Source: Clytia hemisphaerica (lineage: Eukaryota > Cnidaria > Hydrozoa > Leptothecata > Clytiidae). From it: DNA of 64,000 nucleotides. Positions 1-64,000 of the stretch are shown here, piece after piece. Numbering within the stretch: position 1 is the first letter of the stretch; the number at the start of each line of letters is the position of its first letter. The DNA lies in contig CACVBU010000050.1 of NCBI GenBank assembly GCA_902728285.1, forward strand, positions 3,372,919 to 3,436,918, in the 5' to 3' direction. The notes under the pieces are model-generated. The model worked only from the letters and a program-made list of their open reading frames with translations. It made no database searches and was not told the origin of the DNA. The position numbers and the translations under genes are program-made.

Positions 1-3000
1 AGAGTTCGTAGAAAACCGAAGAAGTCAAAGCAAAATCCAGAATCTCAACCAAATCCAGAGATTCCTAAAGATTCATCGGAGACGACAAAATCGGATGAGA
101 ATCCTACTGCAAACACTCTGGAAAACACAAATGATGTACCCAATACTAATGAAGATACTCAGAGTAAGTCGAGGTTTATTTACCTTTTGAGTGAACGATC
201 AAACTCTCACATTTATGGAACAGTTTGACTTAAGGATTTTATCTGATATCCCGATGGCTATAGTCTGGTTCAACGGCACGGAATTTGTTGAAACTCCTCG
301 GACCAATCCTTTCAAATTTCAAGCTTTAGCGTGTAGGAAGAAGATTCCTATACATCTAAATCAGGTGATATCAGGTGCAAGATAATTAATAACAAGTAGC
401 AAGGAAGGAGAGCTTGCTCTTTGATCCGTACATGTGACTCCAGACACCCTTCCTGACTAGGGTATATCTATGTAATCTGTTATTTTGTGATCATGCGTAT
501 GTATGCATGTAATAGTTTATTTCATGTTGACGAAAAGGTAGCAGCAAAGGCTAATAAAAGTCAACACTACTTTACAATTAAAAAAAAGCTAATGTTTTGT
601 TGGCAACATCATCGTCGCTGCTACTGAGGCTAGATATTGACAGCTTTTGGTTGGCAAAGTTTTTGTTTGCTTTTTATCAAGCGAAGGTTATCTGTTCTGT
701 GACTTCCTCTCACACGCCAAATGAAATCACCATCACATTCGGAGTTCCATTTCTTAGCATTTTCGCATACATCTCTTTGATTTTTCTTCTTTCATTGATG
801 GTGAAATCATCGGTGATGCTTAGATGATATCCAAGCCACTTCAACTTGTTGAAGTTGCTCATGATTCTTTCTTTTTCTTCTTCAATTTGCAAGGTCACCT
901 TTATTTGACGCTTTCTCCTCGGCCTATTTTCATGTTCGAACCCAATACGATGTTGATGCGTTGGTTTGATGTCGCGGATAGTACTGTTGACTTTTCCGTG
1001 TTGTTTCACGTGTGTTTCTTACTACCTTATGCACATGAAGTTTGCATTTTCTTTATGATACTGAGGGAAAAGTATAAACAAATATTCTTTGCTGGGGGGA
1101 ATTCAAAATATTGGTCACCTCCCTCGAAGTTATCCTGAATAAGACACTTTCTTACGTGTCTGGTTAAATGGAGTTATTATAATGTTTAATTGCGCTCAGA
1201 ATTCCACGCTATATTCCAAGGTATAAATCATTTCTGTTGAATGAATCCGAAATCTGAGAATGTTTCGTATGCTAAAGGGTTTGTACTCAAATAATGGGTA
1301 AAATGGAAAACTAAAAACACAGATTTCCATTCAAGATGGGCTTTGGTTTGGCATTTCTTCTTCTATTATCTTCCATACATACTGAACTCTCGAGCTTTCT
1401 CTTTAAAAGTACTTTGGTTTTAAAAAGAAAACAGAACAATACTCGGGAAAGCTCAATGAAACAAAACGATCAAAAGTTCGGTTTCGTATCGCTCTGGTAT
1501 GGTTTTACTCTGTACCAGAATGAATGCTTCGTAGTACACTCTGTGCGCATTTTCTGTTTGATAAAAAAATTCCCGTACGGAGACCTCTGCGATGAAGCTT
1601 GATTTATAAATAGCAACACTTCTCTAATCGTCTCCCCTCTCTCACCAACACTCCATTGCAGCGGTCGGTTTGAAAAATCTCAAATGAGAAAAGACAATGA
1701 CAACAGACCCTCTACGGCAATGAATTTTGAAATAAGCCGTAGACACTGGGTCTGTGTACAAACAAGTATGGTTTTCGTTACTGGTAGGAAGTGTTCGTAC
1801 TGATTGCGAAACATTTCGGAGCAATTATCTGATATTCCGATGGCGTATTGGCGGCCACCCACGCTAAAGCTCTGAAGGAGCGGGCCAATATCACCATCGG
1901 AGACCTTTAGTAGTCATCGTTTGATGTACCGCATCACAGTCGTGTCTAGCTGTCCTTACACTTTTTGCTTGACTATCGGTTGCACCCGACTGAATTTAGC
2001 ATGAAAATCTCTGCTGCCTGAGAAACCTTACAGAAAAATGAAAAATGGTAACCCAAAGGTTCCAGATGTTAAAATTTTCCCGACCTTCAGAGCTTTAGCG
2101 TGTCGGAAGAAAATTTCTACATCGAGTACCAGATAACGGAGCAATAAAACGGAGCAGTTCCAACCGATGAAAAAAGTGGAGCGAAACCGTTTCCATCCGT
2201 TTTGCGTTTAAAAGCTTAAAATTTTAGCGTTTACACTTGTTTCGGAAGCATTTCGTTTCGGAACGATGCATAACCGTGACGCCTGAACATGGTCTAACAT
2301 TCATCAATTATACCTTTTCAGGGAGAAACGAATCATCAACAAAGACAGTTTCCATGCCCATGCAAGATGACCACCCAAAACCAAAAATTTGTTCTTTCGA
2401 CGAGTTCTTAAAGAACGAAGACTTTGACAAGAAACTCATGGAGGAGTTTACAAATCAACCATTTCTAAACAAGATACAAGCAATATTCGATAAAGTGTTG
2501 AAAATTTTGATGGAACAGTATCGTAGGCTCTATGATGATTATTGCAAGCTTTGCAAAAAGCAAGGCCTTAAACCTGCTACTTTTGAAGGCGCCAAAGCTG
2601 GTTCAGCTTCTGAGAAAGAGAGTGAAATGAAATTAAGCCTTCGATTTGCTGCACAAGCTAGCAACGCTCCGGCGGATGAAATTCTGGCTTTGTATAACGA
2701 TAGGATACAAAATCAGCGATTGTCTGGCTTCATGCAAATAGTGTTGGATGGGATAGACGAAGCATGGGCTGAGCAAGGTAAACTATTAGCACAATTAAAA
2801 ATGCAGGCATCGGTTGTAGGGTTTTCAAGCCTCCAAATTAATAGATTGTGGCTCGGAGGAATGTAGAGCCTAGCCCGAGGAAGGTCTGAAAGGAGATTTT
2901 GGCCCATTCTTTTTCTATGTTTGGCAAAATTAAGCATTTTCATGTTGTTAAATTTCAGAGTGTACTTTCTTCTAAACTTCAAGACAATTCAATTTCAAGA

Positions 3001-6000
3001 TCTAGTGTACCTAATAGAAAATGCCGTGTCCGCAAAAAAATTTACATTATTCAAACTGAATTACCTCGCGATCTAGAAATCGAAACATTAAAAAAACGTC
3101 TAACCGTTTTCCGAAATCTTTTTAAGGTATTTTCTAATTTCTCTACTTTTTGTCAAAAACACAACGCTATTTTCTGATATTCAGGCTTCATCACAAAAAT
3201 TGAGTGAGATCATTCTATATTTTCCCTTTGAGAAAAAAGGCAAATTCGTCAACGTTCCAAGTAATAACTCGTGATTCATAAATTAACATTTTAGAAGAAC
3301 ATGATCAAACACGACCAACGCAATCCTCGACAACAAACGCCCAAAAACCTACCCAAACAGGCGCCCAACCACCCATGCAAAAAGCCGCCAAACAACCTGC
3401 CCAACCTGCCACCCAACAAGCTGTCAACGTCAAACAACCTACTCAATTGACCGCCCAACAAACTACTCAACCAGCCGCCCAAAAATCCATCAAACAACCT
3501 ACCCAATCAACCACCCGACAACCTACTCAACCAGTTGCCAAACAATCTCTCCAACAAGCCGCCCAACAACCTACTCTAATTGCCACCCGACAAGCCGCCA
3601 AACAACCTATTCAATCAACCAACCGACAACCTACTCAACCAGTTGTCCAACAACCTCTCCAACATGCCACCGAACAAGCCGTCAAACAACCTACTCAATC
3701 GACCACCCAACAACCTACCCAAAAAGCCACCCAACAACCTACTCAACCAGCCGACAAACAAACTTCCCAAAAAGCCACCCAACAACCTACTCCAACAGCT
3801 ACCCAACAAGCCACCAAAAAACCTACTCGATCTACTGACAAAAACATTGCGGAATCAATAGAAAGAATTGGTGCAGCTCTACGACAACGTCAACAAATAG
3901 AATCTATATCGGCGCAAAATACGACCGAGCCACCTCAAGGGTCCTCGGGGGCGACGCAAAGAATGCCTCATATACAACCGCAACAAAGACTATCTGCGCA
4001 ACCTGGATTATTTCCGCCACCGTCGGATAAATTTTCGTCACCACCAGTATTATCTTTACCATCACAAGAAGCCTCGCCACAACAAGGGGCTACTGTTTTA
4101 CCGCACGATGCAACTGATTCCCCGCAAAAAACACCTGCACCACCTACAGCAGCTCGAAACTTACCTGTGTCACAGCATCGAAAATTCATGCCCTGGCCAC
4201 AAATGACACCTGACAGACAGCCTTTTCCACAAACTTCGCCAACATCACTTCCTCAAAGTCCATCAGTCAACAGTCAGCCGGCTAAAACGCTATTGAAAAG
4301 ACCACTTGTTCAAACGCAAGAAAATCCTACCGCACCACAACAAACAACAGCTGTGTCACCGCAACAAAGGGTGCAGAGAAGAACGTTACCACAAACTTTA
4401 TTACCCCAAACAAATGCAGCTACCAGACAAAATGTCAAGCGGCAAAGAGACCACCCATCATTCATGTCACCGAATAGTCAAGAAAACATACCGGCACCAG
4501 CTCCAAATGAACCAACCGAGAAATCTAGAAAACCAATATCCAGTCTCACTCCGACGGAATCGAAAGCGAAAACAACAAACAGTCAAACCAAACAGATGAC
4601 AATGAATGAAAGACAAAATACAGAAAAAGTTCAAAACAAAGAGTGGGAAGAATTCAAAAATAAGATATTGCTTTCTGCGAAAGATAACGAACATGTTCTA
4701 CAATCACATAAAGACAACTTGCGTGAGCAGCTTTGTGAAGAGTACGCACCACCTTCAAAAAAGCCTGTTACCCAGTCCTCGGAACTCCTGAGTAAGGATG
4801 AAAAGCCTAAGGACATCCAACCAATGTGTCTGATTGTTGGGAAAGATTTAGCCCTTCCAGTGAAAGTAGAAAAGAAGAAACCGAAAGATAAATCTCAATC
4901 AAATGAGAATGATGGTCTACAAAAGTTTCGCGAACATTTAAAAAACAACGAAGAGCATATTCAGAACCTGGAAGCAGAACTTCAAGATTTGGATTCGATA
5001 ATGGCAAACTATGAAGATGACCAAAATCAAGAAAAAGAAGTGAACATGGGGGACGACGAAGATTCGTTGTCAGCAGACTCATCAGTGCATGAAGAACAAA
5101 CACTCAGCCGGTTGGATAAAATCCTCCTGGAGAACAGAAAGGTTCGCAAGGAACAACAACACGAAACAGGTTCTGAACAGTTGAATACTATTCGTCGAGA
5201 AATCGAACAAATGCGTTGCCAAATGAATGAATATGACAACCAGTTTCATCGACAACCTGGTAGCATTGAGAAAAATTTGGATGAAGCAGCGGCTTTAAGT
5301 AGACACATCATGGAACCTACTTCTTTACCAGAGATACAATTCAAATGTCAAACCGTCTCATCATGCCAACCTGACGAACCATGTCTGGACGAATCTCCAG
5401 TCAAAAGACCGGAAAGAAAATCCTTTTCACCTGAAACAACTTTCTACAACCTAAGAGAATATGGCGTTATCCCTGAACGATACAACTTCCCAGGATGTCC
5501 AGACAAAGCATTGACTCCTTCCAGAGAATTGGTCCACTTTCCCAGCATCGATTTCAACACTCCGTTGACATGTTTCACAGAGTTCCAGGACATTGAAGAA
5601 GAGACTCTATCAAGAGACGTGATGAAGGAAGCCTTATCAAACGAACTGCTTCAAGTCATTACACAGACATCACAAGAAGCAAATTCACCCGAAGAATTAC
5701 CACGCATCGCGTCTTCCACCCTTTTGTCTGATTTCTTGTCACGCTCTTCGCTCACCTTGAACGATTCCCGCCCGGCGGGTGGTGATTTCGGTGCTGTCGG
5801 ACAACGCCCTTCTAATGATAAAGAAGAAGAAAGACCAAATACTCTTGAAATTGAAAACGTAGAACAAGCAAAACCCGATTCTCCAGTCGAAAACATTGAC
5901 CAATCAAGAACAGATATTCCTGGTGAAAACATTGAACAATCGAGATCAGATATTCCTGGCGGAAATGTTGAACATGTGATATCGCGTTCTCCTGAAAAAG

Positions 6001-9000
6001 ATGAAAATGAAGAAAATGAGGTCGAAAACGAGGCTGAGAGGGTGATTTACAGAGAAGAGATCTTCTACGGTGACGAGGATCAATCAATAGATTACACTCC
6101 TGTACTTTGCAATTATATCAGTGGAGAGGAGTCTCTTTCGCAAGAAACGTGCGATTCTGAACAAGACACTGCAATCGATGCTGAACCATTTCAAGACGAT
6201 AACGATGAGCCAAAAGAACAATGGGACGAAGAAGAAGCTGAAGTTTACGAAGAACCACCTCAAAGACAACGACAAACAGAGATTGAGCCAGAGCAGCCCA
6301 TATCATTGGATCCAACATTGTGGCCTGAACTTATAAGTGACTACCCACCAATCAAGAAAACGAAAGCACCAGAGAAGCGAGCGCAACCAGCTATTGATGA
6401 TCATAAGGAAGATCAATCACGTGCTGAGTATCGTAAGAATGTTCACCAATCAATGAATTTTGTAATGCCAACACCAAAAGCTACTCGAGATGAACATCCA
6501 AAACAATCTCCACAGAAGAAAGCGGAACGAAAGAGAGGGAACATCGACAGTTTCTTTCTACCAGTCGAAAAGAAAGGATCACCAGTCAAGCTACCTCCTG
6601 CTGCACCATCCCACAATACAACCAGGATACCGTACTGCAACTTATCGAAAGAAGGGGATGAGAAAGGAGCCATGGTCTTGTATCTGACCACCAATAAGAA
6701 GGAAAAAGAAAAGACAGAAGGGAATGTGTCAACTTCAAGTCAGCAACAACAGGTTCCAGAATCACTTCCACCACAAACCACACCGAAGAAAAGTAAGTAA
6801 CCATTCTTTATTGCACTCCCAACAAGAAAATACCAACTACTTTATCATTTAGCTTCAGGAAACTCATGCGATTGCTCAATCAAAGTTTGGCACTACTATA
6901 TCTTTGGAATAACAAGAGTCGAATGAGTCAAGCTTTGTTGTGTTGTTTGAAATAAAATCTTCTCTTTGCTTATAGAAACGAATAAACCCGACAAAGAGGA
7001 GAAAAAGAAAAAGAATAAGAAGCAAAAGAAAAAGGAGAAAGAGTTGAATACACCCGTCAAACCTTTCATGAAAACTCACAAAACTGATGAAGACCAACCT
7101 GCAGCAATCACCCCAAAGCGCCCTAGACAACCTTCTGATCAAGAGTGGCTCTCACCTTCACTAGACATTGCACGAAACAAAAGTATGTTACCCTTCCCTA
7201 CTCAAGCGACGGTTTACACGCTTTTTTACAAGAATATACGCAGCATGATGAAATTGGCCTAAAAATTAAGAATATGCTAAGAATACCCATCATCATTGAA
7301 TTTGGCAAGTGAACCTAAGAATGCTATTTTTTGAGCATTTTAATTGCCAATTATACCCCAGAAATGCTAAAAAAATACAATATTCTTAATTTAAGTATGT
7401 AGTGCATGCTAGATTTAGACAGGGTTTGGATCCAAACATAAGAATACCGTAAGAATATTTAAGGATGATTTTCCCCAAAAAGTTAAGAATATCCATAATG
7501 AAATGGAAAAACACCATTAATAAATTTCAGTTGGGTAATCTAAAGACACTCAAACTTATTATTATATTGGTGAACATGAATTTAGTGATGTGTGAATTCC
7601 ATGTTATTAGAGTTAGGAAAAATTTTCTTTCAGGAAGCGAAGAATCTGAGATGAGGAGGAGGCTGGGGAGACTTTCAACATTCCGAGGTCCCAAATATAA
7701 TGAACATGCAAACGAAGTAGCTGCTATTTACCAAGAAAAACATCCTGACACGATCATGAATTTCAATACTTGTCTGACGAAAGGAAATCGGACAGATATT
7801 CATCAGTCTGTCAAGTGAGTTCGACATTTTTCATTTCTGTATTATTTCAATCTGAAACTTACCAAATCTTCGTTTGAGATGGAGAGTTTGATGATGACTG
7901 GCTTCTCTTCAGAGAGGATGCCCGGTTCTGTATTGAGTGGTCTGGGAGTCGTCTCGTTAGAACCGTCTTACGCTGTAGTTTATACTGAAAACCAGCTTGC
8001 ATGACACTAAGTGTGCTAACAGACGATGTAAGGATGTATAGATTCCCAAGAACATTTTTGTTTTGAACAATAATAATTTTTGAGGTTAACAACTTCTTGG
8101 TCCATAATTTTACAGAGAAATCAATCCGCGAAATACCCCTGAAGTGCAGAGTTTCCACATCACCATTCGACGATGTTTGGCGAATCACAATTTCCCTCAA
8201 TTATGTACAGATGCAAAGTCTGAACGAGTTGGACTTCTCAACATTCTCAAGAAGAGCTGCAAGGTGCTCAATGGTAAGTAAAAGGGTTTAATCTAAGCTG
8301 TGGTGTATGAAGAACTTTGTTTTATAAAGTCAGAAATCGATTTATGTTCAAGTCACGGACACGAGTCTTCTGTAATCAGGTTATGCTGTGTTTTCTTCAC
8401 TAAAATAGTAAGATTAACCCATCAGAGCCATATGGTTTACCAATAAATCTCTTTTTTTTCAAAAACAATTAATTTATTGGCTGAGTGATTTAATGTTGCC
8501 TACACCTAGCCTGTACAAAACTGTTTAGAAGGTTTGCCACACCGGTGCTCAAGATTGCCTGAATAAACAATTTTTAAAATCTTGTATTAAAAAAAGCAAG
8601 GTAATATCTATAACATGGTAAAATTAATCTTTGTTTTGTGGAACTTCAGATCGTTTCAAGGGACAATCTTCCCCGTTGACCTTCCACGATGAGCATCTTG
8701 CAGACTTGTTGAGGAAAGGCGTCATCAAACCTGAAGAGCAGAGTGAAGAAACTGCTTACTCAGCAACTTATAAAGGACAGGGTGGTCGCGTTCTTGTGTT
8801 GTTGAATTATATCGAACATTATCGCATCATTGTGTCTACAAGAAAAGGCGATCTGAAGGTAAGTATTATTTATGATTGTTGTTTACATGTTTTTTGGTCA
8901 GGCTCGTGTATGCTTAAGTTCTCAAAGCATCCAGGCATAGCTTATGCTTATTATATGCTTATGAATCATGCTTATAATTCACCCCGAGCCAAGTTTTAGC

Positions 9001-10590
9001 GAAATTTTAGAATTTTTTTAAAAATTTGCTCAGATTTGGGAGCAGTGGTAGCCGTGGAATGTCTTTTGTTCACTTGACCTCTACCAAACCTTTTTAAACT
9101 GATAAAAAATGACACCTTCATATGCTTATAAGCGTTGTGCTTATAAAAAAACATGTTTTAGACAAAATATAGAGTACTAGACTCTTTACCTAGTCCAAGC
9201 AAGGGTTTGACACTATTTCCCGAGTTTGAGATTTGTTCTGTAGGCTATGTTTGCGAAAACTACCTACTCCTCTAACCATTACAAGAAATATGAATAGTGC
9301 AAATGTAGCCAGTTATTTTCCAACGAATTCAAATATTTCTATCATTTCCAATTCTTAGCGATCATTTTCAGAAGCACAAAGCATTGTGTGTAGCATTGAG
9401 CAAGTGTTGACACCCAAGAACCTTTCATACGCTTTACACAAAAAGCTAGGCTACGTCAACCCTACGTCTATTGGACATGCTTTCAATTGCCACGTGGAAG
9501 TCACCTTTCAGTGTCTCGAGGTAAATTAATCTCATTTGTAAGGAACGAGGTAATGGGCTTTTCATACATTCATGCATTCAGTCTTCTGGACAGATAAATA
9601 AGCTGGGAATGTTTATGTTCAAGCTCATGGTTTTCTTTGTATCATTTGAATTAAGGGAACTATTCACAGAATCCGAAATGTTTGGCAGAAATTTGTAATT
9701 AGCAATATCCTTGATGAAGAAAAAGTTTAGTCCACCTGTTCATCAACTCAAAGGAGAGAAACTTTTACTACTTTGCATACATTTGGTGTTGAGCCTGATT
9801 TTTTGTTCTTCCTTCGTTATTGATTTGTTGTATTTCTTCGTTAACAGGATAAAGATGTATGCAAGTTCCTGAATGAGGAGGGGTTCGATGTCGTCCAAAT
9901 AAGTAAGTATCTCAAATACAGAATATCTAGTTTAAGTTTTCTGCTCCAAGATTATGGCACAGGTATTAATTTTCTTTTTTGAAATAGAGAAAAACAGAAT
10001 TTTATTGTACTATAGGGACCAACTTGACCTAAAACTTCCTTTTCTTCTTTCTTTCCTTCCTCTTCCTCTTTCATCGAAAGCCAATAACTGACTCGCACAC
10101 ATTCCCTTTCTTTCGTCTTTGAAAACACAGCATACAACAAACGATCGAAGAAGTACGTTTATCTCATCACAAACACCAAAGAATTCCAACAAGAGGTAAA
10201 CAAAATTATTTACGTCATTTACTCGACATGGGGCAATGGGTTCGAGTGGAAGAGCACACTAAGAGCGTGGTAGTTCCGGGGAGGAGCCAGATTCTGAAAT
10301 TCATCTGGAATTTCTTTCTACTTTGTTCTCTTTGGTTATGACCGTAAAACTAATCAAACCGTTTAGATATAAAGAATATTTTCTGAGCATTGCAATTAAG
10401 GTTGAAGAAATGACAATGAGTTTGTTGTCTCTGTTTATCTGCAAAAATATTTTCTTATTTTACATTTTACCAGCTCAAGGCGATGAAGTCCATGGATTAC
10501 ATCATTCAGAAATTGAGAAAAATCGAGAACGAATTCGAGGAGGGATATCCTTACTACCATGAGCTGTTGGTTCCAGAGAACGATGCATAG
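1..10590 (+). CDS. Large protein with disordered N-terminal region and C-terminal phosphagen kinase-like (pseudoenzyme) domain; 5' partial
   Basis: Thirteen exons join in phase: 1-163, 2322-about 2815, 2959-3126, 3185-3260, 3295-6792, 6976-7182, 7634-7814, 8116-8273, 8650-8858, 9359-9520, 9848-9902, 10131-10195, 10474-10590 (stop TAG). They encode at least 1850 residues; the start lies left of the window. The 3.5-kb exon encodes QPTQ-type repeats, a Pro/Gln-rich stretch, a Glu-rich coiled coil (near 4910-5290) and an acidic tail with QSRxDIPGENIE repeats. The last seven exons (~315 residues) follow the order of the ATP:guanido phosphotransferase C-terminal domain: a KEINPRN...ITIRRCLANHNF stretch, GGRVLVLLNYIEHYRIIV, TRKGDLKRSF, KLGYVNPTS and the final YVYLITNTKEF...MDYIIQKLRKIE helix. 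The reactive Cys of the CPSNLGTG loop, the NEED glutamates and the RGTGG loop are absent, so catalysis is unlikely. The end of exon 2 is uncertain (2812 or 2815 both keep phase). The assignment rests on remembered family patterns. Confidence 0.72.
1771..2300. mobile_element. Nested MITE-like insertions in intron 1
   Basis: The outer parts (about 1771-1825 and 2140-2298) match, in reverse complement, the element at 17918-18193: both carry GGAAGTG, TTTCGGAGCA, ACGGAGCAGTTCC and GAACATGGTCT blocks. The middle (about 1826-2139) is a second element. It starts TATCTGATATTCCGATGG and ends ACCAGATA, and a diverged piece of it lies near 236-390 (GATATCCCGATGG, CTTTAGCGTGTAGGAAGAA). The second element therefore seems to have landed inside the first. 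Confidence 0.5.
3300..3840 (+). repeat. Coding Gln/Pro/Thr/Ala repeat tract
   Basis: Within the long exon of the first gene, degenerate units of the type QPTQSTTRQPTQPVAKQ are encoded by repeated CAACCTACTCAA and GCCACCCAACAA blocks. The tract is low-complexity and presumably disordered. Long open frames on both strands here are by-products of the codon pattern. Confidence 0.85.
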
Positions 10591-11135
10591 TTTTTGATGA
10601 AATATTTTGTTTATGAAAAAATGTTTTTGGAAGTAACTTGAAAATAAGGAAAACAGTTTTCGACAATTTCTTCCCCAAAGGTTAAGTAGACCTATAGTTA
10701 TACACTAACCTCTAAAAAACCAGTGCAGGTAGTGTAGGAGCACGGATCCATTAGTGGATGCCAGCAGCCTTTGACTCTACTTGCCATTAATGCCCATTAA
10801 TATCAGATTGAATTTTCGTATGATGTATAATGTTGCAGTACAGGTTTTTTCATAAGAATGGTGTTTCTTATTTCATCAATCACATATATTCTTAACTTCC
10901 TCTAATTTTTCTTGTACTCCGTCAAAGATGAAATTGTGTTATTATCAAAAGTCAAAATAATACCATTTACATTAATCCCAAGAGCGATAACGAAAAAGAA
11001 ACTATTTTGTTTTGCATCCTCGTTTGCATCAAAACAATTTAATTGATATATGAATTTCTCAATTTTGATTTTAATTAGAAGACTGGAAGCGTCAAAACGA
11101 GCCGCAACATGTATCATAAAGATCTGACTAGCCTA
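10591..11135. other. Intergenic, no gene seen
   Basis: This AT-rich stretch follows the stop codon of the first gene. No coding signal is seen and no canonical AATAAA lies close to the stop. A CCAGCAGCCTTTGACTCTA block near 10760 resembles CCAGCAGCCTTTATCTGTTC near 19218, so some is dispersed repeat. Confidence 0.5.
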
Positions 11136-11255
11136 GTTAACTAAGCCCGTATTCACACGGCTAATGGCAATATAGCGTTTTCGGTGCTTTAAAAGGTTTT
11201 TTATATTTACGGATTTTAAGTTTGCCTTGGAGTCAGTCCATGGCGTTCTAAATTC
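11136..11255. repeat. Dispersed repeat, inverted copy at 35690-35835
   Basis: The blocks TAGTTAACTAAGCCCGTATT, GGCAATATAGCGTTTT and ATTTACGGATTTTAAGTTTG reappear as reverse complements at 35690-35835. The two copies are ~24.5 kb apart and no coding function is seen. Confidence 0.75.
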
Positions 11256-11580
11256 AAGGCCTAGCAAGCGTGCTTTGACGTCAAAATCCTGTGGACCTAA
11301 TTAATGATGTCATTGCAGTGTTGACGTCAAAAGAAAGAAAAAACTCAAGGTTTTATGTAGCCAGTACCCTCCCACAAACCAAATTTTTTCTTTGTTTTAT
11401 GGTCAGTTACTCTTTGAAGCGTTTGTCGAAAGTTATCGCTGTGCGGTGGAGGGGGACGTCGATTCCGTGCGCATTGGAGCTCAAAATGGTAGACCCTAGT
11501 AGTGCGGAGTTTAGGAGACAAAAAAAAAACAAAGGAATAATTATCGCAAATAACAATATTAAAACAAGGATGACTTTACT

Positions 11581-13660
11581 ATGCCTGATAACATCGATCC
11601 TCTGAATCTCTTCAGAAAATCAAGTCTTAATATAGCTCATTTAAACGTGAATGGCCTTAGGTCGAAGCTTTATTTCTTAAAACTTCTCCTTCACCAAGAA
11701 AAATTTGATATTCGATGTCTGAATGAGACTAAAATTGACTCGACAATCACTGATAGTGAAGTCTCTATACCTGGGTATTTACCCTGTAGGCTAGACCGCG
11801 AACATTCTTTCACGATGATTGATCCCAATTTTTCAAATAGCCCTCACGCTAAAGATTGTTCAATTGCTAATATTGGAATAAGTGACCATTCAATTGTTTT
11901 TCAAAGAAGAGAGAAACCAATATCAATAGACCAAGGACCATAACCGCCAGGTCCTTTAAAAACTTCAACCAAGAGGCTTTTCTCGAAGACCTAGGGAATC
12001 TCGACTGGTCTGACATGCTCAACTCTACTAATGTAGACGAGGTGGCTGATATCTTTAACACCAATGTGCTAGATGTACTTGACCGTTATGCTCCTATGGT
12101 TTAGAGAAGGATAAGTCATGATAGCCCTCCATGGGTCAACGAGGTACTACTTAATGTTGAAATTCTTAGCCGATCTCAATCAGGTTTCCGAAACAAGTAT
12201 TCAACTGATACAGCAGTTATTTGTGTGTCAGACTTTATATTAGAAGAGCTTGGGAAAGGGAAGTATGTTGGGACTGTATTAGTAGATCTCAAGAAGGTCT
12301 TTGACACAGTAGATCATAAAATTCTTTTAAAGAAATTATTCTGCTATGGATTTAGGGACTCCTCATTCTCCTGGTTTGAATCTTATCTGTCAGACCGTCT
12401 TCAATGTACACTCCTAGGAGATACTTGCTCGGACATGATGAACGAATGCGCATACGGGGTTCCACAAGGATCGGTCCTCGGACCATTGTTATTTCTCCTT
12501 TATATAAACGATATTGGTCAAAGTATTCGACCTTCTGTGTTCCACTATCTTTACGCAGACGATACCATCATTGCTGTCAGTTCTGACTGCCCCGTGAGGC
12601 TTAGAAAAGATCTATCTGGCCAACTTTCTGAAGTCGGACATTGGTTCAGCCAAAATAAACTCACGGTAAACACGGGCAAAACCGAAGTCATATATTTTGG
12701 AAGAGCAAACAAACTGAAGGAATGCAAGAGGTTGGTCCCTATCCAATTTCAAGGCGACACTCTTGAATGCAAGGAGAAAATGAAATATCTCGGTGTCATC
12801 TTTGATGAAAACCTAAAATGGGATGCCCAGGCAATAGTGCTCGCCAGAAAGCCTATCTCAAACTAAACAAAAGGCATCTCTAGCTTTCTTGAAGATCACA
12901 TGAAAAAAATGCTTTTAAATGCTCTTGTTATGCCACACATTACATATTGTTCCAATTCTTGGAGCACTATGTCAAAGGCAAACCACAACAAGTTTGATTC
13001 AGTCCTGAGCAACATCTCTAAAACCATGCCCATCAATAAGACACAAGTATGCAAGGACGTGAAGGTCGAACCGACATCGACCACCTTGTCAGGGGAGACT
13101 TTTGAAACTAAAACGACCAACATCCAAGACCATGCTCGTCTCGACATTGCTGCTAGGGGATTTTGGATTCCTGGCCAGAAGGCATTCTTCGACGTAAGGG
13201 TTTCAACCCAATCGCCAAAAAGTTCAGGAATTCCACTATCTCCAAAGCATGCAATGCAAACGAAAGGGATAAAAAGAACATTTATAATTCAAGAATCATG
13301 AAAGTTGAGCAACGTCTCTAAAACCGTGCCCATCAACAAGACATTTGATCAGATTGTCGAATACAATAAAACACTGATGATGTTCAAAGGGATGCGCAAC
13401 ATTGCGCCAAAATATTTGTGTGATCGGGTAAAGCCTGCTAGCGAGCGACATGAACGCCGCACTCGCTTTGCAAGAGAGAATAAAGTCTTTGTCCCTCTTT
13501 CCAAAAACACTTTTGCTAGTCGAACGTTCATTACCTCAACCACACATCTGTGGAACAATCAACCTTTAGAAATAAAACAATGTGAATCCCTTTTATCGTT
13601 TAACACTATTTTTATTAGGGGGGTGTTTTCCACAAGCCTAGCACTCTTTTGCTAATAAAA
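11581..13660 (+). mobile_element. Degraded non-LTR retrotransposon (LINE) with endonuclease and reverse transcriptase remnants
   Basis: 11581-11940 encodes an AP-endonuclease-like start (LNIAHLNVNGLRSK, CLNETKIDS, then ISDHSIV) that has lost its middle. 12180-12866 encodes the reverse transcriptase core: FRNKYSTDTA, VLVDLKKVFDTVDH, GVPQGSVLGPLLFLLYINDI and the catalytic YADDT. 12900-13043 and 13306-13655 encode the C-terminal region (APKYLCDRV, TSTTHLWNNQPLEIK). Stops, frame changes and large deletions show it is dead. The order endonuclease-RT fits the CR1/jockey group broadly; the clade is not resolved. Confidence 0.88.
13044..13305 (+). mobile_element. Fragment of another retroelement ORF inserted in the LINE, flanked by a 38-bp direct repeat
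   Basis: The 262-bp insert reads TTNIQDHARLDIAARGFW then FFDVRV before its frame shifts. This is the same kind of ARLDI-GFW-FFDVRVFNP segment that I recall as common near LINEs in cnidarian genomes. The LINE sequence at 13006-13043 is repeated at 13306-13343 with three mismatches. The repeat looks like a long target-site duplication. Confidence 0.65.
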
Positions 13661-14447
13661 TCTTTAACACTCTGAATGTTTTTTACCTTTAATACAGTAT
13701 AATCTTATTAGCAGCATGTATACCAAATTTTACAATTATACACCGACCAGATCAGGTTTTATGGCTTTTTTTGTGCAGGCATATCATTAAACCCAGCTAA
13801 AACCCTGTAAAATTCCAAAATCTTAAATTTAGCATAACTTTTGATCTAGGCATCCAACTAGTCTACTCTCTCAACCGTAGAGAATGTTTAAATCATGTCC
13901 TCAGAATACTAAAAAGTGACCTTTGAAGTAACCAGTCATTTTCTTGACAAAGTGACACTATTTGACAAAAATATTGACAGGGTCATTAAGTATGATGTCT
14001 ATAAGTTTTGTTACACTTAATATTTTGATTATACTGAATGAGATGCCTTTAGTATGAATAGATAGAACTTGTGAGTAAGAAAAAATTAGGAAGGCCAGTT
14101 TTAGAGATATGAATCTAATCAATTATTCTATTGTCTTTATGCTGACAAAATGACTAATTTCGACAGAAATAACAATTTCTGATGATGAAATACAAAGCTT
14201 CTCAAACCTGTTTCAAAAAAGTTTGTGCCACTTATTATTTTGATGCTGATTATTATACAAAAGGATAGAAATTGACACCATAATCAAGCTCCAAGAGCGT
14301 CGAAATGATTGTTTTACGTATTTGACACGTGGCTTTAAAGTAAATGAGACAGGGGTGAGCCTACTCTTCAATATGATATACATTAAAATGGTTAGGAGAG
14401 ACACTCTACGTTGGAGAAAGGGGAAAAACTCGATAACCCAAATTTAT
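13661..14447. other. Intergenic repeat-like DNA, no gene seen
   Basis: No coding frame is supported. A GACCAGATCAGGTTTTATGG block near 13745 resembles, in reverse, CATAAAACCTGATCTGG near 17676 inside the piggyBac-type element, so part of this stretch is probably mobile-element debris. Confidence 0.4.
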
Positions 14448-14497
14448 CTGGTCGCTGGTCGTGGTCGCCGGTCGTGGTCGCCGGTCGTGGTCGACGT
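14448..14497. repeat. Short minisatellite, GGTCGTGGTCGCC-type unit
   Basis: About four tandem copies of a 12-13-bp GC-rich unit (GGTCGCCGGTCGT) stand out in otherwise AT-rich DNA. Confidence 0.8.
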
Positions 14498-14776
14498 TTA
14501 GAAACTTATTGCTTATCCCCTTATTGCTTACGCACATTTTGGATTGTGAGAAAAGTGACGACATCTGAGACCGCTTGTTGATTTGATTCAGCGAAAATGT
14601 GTCCCTGTGAAATTTGCACGGAACAGCGGAACACTTTTTTTTCATAAATCTACATCGTAATTATACTACAAAGTTTCGCAGATAATTGATCTAATTAAAA
14701 ACTTGTTTTCTAATCTTCTAATGAAAAAACATTGAAAGCGATTATAATCTTTTCTTTCCGAATGCCTCAACGATTA

Positions 14777-15029
14777 CACGTTTTTATCCATAAGAACATC
14801 CAAAATTTTTGAAGCCTTCGGATGTTCTTAACTTTTTGAGTTTATAGCCTAAGAATATTCTTAACATGTTCTTGTTTTCACCGATTTTTGAGTATTTTTG
14901 TCCATTTGCCTAAGAAATCAGGTGTTTTAGAGTCCGCGAAGCCTTAAAATATTCTTAACCTGTTCTTAGTATTTTGGCCATCGAAGCCTTATGTTCTTGT
15001 ATAGTTTGTTCTTATGGAAAAACGTGTAC
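14777..15029. repeat. Dispersed ~250-bp repeat rich in GTTCTTAA, four copies in window
   Basis: One end reads ATAAGAACATCCAAAATTTT, the other TTGTTCTTATGGAAAAACGTG. Copies lie at 31085-31290, about 35393-35610 and 38797-39063, the last two in the opposite orientation. Each copy contains the order AACATCC...AAATTTTTGAAG...GTTCTTAACC...TTGGCCATCGAAGC. It is probably a MITE family. Confidence 0.75.
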
Positions 15030-15231
15030 CGCGCACGTCTCAAAAACGTAATAAACAACCAACAAAAGAGGAACACTTTTACTTTCCACAGAGAGGAACA
15101 TAGTTTAGGTATAAACTTACTTCTTTCTTTATGATTTTTGTTGTAAGAGGAACAAGGAAAGTATTTGAAAGTTACATAAATAAAAGTTGTGAAGGTCTTT
15201 TCTTATCATTTTAAACTCAACAAGACACAAG

Positions 15232-18200
15232 ATGCAGAGAATATTTTTGTTAGTGCTGGTCGTTGGATTGGCAGCTTGCCATCGAAGGCATAAAGGTAAG
15301 GAATTTTGAATGATTAGTATTTTTGAGCACTGTACTATGCAATTTGTTTTTAAGGAAACACCCACTTTGAAAGAAACATAATCGGGTGCAAGAATTAGAC
15401 AAAAGTAAGGGTAAGACATCACTTCCTGGACTAAATATTCACATTCCATAGACTTTGTCGGGACATTTCCGCTGTTTTTTTTAAGATAACCGGCCGAAAA
15501 TTGTAAAGGGTTTTTTCCAGATTTTCTTTATCAGATTGGATGATGCTCGCCGGATATTTAGTCTTTTTTTCGCTGAAGAATAGCAGTGGAATTTTAGTCC
15601 GGAAAGTGAATGACAAGTGAATAACAATTTCGTTTTATAAAAAAATTATTTTCCTTCATTAGGGGGCAAAGAGAGATGGAGAGAGACAAATGAACGCTTA
15701 TCATTCCAACTTCCAAACGGTAATGACTTAAATTTCATGAAATATTTTGATCAAAATTTAAAAACGAAGTACTGGAAAATAAATTTTCCATCTGTTAGGT
15801 CGATTTCTAGCGTTTTCGAGCACTTTCTGAAAGTAACTTTTTCATTTAATCGAGTATAACTTTTGATCTAATGAATCGGAATTTTAAGATTTCGAGAAAA
15901 TTAGTCTCAAAGAGAGGCGTACCCCCCGGGGGGGGGGGGGCACTCGATCTGAAATCGACCATACGTTCGGCCCAAAATTTGGCTTCTAAAATCGGACCCT
16001 TACAGTGCAGTGAATTTCCATGAAAAAATCATACCCTTTCAGTGCACTTTTTAAAAATTTCTCGCCCGTAAGGGCGAAAATTTTTGCAATTTTCCAAGAA
16101 AATGTGGAAATTCTCCTCCAAAATTGACCAATTTTGTGATAATTTTACCAAAAAATTGGCCTTTTACCAAAATTTCCTACCCTTACAGTGCAGTTCAGTG
16201 CAGTCTTGTAATTTCATACCCTTACAGTGCACTAGCTGAACTATGAAAAACCTACCCTTAAGGGCCGAACGTCTGGTAGGTCATTTACCTTGAGTGCCCC
16301 CCCCCCCGGGCGTACCCGCTACTTTTTCCTAAAGTCAAAGTTTCATCGATTACAGGATATTTGTTGAATCTCGTAAATCAAGACAAATTACTATATAGAT
16401 AAAATTAATCTTCCCTTACAGAATGTAAAATAGCTATCCATACCAGCGATGAAACATGTCAAAAGGATAGACTGACCGATATTGCGAGGGCTCGATATTG
16501 GTACATACTTTCAAATGAAAACACCAACATTGATTTCCCTTTGGCTCATGAAATCCCATGGTTGGCCCATAACTTAACGGCGGTTAATTACTATTACGCA
16601 TTGGATCCATTCGAATCGCGATACATGGTACTTCTCAGCACCTGGATTTCCGCTATTATCACCACAATTACGCCAGCCATAACCAAGGCTTTCGCAGGTG
16701 TCTCTTTCGAGTCCAACCAAGAGTATGTTGCGTGTTATGGTGCTTTCCAGAAGGCCATACAGGTACCAGGCCTAAAACTTCTTACAAACGTAGTACATGA
16801 AGCAAAGGACTAAGGTCGTTTAGAATTCATGTAATACAGAAATATGGATGTTATATGATAATACAATACTTGTTAAGGGATATAATATTAGTTTGTATAC
16901 AATTGACTATAATTTGTATACCATCATTTTTTTGCTTATTTTCTAAAATGTCTGAATTAGTCGTAGCATAGAGGTCAATAGACCTGCGAAATATATTGCT
17001 ATAAAATAAAATGCTAGACTAAGGATAATCAGGACTGGATAATATGAAGTTATGTATGATTTATAATGACAGTTTATTATGAAGCTTAACCCTATTAGCC
17101 CCAAGCTTTTTTGACTTTTGTATCCCCAGGGGGGGGGGTAGAATCTACCACCGTCGATTATTTTCGATCTAGAAGAGCTATGGCCATGAAATTTGGTACA
17201 GATGTTCTCCATCATGATACAATTTTCCAGGAAGAAAAAAAAATTTGATTAAGTCATTCAAAAACTGATGACGTCATCACAAAATTTCAACCTGTCGGAA
17301 AAAAGCCCAAATATATGGTTTACAAAAATGTATATTACAGTCGAACCAATAAAGATATTTCAATTATGTTTGAAGATTCTGAAAGATAAAAGACTGTTCT
17401 TTAACATAATTGCCGGTTTCGCAAATTCCATGAAGAGTTTTTCTTAAAATCTATGCTGAAGATGAGTAAAATTTTCAAAATTTGATGACGTCATAAATGA
17501 TGACGTCAGCATTTTCAAAAATTTTCTTTTAATTTTTTAAATTTGTATTATCAATGCCTATCACGTGTCAAAATTTGAAAATGATTGAATAAATAGTTTA
17601 GAAGTTATCAGCACTTTAAAATTTTGAGTTTTAAGCGATTTAAGCTGGGTTTTATGTCATGTTTCACAATAAAGTCATAAAACCTGATCTGGACAACCTA
17701 TGACCCTAAAATTATGCACAAGTACTCGTAATAAGATTTTATTAAAAGTCAGAAAGTTTCAAATCGTTTGAAAAATTTTTCTCCGAGATATAAACAAAAG
17801 AACTCCAGCGTGGTAGATTCTACCCCCCCCTGGGGCTAATAGGGTTAAGAAGACTCCACTTTGGAATTTGTTTATGGAATCCCATTCTCAGTAAAAAAAG
17901 ATTCCTTTCACAGTATAAGACCACGTTCACACGCTACGTTCCGTTTCGTTCCAAAACGAAACGATTCCGAAACACTGTGTGAACGTCAAAATTGGAAACG
18001 TCAAAAAAGCAGACGTTACAAAGCAAAACAGATCGAAACGGTTTCGCTCCGCTATTTTCATTGGAACGGAACTGCTCCGTTTTCTTGCTCCGAAACGTTC
18101 CGAAATGAGTATGAGCACTTCCTATCCGTAACAATTACCCAACAAATACCACACCGGAGCGATACGAAAGCGTAACGTCTGAACATGGTCTTAGATTTAA

Positions 18201-21200
18201 TAAAAACTTCTGTATTTTCAGGCGCTTCAAGCCCCGCAATACTTTGGCAATCCTGCAGAGTATCCCGACTTTACGGATCACATCACCAATGGTTATTACC
18301 TGGAAGACGATGCGTTTGTTCAACGAAGACTTGCGGGACAATGTCCTTTCCTCATTCAAAAAGTCATCACTGAGGGTAAAAAACATCGCACATACGTTTG
18401 ACTCTTGCTAATTCGAACTATAGAAATAATTTTTAACTGTTTTCCTCTTAATCGGATTATAGAAAGATTCGAATAATATAAGATCGAATTAAAGAGAGCC
18501 GGCACTGCAGTGAAAGATATCCGAAAGGGTCCCAAAAAAGGAAACATCTGACGAAAATTGAACACAAAATTTCATCTTTTCACATCACCATTTCTTTTGT
18601 TCTCTCTGATTTTCATTTTTCAAATTTCCTGATTCATTATCCTCATTTATTGACAGGTGAGAGAGGGTTCAAGCTGGACGATTTGATGCCTATGTTGAAC
18701 CAAGACTTTTTTGAGACGTTCGAGATGAAATATTCCGATGAAATGGTCACCATGGAAGAGGTATTTAATAGACTAGTTTATAATCCTCGTAAGACAGTGA
18801 ATATGGGTAGTGTATGATAATAGGATGGTTGTTAAGGGGTAACATTAGTTTTTATAAAGTACTATTATAGACTAAAATAGACCTTATCGGAGTTTTCTAT
18901 TTTTCTAAAAAAGCGAGGAATTCCTAAGAGATTTCTATTGTAATACACTTGAAACAATCCCACAATGCATCGCTTTTTCAGAAAAATCAAAAACTCCGAT
19001 AAGGTCTATTTGTCCCTTCTACTATCTTTTGGTGATTTTCTACAGTGTCCGAATTAGTTTTCTCCAGTCGTTTGGTACCTTCAATCATACATCAGAGTCT
19101 TCATGTAGCTCAAATTTCTTTAAAGTTTAAATACATTTTCCGAGCCTTCAGTTAAAGTGAAGTACTCTCTGAACTAGTCTGATTCGCAGACCTAAACAAA
19201 CCACAGATGTGAATACCAGCAGCCTTTATCTGTTCTACATAACAGTTTTGCGTACCCTGCATGTGTTTGGGTTCTATTAGACTGGCGCGCCAGTCGGGCT
19301 GGAACGGTATCACACGGGAGAAGTGAGCGCAGGAGTTAGGTAAGTGTAGGAAGAAATTTTGTCGGCGGCAAGGGCTGAAAGCTGTTAATCAGCAGCCTCT
19401 CAGCAACTTTTACTTGTTCTCCTACGCAGCTCCTATTTCAGCAAACGCCGCCGCCTTTATGTTCCCACTCTCTGACATGATTAATCAACAGACTAGTTTG
19501 CTAGTCTAGGGTTCTAGAAAAGGAGCTATATGGTTCACTAAAGTTCATATCTTAAAGGATCTTCCTTTCTGTTTCAGGCCATCAATCATCACCGTCTGTT
19601 CGTCCTCAATTTACCGAACATGAAGGACATCCAGAATGCACCGGACGCTCACGGTGATCTGTACACCGACCGTAAACTCTCTCCTCTCACTTCACCGATC
19701 TCATTCTTTCTGTTGGGAGATGATGGTTTGTTGAAACTGGTGGCCATCCAAAGATATCCCAAATCATGTAAGTAGACCTTTTCTTTTAGCTGAGCGAGAC
19801 CAATCTTTTCTTTTCACCCTCTAAATTAACAGCTATTCACTTCCTTTTTAACGTTGTCGTTAAGCATCAACGTCTTTGAAGAAAATTGAAAATATCAGTA
19901 CTTCAAATTCCTTATCGTTCCAGCTTCTGAAGTGTACACACCATCAAGTGAAAAGAACATCTGGTCGTTGGTCAAAGGAGAAGCTGAGCTCGCATCTGAC
20001 ATGTACTGTCAATCAAAAATTCACTTAGGAGGCGTTCATTTCGTGTCCACCATCTATTGTTTGTCCTTTAGACGACATTTAAGCACCAAACACCCTCTCT
20101 ACGATTTCTTTAAATACCATTGCGAAGGGACTGTCCCTCATATCACCACAGTCTTCGGGACTTTGACCACCCCCAATAGTTTGGGTAGCAAGCTTTACGG
20201 AATGGGAAGTGAAGGACTCGTCAAATTAGCCAAACAGAGTTATGATGAGAGAAATTATGAACACTCCACCTTCGACTTCTTCATTAGGGTATGTATTTTT
20301 TTCTACTTACTTTGGAGTCTATATGACACACAGGAACACTACTTTGTTCGAGTCACGGAAACTTTTAGATAGGGAACAAAGTTTAATAGGCATTGATTGT
20401 TAACTGAAGGGACAAGAAAACTTGTTCGAGTGAAGGAGACATTCGAGTTGTACAGGTGAGAGTTAAAAAGACTCGATTCTGTATACGTAAACTTTATTTT
20501 TAGGAAAGTCTCGAGGTGTAGTTTTTACCTTTATAGCGGTAATCGAAAAGAGGGGTAAATCACCGCACTCCATAGCATAGTGAGCTCATTGTGGATATAT
20601 AGATATGGTTAACCCTAGAATATGCTATCGTCTAAGACAAATCACCATCTAAGAAATAAGCCCAAAGCTGAAGAAAATTCGCAAACAGGCTTTTTTGCTG
20701 AAAAGAGTTTACAACTGGTAGAGTTTGTCAGTCTTCGAAACTCTCCCGCCGATTTTTTTCTGTATACCGCCATAACGCCAAACCGCCCTATTTTCCCGCT
20801 TTTACTATCACTGTAGACGATAACATCGTCTAGGTTAACCCTCGCCAACCTTCTTTTTGTTTTACCAGGGTCAAGGTTTAGACGATACTCGAATCAAGTA
20901 TTACCCTTTCCGTGAAGACGCCATTACATTGATGGGAGAGTTCAACATCTTCATTGAAAATCTTCTGAGGCGTTATTATGGATCAAATTCTCATCGCGTC
21001 CGCGCGGACAAAGAATTGCAATCATGGGTGAACGAATTGTCCATTGATGGGAAAATTCAACCTGATGGCGGAAAAGGAAAGGTGAGAGAGTGAAGTCATT
21101 TGAAATTTATCCCTAGTTTTTGACGTCTAAGAATTAATTAGTCACAGAAGTGAACAATGAATCTGTCAATTGTTTTTAACTTTGGACTACATCACAGAAA

Positions 21201-22364
21201 AATAGGGAACTTTACCGAGAAAACTTAATTACTACTTACCACAAGTCCTGAAAATTGTTCTTTCGATTCAACGCTGGATGGTTTACCAGCAAATCAACTT
21301 GTGATCTCTAAAGACGAAAATTTATCTAATTTATCTACCTTTATCTAATTCCCTTTTTAGGTCATTGCTTTCCCTTCATCTTTCCGTTGGCGAAGTCAGT
21401 TAAAGACTTTCTTGCAACGTTTCATGTGGATGAACATTTTTCACACGTCAGCAAATTATTACACACACCGAGATTTCCTACCAGCTTCTCCAAGTAAATT
21501 TTACGAACTGAACAATGGAACACAGCTCCCTTATCTTCAAGCACTCTCTGGAAAAGCATACAATGTTGTAAGTACCTTTTGTTGTAGTTAATCTAAATGA
21601 TAAACTTCTGGGCAACCATTTCTTTGGGATATTTGTAATTACAACTTTCAGTCCTTTCTGCTACTAAAATTTGAGAAAAGAAACAACACAATTTTAATGA
21701 TTTCGAAATTCAAACTCTGAGTGCCATAGTCGTTTATAATTCATCTAATACAGTAATATGTGTCTTACATGATAATTACGATAATTGTTCCTGGATAAAA
21801 CCGGTATCAGTTTGTCTTAACGACTGCAATTTGTTATTTTTTGCTTATTTCTCTTTACTATGTCTGAATTAGTCATCTAGCATACTACATTATAAGTGCC
21901 CAACTACTCTGTACCAGAAAGTAACGGGGTGGTACAGTCACTTTCGGTCGGGGTTGTGGACGGCGAAATATGTCGTTTTTATGAAATTTGTCGTTCTTTT
22001 TGTCTATTTTTAGTAATGCAGGATTCTTTAGATAAACCCCTCCACTCACGTTTATCATTTCTACGGAATTTTGAAATTAGTCCGTAGATATCCGGTCTGT
22101 ATTTAAACAACTACGATTTTTTTCTTATAGGAATATATGAGATTCGAAGGAATGTTGAACAATTTCCGAGTGAACAGAATTTTCTCATACTGGAAAGACA
22201 TCACAAACCCGACATACCGACGAATTGTGCGCAAAGCTTTTTATCGTTTGAACACCATCGTCCAAAAGAAGTTAGAAACAAGAAATGCTGAACGTAAAGC
22301 CAAAAATCAATTGGGTTATCAAATCATGGAACCAAAATGGCTGACGAATAGTATTCATATTTAA
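15232..22364 (+). CDS. Secreted lipoxygenase, copy 1, with Cys at the first iron-ligand position
   Basis: Ten exons: 15232-15295, 15663-15719, 16422-16762, 18222-18375, 18657-18760, 19578-19767, 19924-20288, 20869-21081, 21361-21567, 22131-22364. They sum to 1929 nt, 642 residues, all junctions in phase. The protein starts with a signal peptide (MQRIFLLVLVVGLAAC) and has no room for a PLAT domain. Lipoxygenase marks in order: RARYWY, DDAFVQRRLAGQCP, SPISFFLLGDDGLLKLVAIQ, IYTP-like VYTP, CQSKIHLGGVH (332-342), HPLYDFF, YYPFREDA, HTSANY (His524, Asn528) and the C-terminal Ile642 (NSIHI). Lipoxygenases oxygenate polyunsaturated fatty acids with an iron held by three His, Asn and the C-terminal Ile. 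Here the first His is Cys332; His337, His524, Asn528 and Ile642 remain. It may be inactive, altered in metal use, or a different oxygenase. The paralogue at 24651-30123 faces it tail to tail. Confidence 0.92.
15925..16309. mobile_element. MITE with poly-G/poly-C inverted ends in lipoxygenase copy 1 intron 2
   Basis: The left end is CCC followed by 13 G and CACTC. The right end is GAGTG followed by 11 C and GG. ACGTTCGGCCC and its complement lie just inside. GCGTACCC flanks both sides (15917-15924 and 16310-16317), which looks like an 8-bp target-site duplication. CCTTACAGTGCA blocks repeat inside. No ORF is present. Confidence 0.8.
16814..16972. repeat. Intron repeat family, copy in intron 3 of lipoxygenase copy 1
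   Basis: It shares the blocks GTAATACAGAAATATG, ATATGATAAT, TTTGCTTATTT and GTCTGAATTAGTC with copies in introns 5 (18787-19060) and 9 (21724-21885). The ends are loosely inverted (GTCGTTTAGAATTCAT against ACGACTAATTCAGACA), so this is a degenerate MITE. Confidence 0.7.
17086..17848. mobile_element. piggyBac-type non-autonomous element at TTAA
   Basis: The left end reads TTAACCCTATTAGCCCC and the right end GGGGCTAATAGGGTTAA. Inside them are a G-run and TAGAATCTACCAC, also inverted. TTAA target sites and CCCT-beginning ends are the piggyBac hallmark. The left arm has ~26 extra bases between TTAGCCCC and the G-run. The interior holds several TGACGTCA motifs and no transposase frame. Confidence 0.85.
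17918..18193. mobile_element. MITE in intron 3 of lipoxygenase copy 1
   Basis: The ends AGACCACGTTCACACGCTACG-like and CGTAACGTCTGAACATGGTCT are inverted repeats, and TA lies on both sides. The interior contains palindromic CGTTTCGTTCCAAAACGAAACG-type blocks. A related, interrupted copy is in intron 1 of the first gene (1771-2300). Confidence 0.8.
18787..19060. repeat. Second intron-family copy, interrupted by another MITE
   Basis: The flanks (GTATGATAATAGGATGGTTG and GTGTCCGAATTAGT) match the 16814-16972 family. The middle is replaced by the element at 18876-19010. Confidence 0.65.
18876..19010. mobile_element. Short MITE with AATAGACCTTATCGGAG ends
   Basis: AATAGACCTTATCGGAGTTT at the left is matched by AAACTCCGATAAGGTCTATT at the right, and ~20 further bases also pair. 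At 135 bp it is nearly a hairpin. It sits inside an older repeat in intron 5 of lipoxygenase copy 1. Confidence 0.85.
20609..20838. mobile_element. Second TTAA-flanked MITE, intron 7 of lipoxygenase copy 1
   Basis: The left end is TTAACCCTAGA followed by ATCGTCTA. The right end, read in reverse, is TTAACCTAGACGATGTTATC. TTAA at both ends and the CC(C)TAGA start suggest a piggyBac-type relative at ~230 bp. Confidence 0.7.
21724..21885. repeat. Third intron-family copy, intron 9 of lipoxygenase copy 1
   Basis: CTAATACAGTAATATG, ACATGATAAT, TTTGCTTATTTC and TGTCTGAATTAGTC repeat the order seen at 16814-16972. A partial match also lies at about 23065-23140 outside the gene. Confidence 0.65.
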
Positions 22365-24650
22365 AATATATCTAAAATATTTTTATAAATCTTTATAATC
22401 TTTATAGAAATGCTTACCCGGCAGCAAATCTTTGTCTTTAGTTTTGTGTAATTTCTCATTTTCTCATTTTTTTATTCTTGTTATTTTTCCTAAATACTTC
22501 ATCTGAAAAAAATAGAAAGAAATAAAACGTAAGTTAACTACATCAGGTGTAAACAATATTTTGACTGACTCGAAAGCCCATACCGTCGACCCTGTGTATA
22601 TCATACCCCCAACCCTCTGTGTGTTACCTATCAAGGAAGAATTTTTCACCAAAAATAATTTGCTCTTTTGAGCTTTTGAAACATAAAATAGGCGTTATTT
22701 GAAAAATATCATTTATTTTGTTGAGGTTGCAGTCTCAAACCTAATAATCAGTTTAGTCCTCATTTTGCAACATGCAGATAAGACCTGACCTTCTCAAAAA
22801 TTACAGTGCTCTGAACTATCTTTTCAACGGTATATTGTGTGTTAAATTTTTCTCGCAACCATTAAATTTTGGGAATTTTAGCAAATTCGTGAAAATCACG
22901 AAAAATTCTGGCTGCTAAAATTTCTGACATTAAAGCAATAAAATTAACTGTTAAGAATGAATATGTTAAATCGAGGAATGCATAGGAGAACGAAATCACA
23001 TCACAATCAAAATGAAAAGCGGATCGGATCGAAAGCGGAACAATTTTCAGGAAATGAGTAGTCTAGCAAGCTAGACGACTAATTCAGACATATTAGAAAT
23101 AAAGCAAAAAAGTAAATTTTAGTCGTCTATAAACCTTTGTGCACTAACTCCAAACAATAAAAAAAGTGTCAATATCGCAATTAAAATTTTTTCCTGCTCA
23201 AAAAAAATTCTTGAAAATAAAATGTGTGTGGATTTGTCTGTTAAAAATGTTTCATTTGAGTTGATTTTATTTTGAGAGTTTCAGGAGTTTGTTATTGCTT
23301 AATAAATTTTTTTCTCGCTACGCAAGTTTCTGCGTAGCTAGGCCCGGTATCTATAAGACTGGAACACCGGATTCTTCCAGTCGTTTATACAAACTAAATC
23401 CCGTATTATTATTTGTGTTTATTATTAGTATTACATGCATTATAAACGACTCCAGTCTAGGAAATGAGGAAAAAATTAAATTTTCGGACATGAAACTAAA
23501 CTTCGCAAATCAGTAAAGAAATATCATAGATGTCAAATTCGATATTAATTGGCTTTTCGTCGGCGCGTTGATATATTTGAAACTTTTTTTGGACAACCTC
23601 TAAACGGGAATAAGGGTCCATGTTTACGATTTTTGAAAGACCTGTTTTCTACAACAAGGTAGTTTGAAAATTGATGCAAAGTTTATCTTGCTTATCATTT
23701 CGATCCAGAGAGGATTCTCATAGTAAGAGACCTGCCATGCTTATGGCCATCTTTTCAAAAGTTCCTTCAATATTTATCGTTTACCTAAGCACTAATCGGT
23801 CGATTTGGCTCAATTTCGTCATTATTTCAAGATTTGAGTAATCAAAATAATTTCAATGCCGAGTGAACTTTGGAAAGATTAAGTTCGCACATACGGTCGT
23901 TTTTAAATCGATTGCCCCCGGGAATTTCGATGCTTTCAGACTTTTTGTTCTTTAAAAAGGTTCAAAATAGATATACATTTTAAGAATTGAGTTTAGAGCC
24001 CCGAAGGGGCTAGAGATGAGTCTTCAACCTTTCTCAAGCAAGAAAAAGTGAAGCCTTAAGATTTGCGCCGCATTTAGAATGACGGATTAAATCTAGCACT
24101 TTCTTTGTTATCACGTGGCATATTCTGGCGATATGTTTTACTTTCAATCTAGCGTTTGTGTGGAAACTACGCGGGTCACGCATCTAGGATGGGAAATAAG
24201 TGGCTTCATTTCCCATCCAGGAGTCCCGTGTCTAGCCCTTGGGGCTTGGAAATCAATGATTTTAATAGTATATGAGTTTCACCAATACATGTAAACTCGA
24301 ATGCAGAAGCTTATTTCATTATTCTTTGGTAGAGCACTCACTAAAGTACCAAGGGCCATCAAAAAAATCAAAAAATGGTTCAAATGGCTCTGGGTGGGAG
24401 ATTGCAAGCCAATACACCCGCTTTATCGCAACGTTAGCTTGCAACACACTTTGGAGTGTAAAAAAAGAGGTTTAGTCTTAATTTTCTAATATCAATTACG
24501 CATTAACTTGAAATCGAAAATGGGATTTCGGAATTAATATTTGTATCTTAGGTTAAATAAAGAAAATTATAAGATTATTAAACGATTATTAAATAAGCGA
24601 TAAATATGGACAAAAAAATCAAAATAAATGATAGCTTGGTTGAAACATTT
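22365..24650. other. Spacer between the convergent lipoxygenase genes
   Basis: No gene is supported. GAAATAAAACG near 22518 may serve as a poly(A) signal. 24110-24260 shares ACTTTCAATCTAGCGTTTGTG-like, ACGCGGGTCACGCAT and GGGAAATAAGTGGC blocks with 33390-33490, so it is a dispersed repeat. Confidence 0.55.
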
Positions 24651-27600
24651 TCAAATATGGACGCTATTTGTCAGCCATTTTGGTTCCATGATTTGATAAC
24701 CCAATTGATTTTTGGCTTTACGTTCAGCATTTCTTGTTTCTAGCTTCTTTTGGACGATGGTGTTCAAGCGATAAAAAGCTTTGCGCACAATTCGTCGGTA
24801 TGTCGGGTTTGTGATATCTTTCCAGTATGAGAAAATCCTGTTCACTCGGAAATTGGCCAGCAAACCTCTGAACATCATATATTGCTGAAAAGGAATTTAA
24901 TTTTCAAATTAATTATATAGATATGGTATTAACAAAACCCATGCGGCCAAGCGACCAAGCCCTGTAAACGGTCTAAGTTATAACCTAGGATTTGTAGATA
25001 TAAAACACCCTATTGGTTTACTCAACTTTCAGCTGATAGTTTGAAAGTCTTCAAATGAAAACCACATAATGAGGCCCCCCCAGCGGTTGGCGTGATGGCG
25101 TGATGGAGGGTTTTTCGTGGCGTGATGGCGTGAAATTTTGAAAAAAAACGGCGTGATGGCGTGAAAATGAAGTGCCGGCGTGATCGTGAAATCGAGATTT
25201 TTTAGGCGTGATGGCGTGAAATTTTCAGTTCAGCGTGATCGTGAAATTATATTTATTAGTTGAATTGTATTTCTATGTCCATTTTAGCCAATTTAGAGGG
25301 TTTAAATTTCAAAATTTTCTTGGTCGGCCCTAACTATGGTGGGGCCTCCTATAGATTAGATTTCATTTTAAAACATAAAAGAAACGGTGCAAACAGTTCT
25401 ATTCATCTGTCATTTATCCTTGTAACTTCTGATTGTTTTTAGCAGTTGCTAGCTAGTCTTCAAAATAAAGTCGAATGCTATGAGAGGGTCGAAAATTGAA
25501 ATTTTTTCCCGTCAGCGAAAACCATGGTTGCGCTTTCTCCGTAACTAACATTTCCCTCTCTTTCTTAGATGCTTATTCTTAGATGCATCCAAGACATCAG
25601 GTCCTTTATTTCAGGAAAATATACATTTGTAGCAAAGCCATAAACAGAAAGAAGCAACAGGTTTATTATGAGGGTGTAACTTAAGCAGATTGATCAAAAG
25701 AATCTGTGATGTTTAAACCATATTTTGGAAAAAAAGAGAGTAAATGAGGGCGATTTTAGCCATACTAAATTAAAAATTTCTCCTGTCGGTGCAAACCATG
25801 GTTGCGCCTCCTCGTTCCCCTTTTGAAAACTTTTCACGCTAATTCACAATTAATGTACTTTTAAAAGATTTCCATTATTTTTACATGAGTTATTTTTCAA
25901 ATTGAATTGAAATGGATCCCAAAATAGCACTTTGAACCCTTCAAAATTCAAAAATTTTCTCCGTTACCCAACCATGGTGGGCTTTGTCAATTTACTCAAA
26001 CCGGTGCCCTTTGATGTGACCAGTTGTCCAACAATGTTTTATATGCATAAGTCAAGATTACGTCATTTTTCCTATCGGAAACACCCGAAAAAACTGGAAT
26101 TTACCCCTGTGTATTACTAAAAATAGAAAAACAGATGTCAAATTTCTTCCAGATTTTTCGGGTGTTTCCGATAGGAAAAATGATATAATCTTGACTTGCT
26201 TACGCGTATGAGAATGCCGATGAAAAACTGATTAACGACCAAGCACATACCTATTTGTGTTTATATATAACAAAAATTATGAGCATGAAAATAAATTTTC
26301 TAGGCGTAATGGCGTGAAATCGAAAGAAATTGGCGTGATCGTGAAAATCAAATTTTTCAGGCGTGATGGCGTGAAATCGAAAAAAAATTGGCGTGATGGC
26401 GTGAATTTTGGGTCCGCTGGGGGGGCCTCCATAATATACTCACAACATTGTAAAGTTTCCCAGTAAGAGCTTTCAATAAGGGCAGGTCTGTTCCATCTAG
26501 ATTTTGATAAAGTCTAGTGGGTGAAGTTGGCATGAAATCTCTGTAATCAGGATAATTTGCTGAAGTGTGGAACAAGTTAATCCACAGAAAGCGTTTTAAG
26601 AACGTCCTCAACTGATCGCATGTTTCGAACTTTGCTGGAAAACCTTTCATCTAAATGAAATAACAATAGAGATATTGGCTGGGAAGAAGAAGAAGAAAAT
26701 ATAAGCGCGAAAACAAATTTCAGGTGTCGGAAGTGTATTCAAAGAGATACATGTAAGGAAGAAGGTCAAAAATTGAAACTCTTCATTTTTAGCAAAACAT
26801 TGTCTTGAGTTTCGAGTTTGGTAATACACTCTCAAAGCCAACGCAGACCTGTTACGCACTGGGAAAAAAACCCAAAAATTAAACCCTGGTAAACAAATAA
26901 TATCCAGTTGAAAAGCTTTAATTTGGAAAATGAGACATGGGTTTGGTGACATTTAAACACATTCCACACCTTTCCTCGCCCAGCATCAGGTTGAACCGTT
27001 CCTTCAGGCGACAACTCGTTAGCCCATGATTGTAATTCAGCGTCCCTGTGAATTCTTCCTCTTCTGTAATAAGTCTTGATGATGTCATCGATGAAAGTCT
27101 CGTATTCTTTCATAATTTCTTTGACGTCATCACGGAAAGGGTAATATTTAATGTCCTCGTCATCCAAACCGTTACCCTGGAAACGCAAAATATTGGATTC
27201 TTTAAAACAAGATTCTAAGGGATAGTTTCAAAGTCGGTAAGAAATATTATGTACGCATTCTAGATCATATTATGAGTAAATTTACAATTTTGCATAAGCC
27301 ATTTAGTTTAAAAAACTACCCCAGGTCAAATCTTAATAAAGGTAAAACGCCTTTACGCATTGTTCTTACCTCAATGAAATCTTCATAAGTGTTGCTTTCA
27401 TAATCTCGTTCTGCAAAAGCTTTTTGCGACAAATCAAGAAAACCTTGATTCCCGGTTCCGTAGATGACACTACCCGCAGCATTGGGTGTGGTCAAAGTCT
27501 CAAAGACTGTGGTGATATGAGGGACAGTCCCTTCACAATGGTGCTTAAAGAAATCATAGAGGGGGTGCTTGGTGCTCAAATGACGTCTAAAGGACAAACA

Positions 27601-30123
27601 GTAGATGGTGGACACAAAATGGACTTCTCCGAGATGTATTTTAGCTTGACAATAAAGGTCTGATGCCATCTCAGCTTCTCCTTTAGCTAAAAGCCAATTG
27701 GAACTTTCTGGTGTATCAACTTCGGATGCTGGAAAAAAAGAAAAGTTTTAAATACTAGCTTTCAGTTTATTATCTCAGTGCTTTGTAAAGTGATTGTGCG
27801 GAAAGAAATCTTTTTTTGTTTTATAGAATTACAATCGAGAAAAGATGTTTTCGTCAGTAGTTACTTGGATCAAGTTTCCTCTTCCACTCAAATCCCATAC
27901 CTAATCAAAGATAGAGTTCAAACATACTTTGAACAGGATTTCTTTGGATCGCAACTACGTGTAAAAGTCCGTCATCTCCCAACACAAAGAACGATATCGG
28001 TGACTTGACGTCAGCAAGTTTGCGATCTTGCAATAGCGGTGCGAATACGTCGGGTACGTTTTTAATGCCCACCATTTCAGGGATGTGAAGTACAAACAAT
28101 CGGCCGTCCTCAATCGCCTATAAATAAAAAATAAATACAAAGTTTTGAAAAGTTGAATCTTTCTCTATTTGATTTAAGGCAGCACAATAATGACTGGGTT
28201 CTAAGAGCCCCCCGAACGGTTTGTGTGATGACGTGATAAGGACTTTTTTGTAGCGTGATTACGTGATTTGGATTTTTTTTTGCGTGATTGCGTGATCAGA
28301 GGTCAAAACGTGATTACACGAAACGTAAAAATTTTTTGAGCCATGATACGTGATTTGGACTTTTTGGACTTCGTGATCATGATTGAAGACAAACAATTGT
28401 GTCATATCGTGATCAGAGTTACCGCTAGGGGGAGGGGGGGGGCTGTTCTAAATTTATACTCGTCGCGAAAGCAATAGTTTAATAAAAAAGTATTTCTGGA
28501 AGAATTAAATTGTAATTACCTGTTCAATAGACACAGATTCTGTAGCAGAATATTTCATTTCAAAGTCTTCAAAGAATTTGGTGTTGACTAAAGGTTTCAA
28601 ATCGTCCACGTGGTAGCCTTTGCCATCTGTAAGAAGAAATATTTTTCTGTTATTGAATTTAAAAAGAAGATATGGAGGAAGGTTAGCATATGGTAGTGTT
28701 CACTTCTTTAAAACTTCGTTGGGGAAAATTTTCGTCGGGGAAAAATTCGTCACTTGCTGGTAGTTGGTAAACGCATTAAGGCCGGGGAAAATTTTCGTCA
28801 GGGAAAATATTCGTCACTTATCCAAAATTTCGTCACTTTTTCCCGACGAAGTTTTCCCTGATAAGGGGCATACGAAATAAGAAAAAAAAGAAAAATCATC
28901 TCATGAAGATTTCTTCAAGGTACCTTCATCATCAACGACTTTCTTCAAGAAGTAGGGACATTGACCAGTCAATCTTCGTTGAGTAAACGCCTCGTCAGTT
29001 TGCCAGTGACCCGTCAAAACATGGTCTGTGATTGTAGGGAATTGCGATGGGTTGGCAAAATATTGTGGTGCTTTTGTCGCCTACACCAAAAGAAGAAGTG
29101 AATAATTTATTTTTAAACATGAAATGTCGGAGAGAATAAAACTTCCAGAAATGTTCTAGAAAACTCTCAATGTGATTGAAAAGATAAGTAATATCGGGAC
29201 ACAACAAAATCATTTGTTCAAGTTGTGCAAATAGAAAAGCGCACAGATGAAGAGGACAATTAAGAAAAAGATTTTCTCACCTGAACAGATTGCTGCCATG
29301 CTTTATAAGCAATCGCATATTCTTGCGGGCTTTCGAAAGAAGTCGTGTTAAAAGCAGCAGTTAAACCAGGGAAGACGGTGTTTAGCAATATGTTTGTCCA
29401 CGTTTGAAGAAGCACTAAATGTCTCGATTCAAATGGATCCAAGGCGTAATAATATTTGGTTTCAGATAGATTCTGCGCTAACCAGGGAATCGTTGAAGCC
29501 AAAGGAAAATCAATGTTGGTGTTTTCATCGGAAATTTTGTACCAATATCGAGCTCTTGCGATATCGGTCAGTCGCTCTTTCTGACAGTTACGACGTGCAC
29601 CGACTTTGACAGGACATTCTGATAAAAAAACGAGAAATGTTTAAAAAAATAACGACACTGAATTTTGACTCTTGGGAAAAATAAGATATAAAAAATATGT
29701 TTGACCCTTAACGCGTGAACCTTACTTTTGCCCTATTCCCTGTGTTAAGGCGAAAATTGGGCGGATTACGTTAGAAACTTCAAATCACTCACCTCTTGGT
29801 ATTGAAGTGCGACGAGAAGACCTGTGGGATCTTTTATTCTTCCAGCGTCCCAACACCATCTTTGTTAATTTTGCCAAATCTTCGTCTAATTCTGAAATAG
29901 AAACAAAATTATAATCTTTAATACAAGTTGGCTGATAGTTTGAAAATGTTCCACATACTAATGATTAAAAGAGTTAACTATCGTCACGCATGAAAATATT
30001 TCTCCTTTTTTAGGCCTGGGGAAAGACGTAAATTAAACAACACTTACTCGTTTCATCCTGGTGAAGTGTGGAATGACATTGTGCTACCACCACACATGCA
30101 AGTAGCAGGGTTACAACCTTCAT
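24651..30123 (-). CDS. Secreted lipoxygenase, copy 2, with Cys at the first iron-ligand position
   Basis: Ten coding exons in transcription order: 30123-30048, 29891-29793, 29618-29281, 29080-28924, 28626-28520, 28117-27928, 27728-27370, 27176-26970, 26650-26444, 24884-24651. They sum to 1974 nt, 657 residues, with the same exon phases as the + strand copy; the 190-, 207- and 234-nt exons are identical in length. It begins with a signal peptide (MKVVTLLLACVVVAQC). The marks are DEAFTQRRLTGQCP, SPISFFVLGDDGLLHVVAIQ, CQAKIHLGEVH (Cys349, His354), HPLYDFF, YYPFRDDV, HTSANY (His539, Asn543) and terminal Ile657 (NSVHI). As in copy 1, the first of the three iron-binding His is Cys (codon at 27649-27651). 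A lipid-oxidising role is expected from the family; activity is doubtful without that ligand. The paralogues share an Arg/Trp-containing stretch near the N-terminus that differs most between them. Confidence 0.92.
25071..26429. mobile_element. Inverted-repeat element with GGCGTGATGGCGTGAAA subterminal repeats (large member)
   Basis: The ends GAGGCCCCCCCAGCGG and CCGCTGGGGGGGCCTC are exact inverted repeats. CATAAT flanks both sides (25065-25070 and 26430-26435) as a 6-bp duplication. GGCGTGATGGCGTGAAA-type units are repeated near both ends. The interior has four diverged ~200-300-bp units, each with a CCATGGT or CTATGGTGG core after a TTTTCTCCGT-like block. No transposase is seen. It lies in the last intron of lipoxygenase copy 2. 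Confidence 0.85.
26049..26197. repeat. Hairpin-like inverted repeat nested in the larger element
   Basis: AAGTCAAGATTACGTCATTT and its complement bracket ~45-bp arms containing CCTATCGGAAACACCCGAAA, with only a few mismatches. A half-copy of the arm (GGGTGTTTCCGATAGGGAAC) lies near 40700. Confidence 0.85.
28205..28445. mobile_element. Small member of the GTGATGACGTGAT element family
   Basis: It begins GAGCCCCCCGAACGG and ends CCGCTAGGGGG...GGGCTG, with TTCTAA on both sides (28199-28204 and 28446-28451), again a 6-bp duplication. Subterminal GTGATGACGTGAT and GCGTGATTACGTGATTTGG units mirror those of the element at 25071-26429. Confidence 0.8.
28700..28865. repeat. Short repeat cluster GGGGAAAATTTTCGTC
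   Basis: The unit GGGGAAAATTTTCGTCRGGG followed by AATTCGTCACTT occurs twice directly and once inverted (CCCGACGAAGTTTTCCCT) in intron 5 of lipoxygenase copy 2. Confidence 0.6.
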
Positions 30124-30128
30124 CTTGT

Positions 30129-30236
30129 CTAAAAATAAATCCGAAAACTCATACAATAGAATGTCGGTAAAGTGTTTCAGAAGAGTGATAATATTGAATT
30201 TTGAATAAATACAAGTCAATCAAAAACAGAACATAC
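30129..30236 (-). other. Probable 5'UTR intron of lipoxygenase copy 2
   Basis: On the minus strand CAAG|GTATGT at 30236 and TTTTTAG|ACAAGATG at 30129 give a 108-bp intron ending five bases before the start codon. The first exon would then be noncoding. Confidence 0.5.
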
Positions 30237-30239
30237 CTT

Positions 30240-31084
30240 GAAAACCAACTTCTCTGAAATGGATTTGAAATTTTGTACTGAATTCAATTCAAATCCTTTT
30301 TATCTGTTTTGCCAATTAACATTGAACGCGAAGACACTTCTCCTAACCGCCTTTTTGTTGTTGAAAAAATGTTCCTTTCTGCAGAGATGTGGTTTCGAAA
30401 GGATTGTTAAGCCGGAAGAACGTGTTACCCGAACAACAAAAAGATATCACGATTAATTATCTCTGGAGGTCATTAAAATAATTACCTCTGAAAGAGGAAC
30501 ACTTTTTTTTTAAAGGTATCCCAATATCATTCTGTAATTATTTTGTTTTGACGCAGAACGTTTCGCTCAAAGCACTGAAGTTTGCATTATTCTATTACCC
30601 TGCTAAAAAACCCACCTCTTTCTATGTTGAAATTCCAAGCGATATTGTCATAAACGGGAACATTTTACGATAAGGAATGCAAAACTATCATGAACGGAGA
30701 ACTTTTTCCAGGTTGAATTTCATCGTAAATAATAGTTTTCCTTGCTGTCAAGAAATACTTAAGGAAAGTTTACATTCTCAGAGATGTAAAAATTTCAATC
30801 CCCAATTTTCCTTGCTGTCGGCTTCTTGAAAACGTTTTACGTTTTTCCCAAAAAAAACTATTTGGCAAAGGATGCAAATCTATCATTAGTAAATCTTAGA
30901 GAACATACAGCAACGAAGAACATTTTTCAAAAGCCATCTGCTAAATTTTGCGCATCAGTAGGCACTGCGTGAAATTGGGGAGTTTTCTCATTTTCAGCAA
31001 TGTTGCTGGCTTCAATGGATTTTACAGAAGAACTGGTATGATTTTTTTGATGATTGAAAAAAGATCTGAAATCTTGATACATTA
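30240..31084. other. Upstream region of lipoxygenase copy 2, no gene seen
   Basis: This AT-rich stretch presumably holds the promoter. The block AAAGAGGAACACTTTTTT near 30492 resembles AAAGAGGAACACTTTTAC at 15065 upstream of copy 1, a possible shared upstream element. No convincing TATA box was identified. Confidence 0.35.
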
Positions 31085-31290
31085 AAAGAACATTCAAAAT
31101 ATTTGGAGCCTCCGGTTTTCAGTTTAAAGCCTAAAAATGTTCTTAACCTGTTCTTATTATCACCATTTTGTGAGTATTTTTGTCTACTTTCCTACAAAAA
31201 TAGGAGTGTTCTGAACTTGTTCTTAATACTGTATTTTGGCCATCGAAGCTTTATGTTCTTAATGTTTGTTCGTATAAAAAAAACGTGTAT
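31085..31290. repeat. Second copy of the GTTCTTAA dispersed repeat
   Basis: It runs from AAAGAACATTCAAAATATTT through GTTCTTAACCTGTTCTTA and TTGGCCATCGAAGC to AAAAACGTGTA, matching 14777-15029 in the same orientation. Confidence 0.7.
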
Positions 31291-31940
31291 TTGATAAAAT
31301 AAATGTTGTTTTACCGCATATCCGATACGCATAATTGGAAAAAAGTGATGGTGAATAGTCAATCGAGAAAAAAAAACGAGGTATTCTCGAAAAGGAAGAT
31401 TTTTACCAATACATCATTACTTGATTAGTCATTAAGAATACATTACTTAATTAGTTATTAAGAACATAATTTGCAATGCTAAACAGGAAGATTTTTCCTC
31501 ACCCACAATTATCCAAACACAATTTACGAATTATAATGAAAATTGTTGTCATGAAAGCTGATGAGAGAAAATAAAAATTGTTGACTTTTTTGTAAGAGTG
31601 AGGGTAATTGAGTTTTTTAAAGCGCCCCGAATGATAAATAAGAATATTCAACTTTTTTAAAGCAGGACAATTCAAAGCTTTAAAATTTGCGAAGCATTAA
31701 CTAGACTATGTAGAGTCTACTTCTGACTGAACTTTGCTTTCTGATGATTTTGATAGCGAGTCCAGTGAAGTAGACTAGGGATATTGCGATCTTGAATTTT
31801 TTTACCTTCGTTTTCAAAAATTACAACAAAACAACAAACCAATGAAATATATTGAAACCCCTAACTTAACTTAGGGTTCACAGCGCTATGACAAATAAAA
31901 AGTATAGTAAAAAACGAAAACATTAAGTGCAAATGATAAA

Positions 31941-33262
31941 CTAAATATAACTATCAATAACATTTTTCCATTCCACACGATTCAAAGCTTTCCCATACCA
32001 CTCACATTTCAATATACCAACTTTATTCAAACTTTTGTAAACTCCACGCCCATACGTGAATTCAGGGGCCCCGCGTGGGCGCCTTTCGCTAACCCAGCAT
32101 GTCAGCATCTTACGGGGCAAACGATCAGAGGGCATTCGGGTTACGTGCCCTAACCAGCGTAGTTGGCGACGTGTAACATATACATCAATAGAGAGCAAAC
32201 CAGTGCGCTCAAGCAATTCAGCCGTCGAAATTCGGTGGGATCTCACATGATTTAAGTTAACACGGCATATGGTGCGGACACAACGAGCATGAAAAACTCT
32301 CAACTTTCTATAAACAATTTCAGTAAGGCACCAGTGCTCAGAGCCATATAACAAAATCGCCAGAACAATGCCTTCGTAGACAGATTTTTTTGCTGCGAAC
32401 GAAACATTAGTAGAACGGAATAAACAATTTCTCAAAGCTCCAAACGCACTGCTGGCTGCTTTTATTCTCGACTCGACGTCAAGGGTATCTTTACAATCAC
32501 GCGATAGGATTGACCCCAGGTAACAAAAACGATCGACGATCGGCATATGGGATGCATCATCGATTTTGACATTACCAAGATTCGTATTATCGAAAGACAG
32601 GGGATCGGTATAGGTTTGGTTCGGAGCAGAAACAAACAAAATTTCAGATTTAGAGCTTTTCTCTTCGGTACCAACATGGATTTCTAGACCGAATCTTAGA
32701 AAATGCTTGACTAGTGGTGGAAGGTAGGTTTCGACAGAGCTTCTTGATGTGAATAGAACTCCGGTATCGTCAGCATACTCAGAGTCCGGTAACGAAAACT
32801 GTTCACATTTTTTAGTTGAAGGTCGTCTACCGGTTAGGATATCGTCAAACTTGGTGTGAAAGATACAGACTTCTCGTGTGTGAGTGGTTCTCCAAGATAT
32901 CATTACAGCAGCAAGGTAGAAAATGAAAAGGAGTGGACCCAGTATATCACCCTGTTTGACACCAATTATACTTTCGATCCTTTTAGTGATGTCATTTACA
33001 ACAAACTTAACTTCCACATTTGCGTGAAGTGATTTAAGCAGACGTACAAGTTTATCAGGGACACCAAAAATATATAACACTTCCCAGAGAAGCTCGCGCG
33101 GTACTCGATCAAAGGCTTTGACCAGGTCGAGAAATAATATCCAAGTCTCTTGGCCATGTTCCCTGCGCTTTTTCATTGCCATTTTTACTGTGAAGATCCC
33201 GTCAACACATCCACGCCCAGGACGAAAGCCGCACTGGGGTTCATGGTCAAGGATCTGCTACC
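31941..33262 (-). mobile_element. 5'-truncated LINE reverse transcriptase with a long open C-terminal frame
   Basis: The frame from about 33262 starts CGFRPGRGCVDGIFTVKMA and continues for more than 430 residues. It shows LFLDLVKAFDRVPRELLW, GVKQGDILGPLLFIFYLAAV, the catalytic SEYADDTGVL and the C-terminal RRQLRWLGHVTRMPSDRLPR stretch. The LINE start, including any endonuclease, is missing; upstream the frame is closed. The long undamaged frame implies a recent insertion. The clade is unresolved. Confidence 0.9.
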
Positions 33263-33973
33263 ACCTCAAGCAAAGCCAAAAAATGGAATTGGCCAAATTA
33301 CACCGGGCTCACATCAGCGCCATTCAGTTTATCAAAAAGCTATAAGTCCCCGGGCTACGCATTAACATTTCTTTGTTTTTAGCGGCATATTTTTCGAAAC
33401 CGGGCGATGGGTTTTACTTTCAATTTGGCGTTTACGTGAAAACCACGCGGGTCACGCATTTTGGACGGGAAATAAGTGGCTTTGAAATCAATGGTGAAGG
33501 CATCCAAGCTCCCGCGGCCTCTTTCTTAATCCCCACGTCCAATGTCTATTGAACATAAAGCATGAGTTTTAATCACTCTTAGCCCTCGCTTACAGACCAG
33601 GTTCCTGATTCAATTGATAATACTATGATAATGTTTATTCAATTTATCCAAGAAAATTAAATAAATCCACTCCACTTTTTTGATCTTACTGGTATTTACA
33701 CTAGGTAGTTTGATTGAACAGGTTTTTTTTCGTTTTTTTTTATTGAAGAGTAATCATTTAAATCAGTTTAATCGATCAAAATCAAGTTAAAATGGTAAAA
33801 GATAAAGGCCACTTTGATGTTGAAAATGCAAAATTATGTCCCTTATAACACCGGCTCTCAATCTACTGCGACCAAAAAATAACGCTAATATCAGCCAGCG
33901 TAAAAAAGGACTGAGAAAGTATCAAAGTTATTGTTGGGGAGTCTTATAATAAGTAGCTTTCATATCCCATAGT
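33263..33973. other. Spacer with a dispersed repeat at 33360-33500
   Basis: TTTTACTTTCAATTTGGCGT, CCACGCGGGTCACGCAT and GGGAAATAAGTGGCTT match the repeat near 24110-24260. The remainder is AT-rich and no gene is seen. Confidence 0.55.
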
Positions 33974-35307
33974 TCAGGAGATACCAAGATATTCTCTGAG
34001 ACATTTCGGTAGATTATCATTCAGAAAGGTGTCACTGAAACTTCTCAAGCAAGCCATTCGTGCGATATGTTTCAAGGAGATTTTCAAATGATTATATGGT
34101 GGAGTTACTTTCGCAAATTGTAGCACACTGTTTGGATTTCGGAATGCTATCTCCTGCATGTGTAAATTGAATGAAAAGTCACCAATCCATCTCTTGAAAT
34201 CATGAATTATACTTTGTTCTCCCGATCCAAAATCATACAAATAAATTGACGCGAATCGTTTGTTTCCTCCTGGAGTGACTTGAAGGCCAGTGATGAAGTA
34301 CTGCCCAAAACATTCCACAACTTTGTTGAAAAAGATATGTTTTCCTTGGTAAAGCAAATTGATTATTTTCAATGGGATAACCTCATTTTTGCTGTTGACT
34401 TGAAAGAATTTTAAGCTTTTTACCCTCGTTTTGATATCGCTCAAGTGCATAAAGAATACAGATTTTGACAAATGGTACAACATTTGATCCTCGAAAGTCT
34501 CTTTTTCATCATCAATAGTCACTCGTTCAGCCAGAACTTGATTTCCTGAAAAATCGAAACCATATAAGAACGGACCATATAATCATAGTCGTGGATAAAA
34601 ATTCTCTCCGAACTAATATCTATGGACAGCTGGAGATCTATGTGGGATGTGTCGAATGTACCGGGTTCGAAACTAAGCTCAGTACAATTACTCAGCACAA
34701 CACGCTTGAAATGTGATAGCTTTGTCTTGTCCATTAAGACAATATCAGCCACAAAATTAAAACCACCGGTAGAAACAAGCACCATTAAGGCGTAACCATA
34801 TTCTTTGGTTTTTCCCTGCCAAAAACATTGGATGCACTGCAAAGCTTTATATGGCTCCAGTTCAATGACACAATCCTCCGTTTCTTGAAAAGTGGTTGAT
34901 ACAATACTTCCTGGAGGAGCACCTAAAAGGTGTTTCATGCTTCCACTATGTAATATCAAAGGTTGGCTCCCATCTTCCAAAGTCGAAGGCTTCTCAAACA
35001 CAAACCAACGATTAAGTGAAGCGTTATAGGGCCAATCACATTCTAAAAAATTAGAATCGTTCCACGTTGGTAATTTAATCAAACTCATTTGTAATTTAGC
35101 TGTTTCCTCATTGAATGAATAAACAGCGATGACATGATCATCTGTGCTGTCCCATGGCCTGGTATATGAAGTATAATATCTTCCAGAGCTGTCAAAGCCA
35201 CACACAGTTCGGTATACGGGCGGGTCAAGTCCAGTCCACGTTTCTTTTGTCTCTACACATTCGGTGAGATGAGGTGGTAAGAACACTTGCCGTGGGTAAG
35301 CCAACAT
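33974..35307 (-). pseudogene. SOCS-box protein gene, copy A, broken by a frameshift
   Basis: Two overlapping frames (35307-34519 and 34522-33974) together cover the same protein as copies B and C. The first has MLAYPRQVFLPPHLTECVET and matches through the ERIFIHDYDYM region; the second resumes at the TIDDEKETFED region and runs to the end. One small indel near 34550-34590 explains the break: the frame that continues copies B and C (YGFDF...) runs alongside. The C-terminus has the SOCS-box pattern SLKHIARMACLRSF...NLPKCLREYLG. It is more diverged from B and C than they are from each other. A sequencing error is possible; otherwise the copy would make a protein without its SOCS box. Confidence 0.75.
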
Positions 35308-36545
35308 TCCTTTTTTGATATTTGAGGATTATCTTAACTCGTTTGCATTTTTATTCCTGAAAAAACAAAAACAGATTATACGATGGCGAAAGTGTTAAGA
35401 ACAAGTTAAGAACATTTTAAGGCTTTGGCGACTTTTAAACACCCGATTTCTTAGGAAAACGGACAAAAATACTCAGAAAATGCTGAAAATAAGAAAATAA
35501 GAACATCTTAAGAACATTTTTTGGCTTAAAATCAAAAAAGTTAAAAGCATCAGAACATCCGAAGACTTCAAAAATTTTGGATGTTCTCATAAAAAGAAGA
35601 CGTGTATGGACTGGAGCATAATAGGTCATTCTTCAGTAGCCTAGAAATCTAAGCTAGTTTGATTCAGTCACTTGGATAAATCTGATGGTTAAGTTGTGAC
35701 TGAATAACTAGTATTCCAAGGCAAACTTAAAATCCGTAAATATAAAAAATCTTTAAAGCGCCGAAAAACGCTATATTGCCATAAGCCGTGTGTCCTAGCC
35801 TTGTGAATACGGGCTTAGTTAACTAGGCTAATTCTTCAGTACCCTTGACAATAAATAATGGATTGATTTTTTGGCCTATTCCACAGAAAAATTAGCCTGT
35901 ACCACCCCGAATGCCAACAGGCGATTTTGTCTTTTCTGCAAAGAAAAGTTTGGTACAAGTTCCAAAGAATGTATTTAGAGAATTGAGAGGGGTTACGCAA
36001 ATGAAGACAGACAAACATTTTCATTGAAAGACTGACATGACAGGCAAGACTTGCAAGGTAGAAAAGTGCGTAAAATATCGATGAATTTAAAAATTTCGTA
36101 GTCATGATTGATACCACGAGATAGAAAATGATATTAAGAGATTTACAAATTATGATAGGATATACAGTCATTGAAAGCGGAGAGTCTAACCTAAGATAGA
36201 GTGGTCTACCAGTTGTCATCAAACATCATAAAAGATGCGCCCAAGAGATGAAAATTTTCACAATGTCCAGAATTGAAAATTAGATTTAAGTCTCAGACAC
36301 AAAAAATGGCACCTGTTTGTGTAATTTACAGACCAGAATAGCAGGTTTGCAGGTTAAAGTGATTTTTTAAAAACCTTTTTAACAGTTTTTTTACTCTGCT
36401 TAAAGCTTTCAACAATACGTCAATGAATTAATTTTTGCTGGAGAATTTGATCGCTGACACTTGATTGATGTTCGAGGAATGATTTTTTATAAATTCTTTT
36501 CCCTAACTTTCTCAGATTTTTGATGGACACTACACAATTTTCGCA
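35308..36545. other. Upstream DNA of copy A with dispersed repeats
   Basis: The first ~60 bases upstream of the start match those of copy B, including a TTTTTGTTTTTTCAG acceptor on the minus strand that implies a 5'UTR intron. Repeat copies follow at 35393-35610 (GTTCTTAA family) and 35690-35835 (inverted match to 11136-11255). The duplication with the region upstream of copy B continues to about 36190. Confidence 0.6.
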
Positions 36546-37311
36546 GTGACTGCCGGGTGTGCCAGAAATAAATTAGCTTCTTGGATTTGATATTGTAGAC
36601 AGTAGAAAAGAGATTTTTCAAAGTTTTTTTTCGGAATCAATCAGAAGAAACTTAAAATTTGGTGTATTACTTCTTAATTTTACTGCATTAGTTTAAAAGT
36701 TATGTTCAAAAACTTAAAATGTCAATTCTAAAAAATCGATTTCATGCATCAGGAAATGTATTTCCATTATGTAAAAAGCACTTATTTACAAGGTTAGGCA
36801 TCCCTGTAAATACATTCCATCATCTGTGAATCGAGATGAGCTGCAACAGTTTTGTGCAACTTTTGCAACTTCAAATTTTGTGAAAGTGAAACTCTCACCT
36901 TTCTCAACGATATGATGCACACACAGGAAAACTTTTGGAAATTCTTGGAAAGATGTTGAAAGATTTGTGGGGGTTGAAGCATTCTGCATCTTGCCCAAGG
37001 GGAAAAAACAATAGAGGTAAAGAAAGCAGAGTGTTACAAGGAGTAAGACTTTAAAATGTTTTGGCCTGCAAGTCCTTTCTCTCATAAATCGATACCCTTG
37101 TTTTTAGCCTTTTGACAATTTTTAAAAACTAACATTTTAGGTTTTTGAACATAACTTTTGAACCGATGAAGCAAAATTAAAAAGTAATACACAAAATTTT
37201 AAGTTAGGCTTTCTCTGAACGATTCCGAAACAGTCTTTGAAAAATAATGTTACTGCCTGCAATATCAAGTCAGCGAGGGTTACTTATTTCTGGCACACTC
37301 GGTATATATAA
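36546..37311. mobile_element. Element with ~190-bp inverted terminal arms
   Basis: The left arm from GTGTGCCAGAAATAA and the right arm ending TTATTTCTGGCACACTC pair over about 190 bases, including AAAAGTTATGTTCAAAAACT and its complement. The ~340-bp centre (TTACAAGGTTAGGCATCCCT onward) recurs at 40245-41000. The second locus (right arm at 41020-41235) has lost the left arm. Confidence 0.7.
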
Positions 37312-37361
37312 AAAAATTGTCAGAAACTTTGTTTTAAATTTACTCTAAATTTTGCGTCATT

Positions 37362-38708
37362 TCAAGCGAGTCCAAGATATTTACTGAGACATTTCGGTAG
37401 ATTGTCCTTCAAGAATTCGTCATGAAAACTTTTCAAGCAAGCCATTCGTGCCATATGTTTCAAGGACATGTTTAAATGATCAAAAGGAGAATTCACTTTT
37501 ACGAAGCGTAGATAAGGGCTTGATAAATACATCAAACTTGCTGTTGGGTCAAAAAGCGCTATTTCCGCCATATGCCAATTAATTGAAAAACCGTAAATTT
37601 CTCTTCTACAATCGTACCGGATCATCAGTTCTCCTGATTTGAAGTCGTACAAACAAACCGAATGAAATGGTTGGGAGCCTGCTTCTGAAGTGACTTGAAG
37701 GCCTTCGACAAAAAATTGATCAAAACATCCAACGACTTTGTGTAAAATAATATCGTTTCGTCCATGACACAAATTAATTCTTTTCAATGGGATGACCTCA
37801 TTTTTATTGTCGACTTGAAAGACCTTTATGCTTTTTGCCTTCGTGTCAACGTTCTCCAAAAAAACATAGAAGATCGAGTTTGACAAATGATATAAATCAT
37901 TAAAATTCTGAACACCTTCCCTTTCGGAGATTGTGACTTCATAATCCATAAGGCGATTTCCCTCAAAATCAAAACCATATACCATACCATATTCATAATT
38001 ATGAAGGTAAATTCTCTTAGAATTCATATCTAGCGATACACCAGAATTATGGAACGCAAACGTTCTAGGTTCGAAATCCATTTCAGTGCAACTGCTCAAC
38101 ACAACACGTTGGAAATGTGAAAGTCTTTTTTCGCCTATTAAAACGATGTCAGCCACAAAATTGTAACCACCAGGAGATACAAGCACCATCAAGACGTAAC
38201 CATATTCTTTGGTTTTTTCCTGCCAAACACTATGGATGTAATGAAAAGCTTTATATGGCTCCAGTTCAATGACACAATCCTCCGTTTCTTGAAAAGTGGT
38301 CGATACAATACTTCCTGGATAAGCATATAAAAGGTGTTTCAAGCTTCCACTGTGTAATATCAAAGGCTGGCTCCCATCTTCCAAAGTCGAAGGCTTCTCA
38401 AACACAAACCAACGATTAAACAAAGGATCATACGGAAAGTCATATTCATTATAGCGCAAGTTCCATGATGGTAATTGAATTAAACTCACTTGTAGTTTAT
38501 CTGTTTCCTCATTGAATGAATAGACGCTTATGATATTGTCACCTGCTTTATCCTCAGCTCCGCAATATACGGTGTAATATTTCCCAGAGCTGTCGAAGCC
38601 ACTCATACTTATTTGCTGGGGGCGGTCAAGACCAGCCCACATTTCTTTTGTCTCAACACATTCGGTGAGATGAGGTGGTAAGAACGATTGACGTGGGTAA
38701 GCCAACAT
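37362..38708 (-). CDS. SOCS-box protein, tandem copy B (448 residues)
   Basis: A single open coding exon begins at MLAYPRQSFLPPHLTECVET. The last 34 residues (415-448) have the SOCS-box layout: a BC-box-like SLKHMARMAC for Elongin B/C contact, with Ala where Cys is usual, then NLPKCLSKYLG as the Cul5-box-like part. SOCS-box proteins recruit substrates to Elongin-Cullin5 ubiquitin ligases. The first ~400 residues show recurring strand-like motifs (ISVYSFNEET, RIYLHNYEYG, SIKVFQVDN, SVCLYDFKSGE), suggesting a beta-propeller, but I recognise no named family. A TTTTTTCAG acceptor just upstream suggests a noncoding first exon. Very close to copy C by eye. Confidence 0.72.
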   Translation of the reverse strand: MLAYPRQSFLPPHLTECVETKEMWAGLDRPQQISMSGFDSSGKYYTVYCGAEDKAGDNIISVYSFNEETDKLQVSLIQLPSWNLRYNEYDFPYDPLFNRWFVFEKPSTLEDGSQPLILHSGSLKHLLYAYPGSIVSTTFQETEDCVIELEPYKAFHYIHSVWQEKTKEYGYVLMVLVSPGGYNFVADIVLIGEKRLSHFQRVVLSSCTEMDFEPRTFAFHNSGVSLDMNSKRIYLHNYEYGMVYGFDFEGNRLMDYEVTISEREGVQNFNDLYHLSNSIFYVFLENVDTKAKSIKVFQVDNKNEVIPLKRINLCHGRNDIILHKVVGCFDQFFVEGLQVTSEAGSQPFHSVCLYDFKSGELMIRYDCRREIYGFSINWHMAEIALFDPTASLMYLSSPYLRFVKVNSPFDHLNMSLKHMARMACLKSFHDEFLKDNLPKCLSKYLGLA

Positions 38709-38796
38709 TCCTTTTTTGATATTTGAGGATTATCTTAACTCGTTTGCATTTTTATTCCTGAAAAAACAAAAACAGATTATACAATGTAAGGTGTGA

Positions 38797-39063
38797 TCTA
38801 CACGTTCTTTTCTATAAAGAACAAACTATATAAGAACATGAAGCTTCAATGGCCAAAGTGTTAAGAACAAGTTAAGAACATTTTAAGGCTTAGGCGACTT
38901 TTAAACACCCCATTTCTTAGGAAAACGGACAAAAATACTCAGAAAATGGTGAAAATGAGAAAATAAGAACATGTTAAAAACATTTTTAGGCTTAAAATTA
39001 AAAAGGTTAAGAACATCCGAAGGCTTCAAAAATTTTGGATGTTCTCATAAAAAGAAGACGTGT
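38797..39063. repeat. Fourth copy of the GTTCTTAA dispersed repeat
   Basis: It runs from ACACGTTCTTTTCTATAAAG to TTTTGGATGTTCTCAT...ACGTG, opposite in orientation to 14777-15029. This copy retains both ends, whereas the copy near 35393 lacks one. It is part of the tandem-duplicated flank of copies A and B. Confidence 0.7.
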
Positions 39064-39550
39064 ATGGACTGGAGCATAATAGGTCATTCTTCAGTACCCT
39101 TGACAATAAATTATGGATTGATTTTTTGGCCTATTCCACAGAAAAATTAGCCTGTACCACCCCGAATACCAACAGGCGATTTTGTCTTTTCTGCAAAGAA
39201 AAGTTTGGTACAAGTTTCAAAGAATGTATTTAGAGAATTGAGAGGGGTTACGCAAATGAAGACAGACAAACATTTTCATTGCCTAAAGACTGACATGACA
39301 GGCAAGACTTGCAAGTTAAAAAATTCGTAAAATATCGATAAATTTAAAAATTTCGTAGTCATGATTGATACCACGAGATAGAAAATTATATTAAGAGATA
39401 AACAAATTATGATAGGATATACAGTCATTGAAAGCGGAGAGTCCTTTTTTATGAATTATAAAATTGTATAAAATGGTTATTTTAAAAGTGTATAAATATT
39501 ATGAAAATAATAAATAATTTTTTGCAAAATCCGAAATTTAAATATAAGAT

Positions 39551-39912
39551 GGCATGGAATGAACCCCCCCCCCAGCCCGCAGGGGGGGGGGGCTATAACC
39601 AACATCTTCCTGAAAAGGCTGGGGGCTGGATTTTTTTTAAATTTCAGGGGGTACCTATGAACTCTGGGGGCACCTAACTTTTATACAGTAAGGTCTGGGG
39701 GCTGGGGAACTATATTTTATATCTTGCTTTTATCTAACTATCATTATTCTTTTTAATTATAAAAATATACAATTTTTTCATTTCTTGACATATACTCAAG
39801 TCATAGAGGGTACCAATCACAGGGGGTACCTACTAACGTCTGTTGTTTGGGGGTACCTAAAATTCAGGGGGTACCTATTTTCTTAGGAGTACCTAAACCC
39901 CTGGTCCATGCC
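39551..39912. mobile_element. Insertion with GGGGGTACCTA repeats
   Basis: The ends GGCATGGA and TCCATGCC are inverted. GGGGGTACCTA-type units recur five or six times and poly-C/poly-G runs lie at the left. The wider 39445-40130 block is absent from the equivalent place near 36190 upstream of copy A, so it was inserted after the duplication. Confidence 0.5.
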
Positions 39913-40438
39913 ATGGATTGGGAATGATAAGATACTTTCATAATAGAATTTGATTGATTCAAATGACCACGTAAAAAATATTCTCTCTTTGCAGTGAACT
40001 TTCTCAAATTGAATTGATCCCTTTTTATCTGGCTGGGGAGATAAGATAAGTATTAATTTTTATAATGCGTTCTATCAAATAACTTGATAAATTCTATCAG
40101 AAGTTAAAAGGTCAAAAGCGAGCCATAAAAAATCTTCAACCTAAGATATATAACCTACCAGTTATGCTAAACATTACAGAAGTTATGCGCAAAAGATGAA
40201 CATTTTCAAAGTGCTAGAATTGAAAATTAGATTTAATTAAGGACTTATTTACAAGGTTAGGCATCCCTGTAAATACATTCCATCATCTGTGAATCGAGAT
40301 GAGCTGCAACAGTTTTGTGCAACTTTTGCAACTTCAAGTTTAGTGAAAGTGCAACTTTTACCTTTCTCAACGATATGATGCACACACCTAGGAAAACTTT
40401 CGGAAATTCTTGGAAAGATGTTGAAAGATTTGTGGGGG

Positions 40439-40862
40439 AGAAGTAGATTTATGACAGAGCTGGCACATACAGAAGGTGAGTGACACTACAGAAAGTGAGT
40501 GACACTACAGAAAGTGAGTGACACTACAGAAAGTGAGTGACACTACAGAAAGTGAGTGACACTACAGAAAGTGAGTACACTACAGAATGTGAATGACACC
40601 TGTGAACTTATTCTTTAGGTAGTGCTGGAGGTGTTGAATTTGACCCATGTGTTGCAATTTTAGAAACACTCATTGGTCGAATTCCGGTGTTTTTGGGTGT
40701 TTCCGATAGGGAACATGACTTTAATGCTTTTATAGATAACCAGAAAATTATTTACAACTTGAAACTTACTCTGTGATGACACTCACTTTCTGTTAGGTGT
40801 CATTCACGTTCTGTAGTGTACTCACTTTCTGTATGTGCCAGCTCTGTCATAAATCTACTACC
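40439..40862. mobile_element. Inverted-repeat element with a minisatellite arm
   Basis: AGTAGATTTATGACAGAGCT at the left pairs with AGCTCTGTCATAAATCTACT at the right, and the match continues through GGCACATACAGAA. About six tandem ~19-bp GTGAGTGACACTACAGAAA units follow the left end; one or two inverted units precede the right end. TGGGGG flanks both sides, and the paralogous site near 36966 (TTTGTGGGGGTTGAAGCATT) is empty. Confidence 0.85.
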
Positions 40863-41295
40863 TGGGGGTAGAGGTATTCTGCATCTTGTTTATGCCCAAG
40901 GGAAAAACAGAAGTAAAAAAAAACAATAGAGATAAAGAAAACATAGAGTGTTACAAGGAAAAAGACTTTGTACTTTAAAATGTTTTGGCCTGCAAGTCCT
41001 TTCTCTCATAAAACGATACCCTTGTTTTTAGCCTTTTGACAATTTTTTAAAATTGACATTTTAGGTTTTTGAACATAAATTTTGAACCAATGAAGTAAAA
41101 TTAAAAAGTAATACACCAAATTTTAAGTTAGGCTTTCCTCTGAATGATTCCGAAACAATCTTTGAAAATCTTTCTGTTACTGCCTGCAATATCTAGTCAG
41201 CGAGGGTAACTTATTTCTGGCACACTCGGTATATACAAAAAATTGTCAGAAACTATTTTATTTTAAATTTAGTCTAAATTTTGTGTCATTTCAAC

Positions 41296-42642
41296 TCAAG
41301 CGAGTCCAAGATATTTAATGAGACATTTCGGTAGATTGTTCTTCAAGAATTCGTCATGAAAACTTTTCAAGCAAGCCATTCGTGCCATATGTTTCAAGGA
41401 CATCTTTAAATGATCAAAAGGAGAATTCACTTTTACGAAGCGAAGATAAGGGCTTGATAAATACATCAAACTTGCTGTTGGGTCAAAAAGCGCTATTTCC
41501 GCCATATGCCAATTAATTGAAAAACCGTAAATTTCTCTTCTACAATCGTACCGGATCATCAGTTCTCCTGATTTGAAGTCGTACAAACAAACCGAATGAA
41601 ATGGTTGGGAGCCTGCTTCTGAAGTGACTTGAAGGCCTTCGACAAAAAATTGATCAAAACATCCAACGACTTTGTGTAAAATAATATCGTTTCGTCCATG
41701 ACACAAATTAATTCTTTTCAATGGGATGACCTTATTTTTATTGTCGACTTGAAAGACCTTTATGCTTTTTGCCTTCGTGTCAACGTTCTCCAAGAAAATA
41801 TAGAAGATTGAGTTTGACAAATGATATAAATCATAAAAATTCTGAACACCTTCCCTTTCAGAGATTGTGACTTGATAATCCATAAGGCGATTTCCCTCAT
41901 AATCAAAACCATATAACATACCAAAATCATAATTATGAAGGTAAATTCTCTTAGAATTCATATCTAGAGATACACCAGCATTACTGAACGCAAACGTTCC
42001 GAGTTCGAAATCCATTTCAGTGCAACTGCCCAACACAACACGTTGGAAATGTGAAAGTCTTTTTTCGCCTATTAAAACGATGTCTGCCACAAAATTGTAA
42101 CCACCAGTAGAAACAAGCACCATTAAGACGTAACCATATTCTTTGGTTTTTTCCTGCCAAACACATTGGATGTAATCAAAAGCTTTATATGATTCCAGTT
42201 CAATGACACAATCCTCCGTTTCTTGAAAAGTGGTAGATACAATACTTCCTGGAAGAGCACCTAAAAGGTGTTTCAAGCTTCCACTGTGTAATATCAAAGG
42301 CTGGCTCCCATCTTCCAAAGTCGAAGGCTTCTCAAACACAAACCAACGATTTAACAAAGGATCATACGGCAAGTCATATTCATTATAGCGCAAGTCCCAT
42401 GATGCTAATTGAATTAAACTCACTTGTAGTTTATCTGTTTCCTCATTGAATGAATAGACGCTTATGATATTGTCACCTGTTTTATCCTCAGCTCCGCAAT
42501 ATACGGTGTAATATTTCCCAGAGCTGTCGAAGCCACGCATACTTATTTGCTGGGGGCGGTCAAGACCAGCCCACATTTCTTTTGTCTCAACACAATCGGT
42601 GAGATGAGGTGGTAAGAACGATTGACGTGGGTAAGCCAACAT
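41296..42642 (-). CDS. SOCS-box protein, tandem copy C (448 residues)
   Basis: This intact single-exon frame is almost identical to copy B over 448 residues. Differences cluster in the first 260 residues (for example RLDYxY/FGMLYGF-type changes near the RIYLHNYDFG motif), while residues 300-440 are nearly unchanged. The C-terminus SLKHMARMAC...NLPKCLIKYLG again fits a BC box plus Cul5-like box. Unlike A and B, similarity upstream of the start codon stops within about ten bases, so copy C has a different 5' flank and perhaps a different promoter. Its 3' flank (41020-41290) matches that of copy B. The role as a ubiquitin-ligase receptor is inferred from the SOCS box only. Confidence 0.72.
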   Translation of the reverse strand: MLAYPRQSFLPPHLTDCVETKEMWAGLDRPQQISMRGFDSSGKYYTVYCGAEDKTGDNIISVYSFNEETDKLQVSLIQLASWDLRYNEYDLPYDPLLNRWFVFEKPSTLEDGSQPLILHSGSLKHLLGALPGSIVSTTFQETEDCVIELESYKAFDYIQCVWQEKTKEYGYVLMVLVSTGGYNFVADIVLIGEKRLSHFQRVVLGSCTEMDFELGTFAFSNAGVSLDMNSKRIYLHNYDFGMLYGFDYEGNRLMDYQVTISEREGVQNFYDLYHLSNSIFYIFLENVDTKAKSIKVFQVDNKNKVIPLKRINLCHGRNDIILHKVVGCFDQFFVEGLQVTSEAGSQPFHSVCLYDFKSGELMIRYDCRREIYGFSINWHMAEIALFDPTASLMYLSSPYLRFVKVNSPFDHLKMSLKHMARMACLKSFHDEFLKNNLPKCLIKYLGLA

Positions 42643-43297
42643 TTCTTTTTTGAAAATACTCTGAACTTTATTTCATATTTATTATCACTAAAACAGAGAA
42701 AAATACAAAATAGACAGTTAACTCTCACTTATTCAAATTAGAGTGGGGAGTCCAATCTGTACCAATTATATACAGAGAGATTCAAATAATTGAAATTATT
42801 TTTTTAAGTAGGGTTTTCACTTGACAGGAACTGAGTATTTGTTCCAATTAAAGAAAGAATCCAATAATTAATATAATTTCCAATTAGCGAGAGTATCTGT
42901 ATCTGAACTGTATCCACTGTAACTGAATTTCATATAAAGAAATGCTTCTCTGAGAAATATTAGCTTTATTCAATGCTCAATTGACCTAATGACTAGTGTC
43001 ATAGGAAGAAGAAGAGTTGGTATTTTCATTCTAAATCTTGTCATTAAATGTACTGATAAGAACGAATTACTAAAATACTAATCATCATTATCATTTTTCT
43101 TTTGTTCAACCTCTACAGTTATAAAACAAGCTGAATGCCAAAAGATTTCACAAGAAAATTATTGGATTTTATCGATTTTTAGTAAAAAGTTAAAAAATGA
43201 TCTAATTAAACTTTACAAAAGTAAGATGTACGCATAGACTCTCATAATCCCAAATTAAACCATACAAAAGGAGATTCTTTCTTGTTTTTTTGGGTAT
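42643..43297. other. Spacer between copy C and THOC1, no gene seen
   Basis: AT-rich DNA with scattered short open frames and no recognisable repeat or gene. It must hold the 5' region of copy C and the 3' end of THOC1. Confidence 0.5.
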
Positions 43298-45875
43298 TTA
43301 TACAGTCAATTCCTGTTTTACGGTGGTTTCAGCTGTCTCGTTCAAAGAAACAGCATTCTGTGCAGTTTTATTGAATTCTTTGCCTAACTGCTCAATGACA
43401 CTGGTTAAGTATGCGGGGAGTGCTTTGAAAGGAGTCGTGGAAGGTGTGAAGAAATGATGACTTCTGCGTGCTAACAGACGAAGTGCTTTCCATTGGAAGT
43501 TTGGTTTATTCACGATCTTGTATTCGTCCTCTATACCGGCTTCTGGATCTGCTTGTTCAACTGCTTCCTCGAAGAAAGGTTCCAGCTGTGGAAGGAATTT
43601 CAATCTACTCTCTGCTTTGCATGCCTCCATGTTATCTGACAAATGAGAAACAAAAGATGACTAAGTATTCGAAATAGAAGCTGTCCATCAGGCTTGATAT
43701 TAATTTGGAGTAAAGCCTCATTGGATATAGACAGTAATCTCAAAACTTAGCCATGACCACCAGGTTTTAACAGAAAAATCTTACTTAAAGATATAGTGGT
43801 CAAGCTAAAAGTTTTTAACCGCTTTAAAAAATTTCAAACTTACCTGGACAGAGGTTCCATAATTTGGTGAGTTCAGGTGTACCAAGATTGATCTTTTTCT
43901 TTGTGTTATTTAAGAATTCATCTCCTACACTTCTCTTCACACCTCGTGTCTTGACCATTCGTTTCCCTCTCATCACCTCTCGGACCTGAGGCTTTGGTGC
44001 AGTCAGCTTCTGTTCAGCTTTGGCAAAGGATTGGCAGCCTTCGTTCTTCCAAGAAATCCAGTTCTCCTCACGAGTTAACACGTGTCGGACGACGTTTGCA
44101 AATTTCTTTCCTTTTGGAGGTGTATCGTTTATAATGCCATAAACACGATCAACCAACTCGTGAACCCAGAGTGATTGTTTCTCAAGCAGTTTATAATTGG
44201 CTTGTGTTTTAAACTTAACCTCGCCTGTCAAATACTGACACAAAATCAAGATTTGGACAAGGAAATATCGACGAAAATTACTATCATTGATTTGAAGGTC
44301 CAACAACTTTTCGTTGGTAAGATATTTAGGGAAATAATCTGCGTTCCCGCTTGTGCTCATAATGTCAGCAAATGTAACGTCGTCAACTGCATTGGATCCT
44401 CCTTTGCTGCGTTTCTTTTCGTTGTATTCGATCTTGTAGTTCTCAAACACATTCAGAATCTAAAATTCAAAAAGTATGATAACAGTTGAAAATGCTAAAA
44501 AGACAAACAAGAAATTAGCCTACAATACTTTGAGCTGCAGGAGTTTGGTTAAACTGCCATTTAAAAACACTCAAAGCAGATAAGCTTTCAAGCACTTATA
44601 ATCTCGGAACAGATTCTGATATTCTGCGCATGACACGCATTCACTCAAGAGAATCTGCCCAGGTTGGTGCACCGCTTTGATCTTTTCTCAAAATTACTGT
44701 CAAGCTATTTAAAAATTCTTCTCTGACTCTTTATCCCTTTAGGCATCTATTCCTTAACTTTTTATGCAAAATATCTCAAAGAGCCTAAAATGAGACCCCT
44801 CCCCCTCCTCTTATCTCAAGATTAAAGTTGTGCAATAAAGTTGGAAATTTGACCAGTAATAGATATTGCTAAATAAAGATGATTTGCGAAATTTTTGGTC
44901 ATCCATCATCCACACTGTTCAAATTTCACGAAACAATATAAGTCCAATAAAAATTTTTCAATCAAGGGAGAGGAGGGGGCTTTGTGCCTCCAAGATACGT
45001 GAAGGGTTAAAAGTCCTATAACTGTTGCTATACTAGGTAACCTAGACCATACTTACTTCAGTAACATAGTTCTTGAACTTTTTCCATCCCTCTGGTTTGA
45101 AGCATTGGTTAGGCTGCCTGAAAAAATCCTGAAGGAACCAAAATCGATAATATAGATTGAAATCAATAGGACTTGCAACCTCTGGGATGTCAGTATCGTT
45201 ATCATCAAGGAGAGCCTCCATATTGAATTCCTCTTTGTTTTTCTTGTAAACAGTCAAGTTTTCTGTGTGAAACTGACTCATAATGTTCAATGCTGATTTC
45301 TCTTCCACTGGGAATAAACAAGCTAAGAACAGTTGAATGCGACCACAAAAGATAGTGTTCAGAGATTTTGAAAGTCTTCGAAGGATATCATTGCACATGC
45401 GCAATAGGTGATTTTTACCAAGTTTGAAAAAAGGTTCAGCTGTCCATATCTTAACATTGTCCTCTACAAAATTGAAAAGTTTTTCACATTCAGTCAATGT
45501 TAAGGCATCAAAAATATCACTCATCAATGTGATTGGAAGGTAGGATGTGCACTTGTTTTGTTGAGCGTGGAGAATAATCATATTCAATGAATTTTGGAAC
45601 AATGTGATTTTCTCAAATGATGTATCTCCATTCTTGACAATTTCCATGTCTGTGCCATCTTCGTTTTGATGGCCGACAACAACACAACTATCTGTTATCT
45701 TACCAGCAATGAATTGTCGGAAAGCTTGATCTAACGCTGATTTTTTATCTGCATCACCACCAGTGCAATCATTCCACGTTTCCTCTATGACCTTATCACA
45801 ATCATCGTTAGCTATCGAACGAATTGCTGACAGAAATTTTTCAACCGTCTCCACAAAATTTATTCCACTTGCCAT
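43298..45875 (-). CDS. THOC1: THO complex subunit 1
   Basis: Three coding exons, 45875-45057, 44459-43844 and 43635-43298, join in phase to 590 residues. THOC1 (Hpr1) is a core part of the THO/TREX complex that couples transcription to mRNA packaging and export in the nucleus. The sequence carries strongly conserved stretches of the family: IFCGRIQLFLACLFPVEEKS, PIDFNLYYRFWFLQDFFRQP, LQINDSNFRRYFLVQILIL, ENWISWKNEGC, LTKLWNLCPDNMEACK and WKALRLLARRSHHFF. The frame stops after a short tail (VKQELTV), shortly after the LPAYL stretch. The vertebrate protein is ~657 residues and continues into a C-terminal death domain, absent here. No further exon with death-domain features is visible before copy C. 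Confidence 0.95.
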
Positions 45876-46707
45876 TATCTTTTTTATATCTAATTTCTAA
45901 ATATTGAAGAAAAATAAGACTTTAATCAGAGTTAAATTAGCTCATTATTCACTCAAATAAAGTGAAATTGGGGAGTTTTCTATCATGTTACATCTAGCCT
46001 GTAGTGCCATACACCTTTTTGTTTTGGTGGTACATATTTTTAAATGATTAAATTAGCCAAAATTTCCCAACCCCCTTTCTTTGATTCCCCCTACATTCCC
46101 ATCCCCCAAGACTCTTAGGCAAATCTTGGTACCCCCCCCCCCATACAAAAGCTATTAAAAATATGACTATGACTTTAAAGATTTTTTTTGTTGATTTATT
46201 GTTTCAAAAAAAAAGACTCGTTAAATTAAAAGCTTTTGTCAAGTGCTGCTTAAAGTATGTCTAAAAAATATGTGAACACTTAAAAAATTTGTGCCGGTTT
46301 ATAGGCTTTAACAGAATTTAAGGAAAAAATTGTCAGTTTGACGGAATCGGATACCCCCTAAAATGACTTGATTCATCATGCTTTTTAAGGGGGGGGCCTT
46401 TAAGTATGATGAATCGAGTCATCTTAGTGCGGGAAGTGGAAACGCAAAACAACGGTAGGCCATACACTGTATTCCTTCTTGTGGTTCTCTTGCTTTTCGA
46501 AATTATATGGAATGGAATATAAGGATATAGTGACTTCCGGGGGCACAAAATGGTTGGCTTCTAGGGGGAAGTGAATCTTTGTACTGTTAGACTTTCTAGG
46601 ACTACTGAAATTAAAATGATGAACGTGACCCTACATGGGACTTGTGGAGGTTAAAAAAGGTACTCTGACCTGGTGCATCCCCATAACCCATTTTGCTCTT
46701 GAAGAAT
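45876..46707. other. Upstream of THOC1, no gene; hairpin at 46360-46432
   Basis: The stretch holds C- and G-runs (near 46131 and 46388). ATGACTTGATTCATCATGCT and its near complement AGTATGATGAATCGAGTCAT form a ~70-bp hairpin, probably a MITE remnant. The THOC1 promoter should lie near 45880-46000. Confidence 0.55.
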
Positions 46708-47496
46708 GGGCAGGTCTAAAACACCTAATACTTACTACCTAATACTTACTACCTAATACTTAATATTTACTATATATACCTCAAAATCGCTGGAAAATAC
46801 CTTTAAAATAATCAGCATGCCAAACATGACCAAATCTGAAATTTTGGTGTTAAAAAAATTTCAAGTTTTTGTCTTACAGCGTTTTGAAGACATGAAAATA
46901 TTTTCTCTCTTTTTTCTCTTCACTTCATTTTCCCGCGCTTTTTCTATGAAGTTTACAGACTACACACATTTTGTCGAGAGACACAGAATCAGAAGAATCA
47001 GTTGATATATGAGAAAGACAAAGTCCTAGAAACCAATCTCAAAAAGTAGTATGACACTTTACTCGATATGATGCAGATAAATACAAAAAGGATACAATTA
47101 AATGACCTAAATAACGTTTTAGCAATTTTGATCTTTATAAAGGAGACAGGGATGTATAAGAATAACTGATTTTAGATATTTGCACATGTGTTCTTATAAT
47201 TAAATCAAAGTCATAATAGAGCAGTAAAAGGAAGAAAAACTAGATAAAGATAATAACCTTTTGCTTTAAAGTACTTATATGAGGCAAAGAAAATATTTAC
47301 TTTAATATTCAAATATTCTTTTAGATAACACATTCCACGAAACTAATTTTCTTAGAATATAAATTTCGAACAGGCGAAGGAGAGCCAGGGCCTGGAAGTT
47401 CTGGTCTGTAAAGTATCCAAACGGATTAGGTAGTCAGTATTAGGTATTAGGTAGTAAGTATTAAGTAGTAGGTATTAGGCCTTTTAGACCTGCCCC
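46708..47496. mobile_element. hAT-like MITE with TAATACTTACTACC subterminal repeats
   Basis: It starts GGGCAGGTCTAAAA and ends TTTTAGACCTGCCCC. Each end is followed inward by several TAATACTTACTACC units (inverted at the right as GGTAGTAAGTATTA). TTGAAGAAT flanks both sides (46699-46707 and 47497-47505), a duplication of 8-9 bp that fits hAT-type insertion. The 789-bp interior has no transposase. Confidence 0.85.
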
Positions 47497-48301
47497 TTGA
47501 AGAATATAGAAATGTAAGATTTATATGTGGCACTTTTTAGCCTTAAAGCAAGGACAAAAGTCAAGACAACAGTCTTTTAGAAGATAGCACTACCATCTTT
47601 GTTTGATGTTTACTCCAGCTCTTTTTTTCATTGATTTTAATAAATATAAGCAGAATTTCTCTGAATGAAGTACACAAAAGAAAAAATGGATGGAGTAAAA
47701 TATATCAATCAAAATGCTAAGTGCAATCTTCTAAAGAACTATTCAAGAAGTATTCGTCCCTCTGAGCCAATTTTTGGAATGAAAGATTTTGATTTGCAAA
47801 AGTTTATGCTTGCGAAAAAAGGTTTAATCCTTGAATTAGCATCAAAATACTTGAGAGGCTTCTATTTTTCGAAAATCATCAAATGGAACTCACCAAAAAA
47901 GGAAATGAAAAATTCCTGTTTTTGGTAAGTAACCTACCATGGGTGTTCTGCTCAGGCAAAATTGTCAATTCTGTAGAGGTCACAAAATTGCTGAGTACAG
48001 AAACAAAAAAATTCAAACATCAATCAGGAGTTTTTGATCGCAGCTGAATTTAAAAGACAGAGAATACAGCAAAATAAAAAGTACTATAAACAAACCTCGA
48101 ACCTTTTGTCTGTCTAAATAAAGAAAATATTCTAGCAGTAGTAATGTTTACATTCAGAAATAAATCAATTTTCCACTCAGCCTTCAGTGGGCCTCTAAAC
48201 CGATCTCAATTTACAAATTTTGTGTAAATTATTGAATTTCTTTGGACGGCTTTTCCATGCTTCTTCCAACTTTTCTTTGAAGCCTTTTATGGAATCAGTA
48301 G
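47497..48301. other. Gene-free stretch
   Basis: A short frame (47665-47928) has no recognisable motif and no splice or homology support. The rest is AT-rich. Confidence 0.45.
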
Positions 48302-48613
48302 CTACCACCTCAGACGGCAATTTATTCCACATTGGGATGGTTCTGTAATAGAACGACTTTGTTTGCGGGCCGCGGAATCCATCACTTGCAAAGTTTGGCT
48401 GGAGTTCATCTTTGTGTTGTCGATTTGGGCGTGGTGGTGAGTAGTTTTCTTTGGAATCATAGCTTTATCGTAGAAGTAAAGATGCTTATAGACTTGCACC
48501 ATATCACAAAAAGTTCTACGAAACTCTAGTGTTGGTGATTGCAAGCTTCGTAGTCTATCCTCATAAGAGAGATTTTTGTAAAGTTTGACAAGCCTTGTCA
48601 CACACCTCTGCAT
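48302..48613 (-). mobile_element. LINE 3' fragment
   Basis: The frame begins MQRCVTRLVKLYKNLSYEDR and continues with SPTLEFRRTFCDMVQVYKHL, the usual end of CR1-like reverse transcriptase ORFs, then loses the pattern. It is a short dead remnant. Confidence 0.75.
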
Positions 48614-48856
48614 TGTTTTGATACTTCAACCAAGTTTATCAATCAAATTTTCACCATATAATCACAACCAAATGTATTTTCAAAGCATTTTAAAAGTACA
48701 TAATTTGAAAAAGTAATTAACAATTTTAATCGCACTCACGCTGCTCACATCTTGACGCTATTTTTTTGTGTTGTTTTTCTCTAGAGACTTTTTCCCAGCG
48801 TGCACAATTGATTGACATCAAAGTCACCGAGTGTTGATAACAGATCTCACAATTTC

Positions 48857-51509
48857 TAGGGGTAGGGGTAAATCAACATTTTTTAGGGGCTATCTTCAAA
48901 TCATGCTGTGCTAGAGTTTTTTTGATGTGTTTCTACCCAAATAACAATAATCTGAAAAATTTTTTCAATTTCATGCATTTTTCAGGAATTGCCGGACCAA
49001 AAACTGCCGATTTTGGTCCCAAAACCCCCAAAATGGCAATTTTCGTCATTTTACTGATATTTCTCCTTGTTTATGATCCTACATGAAGCCATTTAGTATT
49101 CAAAGTTGTTTGAGTATAATTTAGAAGTACTTAAGATATAATTTAGGTGCTTTCAACACCTTATTGGACCAAAAATTAGGCAAATTTGGGCCAAAAACTC
49201 AAAAAAGGTAATTTTTTGTCAATTTTGTTATGTAAAAGTTGCTTAAATGCACGTTATAGGCCTGAAAACTGCCATTCATTTCAAGGAAATCTTTAATGCA
49301 TCACAAGGAGTCAAGACCAGGGGCCTCTGGGTATAGAATGGGCTTTTTTTATTTATTTCTTTATAGGAAGAACACTCAAGCTTACTCAAAACATGTGTTT
49401 TAGAATGAAATACAATTCCATAATGGCAGACTTTGGCAAATTTCTGACCCAAACCATTTTGGTTTTCCCAGAGTATTTCCAGAATACTTTCAACACCGAA
49501 AGATTTCAGGACCCAATTTGAAACCATTTTTGAGATTTTAGCCTGAGAAAATCAGCCTTTAGCTCTAAATATTGCGTTTTAGTGGGAAATGCAATTCCAT
49601 AATGGTGGACTTTGGCAACTTTCTAACCCAAACCATTTTTGTTCTCCCAGAGTATATCCAGAATACTTTCAACACCAAAAGATTTCAGGACACCATTTTA
49701 AACCATTTTTGAGATTTTAGCCTGAGAAAATCAGCCTTTAAACTCTAAATATCGCGTTTTAGTTGGAAATGCAATGCCATAATGGCAGACTAGGGCAAAT
49801 TTCTGACCCAAACCATTTTGATTCTTCCAGAGTATTTTCAGAACACTTCCAAGAGCCAAAGATTTCAGGACATCATTTGAAATCATTTTTGAGATTTTAG
49901 CCCAAGAAAACCAAGTTTTAGCTTGAAATATTGGCATTTAGCCTGAAAACTCAATTTCTAGGACGCCATTATGGATTTATAGGAAATTTTTGAAAACTCA
50001 AGATTGATTTTTCCTGGAGCTTTCTCTGAAGTGTTTCATTGCTGAAAATTTCAAGTGTGTACCTTAAAAAGTTTAAAAGTTGTGGGTCCTCAAAAATGCT
50101 GCTTTCGTGCATTTTGCTACCCAGAATCGGAGAAAATCAGCCTTTTTAGCCTGAAATTGAAACATTGAGCGATCTCGCTGGGGTTCTTTTGTCTTTTTGT
50201 GTTGAATATTAGTACAAGACACCATTTAGAAACAATTTTGACCCTTTTCTGGCCTTTTATAGTCTTAAAATGGGCAAAAAAATGCCATTTTTACTCATTT
50301 TTTGCTTTAGTGTGAATCAAAAACCCCCTGGGGAATGCTGGATTTTTGACCTAGGAGGTTAAAAATTGCGCAAAATGTCTTACAATAGATTAAATTTTCA
50401 CAAAAAAATACTACATTTGACGATCTACCCTAATAGAAGGTGATTGGGATATGGCTGCAGATTCCAGAAAGAGGGAAATTCCCTTTTCCCTTTTTCATTT
50501 GATGAACAGCAAAACAGTATTGTTTGCGTTTGATCAACACACTTCATTGTGATGGACTCAATCAGAATTATTATAGATTAATATATATTAAATCTTAATA
50601 ATTTTTAGCAAAATGAATTAAAAATTCATTTGAAAATACTTAAATCGGCATCAGATTTGAACTTTATATTTTACATTTTTATAGAAAATACAGTTGATTT
50701 TCTTGTTTATTTAGCTTAATTAAGCCTCTAAAGCTCATTCTATACCCAGAGGCCCCTAATCTTGACTCCCTGTGATGCATCAATTATTTCTTTGAAACGA
50801 ATGGCAAGTTTTAGGCCTATAACGTGCATTTAAGCAACTTTTATATGACAAAATTGATAAAAAATTACCTTTTTTTGAGTTTTTGGCCCAAATTTGCCTA
50901 ATTTTTGGTCCCAAAAGGTGTTGAAAGCACCAAAATTATATCTTAAGTACTTCTAAATTATATTCAAACAACTTTGAATACTAATTGGCTTCATGTGGGA
51001 TCATAAACATGGATAAATACCAGTAAAATGACGAAAATTGCAATTTTGGGGGTTTTGGGACCAAAATCGGCATTTTTTGGTCCGGCAATTCCTGAAAAAT
51101 GCATGAAATTGAAATTTTTTTTCAGATTACCTTATTGGAACTAATTTTCGCGGGTTTTAATTTTAGCGTTTTTCGCGGTTTTTCGTCAAAATCGCGAAAA
51201 TTTGATCCCGCGAAAAGTTTTGAGAGTTGAAAAGCGCGAAAATTAATTCCCGTGAAATACAATTTTTTCCAATTTTATCGAAAAATTTGAAAAATCCCTA
51301 GGAAAATGAAAGAAATTTGTCCAAAAAAGGGCAAAACCGCGAAAATTAAAACCCGCGAAATGCAATTTTTCGGATATTTTTTTTCGACCGCGAAAATTAG
51401 TTCCCGCGAAAATTAGTTCCAATAAGGTATTGTTATTTGGGTAGAAACACATCAAAAAAACTCTAGCACAGCATGATTTGAAGATAGCCCCATTTTACCC
51501 CCACCCCTA
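48857..51509. mobile_element. Foldback-type element with ~490-bp inverted arms and internal tandem repeats
   Basis: The left arm runs 48857-49345 and the right arm about 50738-51509, paired from TAGGGGTAGGGG / CCCCACCCCTA inward to CCTCTGGGTATAGAATG / CATTCTATACCCAGAGG. CAATTTC flanks both ends (48850-48856 and 51510-51516). The centre contains about three to four ~180-bp tandem units (49390-49950), each with TTTGAGATTTTAGCC, AATGCAATTCCATAATGG and CCAGAGTATxTCCAGAA blocks. No transposase frame is present. Confidence 0.85.
51130..51427. mobile_element. MITE nested in the right arm of the foldback element
   Basis: CCTTATTGGAACTAATTTTC and GAAAATTAGTTCCAATAAGG are terminal inverted repeats flanked by TA. 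The left arm of the host element shows the uninterrupted site (AACAATAATCTG), giving an exact insertion point. The interior is made of CCGCGAAAATTA/TAATTTTCGCGG units in both orientations. Confidence 0.9.
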
Positions 51510-52914
51510 CAATTTCCGCAGAAGAACTGACTTTTTTCATATCTATTTGGACCTTTGGACGCTTGTCACAAAGATTTGTTCCTTTTGCGGCATGAAGGCC
51601 TACCTGGTGAGAGTAGCGTATTCACATTATTTCTGTTATTTGCTTTCTATGATTCGCGGCATGTTAATTAAATGAATTTGAAGGTTCGGTGAAATGGTGG
51701 CTGAATGGCCGTCCCATGTTTTGTCAGATAGTCCCAAGTTAGAGCAGTTGACAGTATTAACTTTATTCAAAATTATTGTTTGTCACGGTTTGTGTAAACC
51801 GCAAGTTACAGGTCACAGTTTACAGGTCATACAAATTAAAGACCTGAAAACTGTAACACACTCGTAAGATGCAACTCATAACATAAGTTCCTGAAAATAT
51901 TATAATTATGTAATGGAAATGTAACATCAAAATATGACTTAAACGACAAATCATCAACCCCAAATATTGACAACAAATGGCACTTAAATGTGACTTCCCA
52001 AGCGATTTAAAATACCTGAAAATCAGGTCGGACTTGGTCTTAGCTTGTTTATATTACGAGCAGTCTAGTAGCGGTCAAATTTTTGTTTTATATCGGCCTC
52101 CAGACCTTCTAGAAATGTGATCTCTAACGGTCCTGGCCGCTTCAAGACGCTTGTTAGACCAGTTCGGGCCTCCAGTTAGTGATTTTTAGGAATAATTACA
52201 TGAAAAAATTCTTGTAAAAGGATGTCGATGAGGTGATCGGGGCCGGTCTGAGGCTGGTCTGGGACAGGACGCTTCGCAGCAACAGCTTAATTAATTAGAC
52301 TAGTAGCGGCCTTTTGGTAAATTTTTACCAAATTATGGGGTCACAAATTATGTAAATAATGACGTTATCTGAAAGTATGACTATGAGGTTTTGTCCACCA
52401 ATTAACATTGATATATTTTTCATGCATGATAGGATGCTGGGGCTGCAATTGGATATAGATTGACAGGTTTTGAAAACAATAAATACTCCAAGAGAGCTGT
52501 TTTAGAGATATGAAAATAGTGACGTCATTTTATCAAGGGTGGAGAATTAGAGAAAGCCTGCCGCCTAACCAGGGGGGGTCATGCAGTTATCATATAAACA
52601 CTATGACAATTACTACCGTGGTGGTATATAAACCAAAATTTGGGAAAACAGTTACTCCACCAGTGGACTAACTGCACCATGGGTGGTGCCTAAGCCCAAA
52701 ATTGTCGATTTTGGTAGGATATGGTGTACTAAGTGAGCAAATTTTTCAATTTTTCACTTAAAATTTTAGGTTTTGCCTATCACCCGAAGGGGTTAATGAG
52801 TATGTAACTTGCCGCGCGAGTGACGTCAAACCCTCCATTGTTTTGCCACTAGTAGAGTCTTCTTCATTCCAGACAGACATTTGCGTGTGTTCTACTATAC
52901 ATTTTTTTCATATT
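51510..52914. other. Gene-free stretch
   Basis: No coding gene is supported. 52570-52790 holds a G-run and CCATGGGTGGTG-like blocks resembling other MITEs in the window, but no clear pair of ends was found. Confidence 0.4.
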
Positions 52915-53176
52915 TCAATTTAAAAGCCTACTTGGCATTGATGATGACATTGATGTAATCATTGGCACTGAAAGTCATCTCACAGTCACAGCAAGCAAAA
53001 AAAACTCTGAGTTCCTACCTACAACCTATTCTGCAACCCACGAGAACCGTGATGATGGCTACGGCAGCGTTATCATCATACATAAAAAGGAACTCATGAT
53101 TGAGGAAATTCACATTCAAAGTTCTGATGTTGTTGCAATAAAAATTACAACCTTTGAAAAACCTATGCATTTTTAA
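52915..53176 (+). mobile_element. LINE endonuclease fragment
   Basis: The + strand frame reads LLGIDDDIDVIIGTESHLT, SEFLPTTY, DDGYGSVIIIHKKEL and VVAIKI, then stops. The GTESHLT and Gly-Gly-like plus IHKK features match the AP-endonuclease domain of CR1-type LINEs. No start codon or downstream RT remains. Confidence 0.7.
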
Positions 53177-54479
53177 CACCCGTTACGACGCGAACAGAGC
53201 ATTTTTTCGATGACCGCCTTATCCCGGATTGTGTCCGGGGAATCCGTAGGGTCGTGGTAGGTACTCCATGAATTTTGTTTTTGTGTGCACCTAGCGTCCT
53301 AGGGTCTAAAACTGGCTGCACCTGGCACTTGGCGAAGGGACTTTTTGCACTTGCACTTGATTTTCGATGAGTGCTGCTCTCGAGCAAACGTGCCATGAAG
53401 TGCAAACTGGACACCGTCTGGGACATGCAGCAGCAGTTCAGTGCCAGTGCAGTGGCGTGCCAGCGTGCAGTGTGATGATGTGATGATCTGCCCATCATGA
53501 TGCTCTCCTAAACAACTATTGTATTAACCTCACGAGTTTTCCTTTAAATTATGAAGTCTTGCTTGAGAGTGATTCAAAAGTTAAAAATCTTCAACGAAAA
53601 AAAATATACCCACCTCTTCAAACTTCAACAGTTCAAATACTTTTTTGAAGGCTGCTGGCTGTCAGGAACTGCAGCAGCCTGGTGTGATCGCAACTTTTTC
53701 CGCTGCTTCTATCTTTACAACTCAGCTTTAAATCTCTATTTTTATTCAGGCATTTTAAAGAAGTAAAACTCTAGCGTGAAGCATAATTTCTAAGATCATT
53801 TAAAAGTAGGTTTTTAGTCTATCCGTTGGAGTAAGATATCCTAAGTAACACTCGGAGGAATGCACTAGCTCGCGAAGACTTACCTGAAACGAGACTTTTT
53901 TCTGTGTCTTGGGTACAGCGCGCAATTTTTGTTATGATCTGCTATTAGGTAAGGGAAGCAAGGAATAGCGTACTTTGACAGGTTCTGATTGGCTGAGCTA
54001 TTGGCTTTCTATGTGTACATGTCAGTCCGAAATTTTTTTATTCATCTTGATTGGAAGATTTTACCTTGCCTTGGACCTTGCCATTCACCATTAGACAGCA
54101 ACCCCTAGTTCATGACCCCTGCCTTACTTACTGAGTACTGATGCCACCCACCCAACAGTTCAGTTGCTCAGTCTGTCAGCGGTATGTATCATGGTGGATC
54201 CTCACTCTTTCTGAGCAGGTATGTATGGTATTTAAATTTAGTCTTTCGTTCGAGGAGGACATTTACACACACATTTATTTTCTGATATGATACTGATGAT
54301 GGATCCATTTACAGAGGATGGCAAGGGGGGTGTGGCCTGTAGGGAGGTCTGAGCAATCAAAGTATTCTGATTTGAGGGTAAAGGTAGTCCGGAAGTAAAG
54401 TAAAGTAATAAAGTAAATTTGAATTTAAAAATTTCGGTCGCCAACTGGGCAGGGTATTCTATTTGCACTTGCACACCCC
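53177..54479. other. Gene-free stretch
   Basis: There are open frames on both strands but none has a recognisable motif. The 53163-53498 minus frame is compositionally biased (GCAGTGCCAGTGCAGTG, TGATGATGTGATGAT repeats). Confidence 0.4.
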
Positions 54480-55060
54480 GTGCAATCGATAGCTAAACAA
54501 TATTAATCGATCAATTCTATTAATTATTCCATAATTGATAGCTAATCGAGGTAAAAAAATTGTGAATATCGATTAGCTAGGGATTAGCCATCGATCAATA
54601 TCGCAATATATCGCTGAGGCCTCAATTACCTCGAGATATTGATTACCTTTCGATATCGATTGTTATCGATTACTCATTGATTATTTATAGATAAGTTACC
54701 GTGAAGTCGGGTAACTTGCATCAGTGGAGGCTAACATGCATAGCCCTCAAATGACTGACCAATCAAAGCAGCAAAATTTTCAAAACAAATGAACTACGCA
54801 GCTTCGCTTGCAGCTCTACTCTACCATTTTTGTTTTGATTTAACTTTATATTTTAAGGACCAGACAGGTCATTCATTAGTGGGCTATGCATGTTAGCCTC
54901 CACTGATGCAAATTACCCAACTTCACGGTATCTATTATTATCGACCAAGACAGCAATCGATTATTTAATAGATCGTATTAGTTACTAATTGATGCAATCG
55001 GATAGCTAATATCAATATCGATAGCTAATTGAGGACATAAAATATGTGAATATCATATCA
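54480..55060. repeat. ATCGAT/TAGCTAAT-rich region split by a MITE
   Basis: Blocks such as ATCGATAGCTAA, ATTAGCTAGGGATTAGCC, GATATCGATTGTTATCGATT and ATCAATATCGATAGCTAATT recur in both orientations on each side of the element at 54699-54928. Confidence 0.7.
54699..54928. mobile_element. MITE with CCGTGAAGT ends and TA flanks
   Basis: The ends CCGTGAAGTCGGGTAACTTG and its near-complement CAAATTACCCAACTTCACGG pair. The pairing continues through ATCAGTGGAGGCTAACATGC, giving ~48-bp arms. TA is present on both sides. Confidence 0.9.
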
Positions 55061-55226
55061 ATTACCGTAAGTTGGTCTAATGTCGACATCCGTCTTCTAA
55101 TTCCGACATCCTTCTTTATAGATAGGAATAAGAAAAAGGTTGAAATCACTGATAGACTAAAGATTTTTCCTCTCATCGCGCTAATCAAAGTCAATCAATT
55201 GAATGATTATGTAGTCTTGCAGAAAA

Positions 55227-55296
55227 ACAATGATACACCCATGCATAATTATTACAATATGCATGAAACAGTAATTATGCATTGCTGTATCATTGT
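55227..55296. repeat. 70-bp imperfect palindrome
   Basis: ACAATGATACACCCATGCAT and ATGCATTGCTGTATCATTGT pair, followed inward by AATTATT/AGTAATT. Confidence 0.8.
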
Positions 55297-55432
55297 TTGT
55301 GTGGCTGGACTACATTATTCAACAGGGTTGCCTCTTTGAAAAAAGGTCTATTGAATTCGATTGAGAAAAAATTGATTGACATCAGGTCGAGTTTAGTTTA
55401 GCTGCTTGTCTTTCAGCCCCCTTTTCCACCCG

Positions 55433-55499
55433 CACCTTTCCACGCCACCTGCACCTTTCCACACCACCTGCACCTTTCCACGCCACCTGCACCTTTCCT
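55433..55499. repeat. Short minisatellite, CCACCTGCACCTTTCCACG unit
   Basis: Three to four near-perfect tandem 19-20-bp units immediately precede the large satellite. Confidence 0.85.
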
Positions 55500-55574
55500 T
55501 CCGTGCGTCTGCTCTTCGCTTGCTGTGTACAGCGAAAAGATAAAAATTACCCGGAATTTGAAACCAATGATCCA

Positions 55575-58500
55575 ATCAATCTACCCAATTGGATAAATGG
55601 AATTGGTTGGGTAGATTGATTGAATAGGTAAATTGATAGGATCATCTCGGTAGATTGATTGGTTCACAGGTAGATGGATTGGTTCATGGGTAGGTTGATA
55701 GGATCATCGGTAGATTGATAGGATCATTGGTAGATGGCTTGGATCACCGGTAGATGAATTAGATCATCGGTAGATCGATAGGATCATCAGTAGATTGATA
55801 GGATCATCGGTAGATGGCTTGGATCACCGGTAGATGGATTGGATCATCCGTAGATTGATAGGATCATCGGTAAACAGATTGGCTGGGTAGATCAATTGGA
55901 TGGACGGATCGGTTCAATATATTGATTGAATAGGTAGATTAGAGCATTGGTAGATGGATTGGTGCGGTAGATTGATTGGTTCAAGGGTAGATTGATTGGA
56001 TCATGGGTAGATTGATAGGATCATGGGTAGATTGATAGGATCACGGGTAGATGGATTGGATCATGGGTAGATGGATTGGATCATGGGTAGATTGATTTGA
56101 TCATGGGTAGTTGGATTGGATCATGGGTGGATGGATTGGATCATGGGTAGATGGATTGGATCATGGGTAGATGGATTGGACCATGGGTAGATGGTTTGGA
56201 TCATCCGTGAACAGATTAGCTGGAATAGATCAATTGGATGGACGGATGGGTTCAATAGATTGATTGAATAGGTAGATTAGAGCATTGGTAGATGGATTGA
56301 TGCGGTAGATTGATTGGATCATGGGTAGATTGATTGGATCATGGGTAGATTGATAGGATCATGGGTAGATGGATTGGATCATGGGTAGATTGATTTGATC
56401 ATTGGTAGATGGATTGGATCATGGGTGGATGGATTGGATAATGGGTAGATGGATTGGATCATGGGTAGATGGATTGGACCATGGGTAGATGGATTGGATC
56501 ATGGGTAGATGGATTGGTTCATGGGTGGATGGATTGGATCATGGGTGAATGGATTGGATCATGGGTAGATCAATTGGATCATGGGTGGAATGATAGGATC
56601 ATGGGTAGATTGATTGGATCATGGGTAGATTGATTGGATCATGGGTAGATGGATTGGATCATGGGTAGATGGATTGGATCATGGGTAGATGGATTGGTTC
56701 ATGGGTAGGTGGATTGGTTCACGGGTAGATGGATTGGTTCATGGGTAGGTGGATTGGATCATGGGTAGATGGATTGGTTCATGGGTAGGTGGATTGGTTC
56801 ATGGGTAGATGGATTGCTTCATGGGTAGATGGATCGGATCATCGGTAGATGGATTGGATCACCGGTAGATGGATTGGATCACCGGTAGATGGATTGGATC
56901 ACCGGTAGATGGATTGGATCACCGGTAGATGGATTGGATCATGGATAGATTGATTGGTTCATGGGTAGATTGATTGGTTCATGGGTAGATGGATTGGTTC
57001 ACGGGTAGATGGATTGGTTCATGGGTAGATGGATTGGATCATGGGTAGATGGATTGGATCATGGGTAGGTGGATTGGTTCATGGGTAGGTGGATTGGTTC
57101 ATGGGTAGATGAATTGCTTCATGGGTAGATGGATCGGATCACCGGTAGATGGATTGGATCACCGGTAGATGGATTGGATCACCGGTAGATGGATTGGATC
57201 ATGGGTAGATGGATTGGATGATGGGTAGATGGATTGGTTCATGGGTAGATGGATTGGATTACCTGTAGGTGGATTCCATCACTGGTAGATGGATTGGATC
57301 ACCAGTAGATGGATTGGTTCATGGGTAGATGGATTGGATCATGGGTAGATGTATTGGTTCACGGGTAGATTGATTGGTTCATGGGTAGATGGATTGGATC
57401 ATAGGTAGATGGATTGAATCACCCGGTAAATGGATAGGATCACCGGTAGATGGATTGGTTCATGGGTAGATGGATTAGTTCATGGGTAGATGGATTGGAT
57501 CATGGGTAGATGGATTGGATCATAGGTAGATGGATTGAATCACCCGGTAAATGGATAGGATCACCGGTAGATGGATTGGTTCATGGGTAGATGGATTAGT
57601 TCATGGGTAGATGGATTGGATCATGGGTAGATGGATTGGTTCGTGGTGTAGATGGGTTGGATCTAGGGTAAGTAAGTAAGTAAGTCTTCGACCGCAGTTG
57701 GAGGCGACCCAAAGGCACCTCTTTCGATAGCTATCTACCCGAAGGTAGGGGAGGGCACCACTCTTTCTCCCTGGATCTCTCCACTTACCCTTGATGCTTC
57801 CTTTAGTTGCTGAGCATCAAGCAGAGAGGCATCAAGTACCATTTTGGAAATCTTTGGTATGACCCGGCTGGGGGTTGAACCCACAACCTTGCGAACCGTA
57901 GCCGGATGCCTTACCACTGTACTACGGTCAAGGGTAGATGGATTGGTTCATGGGTAGATGGATTGGATCATGGGTAGATGGATTGGATCATGGGTAGATG
58001 GATTGGATCATGGGTAGATGGATTGGATCATGGGTAGATGGATTGGATCATGGGTAGATGGATTGGATCATGGGTAGATGGATTGGATCATGGGTAGATG
58101 GATTGGATCATGGGTGGATGGATTGGTTCATGGTGTAGATGGATTGGTTCATGGTGTAGATGGATTGGATCATGGGTAGATGGATTGGATCATGGGTAGA
58201 TGGATTGGATCATGGGTAGATGAATTGGATCATGGGTAGATGGATTGGATCATGGGTAGATGGATTGGATCATGGGTAGATGGATTGGTTCATGGGTAGA
58301 TGGATTGGATCATGGGTAGATTGATTGGATCATGGTGTAGATGGATTGGTTCATGGGTAGATGGATTGGATCATGGGTAGATGGATTGGATCATGGGTAG
58401 ATGAATTGGATCATGGGTAGATGGATTGGATCATGGGTAGATGGATTGGATCATGGGTAGATGGATTGGTTCATGGGTAGATGGATTGGATCATGGGTAG

Positions 58501-59395
58501 ATTGATTGGATCATGGTGTAGATTGATTGGATCATGGGTAGATGGATTGGTTCATGGGTAGATGGATTGGATCATGGGTAGATTGATTGGATCATGGTGT
58601 AGATGGATTGGTTCATGGGTGGATGGATTGGTTCATGGTGTAGATGGATTGGTTCATGGTGTAGATGGATTGGATCATGGGTAGATGGATTGGATCATGG
58701 GTAGATGGATTGGATCATGGGTAGATGAATTGGATCATGGGTAGATGGATTGGATCATGGGTAGATGGATTGGATCATGGGTAGATGGATTGGTTCATGG
58801 GTAGATGGATTGGATCATGGGTAGATTGATTGGATCATGGTGTAGATTGATTGGATCATGGGTAGATGGATTGGTTCATGGGTAGATGGATTGGATCATG
58901 GGTAGATTGATTGGATCATGGTGTAGATGGATTGGTTCATGGGTAGATGGATTGGATCATGGGTAGATGAATTGGATCATGGGTAGATGGATTGGATCAT
59001 GGGTAGATGGATTGGATCATGGGTAGATGAATTGGATCATGGGTAGATGGATTGGATCATGGGTAGATGGATTGGATCATGGGTAGATGGATTGGTTCAT
59101 GGGTAGATGGATTGGATCATGGGTAGATTGATTGGATCATGGTGTAGATGGATTGGTTCATGGGTAGATGGATTGGATCATGGGTAGATAAATTGGATCA
59201 TGGGTAGATGGATTGGATCATGGGTAGATTGATTGGATCATGGGTAGATTGATTGGATCATGGTGTAGATGGATTGGATCATGGGTAGATCGATTGGATC
59301 ATGGGTAGATTGATTGAATTATCGGTAGATGGATAAGTTGGGTAGAAGGATGGGATGTGTAGATGGATTGATTGAATCGGTAGATGGATTGGATT
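55575..59395. repeat. Satellite of ~20-bp units, GGGTAGATGGATTGGATCAT
   Basis: Close to 190 units fill ~3.8 kb, interrupted only by the SINE at 57671-57930. Variants are GATC/GTTC, ATGG/ACCG/ATCG and a one-base-longer TGGTGTAGAT form. The units are diverged at the left edge (55600-56250) and nearly uniform at 57930-59250. In that right half a longer order (several standard units, a GATGAATTGG unit, a GTTC unit, an ATTGATTGG unit, then TGGTGTAG) recurs several times: a higher-order repeat. Confidence 0.97.
57671..57930 (-). mobile_element. tRNA-derived SINE inserted in the satellite
   Basis: Read on the minus strand it begins with a tRNA-like head: TGACCGTAGTACAGTGGTAA carries a box A-like part, and GGTTGTGGGTTCAACCCCC carries box B. 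It then has a ~170-bp body and ends in an ACTTACTTACTTACTT tail. AGGGTA flanks it on both sides (57665-57670 and 57931-57936), a piece of the satellite unit duplicated on insertion. Confidence 0.88.
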
Positions 59396-59968
59396 CAATT
59401 CATTAGATCAAAAGTTATGTCCAATTGAATAAAAATGTTACTTTCAGAAAGTGCTCGAAAACGTTAAAAATCGACGTATCAAATTTTTACTTTGAATTTG
59501 GCAATCGCAATAGCCTTTACATGATTAAGAGCATTTTTCATTAACTAAACACATAAATTTTGAAACTGAAGGGTCGAAAGGGTTCAAAATCTTCATCAAA
59601 ATTAATTTGATTTAGTTTTACCGAAATTTTCCTCAGATTTTTGGTTCTAGACTGGATTAAGTCTATGTAAGGCTGAATCTACCTCGAAACCCATATTTGA
59701 TGTATTTTTATGGATTCTACCAGATTTTTTGGCCTTTTTCGTCGAATTTTCTTCCTTTCATTGAAATTCAACCTTCTTTTAAATAGCAAAAGGTCATTTA
59801 AACAGCTAATTATCATTTTTAATGACTGAAACAAAAATACTGATACATCATGTAATTATGCTTCTGAATAATTTGATTGATAGGTGGATTTTTAACATTT
59901 TTGAGCACTTTCCAAAAGTAACTTTTATATTCGATCGAGCATAACTTTTGATCTAATGAATCGAATTC
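59395..59968. mobile_element. Element with ~75-bp inverted arms next to the satellite
   Basis: ATTCATTAGATCAAAAGTTA at the left pairs with TAACTTTTGATCTAATGAAT at the right, continuing through AGTGCTCGAAAACGTTAAAA and its near complement. A third partial copy of the arm is at 15790-15910 in lipoxygenase copy 1 intron 2. Confidence 0.75.
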
Positions 59969-60435
59969 AATAAATGACCCATCAAAATTTAAGTTTATTT
60001 TTCTTCTTTCCAATAAAATAGGAATGGTTCTTTTAAAATCTTTAGATTTCGAGAAAATTACTTTTAAAGAGAGAAACTTTTTTGTGGCGCACCTGGTATA
60101 TTAAATGAATATCATTGTGTTCAGTCCATGCGCATGTGATAGCACAGTATTTTACCCAAATTATATGTTTACTGTCGAGTCATGATCTGTGCACTTTCTT
60201 ACTGAGTTTTACATTGAGGCTTTTGTTGACATATGTTCGTTGGGCTTTAACAATACCTTTGTAAGTATTTAAAACCCTATCAAATGTGTTCTGCAGACAA
60301 TTATTATTTTAAATTCGTAGATATTTTACAGTAGCATGCTCTTAAACTAAACTGCTTATTTTAATAGGCTACAAACTTGTTTTATTTCAGTGATTTTAAC
60401 AAATAGCACTATTTAAATTATCCGTCAAACAAAAT

Positions 60436-63400
60436 ATGTCAAATAAACGCAGAGGAAGTAATGGTTCTAATTGGAATAAAAATGTGAGTTTAATTTATAC
60501 AAATTGCATCAATATTTTTATCAAAAATGAAGACATGTAAGCGCGTGCTATGCTTAAGTTTTCGGTAGACGGTATCTACTCGAACCACAACTTGAATTAG
60601 AAACCTTGTTGTGTGTCTTTAAAACTGGTATGGACAAATAGACCTTATTCAATGATGTTCAAATTGCTTTCCAGGTAAGATTTATTGACCGAAAAAAAGA
60701 CCGTAATCGTAGGAATGAAGATTACCTAAAGCAAACAAAGAAAAAGGTATTAGTTTTGTTAAATTTTGGTTATTTGTATTTTCCTTTTTAGCTATAATGC
60801 AATAAATAATACAATGATATCTAAATACTCGAATGTTACCGTCTCTATGTGTTTTCGTGTATTTTATTGGTTTTACGGAGAAAAGAAAAAAATAGCTAAC
60901 AACAACAACAACAACAACAACAGAAAGTCGGTAACTAAGAATTAAGAACCTAGCTTTAAAAAATTGTCCATTGTTTTTTTTTACAGATAAATGATTGGGG
61001 TGTTTAGTGTAAAGCAACTGTTGGAGTTCTTCATATATACGAAGAGACGCCTCATTATTTTGGTAAAATAATAATCTTTTCTCTTGAATCTTATAGACAC
61101 AGATGTCATAATGCAACTGTGTTGATAAATCATAAGTATTAGTTTAATGATAAAGTTTTCGTGAACGACAAGAGGCTTATAATGTTTATTTTTATTTAGG
61201 CAATAATCCGCTGATGTCGAACTGTCGAACGATCAGAGAGTAAAAGAAATTTTAAAAGAATATTGTGAATTTACAGGTATCTCTTGATTTATATAAGTTA
61301 GAATGCGCATTTATGTTTATCCTTTATACAAATGCTTTAAAATACCAATTAAGGAAAAACAACAACATTTTAGAAGATTGATGTAGATAGAGAATACGAA
61401 AAAAAAAAGAATTTTCCGTTTCTAGATGAGATGGAAGAAAAGAAACCTGCTAATACATTTAATACATCTTCAGAAAAAAGAAAAGGTCAGGATATGATTT
61501 TTTAGAATCACGTTTCCATTATGGTACATGATATCTATCCATTGACTCCTATTATCTACTTGTCATTGTTCGTTATATAATTGATAAATTTGATGTGTCG
61601 TTGAATTACATTTTTATTCTATTTTTTAGATTGCACTGATGTAGATTTTCCGAAAAAGGCAAAATTGACTGAAGAAGAAAAGACAAATGACACTGTTCTA
61701 GCCGAGAATTTTGAGAGAGGTAGAACTGTTGCGAAAAGGCCTTGGAAATCTGGCACATAGTACTCGTCTCTATTGAAACTAACTTTGCTTGGAAACAATT
61801 GAGTCTTGTGCTGCTACTACATGTTTTTATATTCAATGAAAAATTCAAAATCGGGCTCAGATATGCTTACTTCTAGATCTATCTAATAAGGTTCAATAAA
61901 TGCTTCCAGTATGCTTATCACAAAAAATATAATTGTTTTTTATATTCAAAATTCGAATGTTTATTGTATGTATACTCAAATTCAAAAGTTTCAAATTTAT
62001 TATATTCGAATATTTGCTAAAATATTTAAATGGATGGGCAAGATCGAGCCGCTTTGTCTTTGTTTAGTGAAAACATACAGGCCAAAATACAGTGTTGTAA
62101 ACAATTTTTGAAGGTTTGGTATTATGCTTAGCTTATACTTTAATATTTTCCCTGAGCCAAAACATTTACTACCTCTTTTAGCAAATTTGGAACTGAAAAA
62201 ACTCCATCCTGATAATCTCCTGCTGATAAAACTATGAAATGAAATTATGATCGCTGGATAGAATGAGCATTTCGGAAAATGTTTACACTGAATATGAATT
62301 AGATTTTTTAAACCGCTGCATTATATCTTTTTCCTTATTCAGAAATAGTTTGCTGCACAAAATTTAGCTTGAAACCTAAATCTTCTAGCGAGGTATTCAT
62401 TTGCAGCAAATGTAAATCTCCCTATCATCGCAGGTGTGTGGAACCGATACCAGAAGTCCCTTATTCTTGTGGATGTCACCGTATTGCTGCTTTAAATATA
62501 GAATTCGAAAGGTGATTCTTTTGTTGGGAAATCTTTAATCTGTAAATTGTGAAAACTACTTGCAACACAAACTCTTACAACCCCATCCTGATAATCTCCT
62601 GCTTATAAAACTGTAATTAAAAATATGATTGCTGGCTGGATGAAATGAACTTTTCGGAGAATTTTTAATCTTTTAATTGAATTTTCAGGCTGCTGTCATG
62701 GACGGAGAATCCAAATGAATTTAAAAGAAAGTTTATGAGATATTGGAATAAAAGTTTTCAAAATGTAGTAAGTTACTGATTTCTATTTTGTTAGTGAGCT
62801 TACCAGAGAAAAATTGAGTACCAGCTATTTTTATTCCTCGTGTAACAATGAAATAAGTTTGTATTTGAACCATTAAGTGAAGGAGATTTAAGTTTTGTAC
62901 ATGTCAAATCTGTGCCGTTTCACTTACATTCTGATTCTCCATTATTTCCATGGTTATACTTTTTTCTCATTTTCAGGTTTTACAACTGAACGAAGGATGC
63001 TGCAAGAAATCTACATCGTCTATATCTCACCTTTTCAGACCAGACATTGTAAGTATAACCTATCCTATACTCATAGCTGGCACCCACTCCCCAACTTAAA
63101 TTGGTTGAGGTAAATCTCAAATTTGCCAAAAAAGTTTGTGGGGGCTGTTTCACTTTTAAGTTCAGTGGGGCCTAAAAGAGTGGGTTTAGTAAAGATAGTA
63201 TTTATTTCATTATGATCAGGATTTTAGGCCGAAATTATTCACCTTCAAAGTTGTAACACGGCCCCTGAAAAATGTCGGAGGCACGACCTCTTATTTATTT
63301 CCCAAATATATTTCCTGGAAAATTTTACCCAAAATGCAATTTCTTTATCCATTGCCCAATTATGACGGACAACAACGTCTAATGATTTTAATATATATTA

Positions 63401-63926
63401 CTTTGAATTCTGACCTAAAATCATTATTCTTAGTTTTTGGTGATTATTTTAAGCTGGAAAACAGTGCATGCTTCAGCATTGAGGAAAACATCTCCTTTTT
63501 TCACTAAAAAATAATTTTGTGTGCAAGGCAGCGTGTTTTCAAATAGCCTCTACGCAACAATGCAAAATAATAGATAACCAACTTGCATTGATCCTCAAAA
63601 CAAATTTTGAAGCAAGAGCCTTCCGGAGGTAGTTAGTTATCTATTATTTCTACATCGTTTCTTTACGTGAAGTGCAAATTCTTATTGTCACTTCACACGT
63701 GGAAAAGAAAGCAAGTCAATTCTCTTAAGATATTTTTTTGATAAAGTTTAATTATTTTTAGATTTTTAATGACACATGTGTGAATGTTGAAATGTATGTG
63801 ATTAACCTTTAACCTTTAGACCTTGTTTCCAGTCGTTCTTTTTAGATTGCTATTTTGGAAAACCTGATCAAAGAAATGCTACCAATGGCTGAACCTGAAT
63901 TGATACGTAGCTTTATCCTACCCGAG
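60436..63926 (+). CDS. PHD-like zinc-binding protein, 3' partial
   Basis: Exons read in phase: 60436-60483, 60675-60746, 61237-61276 (weak acceptor), 61426-61485, 61630-61719, 62343-62511, 62689-62764, 62977-63048, 63846-63926, continuing beyond the window. The start ATG opens MSNKRRGSNGSNWNKN. The first ~100 residues are Lys/Arg/Glu-rich and probably disordered, with a basic stretch suited to nuclear location. Residues 107-149 hold a Cys/His cluster: C107 C108, C124-x2-C127, H132, C135, C146-x-C148, H149. The order resembles a PHD finger, but the first pair is adjacent rather than CxxC. PHD fingers usually read histone tails. The rest (WTENPNEFKRKFMRYW, IAILENLIKEMLP) is unrecognised. Exons are small and introns short. 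Gene identity is unknown. Confidence 0.6.
60899..60922. repeat. (AAC)n microsatellite
   Basis: Eight consecutive AAC triplets lie within an intron of the PHD-like gene. Confidence 0.95.
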
Positions 63927-64000
63927 GTAAAAAATTGTACACCTAAAACAACTTTGTATATCCAGTTTAATAAATTTAAAGGAAGCAGAATGCTGGGTAG

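Follow-up and report, generated by a model that had tools for sequence, protein, structure and literature searches.

A degenerate phosphagen-kinase domain predicted to cap a long disordered protein in Clytia hemisphaerica

The window (the whole stretch of Clytia hemisphaerica DNA analyzed here, 64,000 nucleotides) raises the question of whether a phosphagen-kinase domain stripped of its catalytic motifs belongs to a single, much longer protein, and what such a domain would do there. An earlier note on this DNA had described a degenerate phosphagen kinase domain capping a long disordered-looking protein, and the description agreed with a PF00217 match, with inspection of the motifs, and with a single open gene model. 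In that spliced model, 11 + strand exons (1-10590) form one continuous frame with a product of ~1,760 residues, fewer than the "at least 1850" put forward before. The window itself encodes 1,756 residues, and ~1,760 is the count from a proposed ATG 12 bases 5' of the window edge (L013:9908), which would give a basic N-terminus, MARKRVRRKPKKSK... All ten exon junctions are in frame with consensus splice sites, and no stop or frameshift occurs across the 1,760 codons.

The N-terminal ~1,445 residues look mostly disordered, with Gln/Pro/Thr repeats and lysine-rich basic patches. Exon 1 (1..163, +) is an open frame with a GTAAGT donor, cut by the window edge. Exon 2 (2322..2777, +) encodes a more hydrophobic portion of this long N-terminal part (35% ILVFWMYC at residues 101-200); a search of the organism's own genome returned only exon 2 itself at E <= 1, and three weak PDB matches (best E 0.53) were not convincing. 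No Pfam family exceeded its cut-off for exons 1 and 2, the best being DUF3671 with 17.5 of the required 34 bits. Exon 3 (3295..6792, +) contributes ~1,166 low-complexity codons, including a Gln/Pro/Thr repeat in units of 24 bases at about 3340-3828; it had no Pfam family above cut-off, and its 4620-6790 portion had no PDB match at E <= 1. Exon 4 (6976..7182, +) is lysine-rich, with the nuclear-localization-like stretches KKKK, KKQK, KKEK, and KRPR.

Similarity to phosphagen kinases was detected in the C-terminal exons. PF00217, the phosphagen-kinase catalytic domain, matched the last 315 residues at 44.1 bits (E 2.1e-11; gathering score 22.4) over 192 residues (106-297 of the 315); an HMM comparison with ATP:guanido phosphotransferase profiles had been proposed as a check in the earlier note. 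Exons 6-8 by themselves scored 37.1 bits. Against a profile made from four peptides of this genome and one arginine kinase, with 2,000 shuffles as control, exons 6-11 scored 51.4 bits, compared with 7.3 for the best shuffle. None of the 2,000 shuffles was as good as exon 6 (10.4 bits), exon 8 (11.4 bits), or exon 7 alone, the last by a narrow margin (5.5 bits; best shuffle 4.7). Exons 9-11 alone were weak (1.6 bits; 69 of 2,000 shuffles as good). By single sequence, the top PDB match was arginine kinase 7re6 with a modest E of 0.0032, and 59 of 207 aligned residues were identical; further down that list, from E 0.14, Ly49 receptors match by chance. The charge-hydropathy rule places the cap barely on the folded side (0.025).

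The last seven exons had been said to follow the catalytic domain in order. This holds for six of them (exons 6-11), while exon 5 (7634..7814, +), a linker leading to the kinase-like domain, has no detectable similarity. A Pfam scan of the cap exons listed no match to PF02807, the N-terminal phosphagen-kinase domain, and 164 of 1,847 scored shuffles equaled or bettered exon 5 against an N-domain profile. A hidden N-domain suggested by eye in exon 5 (NFNTCLTKG versus FDTCIQTG of L010, a divergent creatine-kinase-like gene on C374) was rejected, since shuffles did as well as exon 5 against the profile with or without L010 (213 of 1,856 scored shuffles equal or better with it). The start of exon 8 was also revised from 9372, an edge that puts stops in frame, to 9359 (acceptor ...cttag).

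The Glu pair of NEED and the reactive Cys have catalytic roles in phosphagen kinases. In the cap, exon 6 (8116..8273, +), where the kinase-like domain begins, reads QSFHITIRRC in place of the kinases' (S)SRVRxGRS. In exon 7 (8650..8858, +), NYIEHYR replaces NEEDHLR, so that the Glu pair aligns with Tyr-Ile, and the final KGDLK corresponds to GGDLK of 7re6. In exon 8 (9359..9520, +), LGYVNPTSIGHAFNCHVEV aligns with a 21-residue stretch of 7re6. The Cys loop C-P-(S/T)-N-L-G reads NPTSIG, with the reactive Cys aligned to Asn. Exon 9 (9848..9902, +) is placed by the gene model, exon 10 (10131..10195, +) aligns VYLITNTKEF with VYDISNKRRM, and exon 11 (10474..10590, +) encodes a final helix-like stretch and ends in a TAG stop. 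Arg124, Arg126, Arg229, and Arg280 are described in PMC12467219 as a cluster that guides ADP/ATP in; none of six residue names was found by a word search of PMC11075012. The flexible loop RGTGG/RGTRGE is absent from exon 10, its place being a gap in one alignment and unlike letters in another. The four Arg places presumably correspond to His, Thr, Arg, and Asn on the cap alignment, so only Arg229 would be retained (one of four).

All of the earlier motif readings (Cys loop GYVNPTSIGHAF, NEED to NYIE, RGTGG loop lost) were correct, and the label of pseudokinase is borne out at the residue level by replacement of the Glu pair, the Cys, and three of the four listed arginines. Judged by these alignments, the cap has lost the residues needed to bind ATP and to transfer the phosphoryl group. 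The features that mark a phosphagen kinase at the level of the enzyme, namely PF02807, the Glu pair, the Cys, the full set of listed arginines, and the RGTGG loop, are not found in it.

The catalytic domain of 7re6 (PF00217 + PF02807) is collinear with that of the window gene, which keeps GDLK, LGY/F, PT.(L/I)G, and VY.I(S/T)N; unlike the arginine kinase, the window gene has no detectable N-terminal domain, has lost the catalytic motifs, and is fused to ~1,445 other residues. Creatine-kinase-type genes with intact motifs are present elsewhere in the genome (L001-L009, C18 cluster), with NEEDH and CPSNLG exons; RGTGG is present in L001-L009, L012, and L014. They share the domain family of the window gene, but the cap is identical to them at 54 of 239 (L003) or 38 of 182 (L009) aligned residues. 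L010 also has altered motifs (NREDH and CPSGIG) and is identical to the cap at 44 of 172 aligned residues, but its N-terminal domain is retained (PF02807, 75.2 bits), it matches PF00217 strongly (100 bits), and it still has the Cys. Arginine kinase ranked first in the PDB search, and the cap has higher identity to 7re6 than to L003; these comparisons are compatible with either an arginine-kinase or a creatine-kinase origin. Intron positions shared with the creatine kinases of the genome were also looked for as a sign of origin: among the introns compared by eye, none agreed in place as well as in phase, and intron positions thus lend no support. The window gene was absent from the matches of the genome-wide PF00217 search, and equally worn domains elsewhere could thus have been missed. 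A GFP profile matched nothing, which by its own control is no proof of absence and argues weakly against a reef coral; a tektin exon scored 320.9 bits against one chain of 8snb and at most 295.1 bits against the other chains, a result that does not place the lineage. Among viral contigs, one stretch fitted the search pattern and none was a relative; among prokaryotic genome contigs, there were 17 pattern stretches and no relatives. These sets, being viral or prokaryotic, have no bearing on other animals.

An own-genome protein search (E <= 1) returned relatives of the window gene at one other place only, C419, which carries a 5'-truncated, broken duplicate of 3340..11859 (G000:C419, about 2378599-2389620), interrupted by several stretches that do not align. 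No counterpart of exons 1 and 2 was found in this duplicate. It has several non-triplet indels, and five of its codons are stops in the frame of the window gene. Its motif letters are those of the window gene except for Asp in place of Asn at the Arg280 position; since the duplicate shows the same losses, the motif losses are old.

Are the tail and the cap one protein? The most serious alternative, although we consider it improbable, is that the model wrongly joins two neighboring genes, one encoding a disordered protein (exons 1-4) and the other, a short one, a pseudo-phosphagen-kinase (exons 5-11). An unseen transcript end or start could divide the fusion; there is an AATAAA within intron 4 (7519), and an open frame from 7453 continues into exon 5. 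Against this, exons 4 and 5 are joined by a GTATGT donor and a CAG acceptor in matching phase, as part of a model whose junctions all keep one frame, and both splice sites are preserved in the C419 copy. Beyond the last stop codon, the stretch 10591-11200 showed neither AATAAA nor ATTAAA, which makes the signal a poor guide to transcript ends here. Another AATAAA lies in intron 3 (6951).

A second alternative, that the whole locus is an enzyme gene decaying into a pseudogene and that its changes have no meaning, would account for the heavy loss of catalytic residues and for the broken state of the sister copy. We regard it as unlikely, since the unbroken frame of the window gene stands against the indels and stop-reading codons of C419, and the differences between the two copies point to constraint. 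Over the coding sites compared, 36 of 93 changes are synonymous, an excess over the 20 expected (P 1.2e-4), in a test that involves few changes and does not distinguish the copy in which they fell. The excess recurs in exons 5-11 (10 of 25, 5.2 expected; P 0.022), in exon 3 at 4027-5974 (18 of 53, 11.5 expected; P 0.028), and in exon 3 from 6530 together with exon 4 (8 of 15, 3.2 expected; P 0.007). Exons 5-11 also changed less than their introns, with differences at 26 of 914 sites, whereas the seven introns that separate exons 4 to 11 differ at 165 of 2,436 (Fisher P 5e-6). Because the excess is found in the tail and the kinase-like exons alike, these comparisons argue for selective constraint on both. 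The dN/dS of exon 3 (0.57) is about the value given by one neutral and one constrained copy. A selection signal would also be expected if the duplicate had worked for some time before breaking.

It is very improbable that the cap keeps an unusual kinase activity with rearranged catalytic residues, such as protein-arginine phosphorylation by bacterial McsB: NCBIfam McsB models match cap residues 70-233 (E 5.1e-7) and 71-229 (E 6.9e-6), and the N-terminal phosphagen-kinase part is undetectable in the cap and missing in McsB, but McsB is an active, stand-alone enzyme, the matches reach only 29.1 and 25.5 bits against equivalog cut-offs of 385 and 500, and the cap lacks the Glu pair, the Cys, the RGTGG loop, and all but one of the four listed arginines.

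We therefore favor, with a probability of roughly 0.6, a single protein of ~1,760 residues in which a disordered part of ~1,445 residues is capped by a degenerate phosphagen-kinase domain, a pseudoenzyme acting as a folded binding or pairing module of a large, possibly nuclear, scaffold. The unity of tail and cap, already proposed in the earlier note, would follow from the ten in-frame junctions and the constraint in both parts. Many pseudoenzymes serve as non-catalytic binding or pairing modules, and loss of the working parts from a domain that nevertheless appears to have been kept suggests a role in binding instead of catalysis. The cap descends from a phosphagen-kinase enzyme and has lost its catalytic residues, but may still fold and serve in binding or self-pairing without catalysis; it could dock a single partner, with others gathered by the long tail.

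Protein kinases include well-known pseudoenzymes, but no phosphagen pseudokinase or similar fusion was among the literature matches listed by a full-text search of titles and abstract starts, a search outside which most subscription journals lie; this does not contradict the earlier note's suggestion of an undescribed fusion. Were the fusion to prove both transcribed and conserved, it would show that the phosphagen-kinase fold can persist without catalysis, and the partners of the cap would offer a simple handle on a disordered protein that otherwise cannot be read; restricted to a single lineage, it would be a curiosity of gene evolution.

The basic patches may direct the protein to the nucleus or to nucleic acid. 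Exon 3 also encodes a PIP-box-like motif, RGNIDSFF, at residue 1291. The canonical PIP box, Q-x-x-h-x-x-a-a, marks PCNA-binding proteins; RGNIDSFF has its hydrophobic and aromatic positions and Arg for Gln. Disordered proteins commonly carry basic patches, and nuclear placement is weakly indicated because of this and because the motif departs from the usual Gln. It is a doubtful though conceivable extension of the favored reading that a phosphagen-kinase domain now serves solely for docking, without catalysis, in a large nuclear scaffold that might touch PCNA through RGNIDSFF.

The eleven-exon gene at the left end of the window lies on the plus strand, with exons at 1-163, 2322-2777, 3295-6792, 6976-7182, 7634-7814, 8116-8273, 8650-8858, 9359-9520, 9848-9902, 10131-10195, and 10474-10590. 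Exon edges were placed using consensus splice sites and frame; in this model all introns are GT...AG, and a single frame runs through to a sole, terminal stop. The proposed ATG is at L013:9908, 12 bases beyond the window edge, and gives a protein of 1,760 residues with the N-terminus MARKRVRRKPKK. Two additional in-frame ATGs lie upstream, where the frame reads MKQYFVYILWIYLFFLLIIFDMLQNFYD, so this start codon is only a proposed one.

The earlier note had proposed that a degenerate phosphagen-kinase pseudokinase domain (7634-10590) ends a huge disordered protein. A profile search bore out the domain assignment: the last 315 residues (the cap) matched PF00217, the phosphagen-kinase catalytic domain, with 44.1 bits (E 2.1e-11) over cap residues 106-297, and this match covered nearly the entire profile (7-202 of 203). 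In a single-sequence search of PDB, the top match was arginine kinase 7re6 (E 0.0032), followed by other arginine kinases, with creatine kinases starting at E 0.17; three of the 30 matches with E up to 1 were Ly49 receptors, which we judged to be chance. Exons were also scored against a profile of four peptides of the same genome plus 7re6, with 2,000 shuffles. Exons 6-11 together scored 51.4 bits (top shuffle, 7.3). None of the 2,000 shuffles equaled exon 6 (10.4 bits; top shuffle, 5.7), exon 7 (5.5 bits; 4.7), or exon 8 (11.4 bits; 4.8) taken alone, whereas 69 were as good as exons 9-11 (1.6 bits). Because exons 6-11 and each of exons 6, 7, and 8 beat all shuffles, the similarity is real, collinear, and distributed across exons, being weak at the end only. 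No N-terminal phosphagen-kinase domain was detectable by Pfam scan or by profile against shuffles.

In phosphagen kinases, the Glu pair of the NEED motif and the loop Cys have catalytic roles. In two alignments of the cap, SFHIT stands where kinases read (S)SRVR, and NYIEHYR replaces NEEDHLR. NPTSIG replaces the C-P-(S/T)-N-L-G loop, with two residues absent just before it, and Asn replaces the arginine that follows the loop. The RGTGG loop is a gap in one alignment and unlike letters in the other. At what we take to be the alignment positions of Arg124, Arg126, Arg229, and Arg280, the cap has His, Thr, Arg, and Asn, respectively. According to PMC12467219, these four arginines form a cluster guiding ADP/ATP in. 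The motif and arginine replacements thus make catalysis by the known mode very unlikely.

A broken, 5'-truncated duplicate of the gene is present on contig G000:C419. It corresponds to window positions 3340-11859, introns included, with several gaps, and lacks exons 1 and 2. Outside the repeat it carries non-triplet indels, which include deletions in exons 3, 6, and 9 (17, 11, and 4 bases, respectively) and an insertion of 65 bases in exon 10; five codons are stops in the frame of the window gene. The active-site substitutions are identical in both copies, save at the Arg280 place (Asp in the duplicate, Asn in the window). Since the duplicate carries the same letters, the catalytic losses predate the duplication and do not stem from sequencing error.

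Comparison of the two copies gave 26 differences over 914 sites in exons 5-11, against 165 over 2,436 in the introns (seven in all) that separate exons 4 through 11 (Fisher P 5e-6). Amino-acid changes were below expectation in exons 5-11 (dN/dS 0.39; 15 nonsynonymous and 10 synonymous; P 0.022), in exon 3 at 4027-5974 (0.57; P 0.028), and in exon 3 from 6530 together with exon 4 (0.24; P 0.007). Pooling the three regions gave 0.44, with 36 of 93 changes synonymous where 20 were expected (P 1.2e-4). These counts exclude gapped and stop codons, the repeat at 3295-4026, and 5975-6529, and half-counts were rounded for the tests. For a dead twin beside a gene under full constraint, dN/dS of about 0.5 is expected. 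The estimates scatter around this figure, which suggests that constraint acts on the window gene and may have acted for a while on the twin; the comparison of two copies is unpolarized.

Gln, Pro, Glu, Lys, Ser, and Thr are abundant in residues 1-1,442 of the in-window protein. By the charge-hydropathy rule, 13 of the 14 100-residue steps over residues 1-1400 fall on the disordered side, 401-500 and 901-1000 only narrowly, the sole exception being 101-200 (exon 2). A Gln/Pro/Thr repeat of 24-base units opens exon 3. No Pfam family exceeded its cut-off in exons 1-3, the top match being DUF3671 in exons 1-2 (17.5 of the 34 bits needed). Short basic patches occur near the N-terminus and at approximately 1345-1427, with isolated single patches in between. 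A single PIP-box-like stretch, RGNIDSFF, occurs at residue 1291, with Arg in place of the Gln required by the PIP consensus.

At the level of sequence, these comparisons establish that the cap descends from the catalytic domain of phosphagen kinases and has lost the catalytic set, that the long gene is open, and that both its parts are constrained. We propose, with a probability of roughly 0.6 for the reading as a whole, that all eleven exons would form one transcript, that the cap would fold, and that it would serve as a binding or pairing module upon a disordered scaffold. Nuclear placement, suggested by the basic patches, is a much weaker part of this proposal. The cap belongs to the phosphagen-kinase superfamily by domain descent, but it fails five tested features of the enzyme, and the name phosphagen kinase is inapt for it; McsB models match it weakly, far under cut-off. 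Pseudoenzyme fusions are familiar. A phosphagen pseudokinase or such a fusion was absent from the matches listed by full-text literature searches, which cover subscription journals thinly, and within that literature the phosphagen-kinase fold as a pseudoenzyme fusion appears to be new.

Across the 417-Mb genome (951 contigs), which its genes suggest to be that of an animal, PF00217 gave 35 exon-level matches, the top at 172.6 bits. The window gene was missed because this search works exon by exon, and other equally worn domains could therefore escape it. With the cap as query, only the window gene and its duplicate were found at E <= 1. Exons with NEEDH and CPSNLG were present at 13 of the inspected loci (L001-L009, L011, L012, L014, and L015, of which L012, L014, and L015 overlap), and RGTGG in L001-L009, L012, and L014; the scan reported only frames with a listed motif and indicates intact exons, not whole genes throughout. 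L001-L008 are eight creatine-kinase-type genes on eight separate contigs, very similar by eye, and are either a recent dispersed family or in part alleles assembled separately. Locus L010 (contig G000:C374, minus strand, ~3356-6359) is creatine-kinase-like and divergent, reading NREDH and CPSGIG instead of NEEDH and CPSNLG with both Pfam domains kept, and is a second candidate for altered activity. An open frame upstream of it has a hydrophobic stretch, WVWASGGLAAGCILTVCV.

Reverse-transcriptase frames (PF00078) lie at 11563-13655 (plus strand, 101.5 bits), adjoining the 3' side of the window gene, and at 31941-33257 (minus strand, 74.1 bits); the part preceding the reverse transcriptase of the former (to 11859) is also within the C419 duplicate. 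Two similar lipoxygenase-like genes are in opposite orientation at 16409-20372 (plus) and 26832-29640 (minus). PF00305 gives weak matches in three of their exons, at 22 to 25 bits against a cut-off of 23.6, and for exon 27316-27747 other PDB lipoxygenases outscore allene oxide synthase-lipoxygenase chains. Highly similar long open frames of ~455 residues stand in tandem on the minus strand over 33974-42672, at 37362-38729, 41296-42672, and, broken-looking in two overlapping frames, 33974-35328; no Pfam family exceeded cut-off in 34519-35328, 37362-38729, or 41296-42672. A THO complex subunit 1 gene occupies 43824-45896 (minus), with PF11957 in two exons (138.7 and 173 bits). A minisatellite of ~188 copies of the 20-base unit TGGGTAGATGGATTGGATCA at 55608-59394 probably accounts for the strong GC skew in the last 8 kb of the window.
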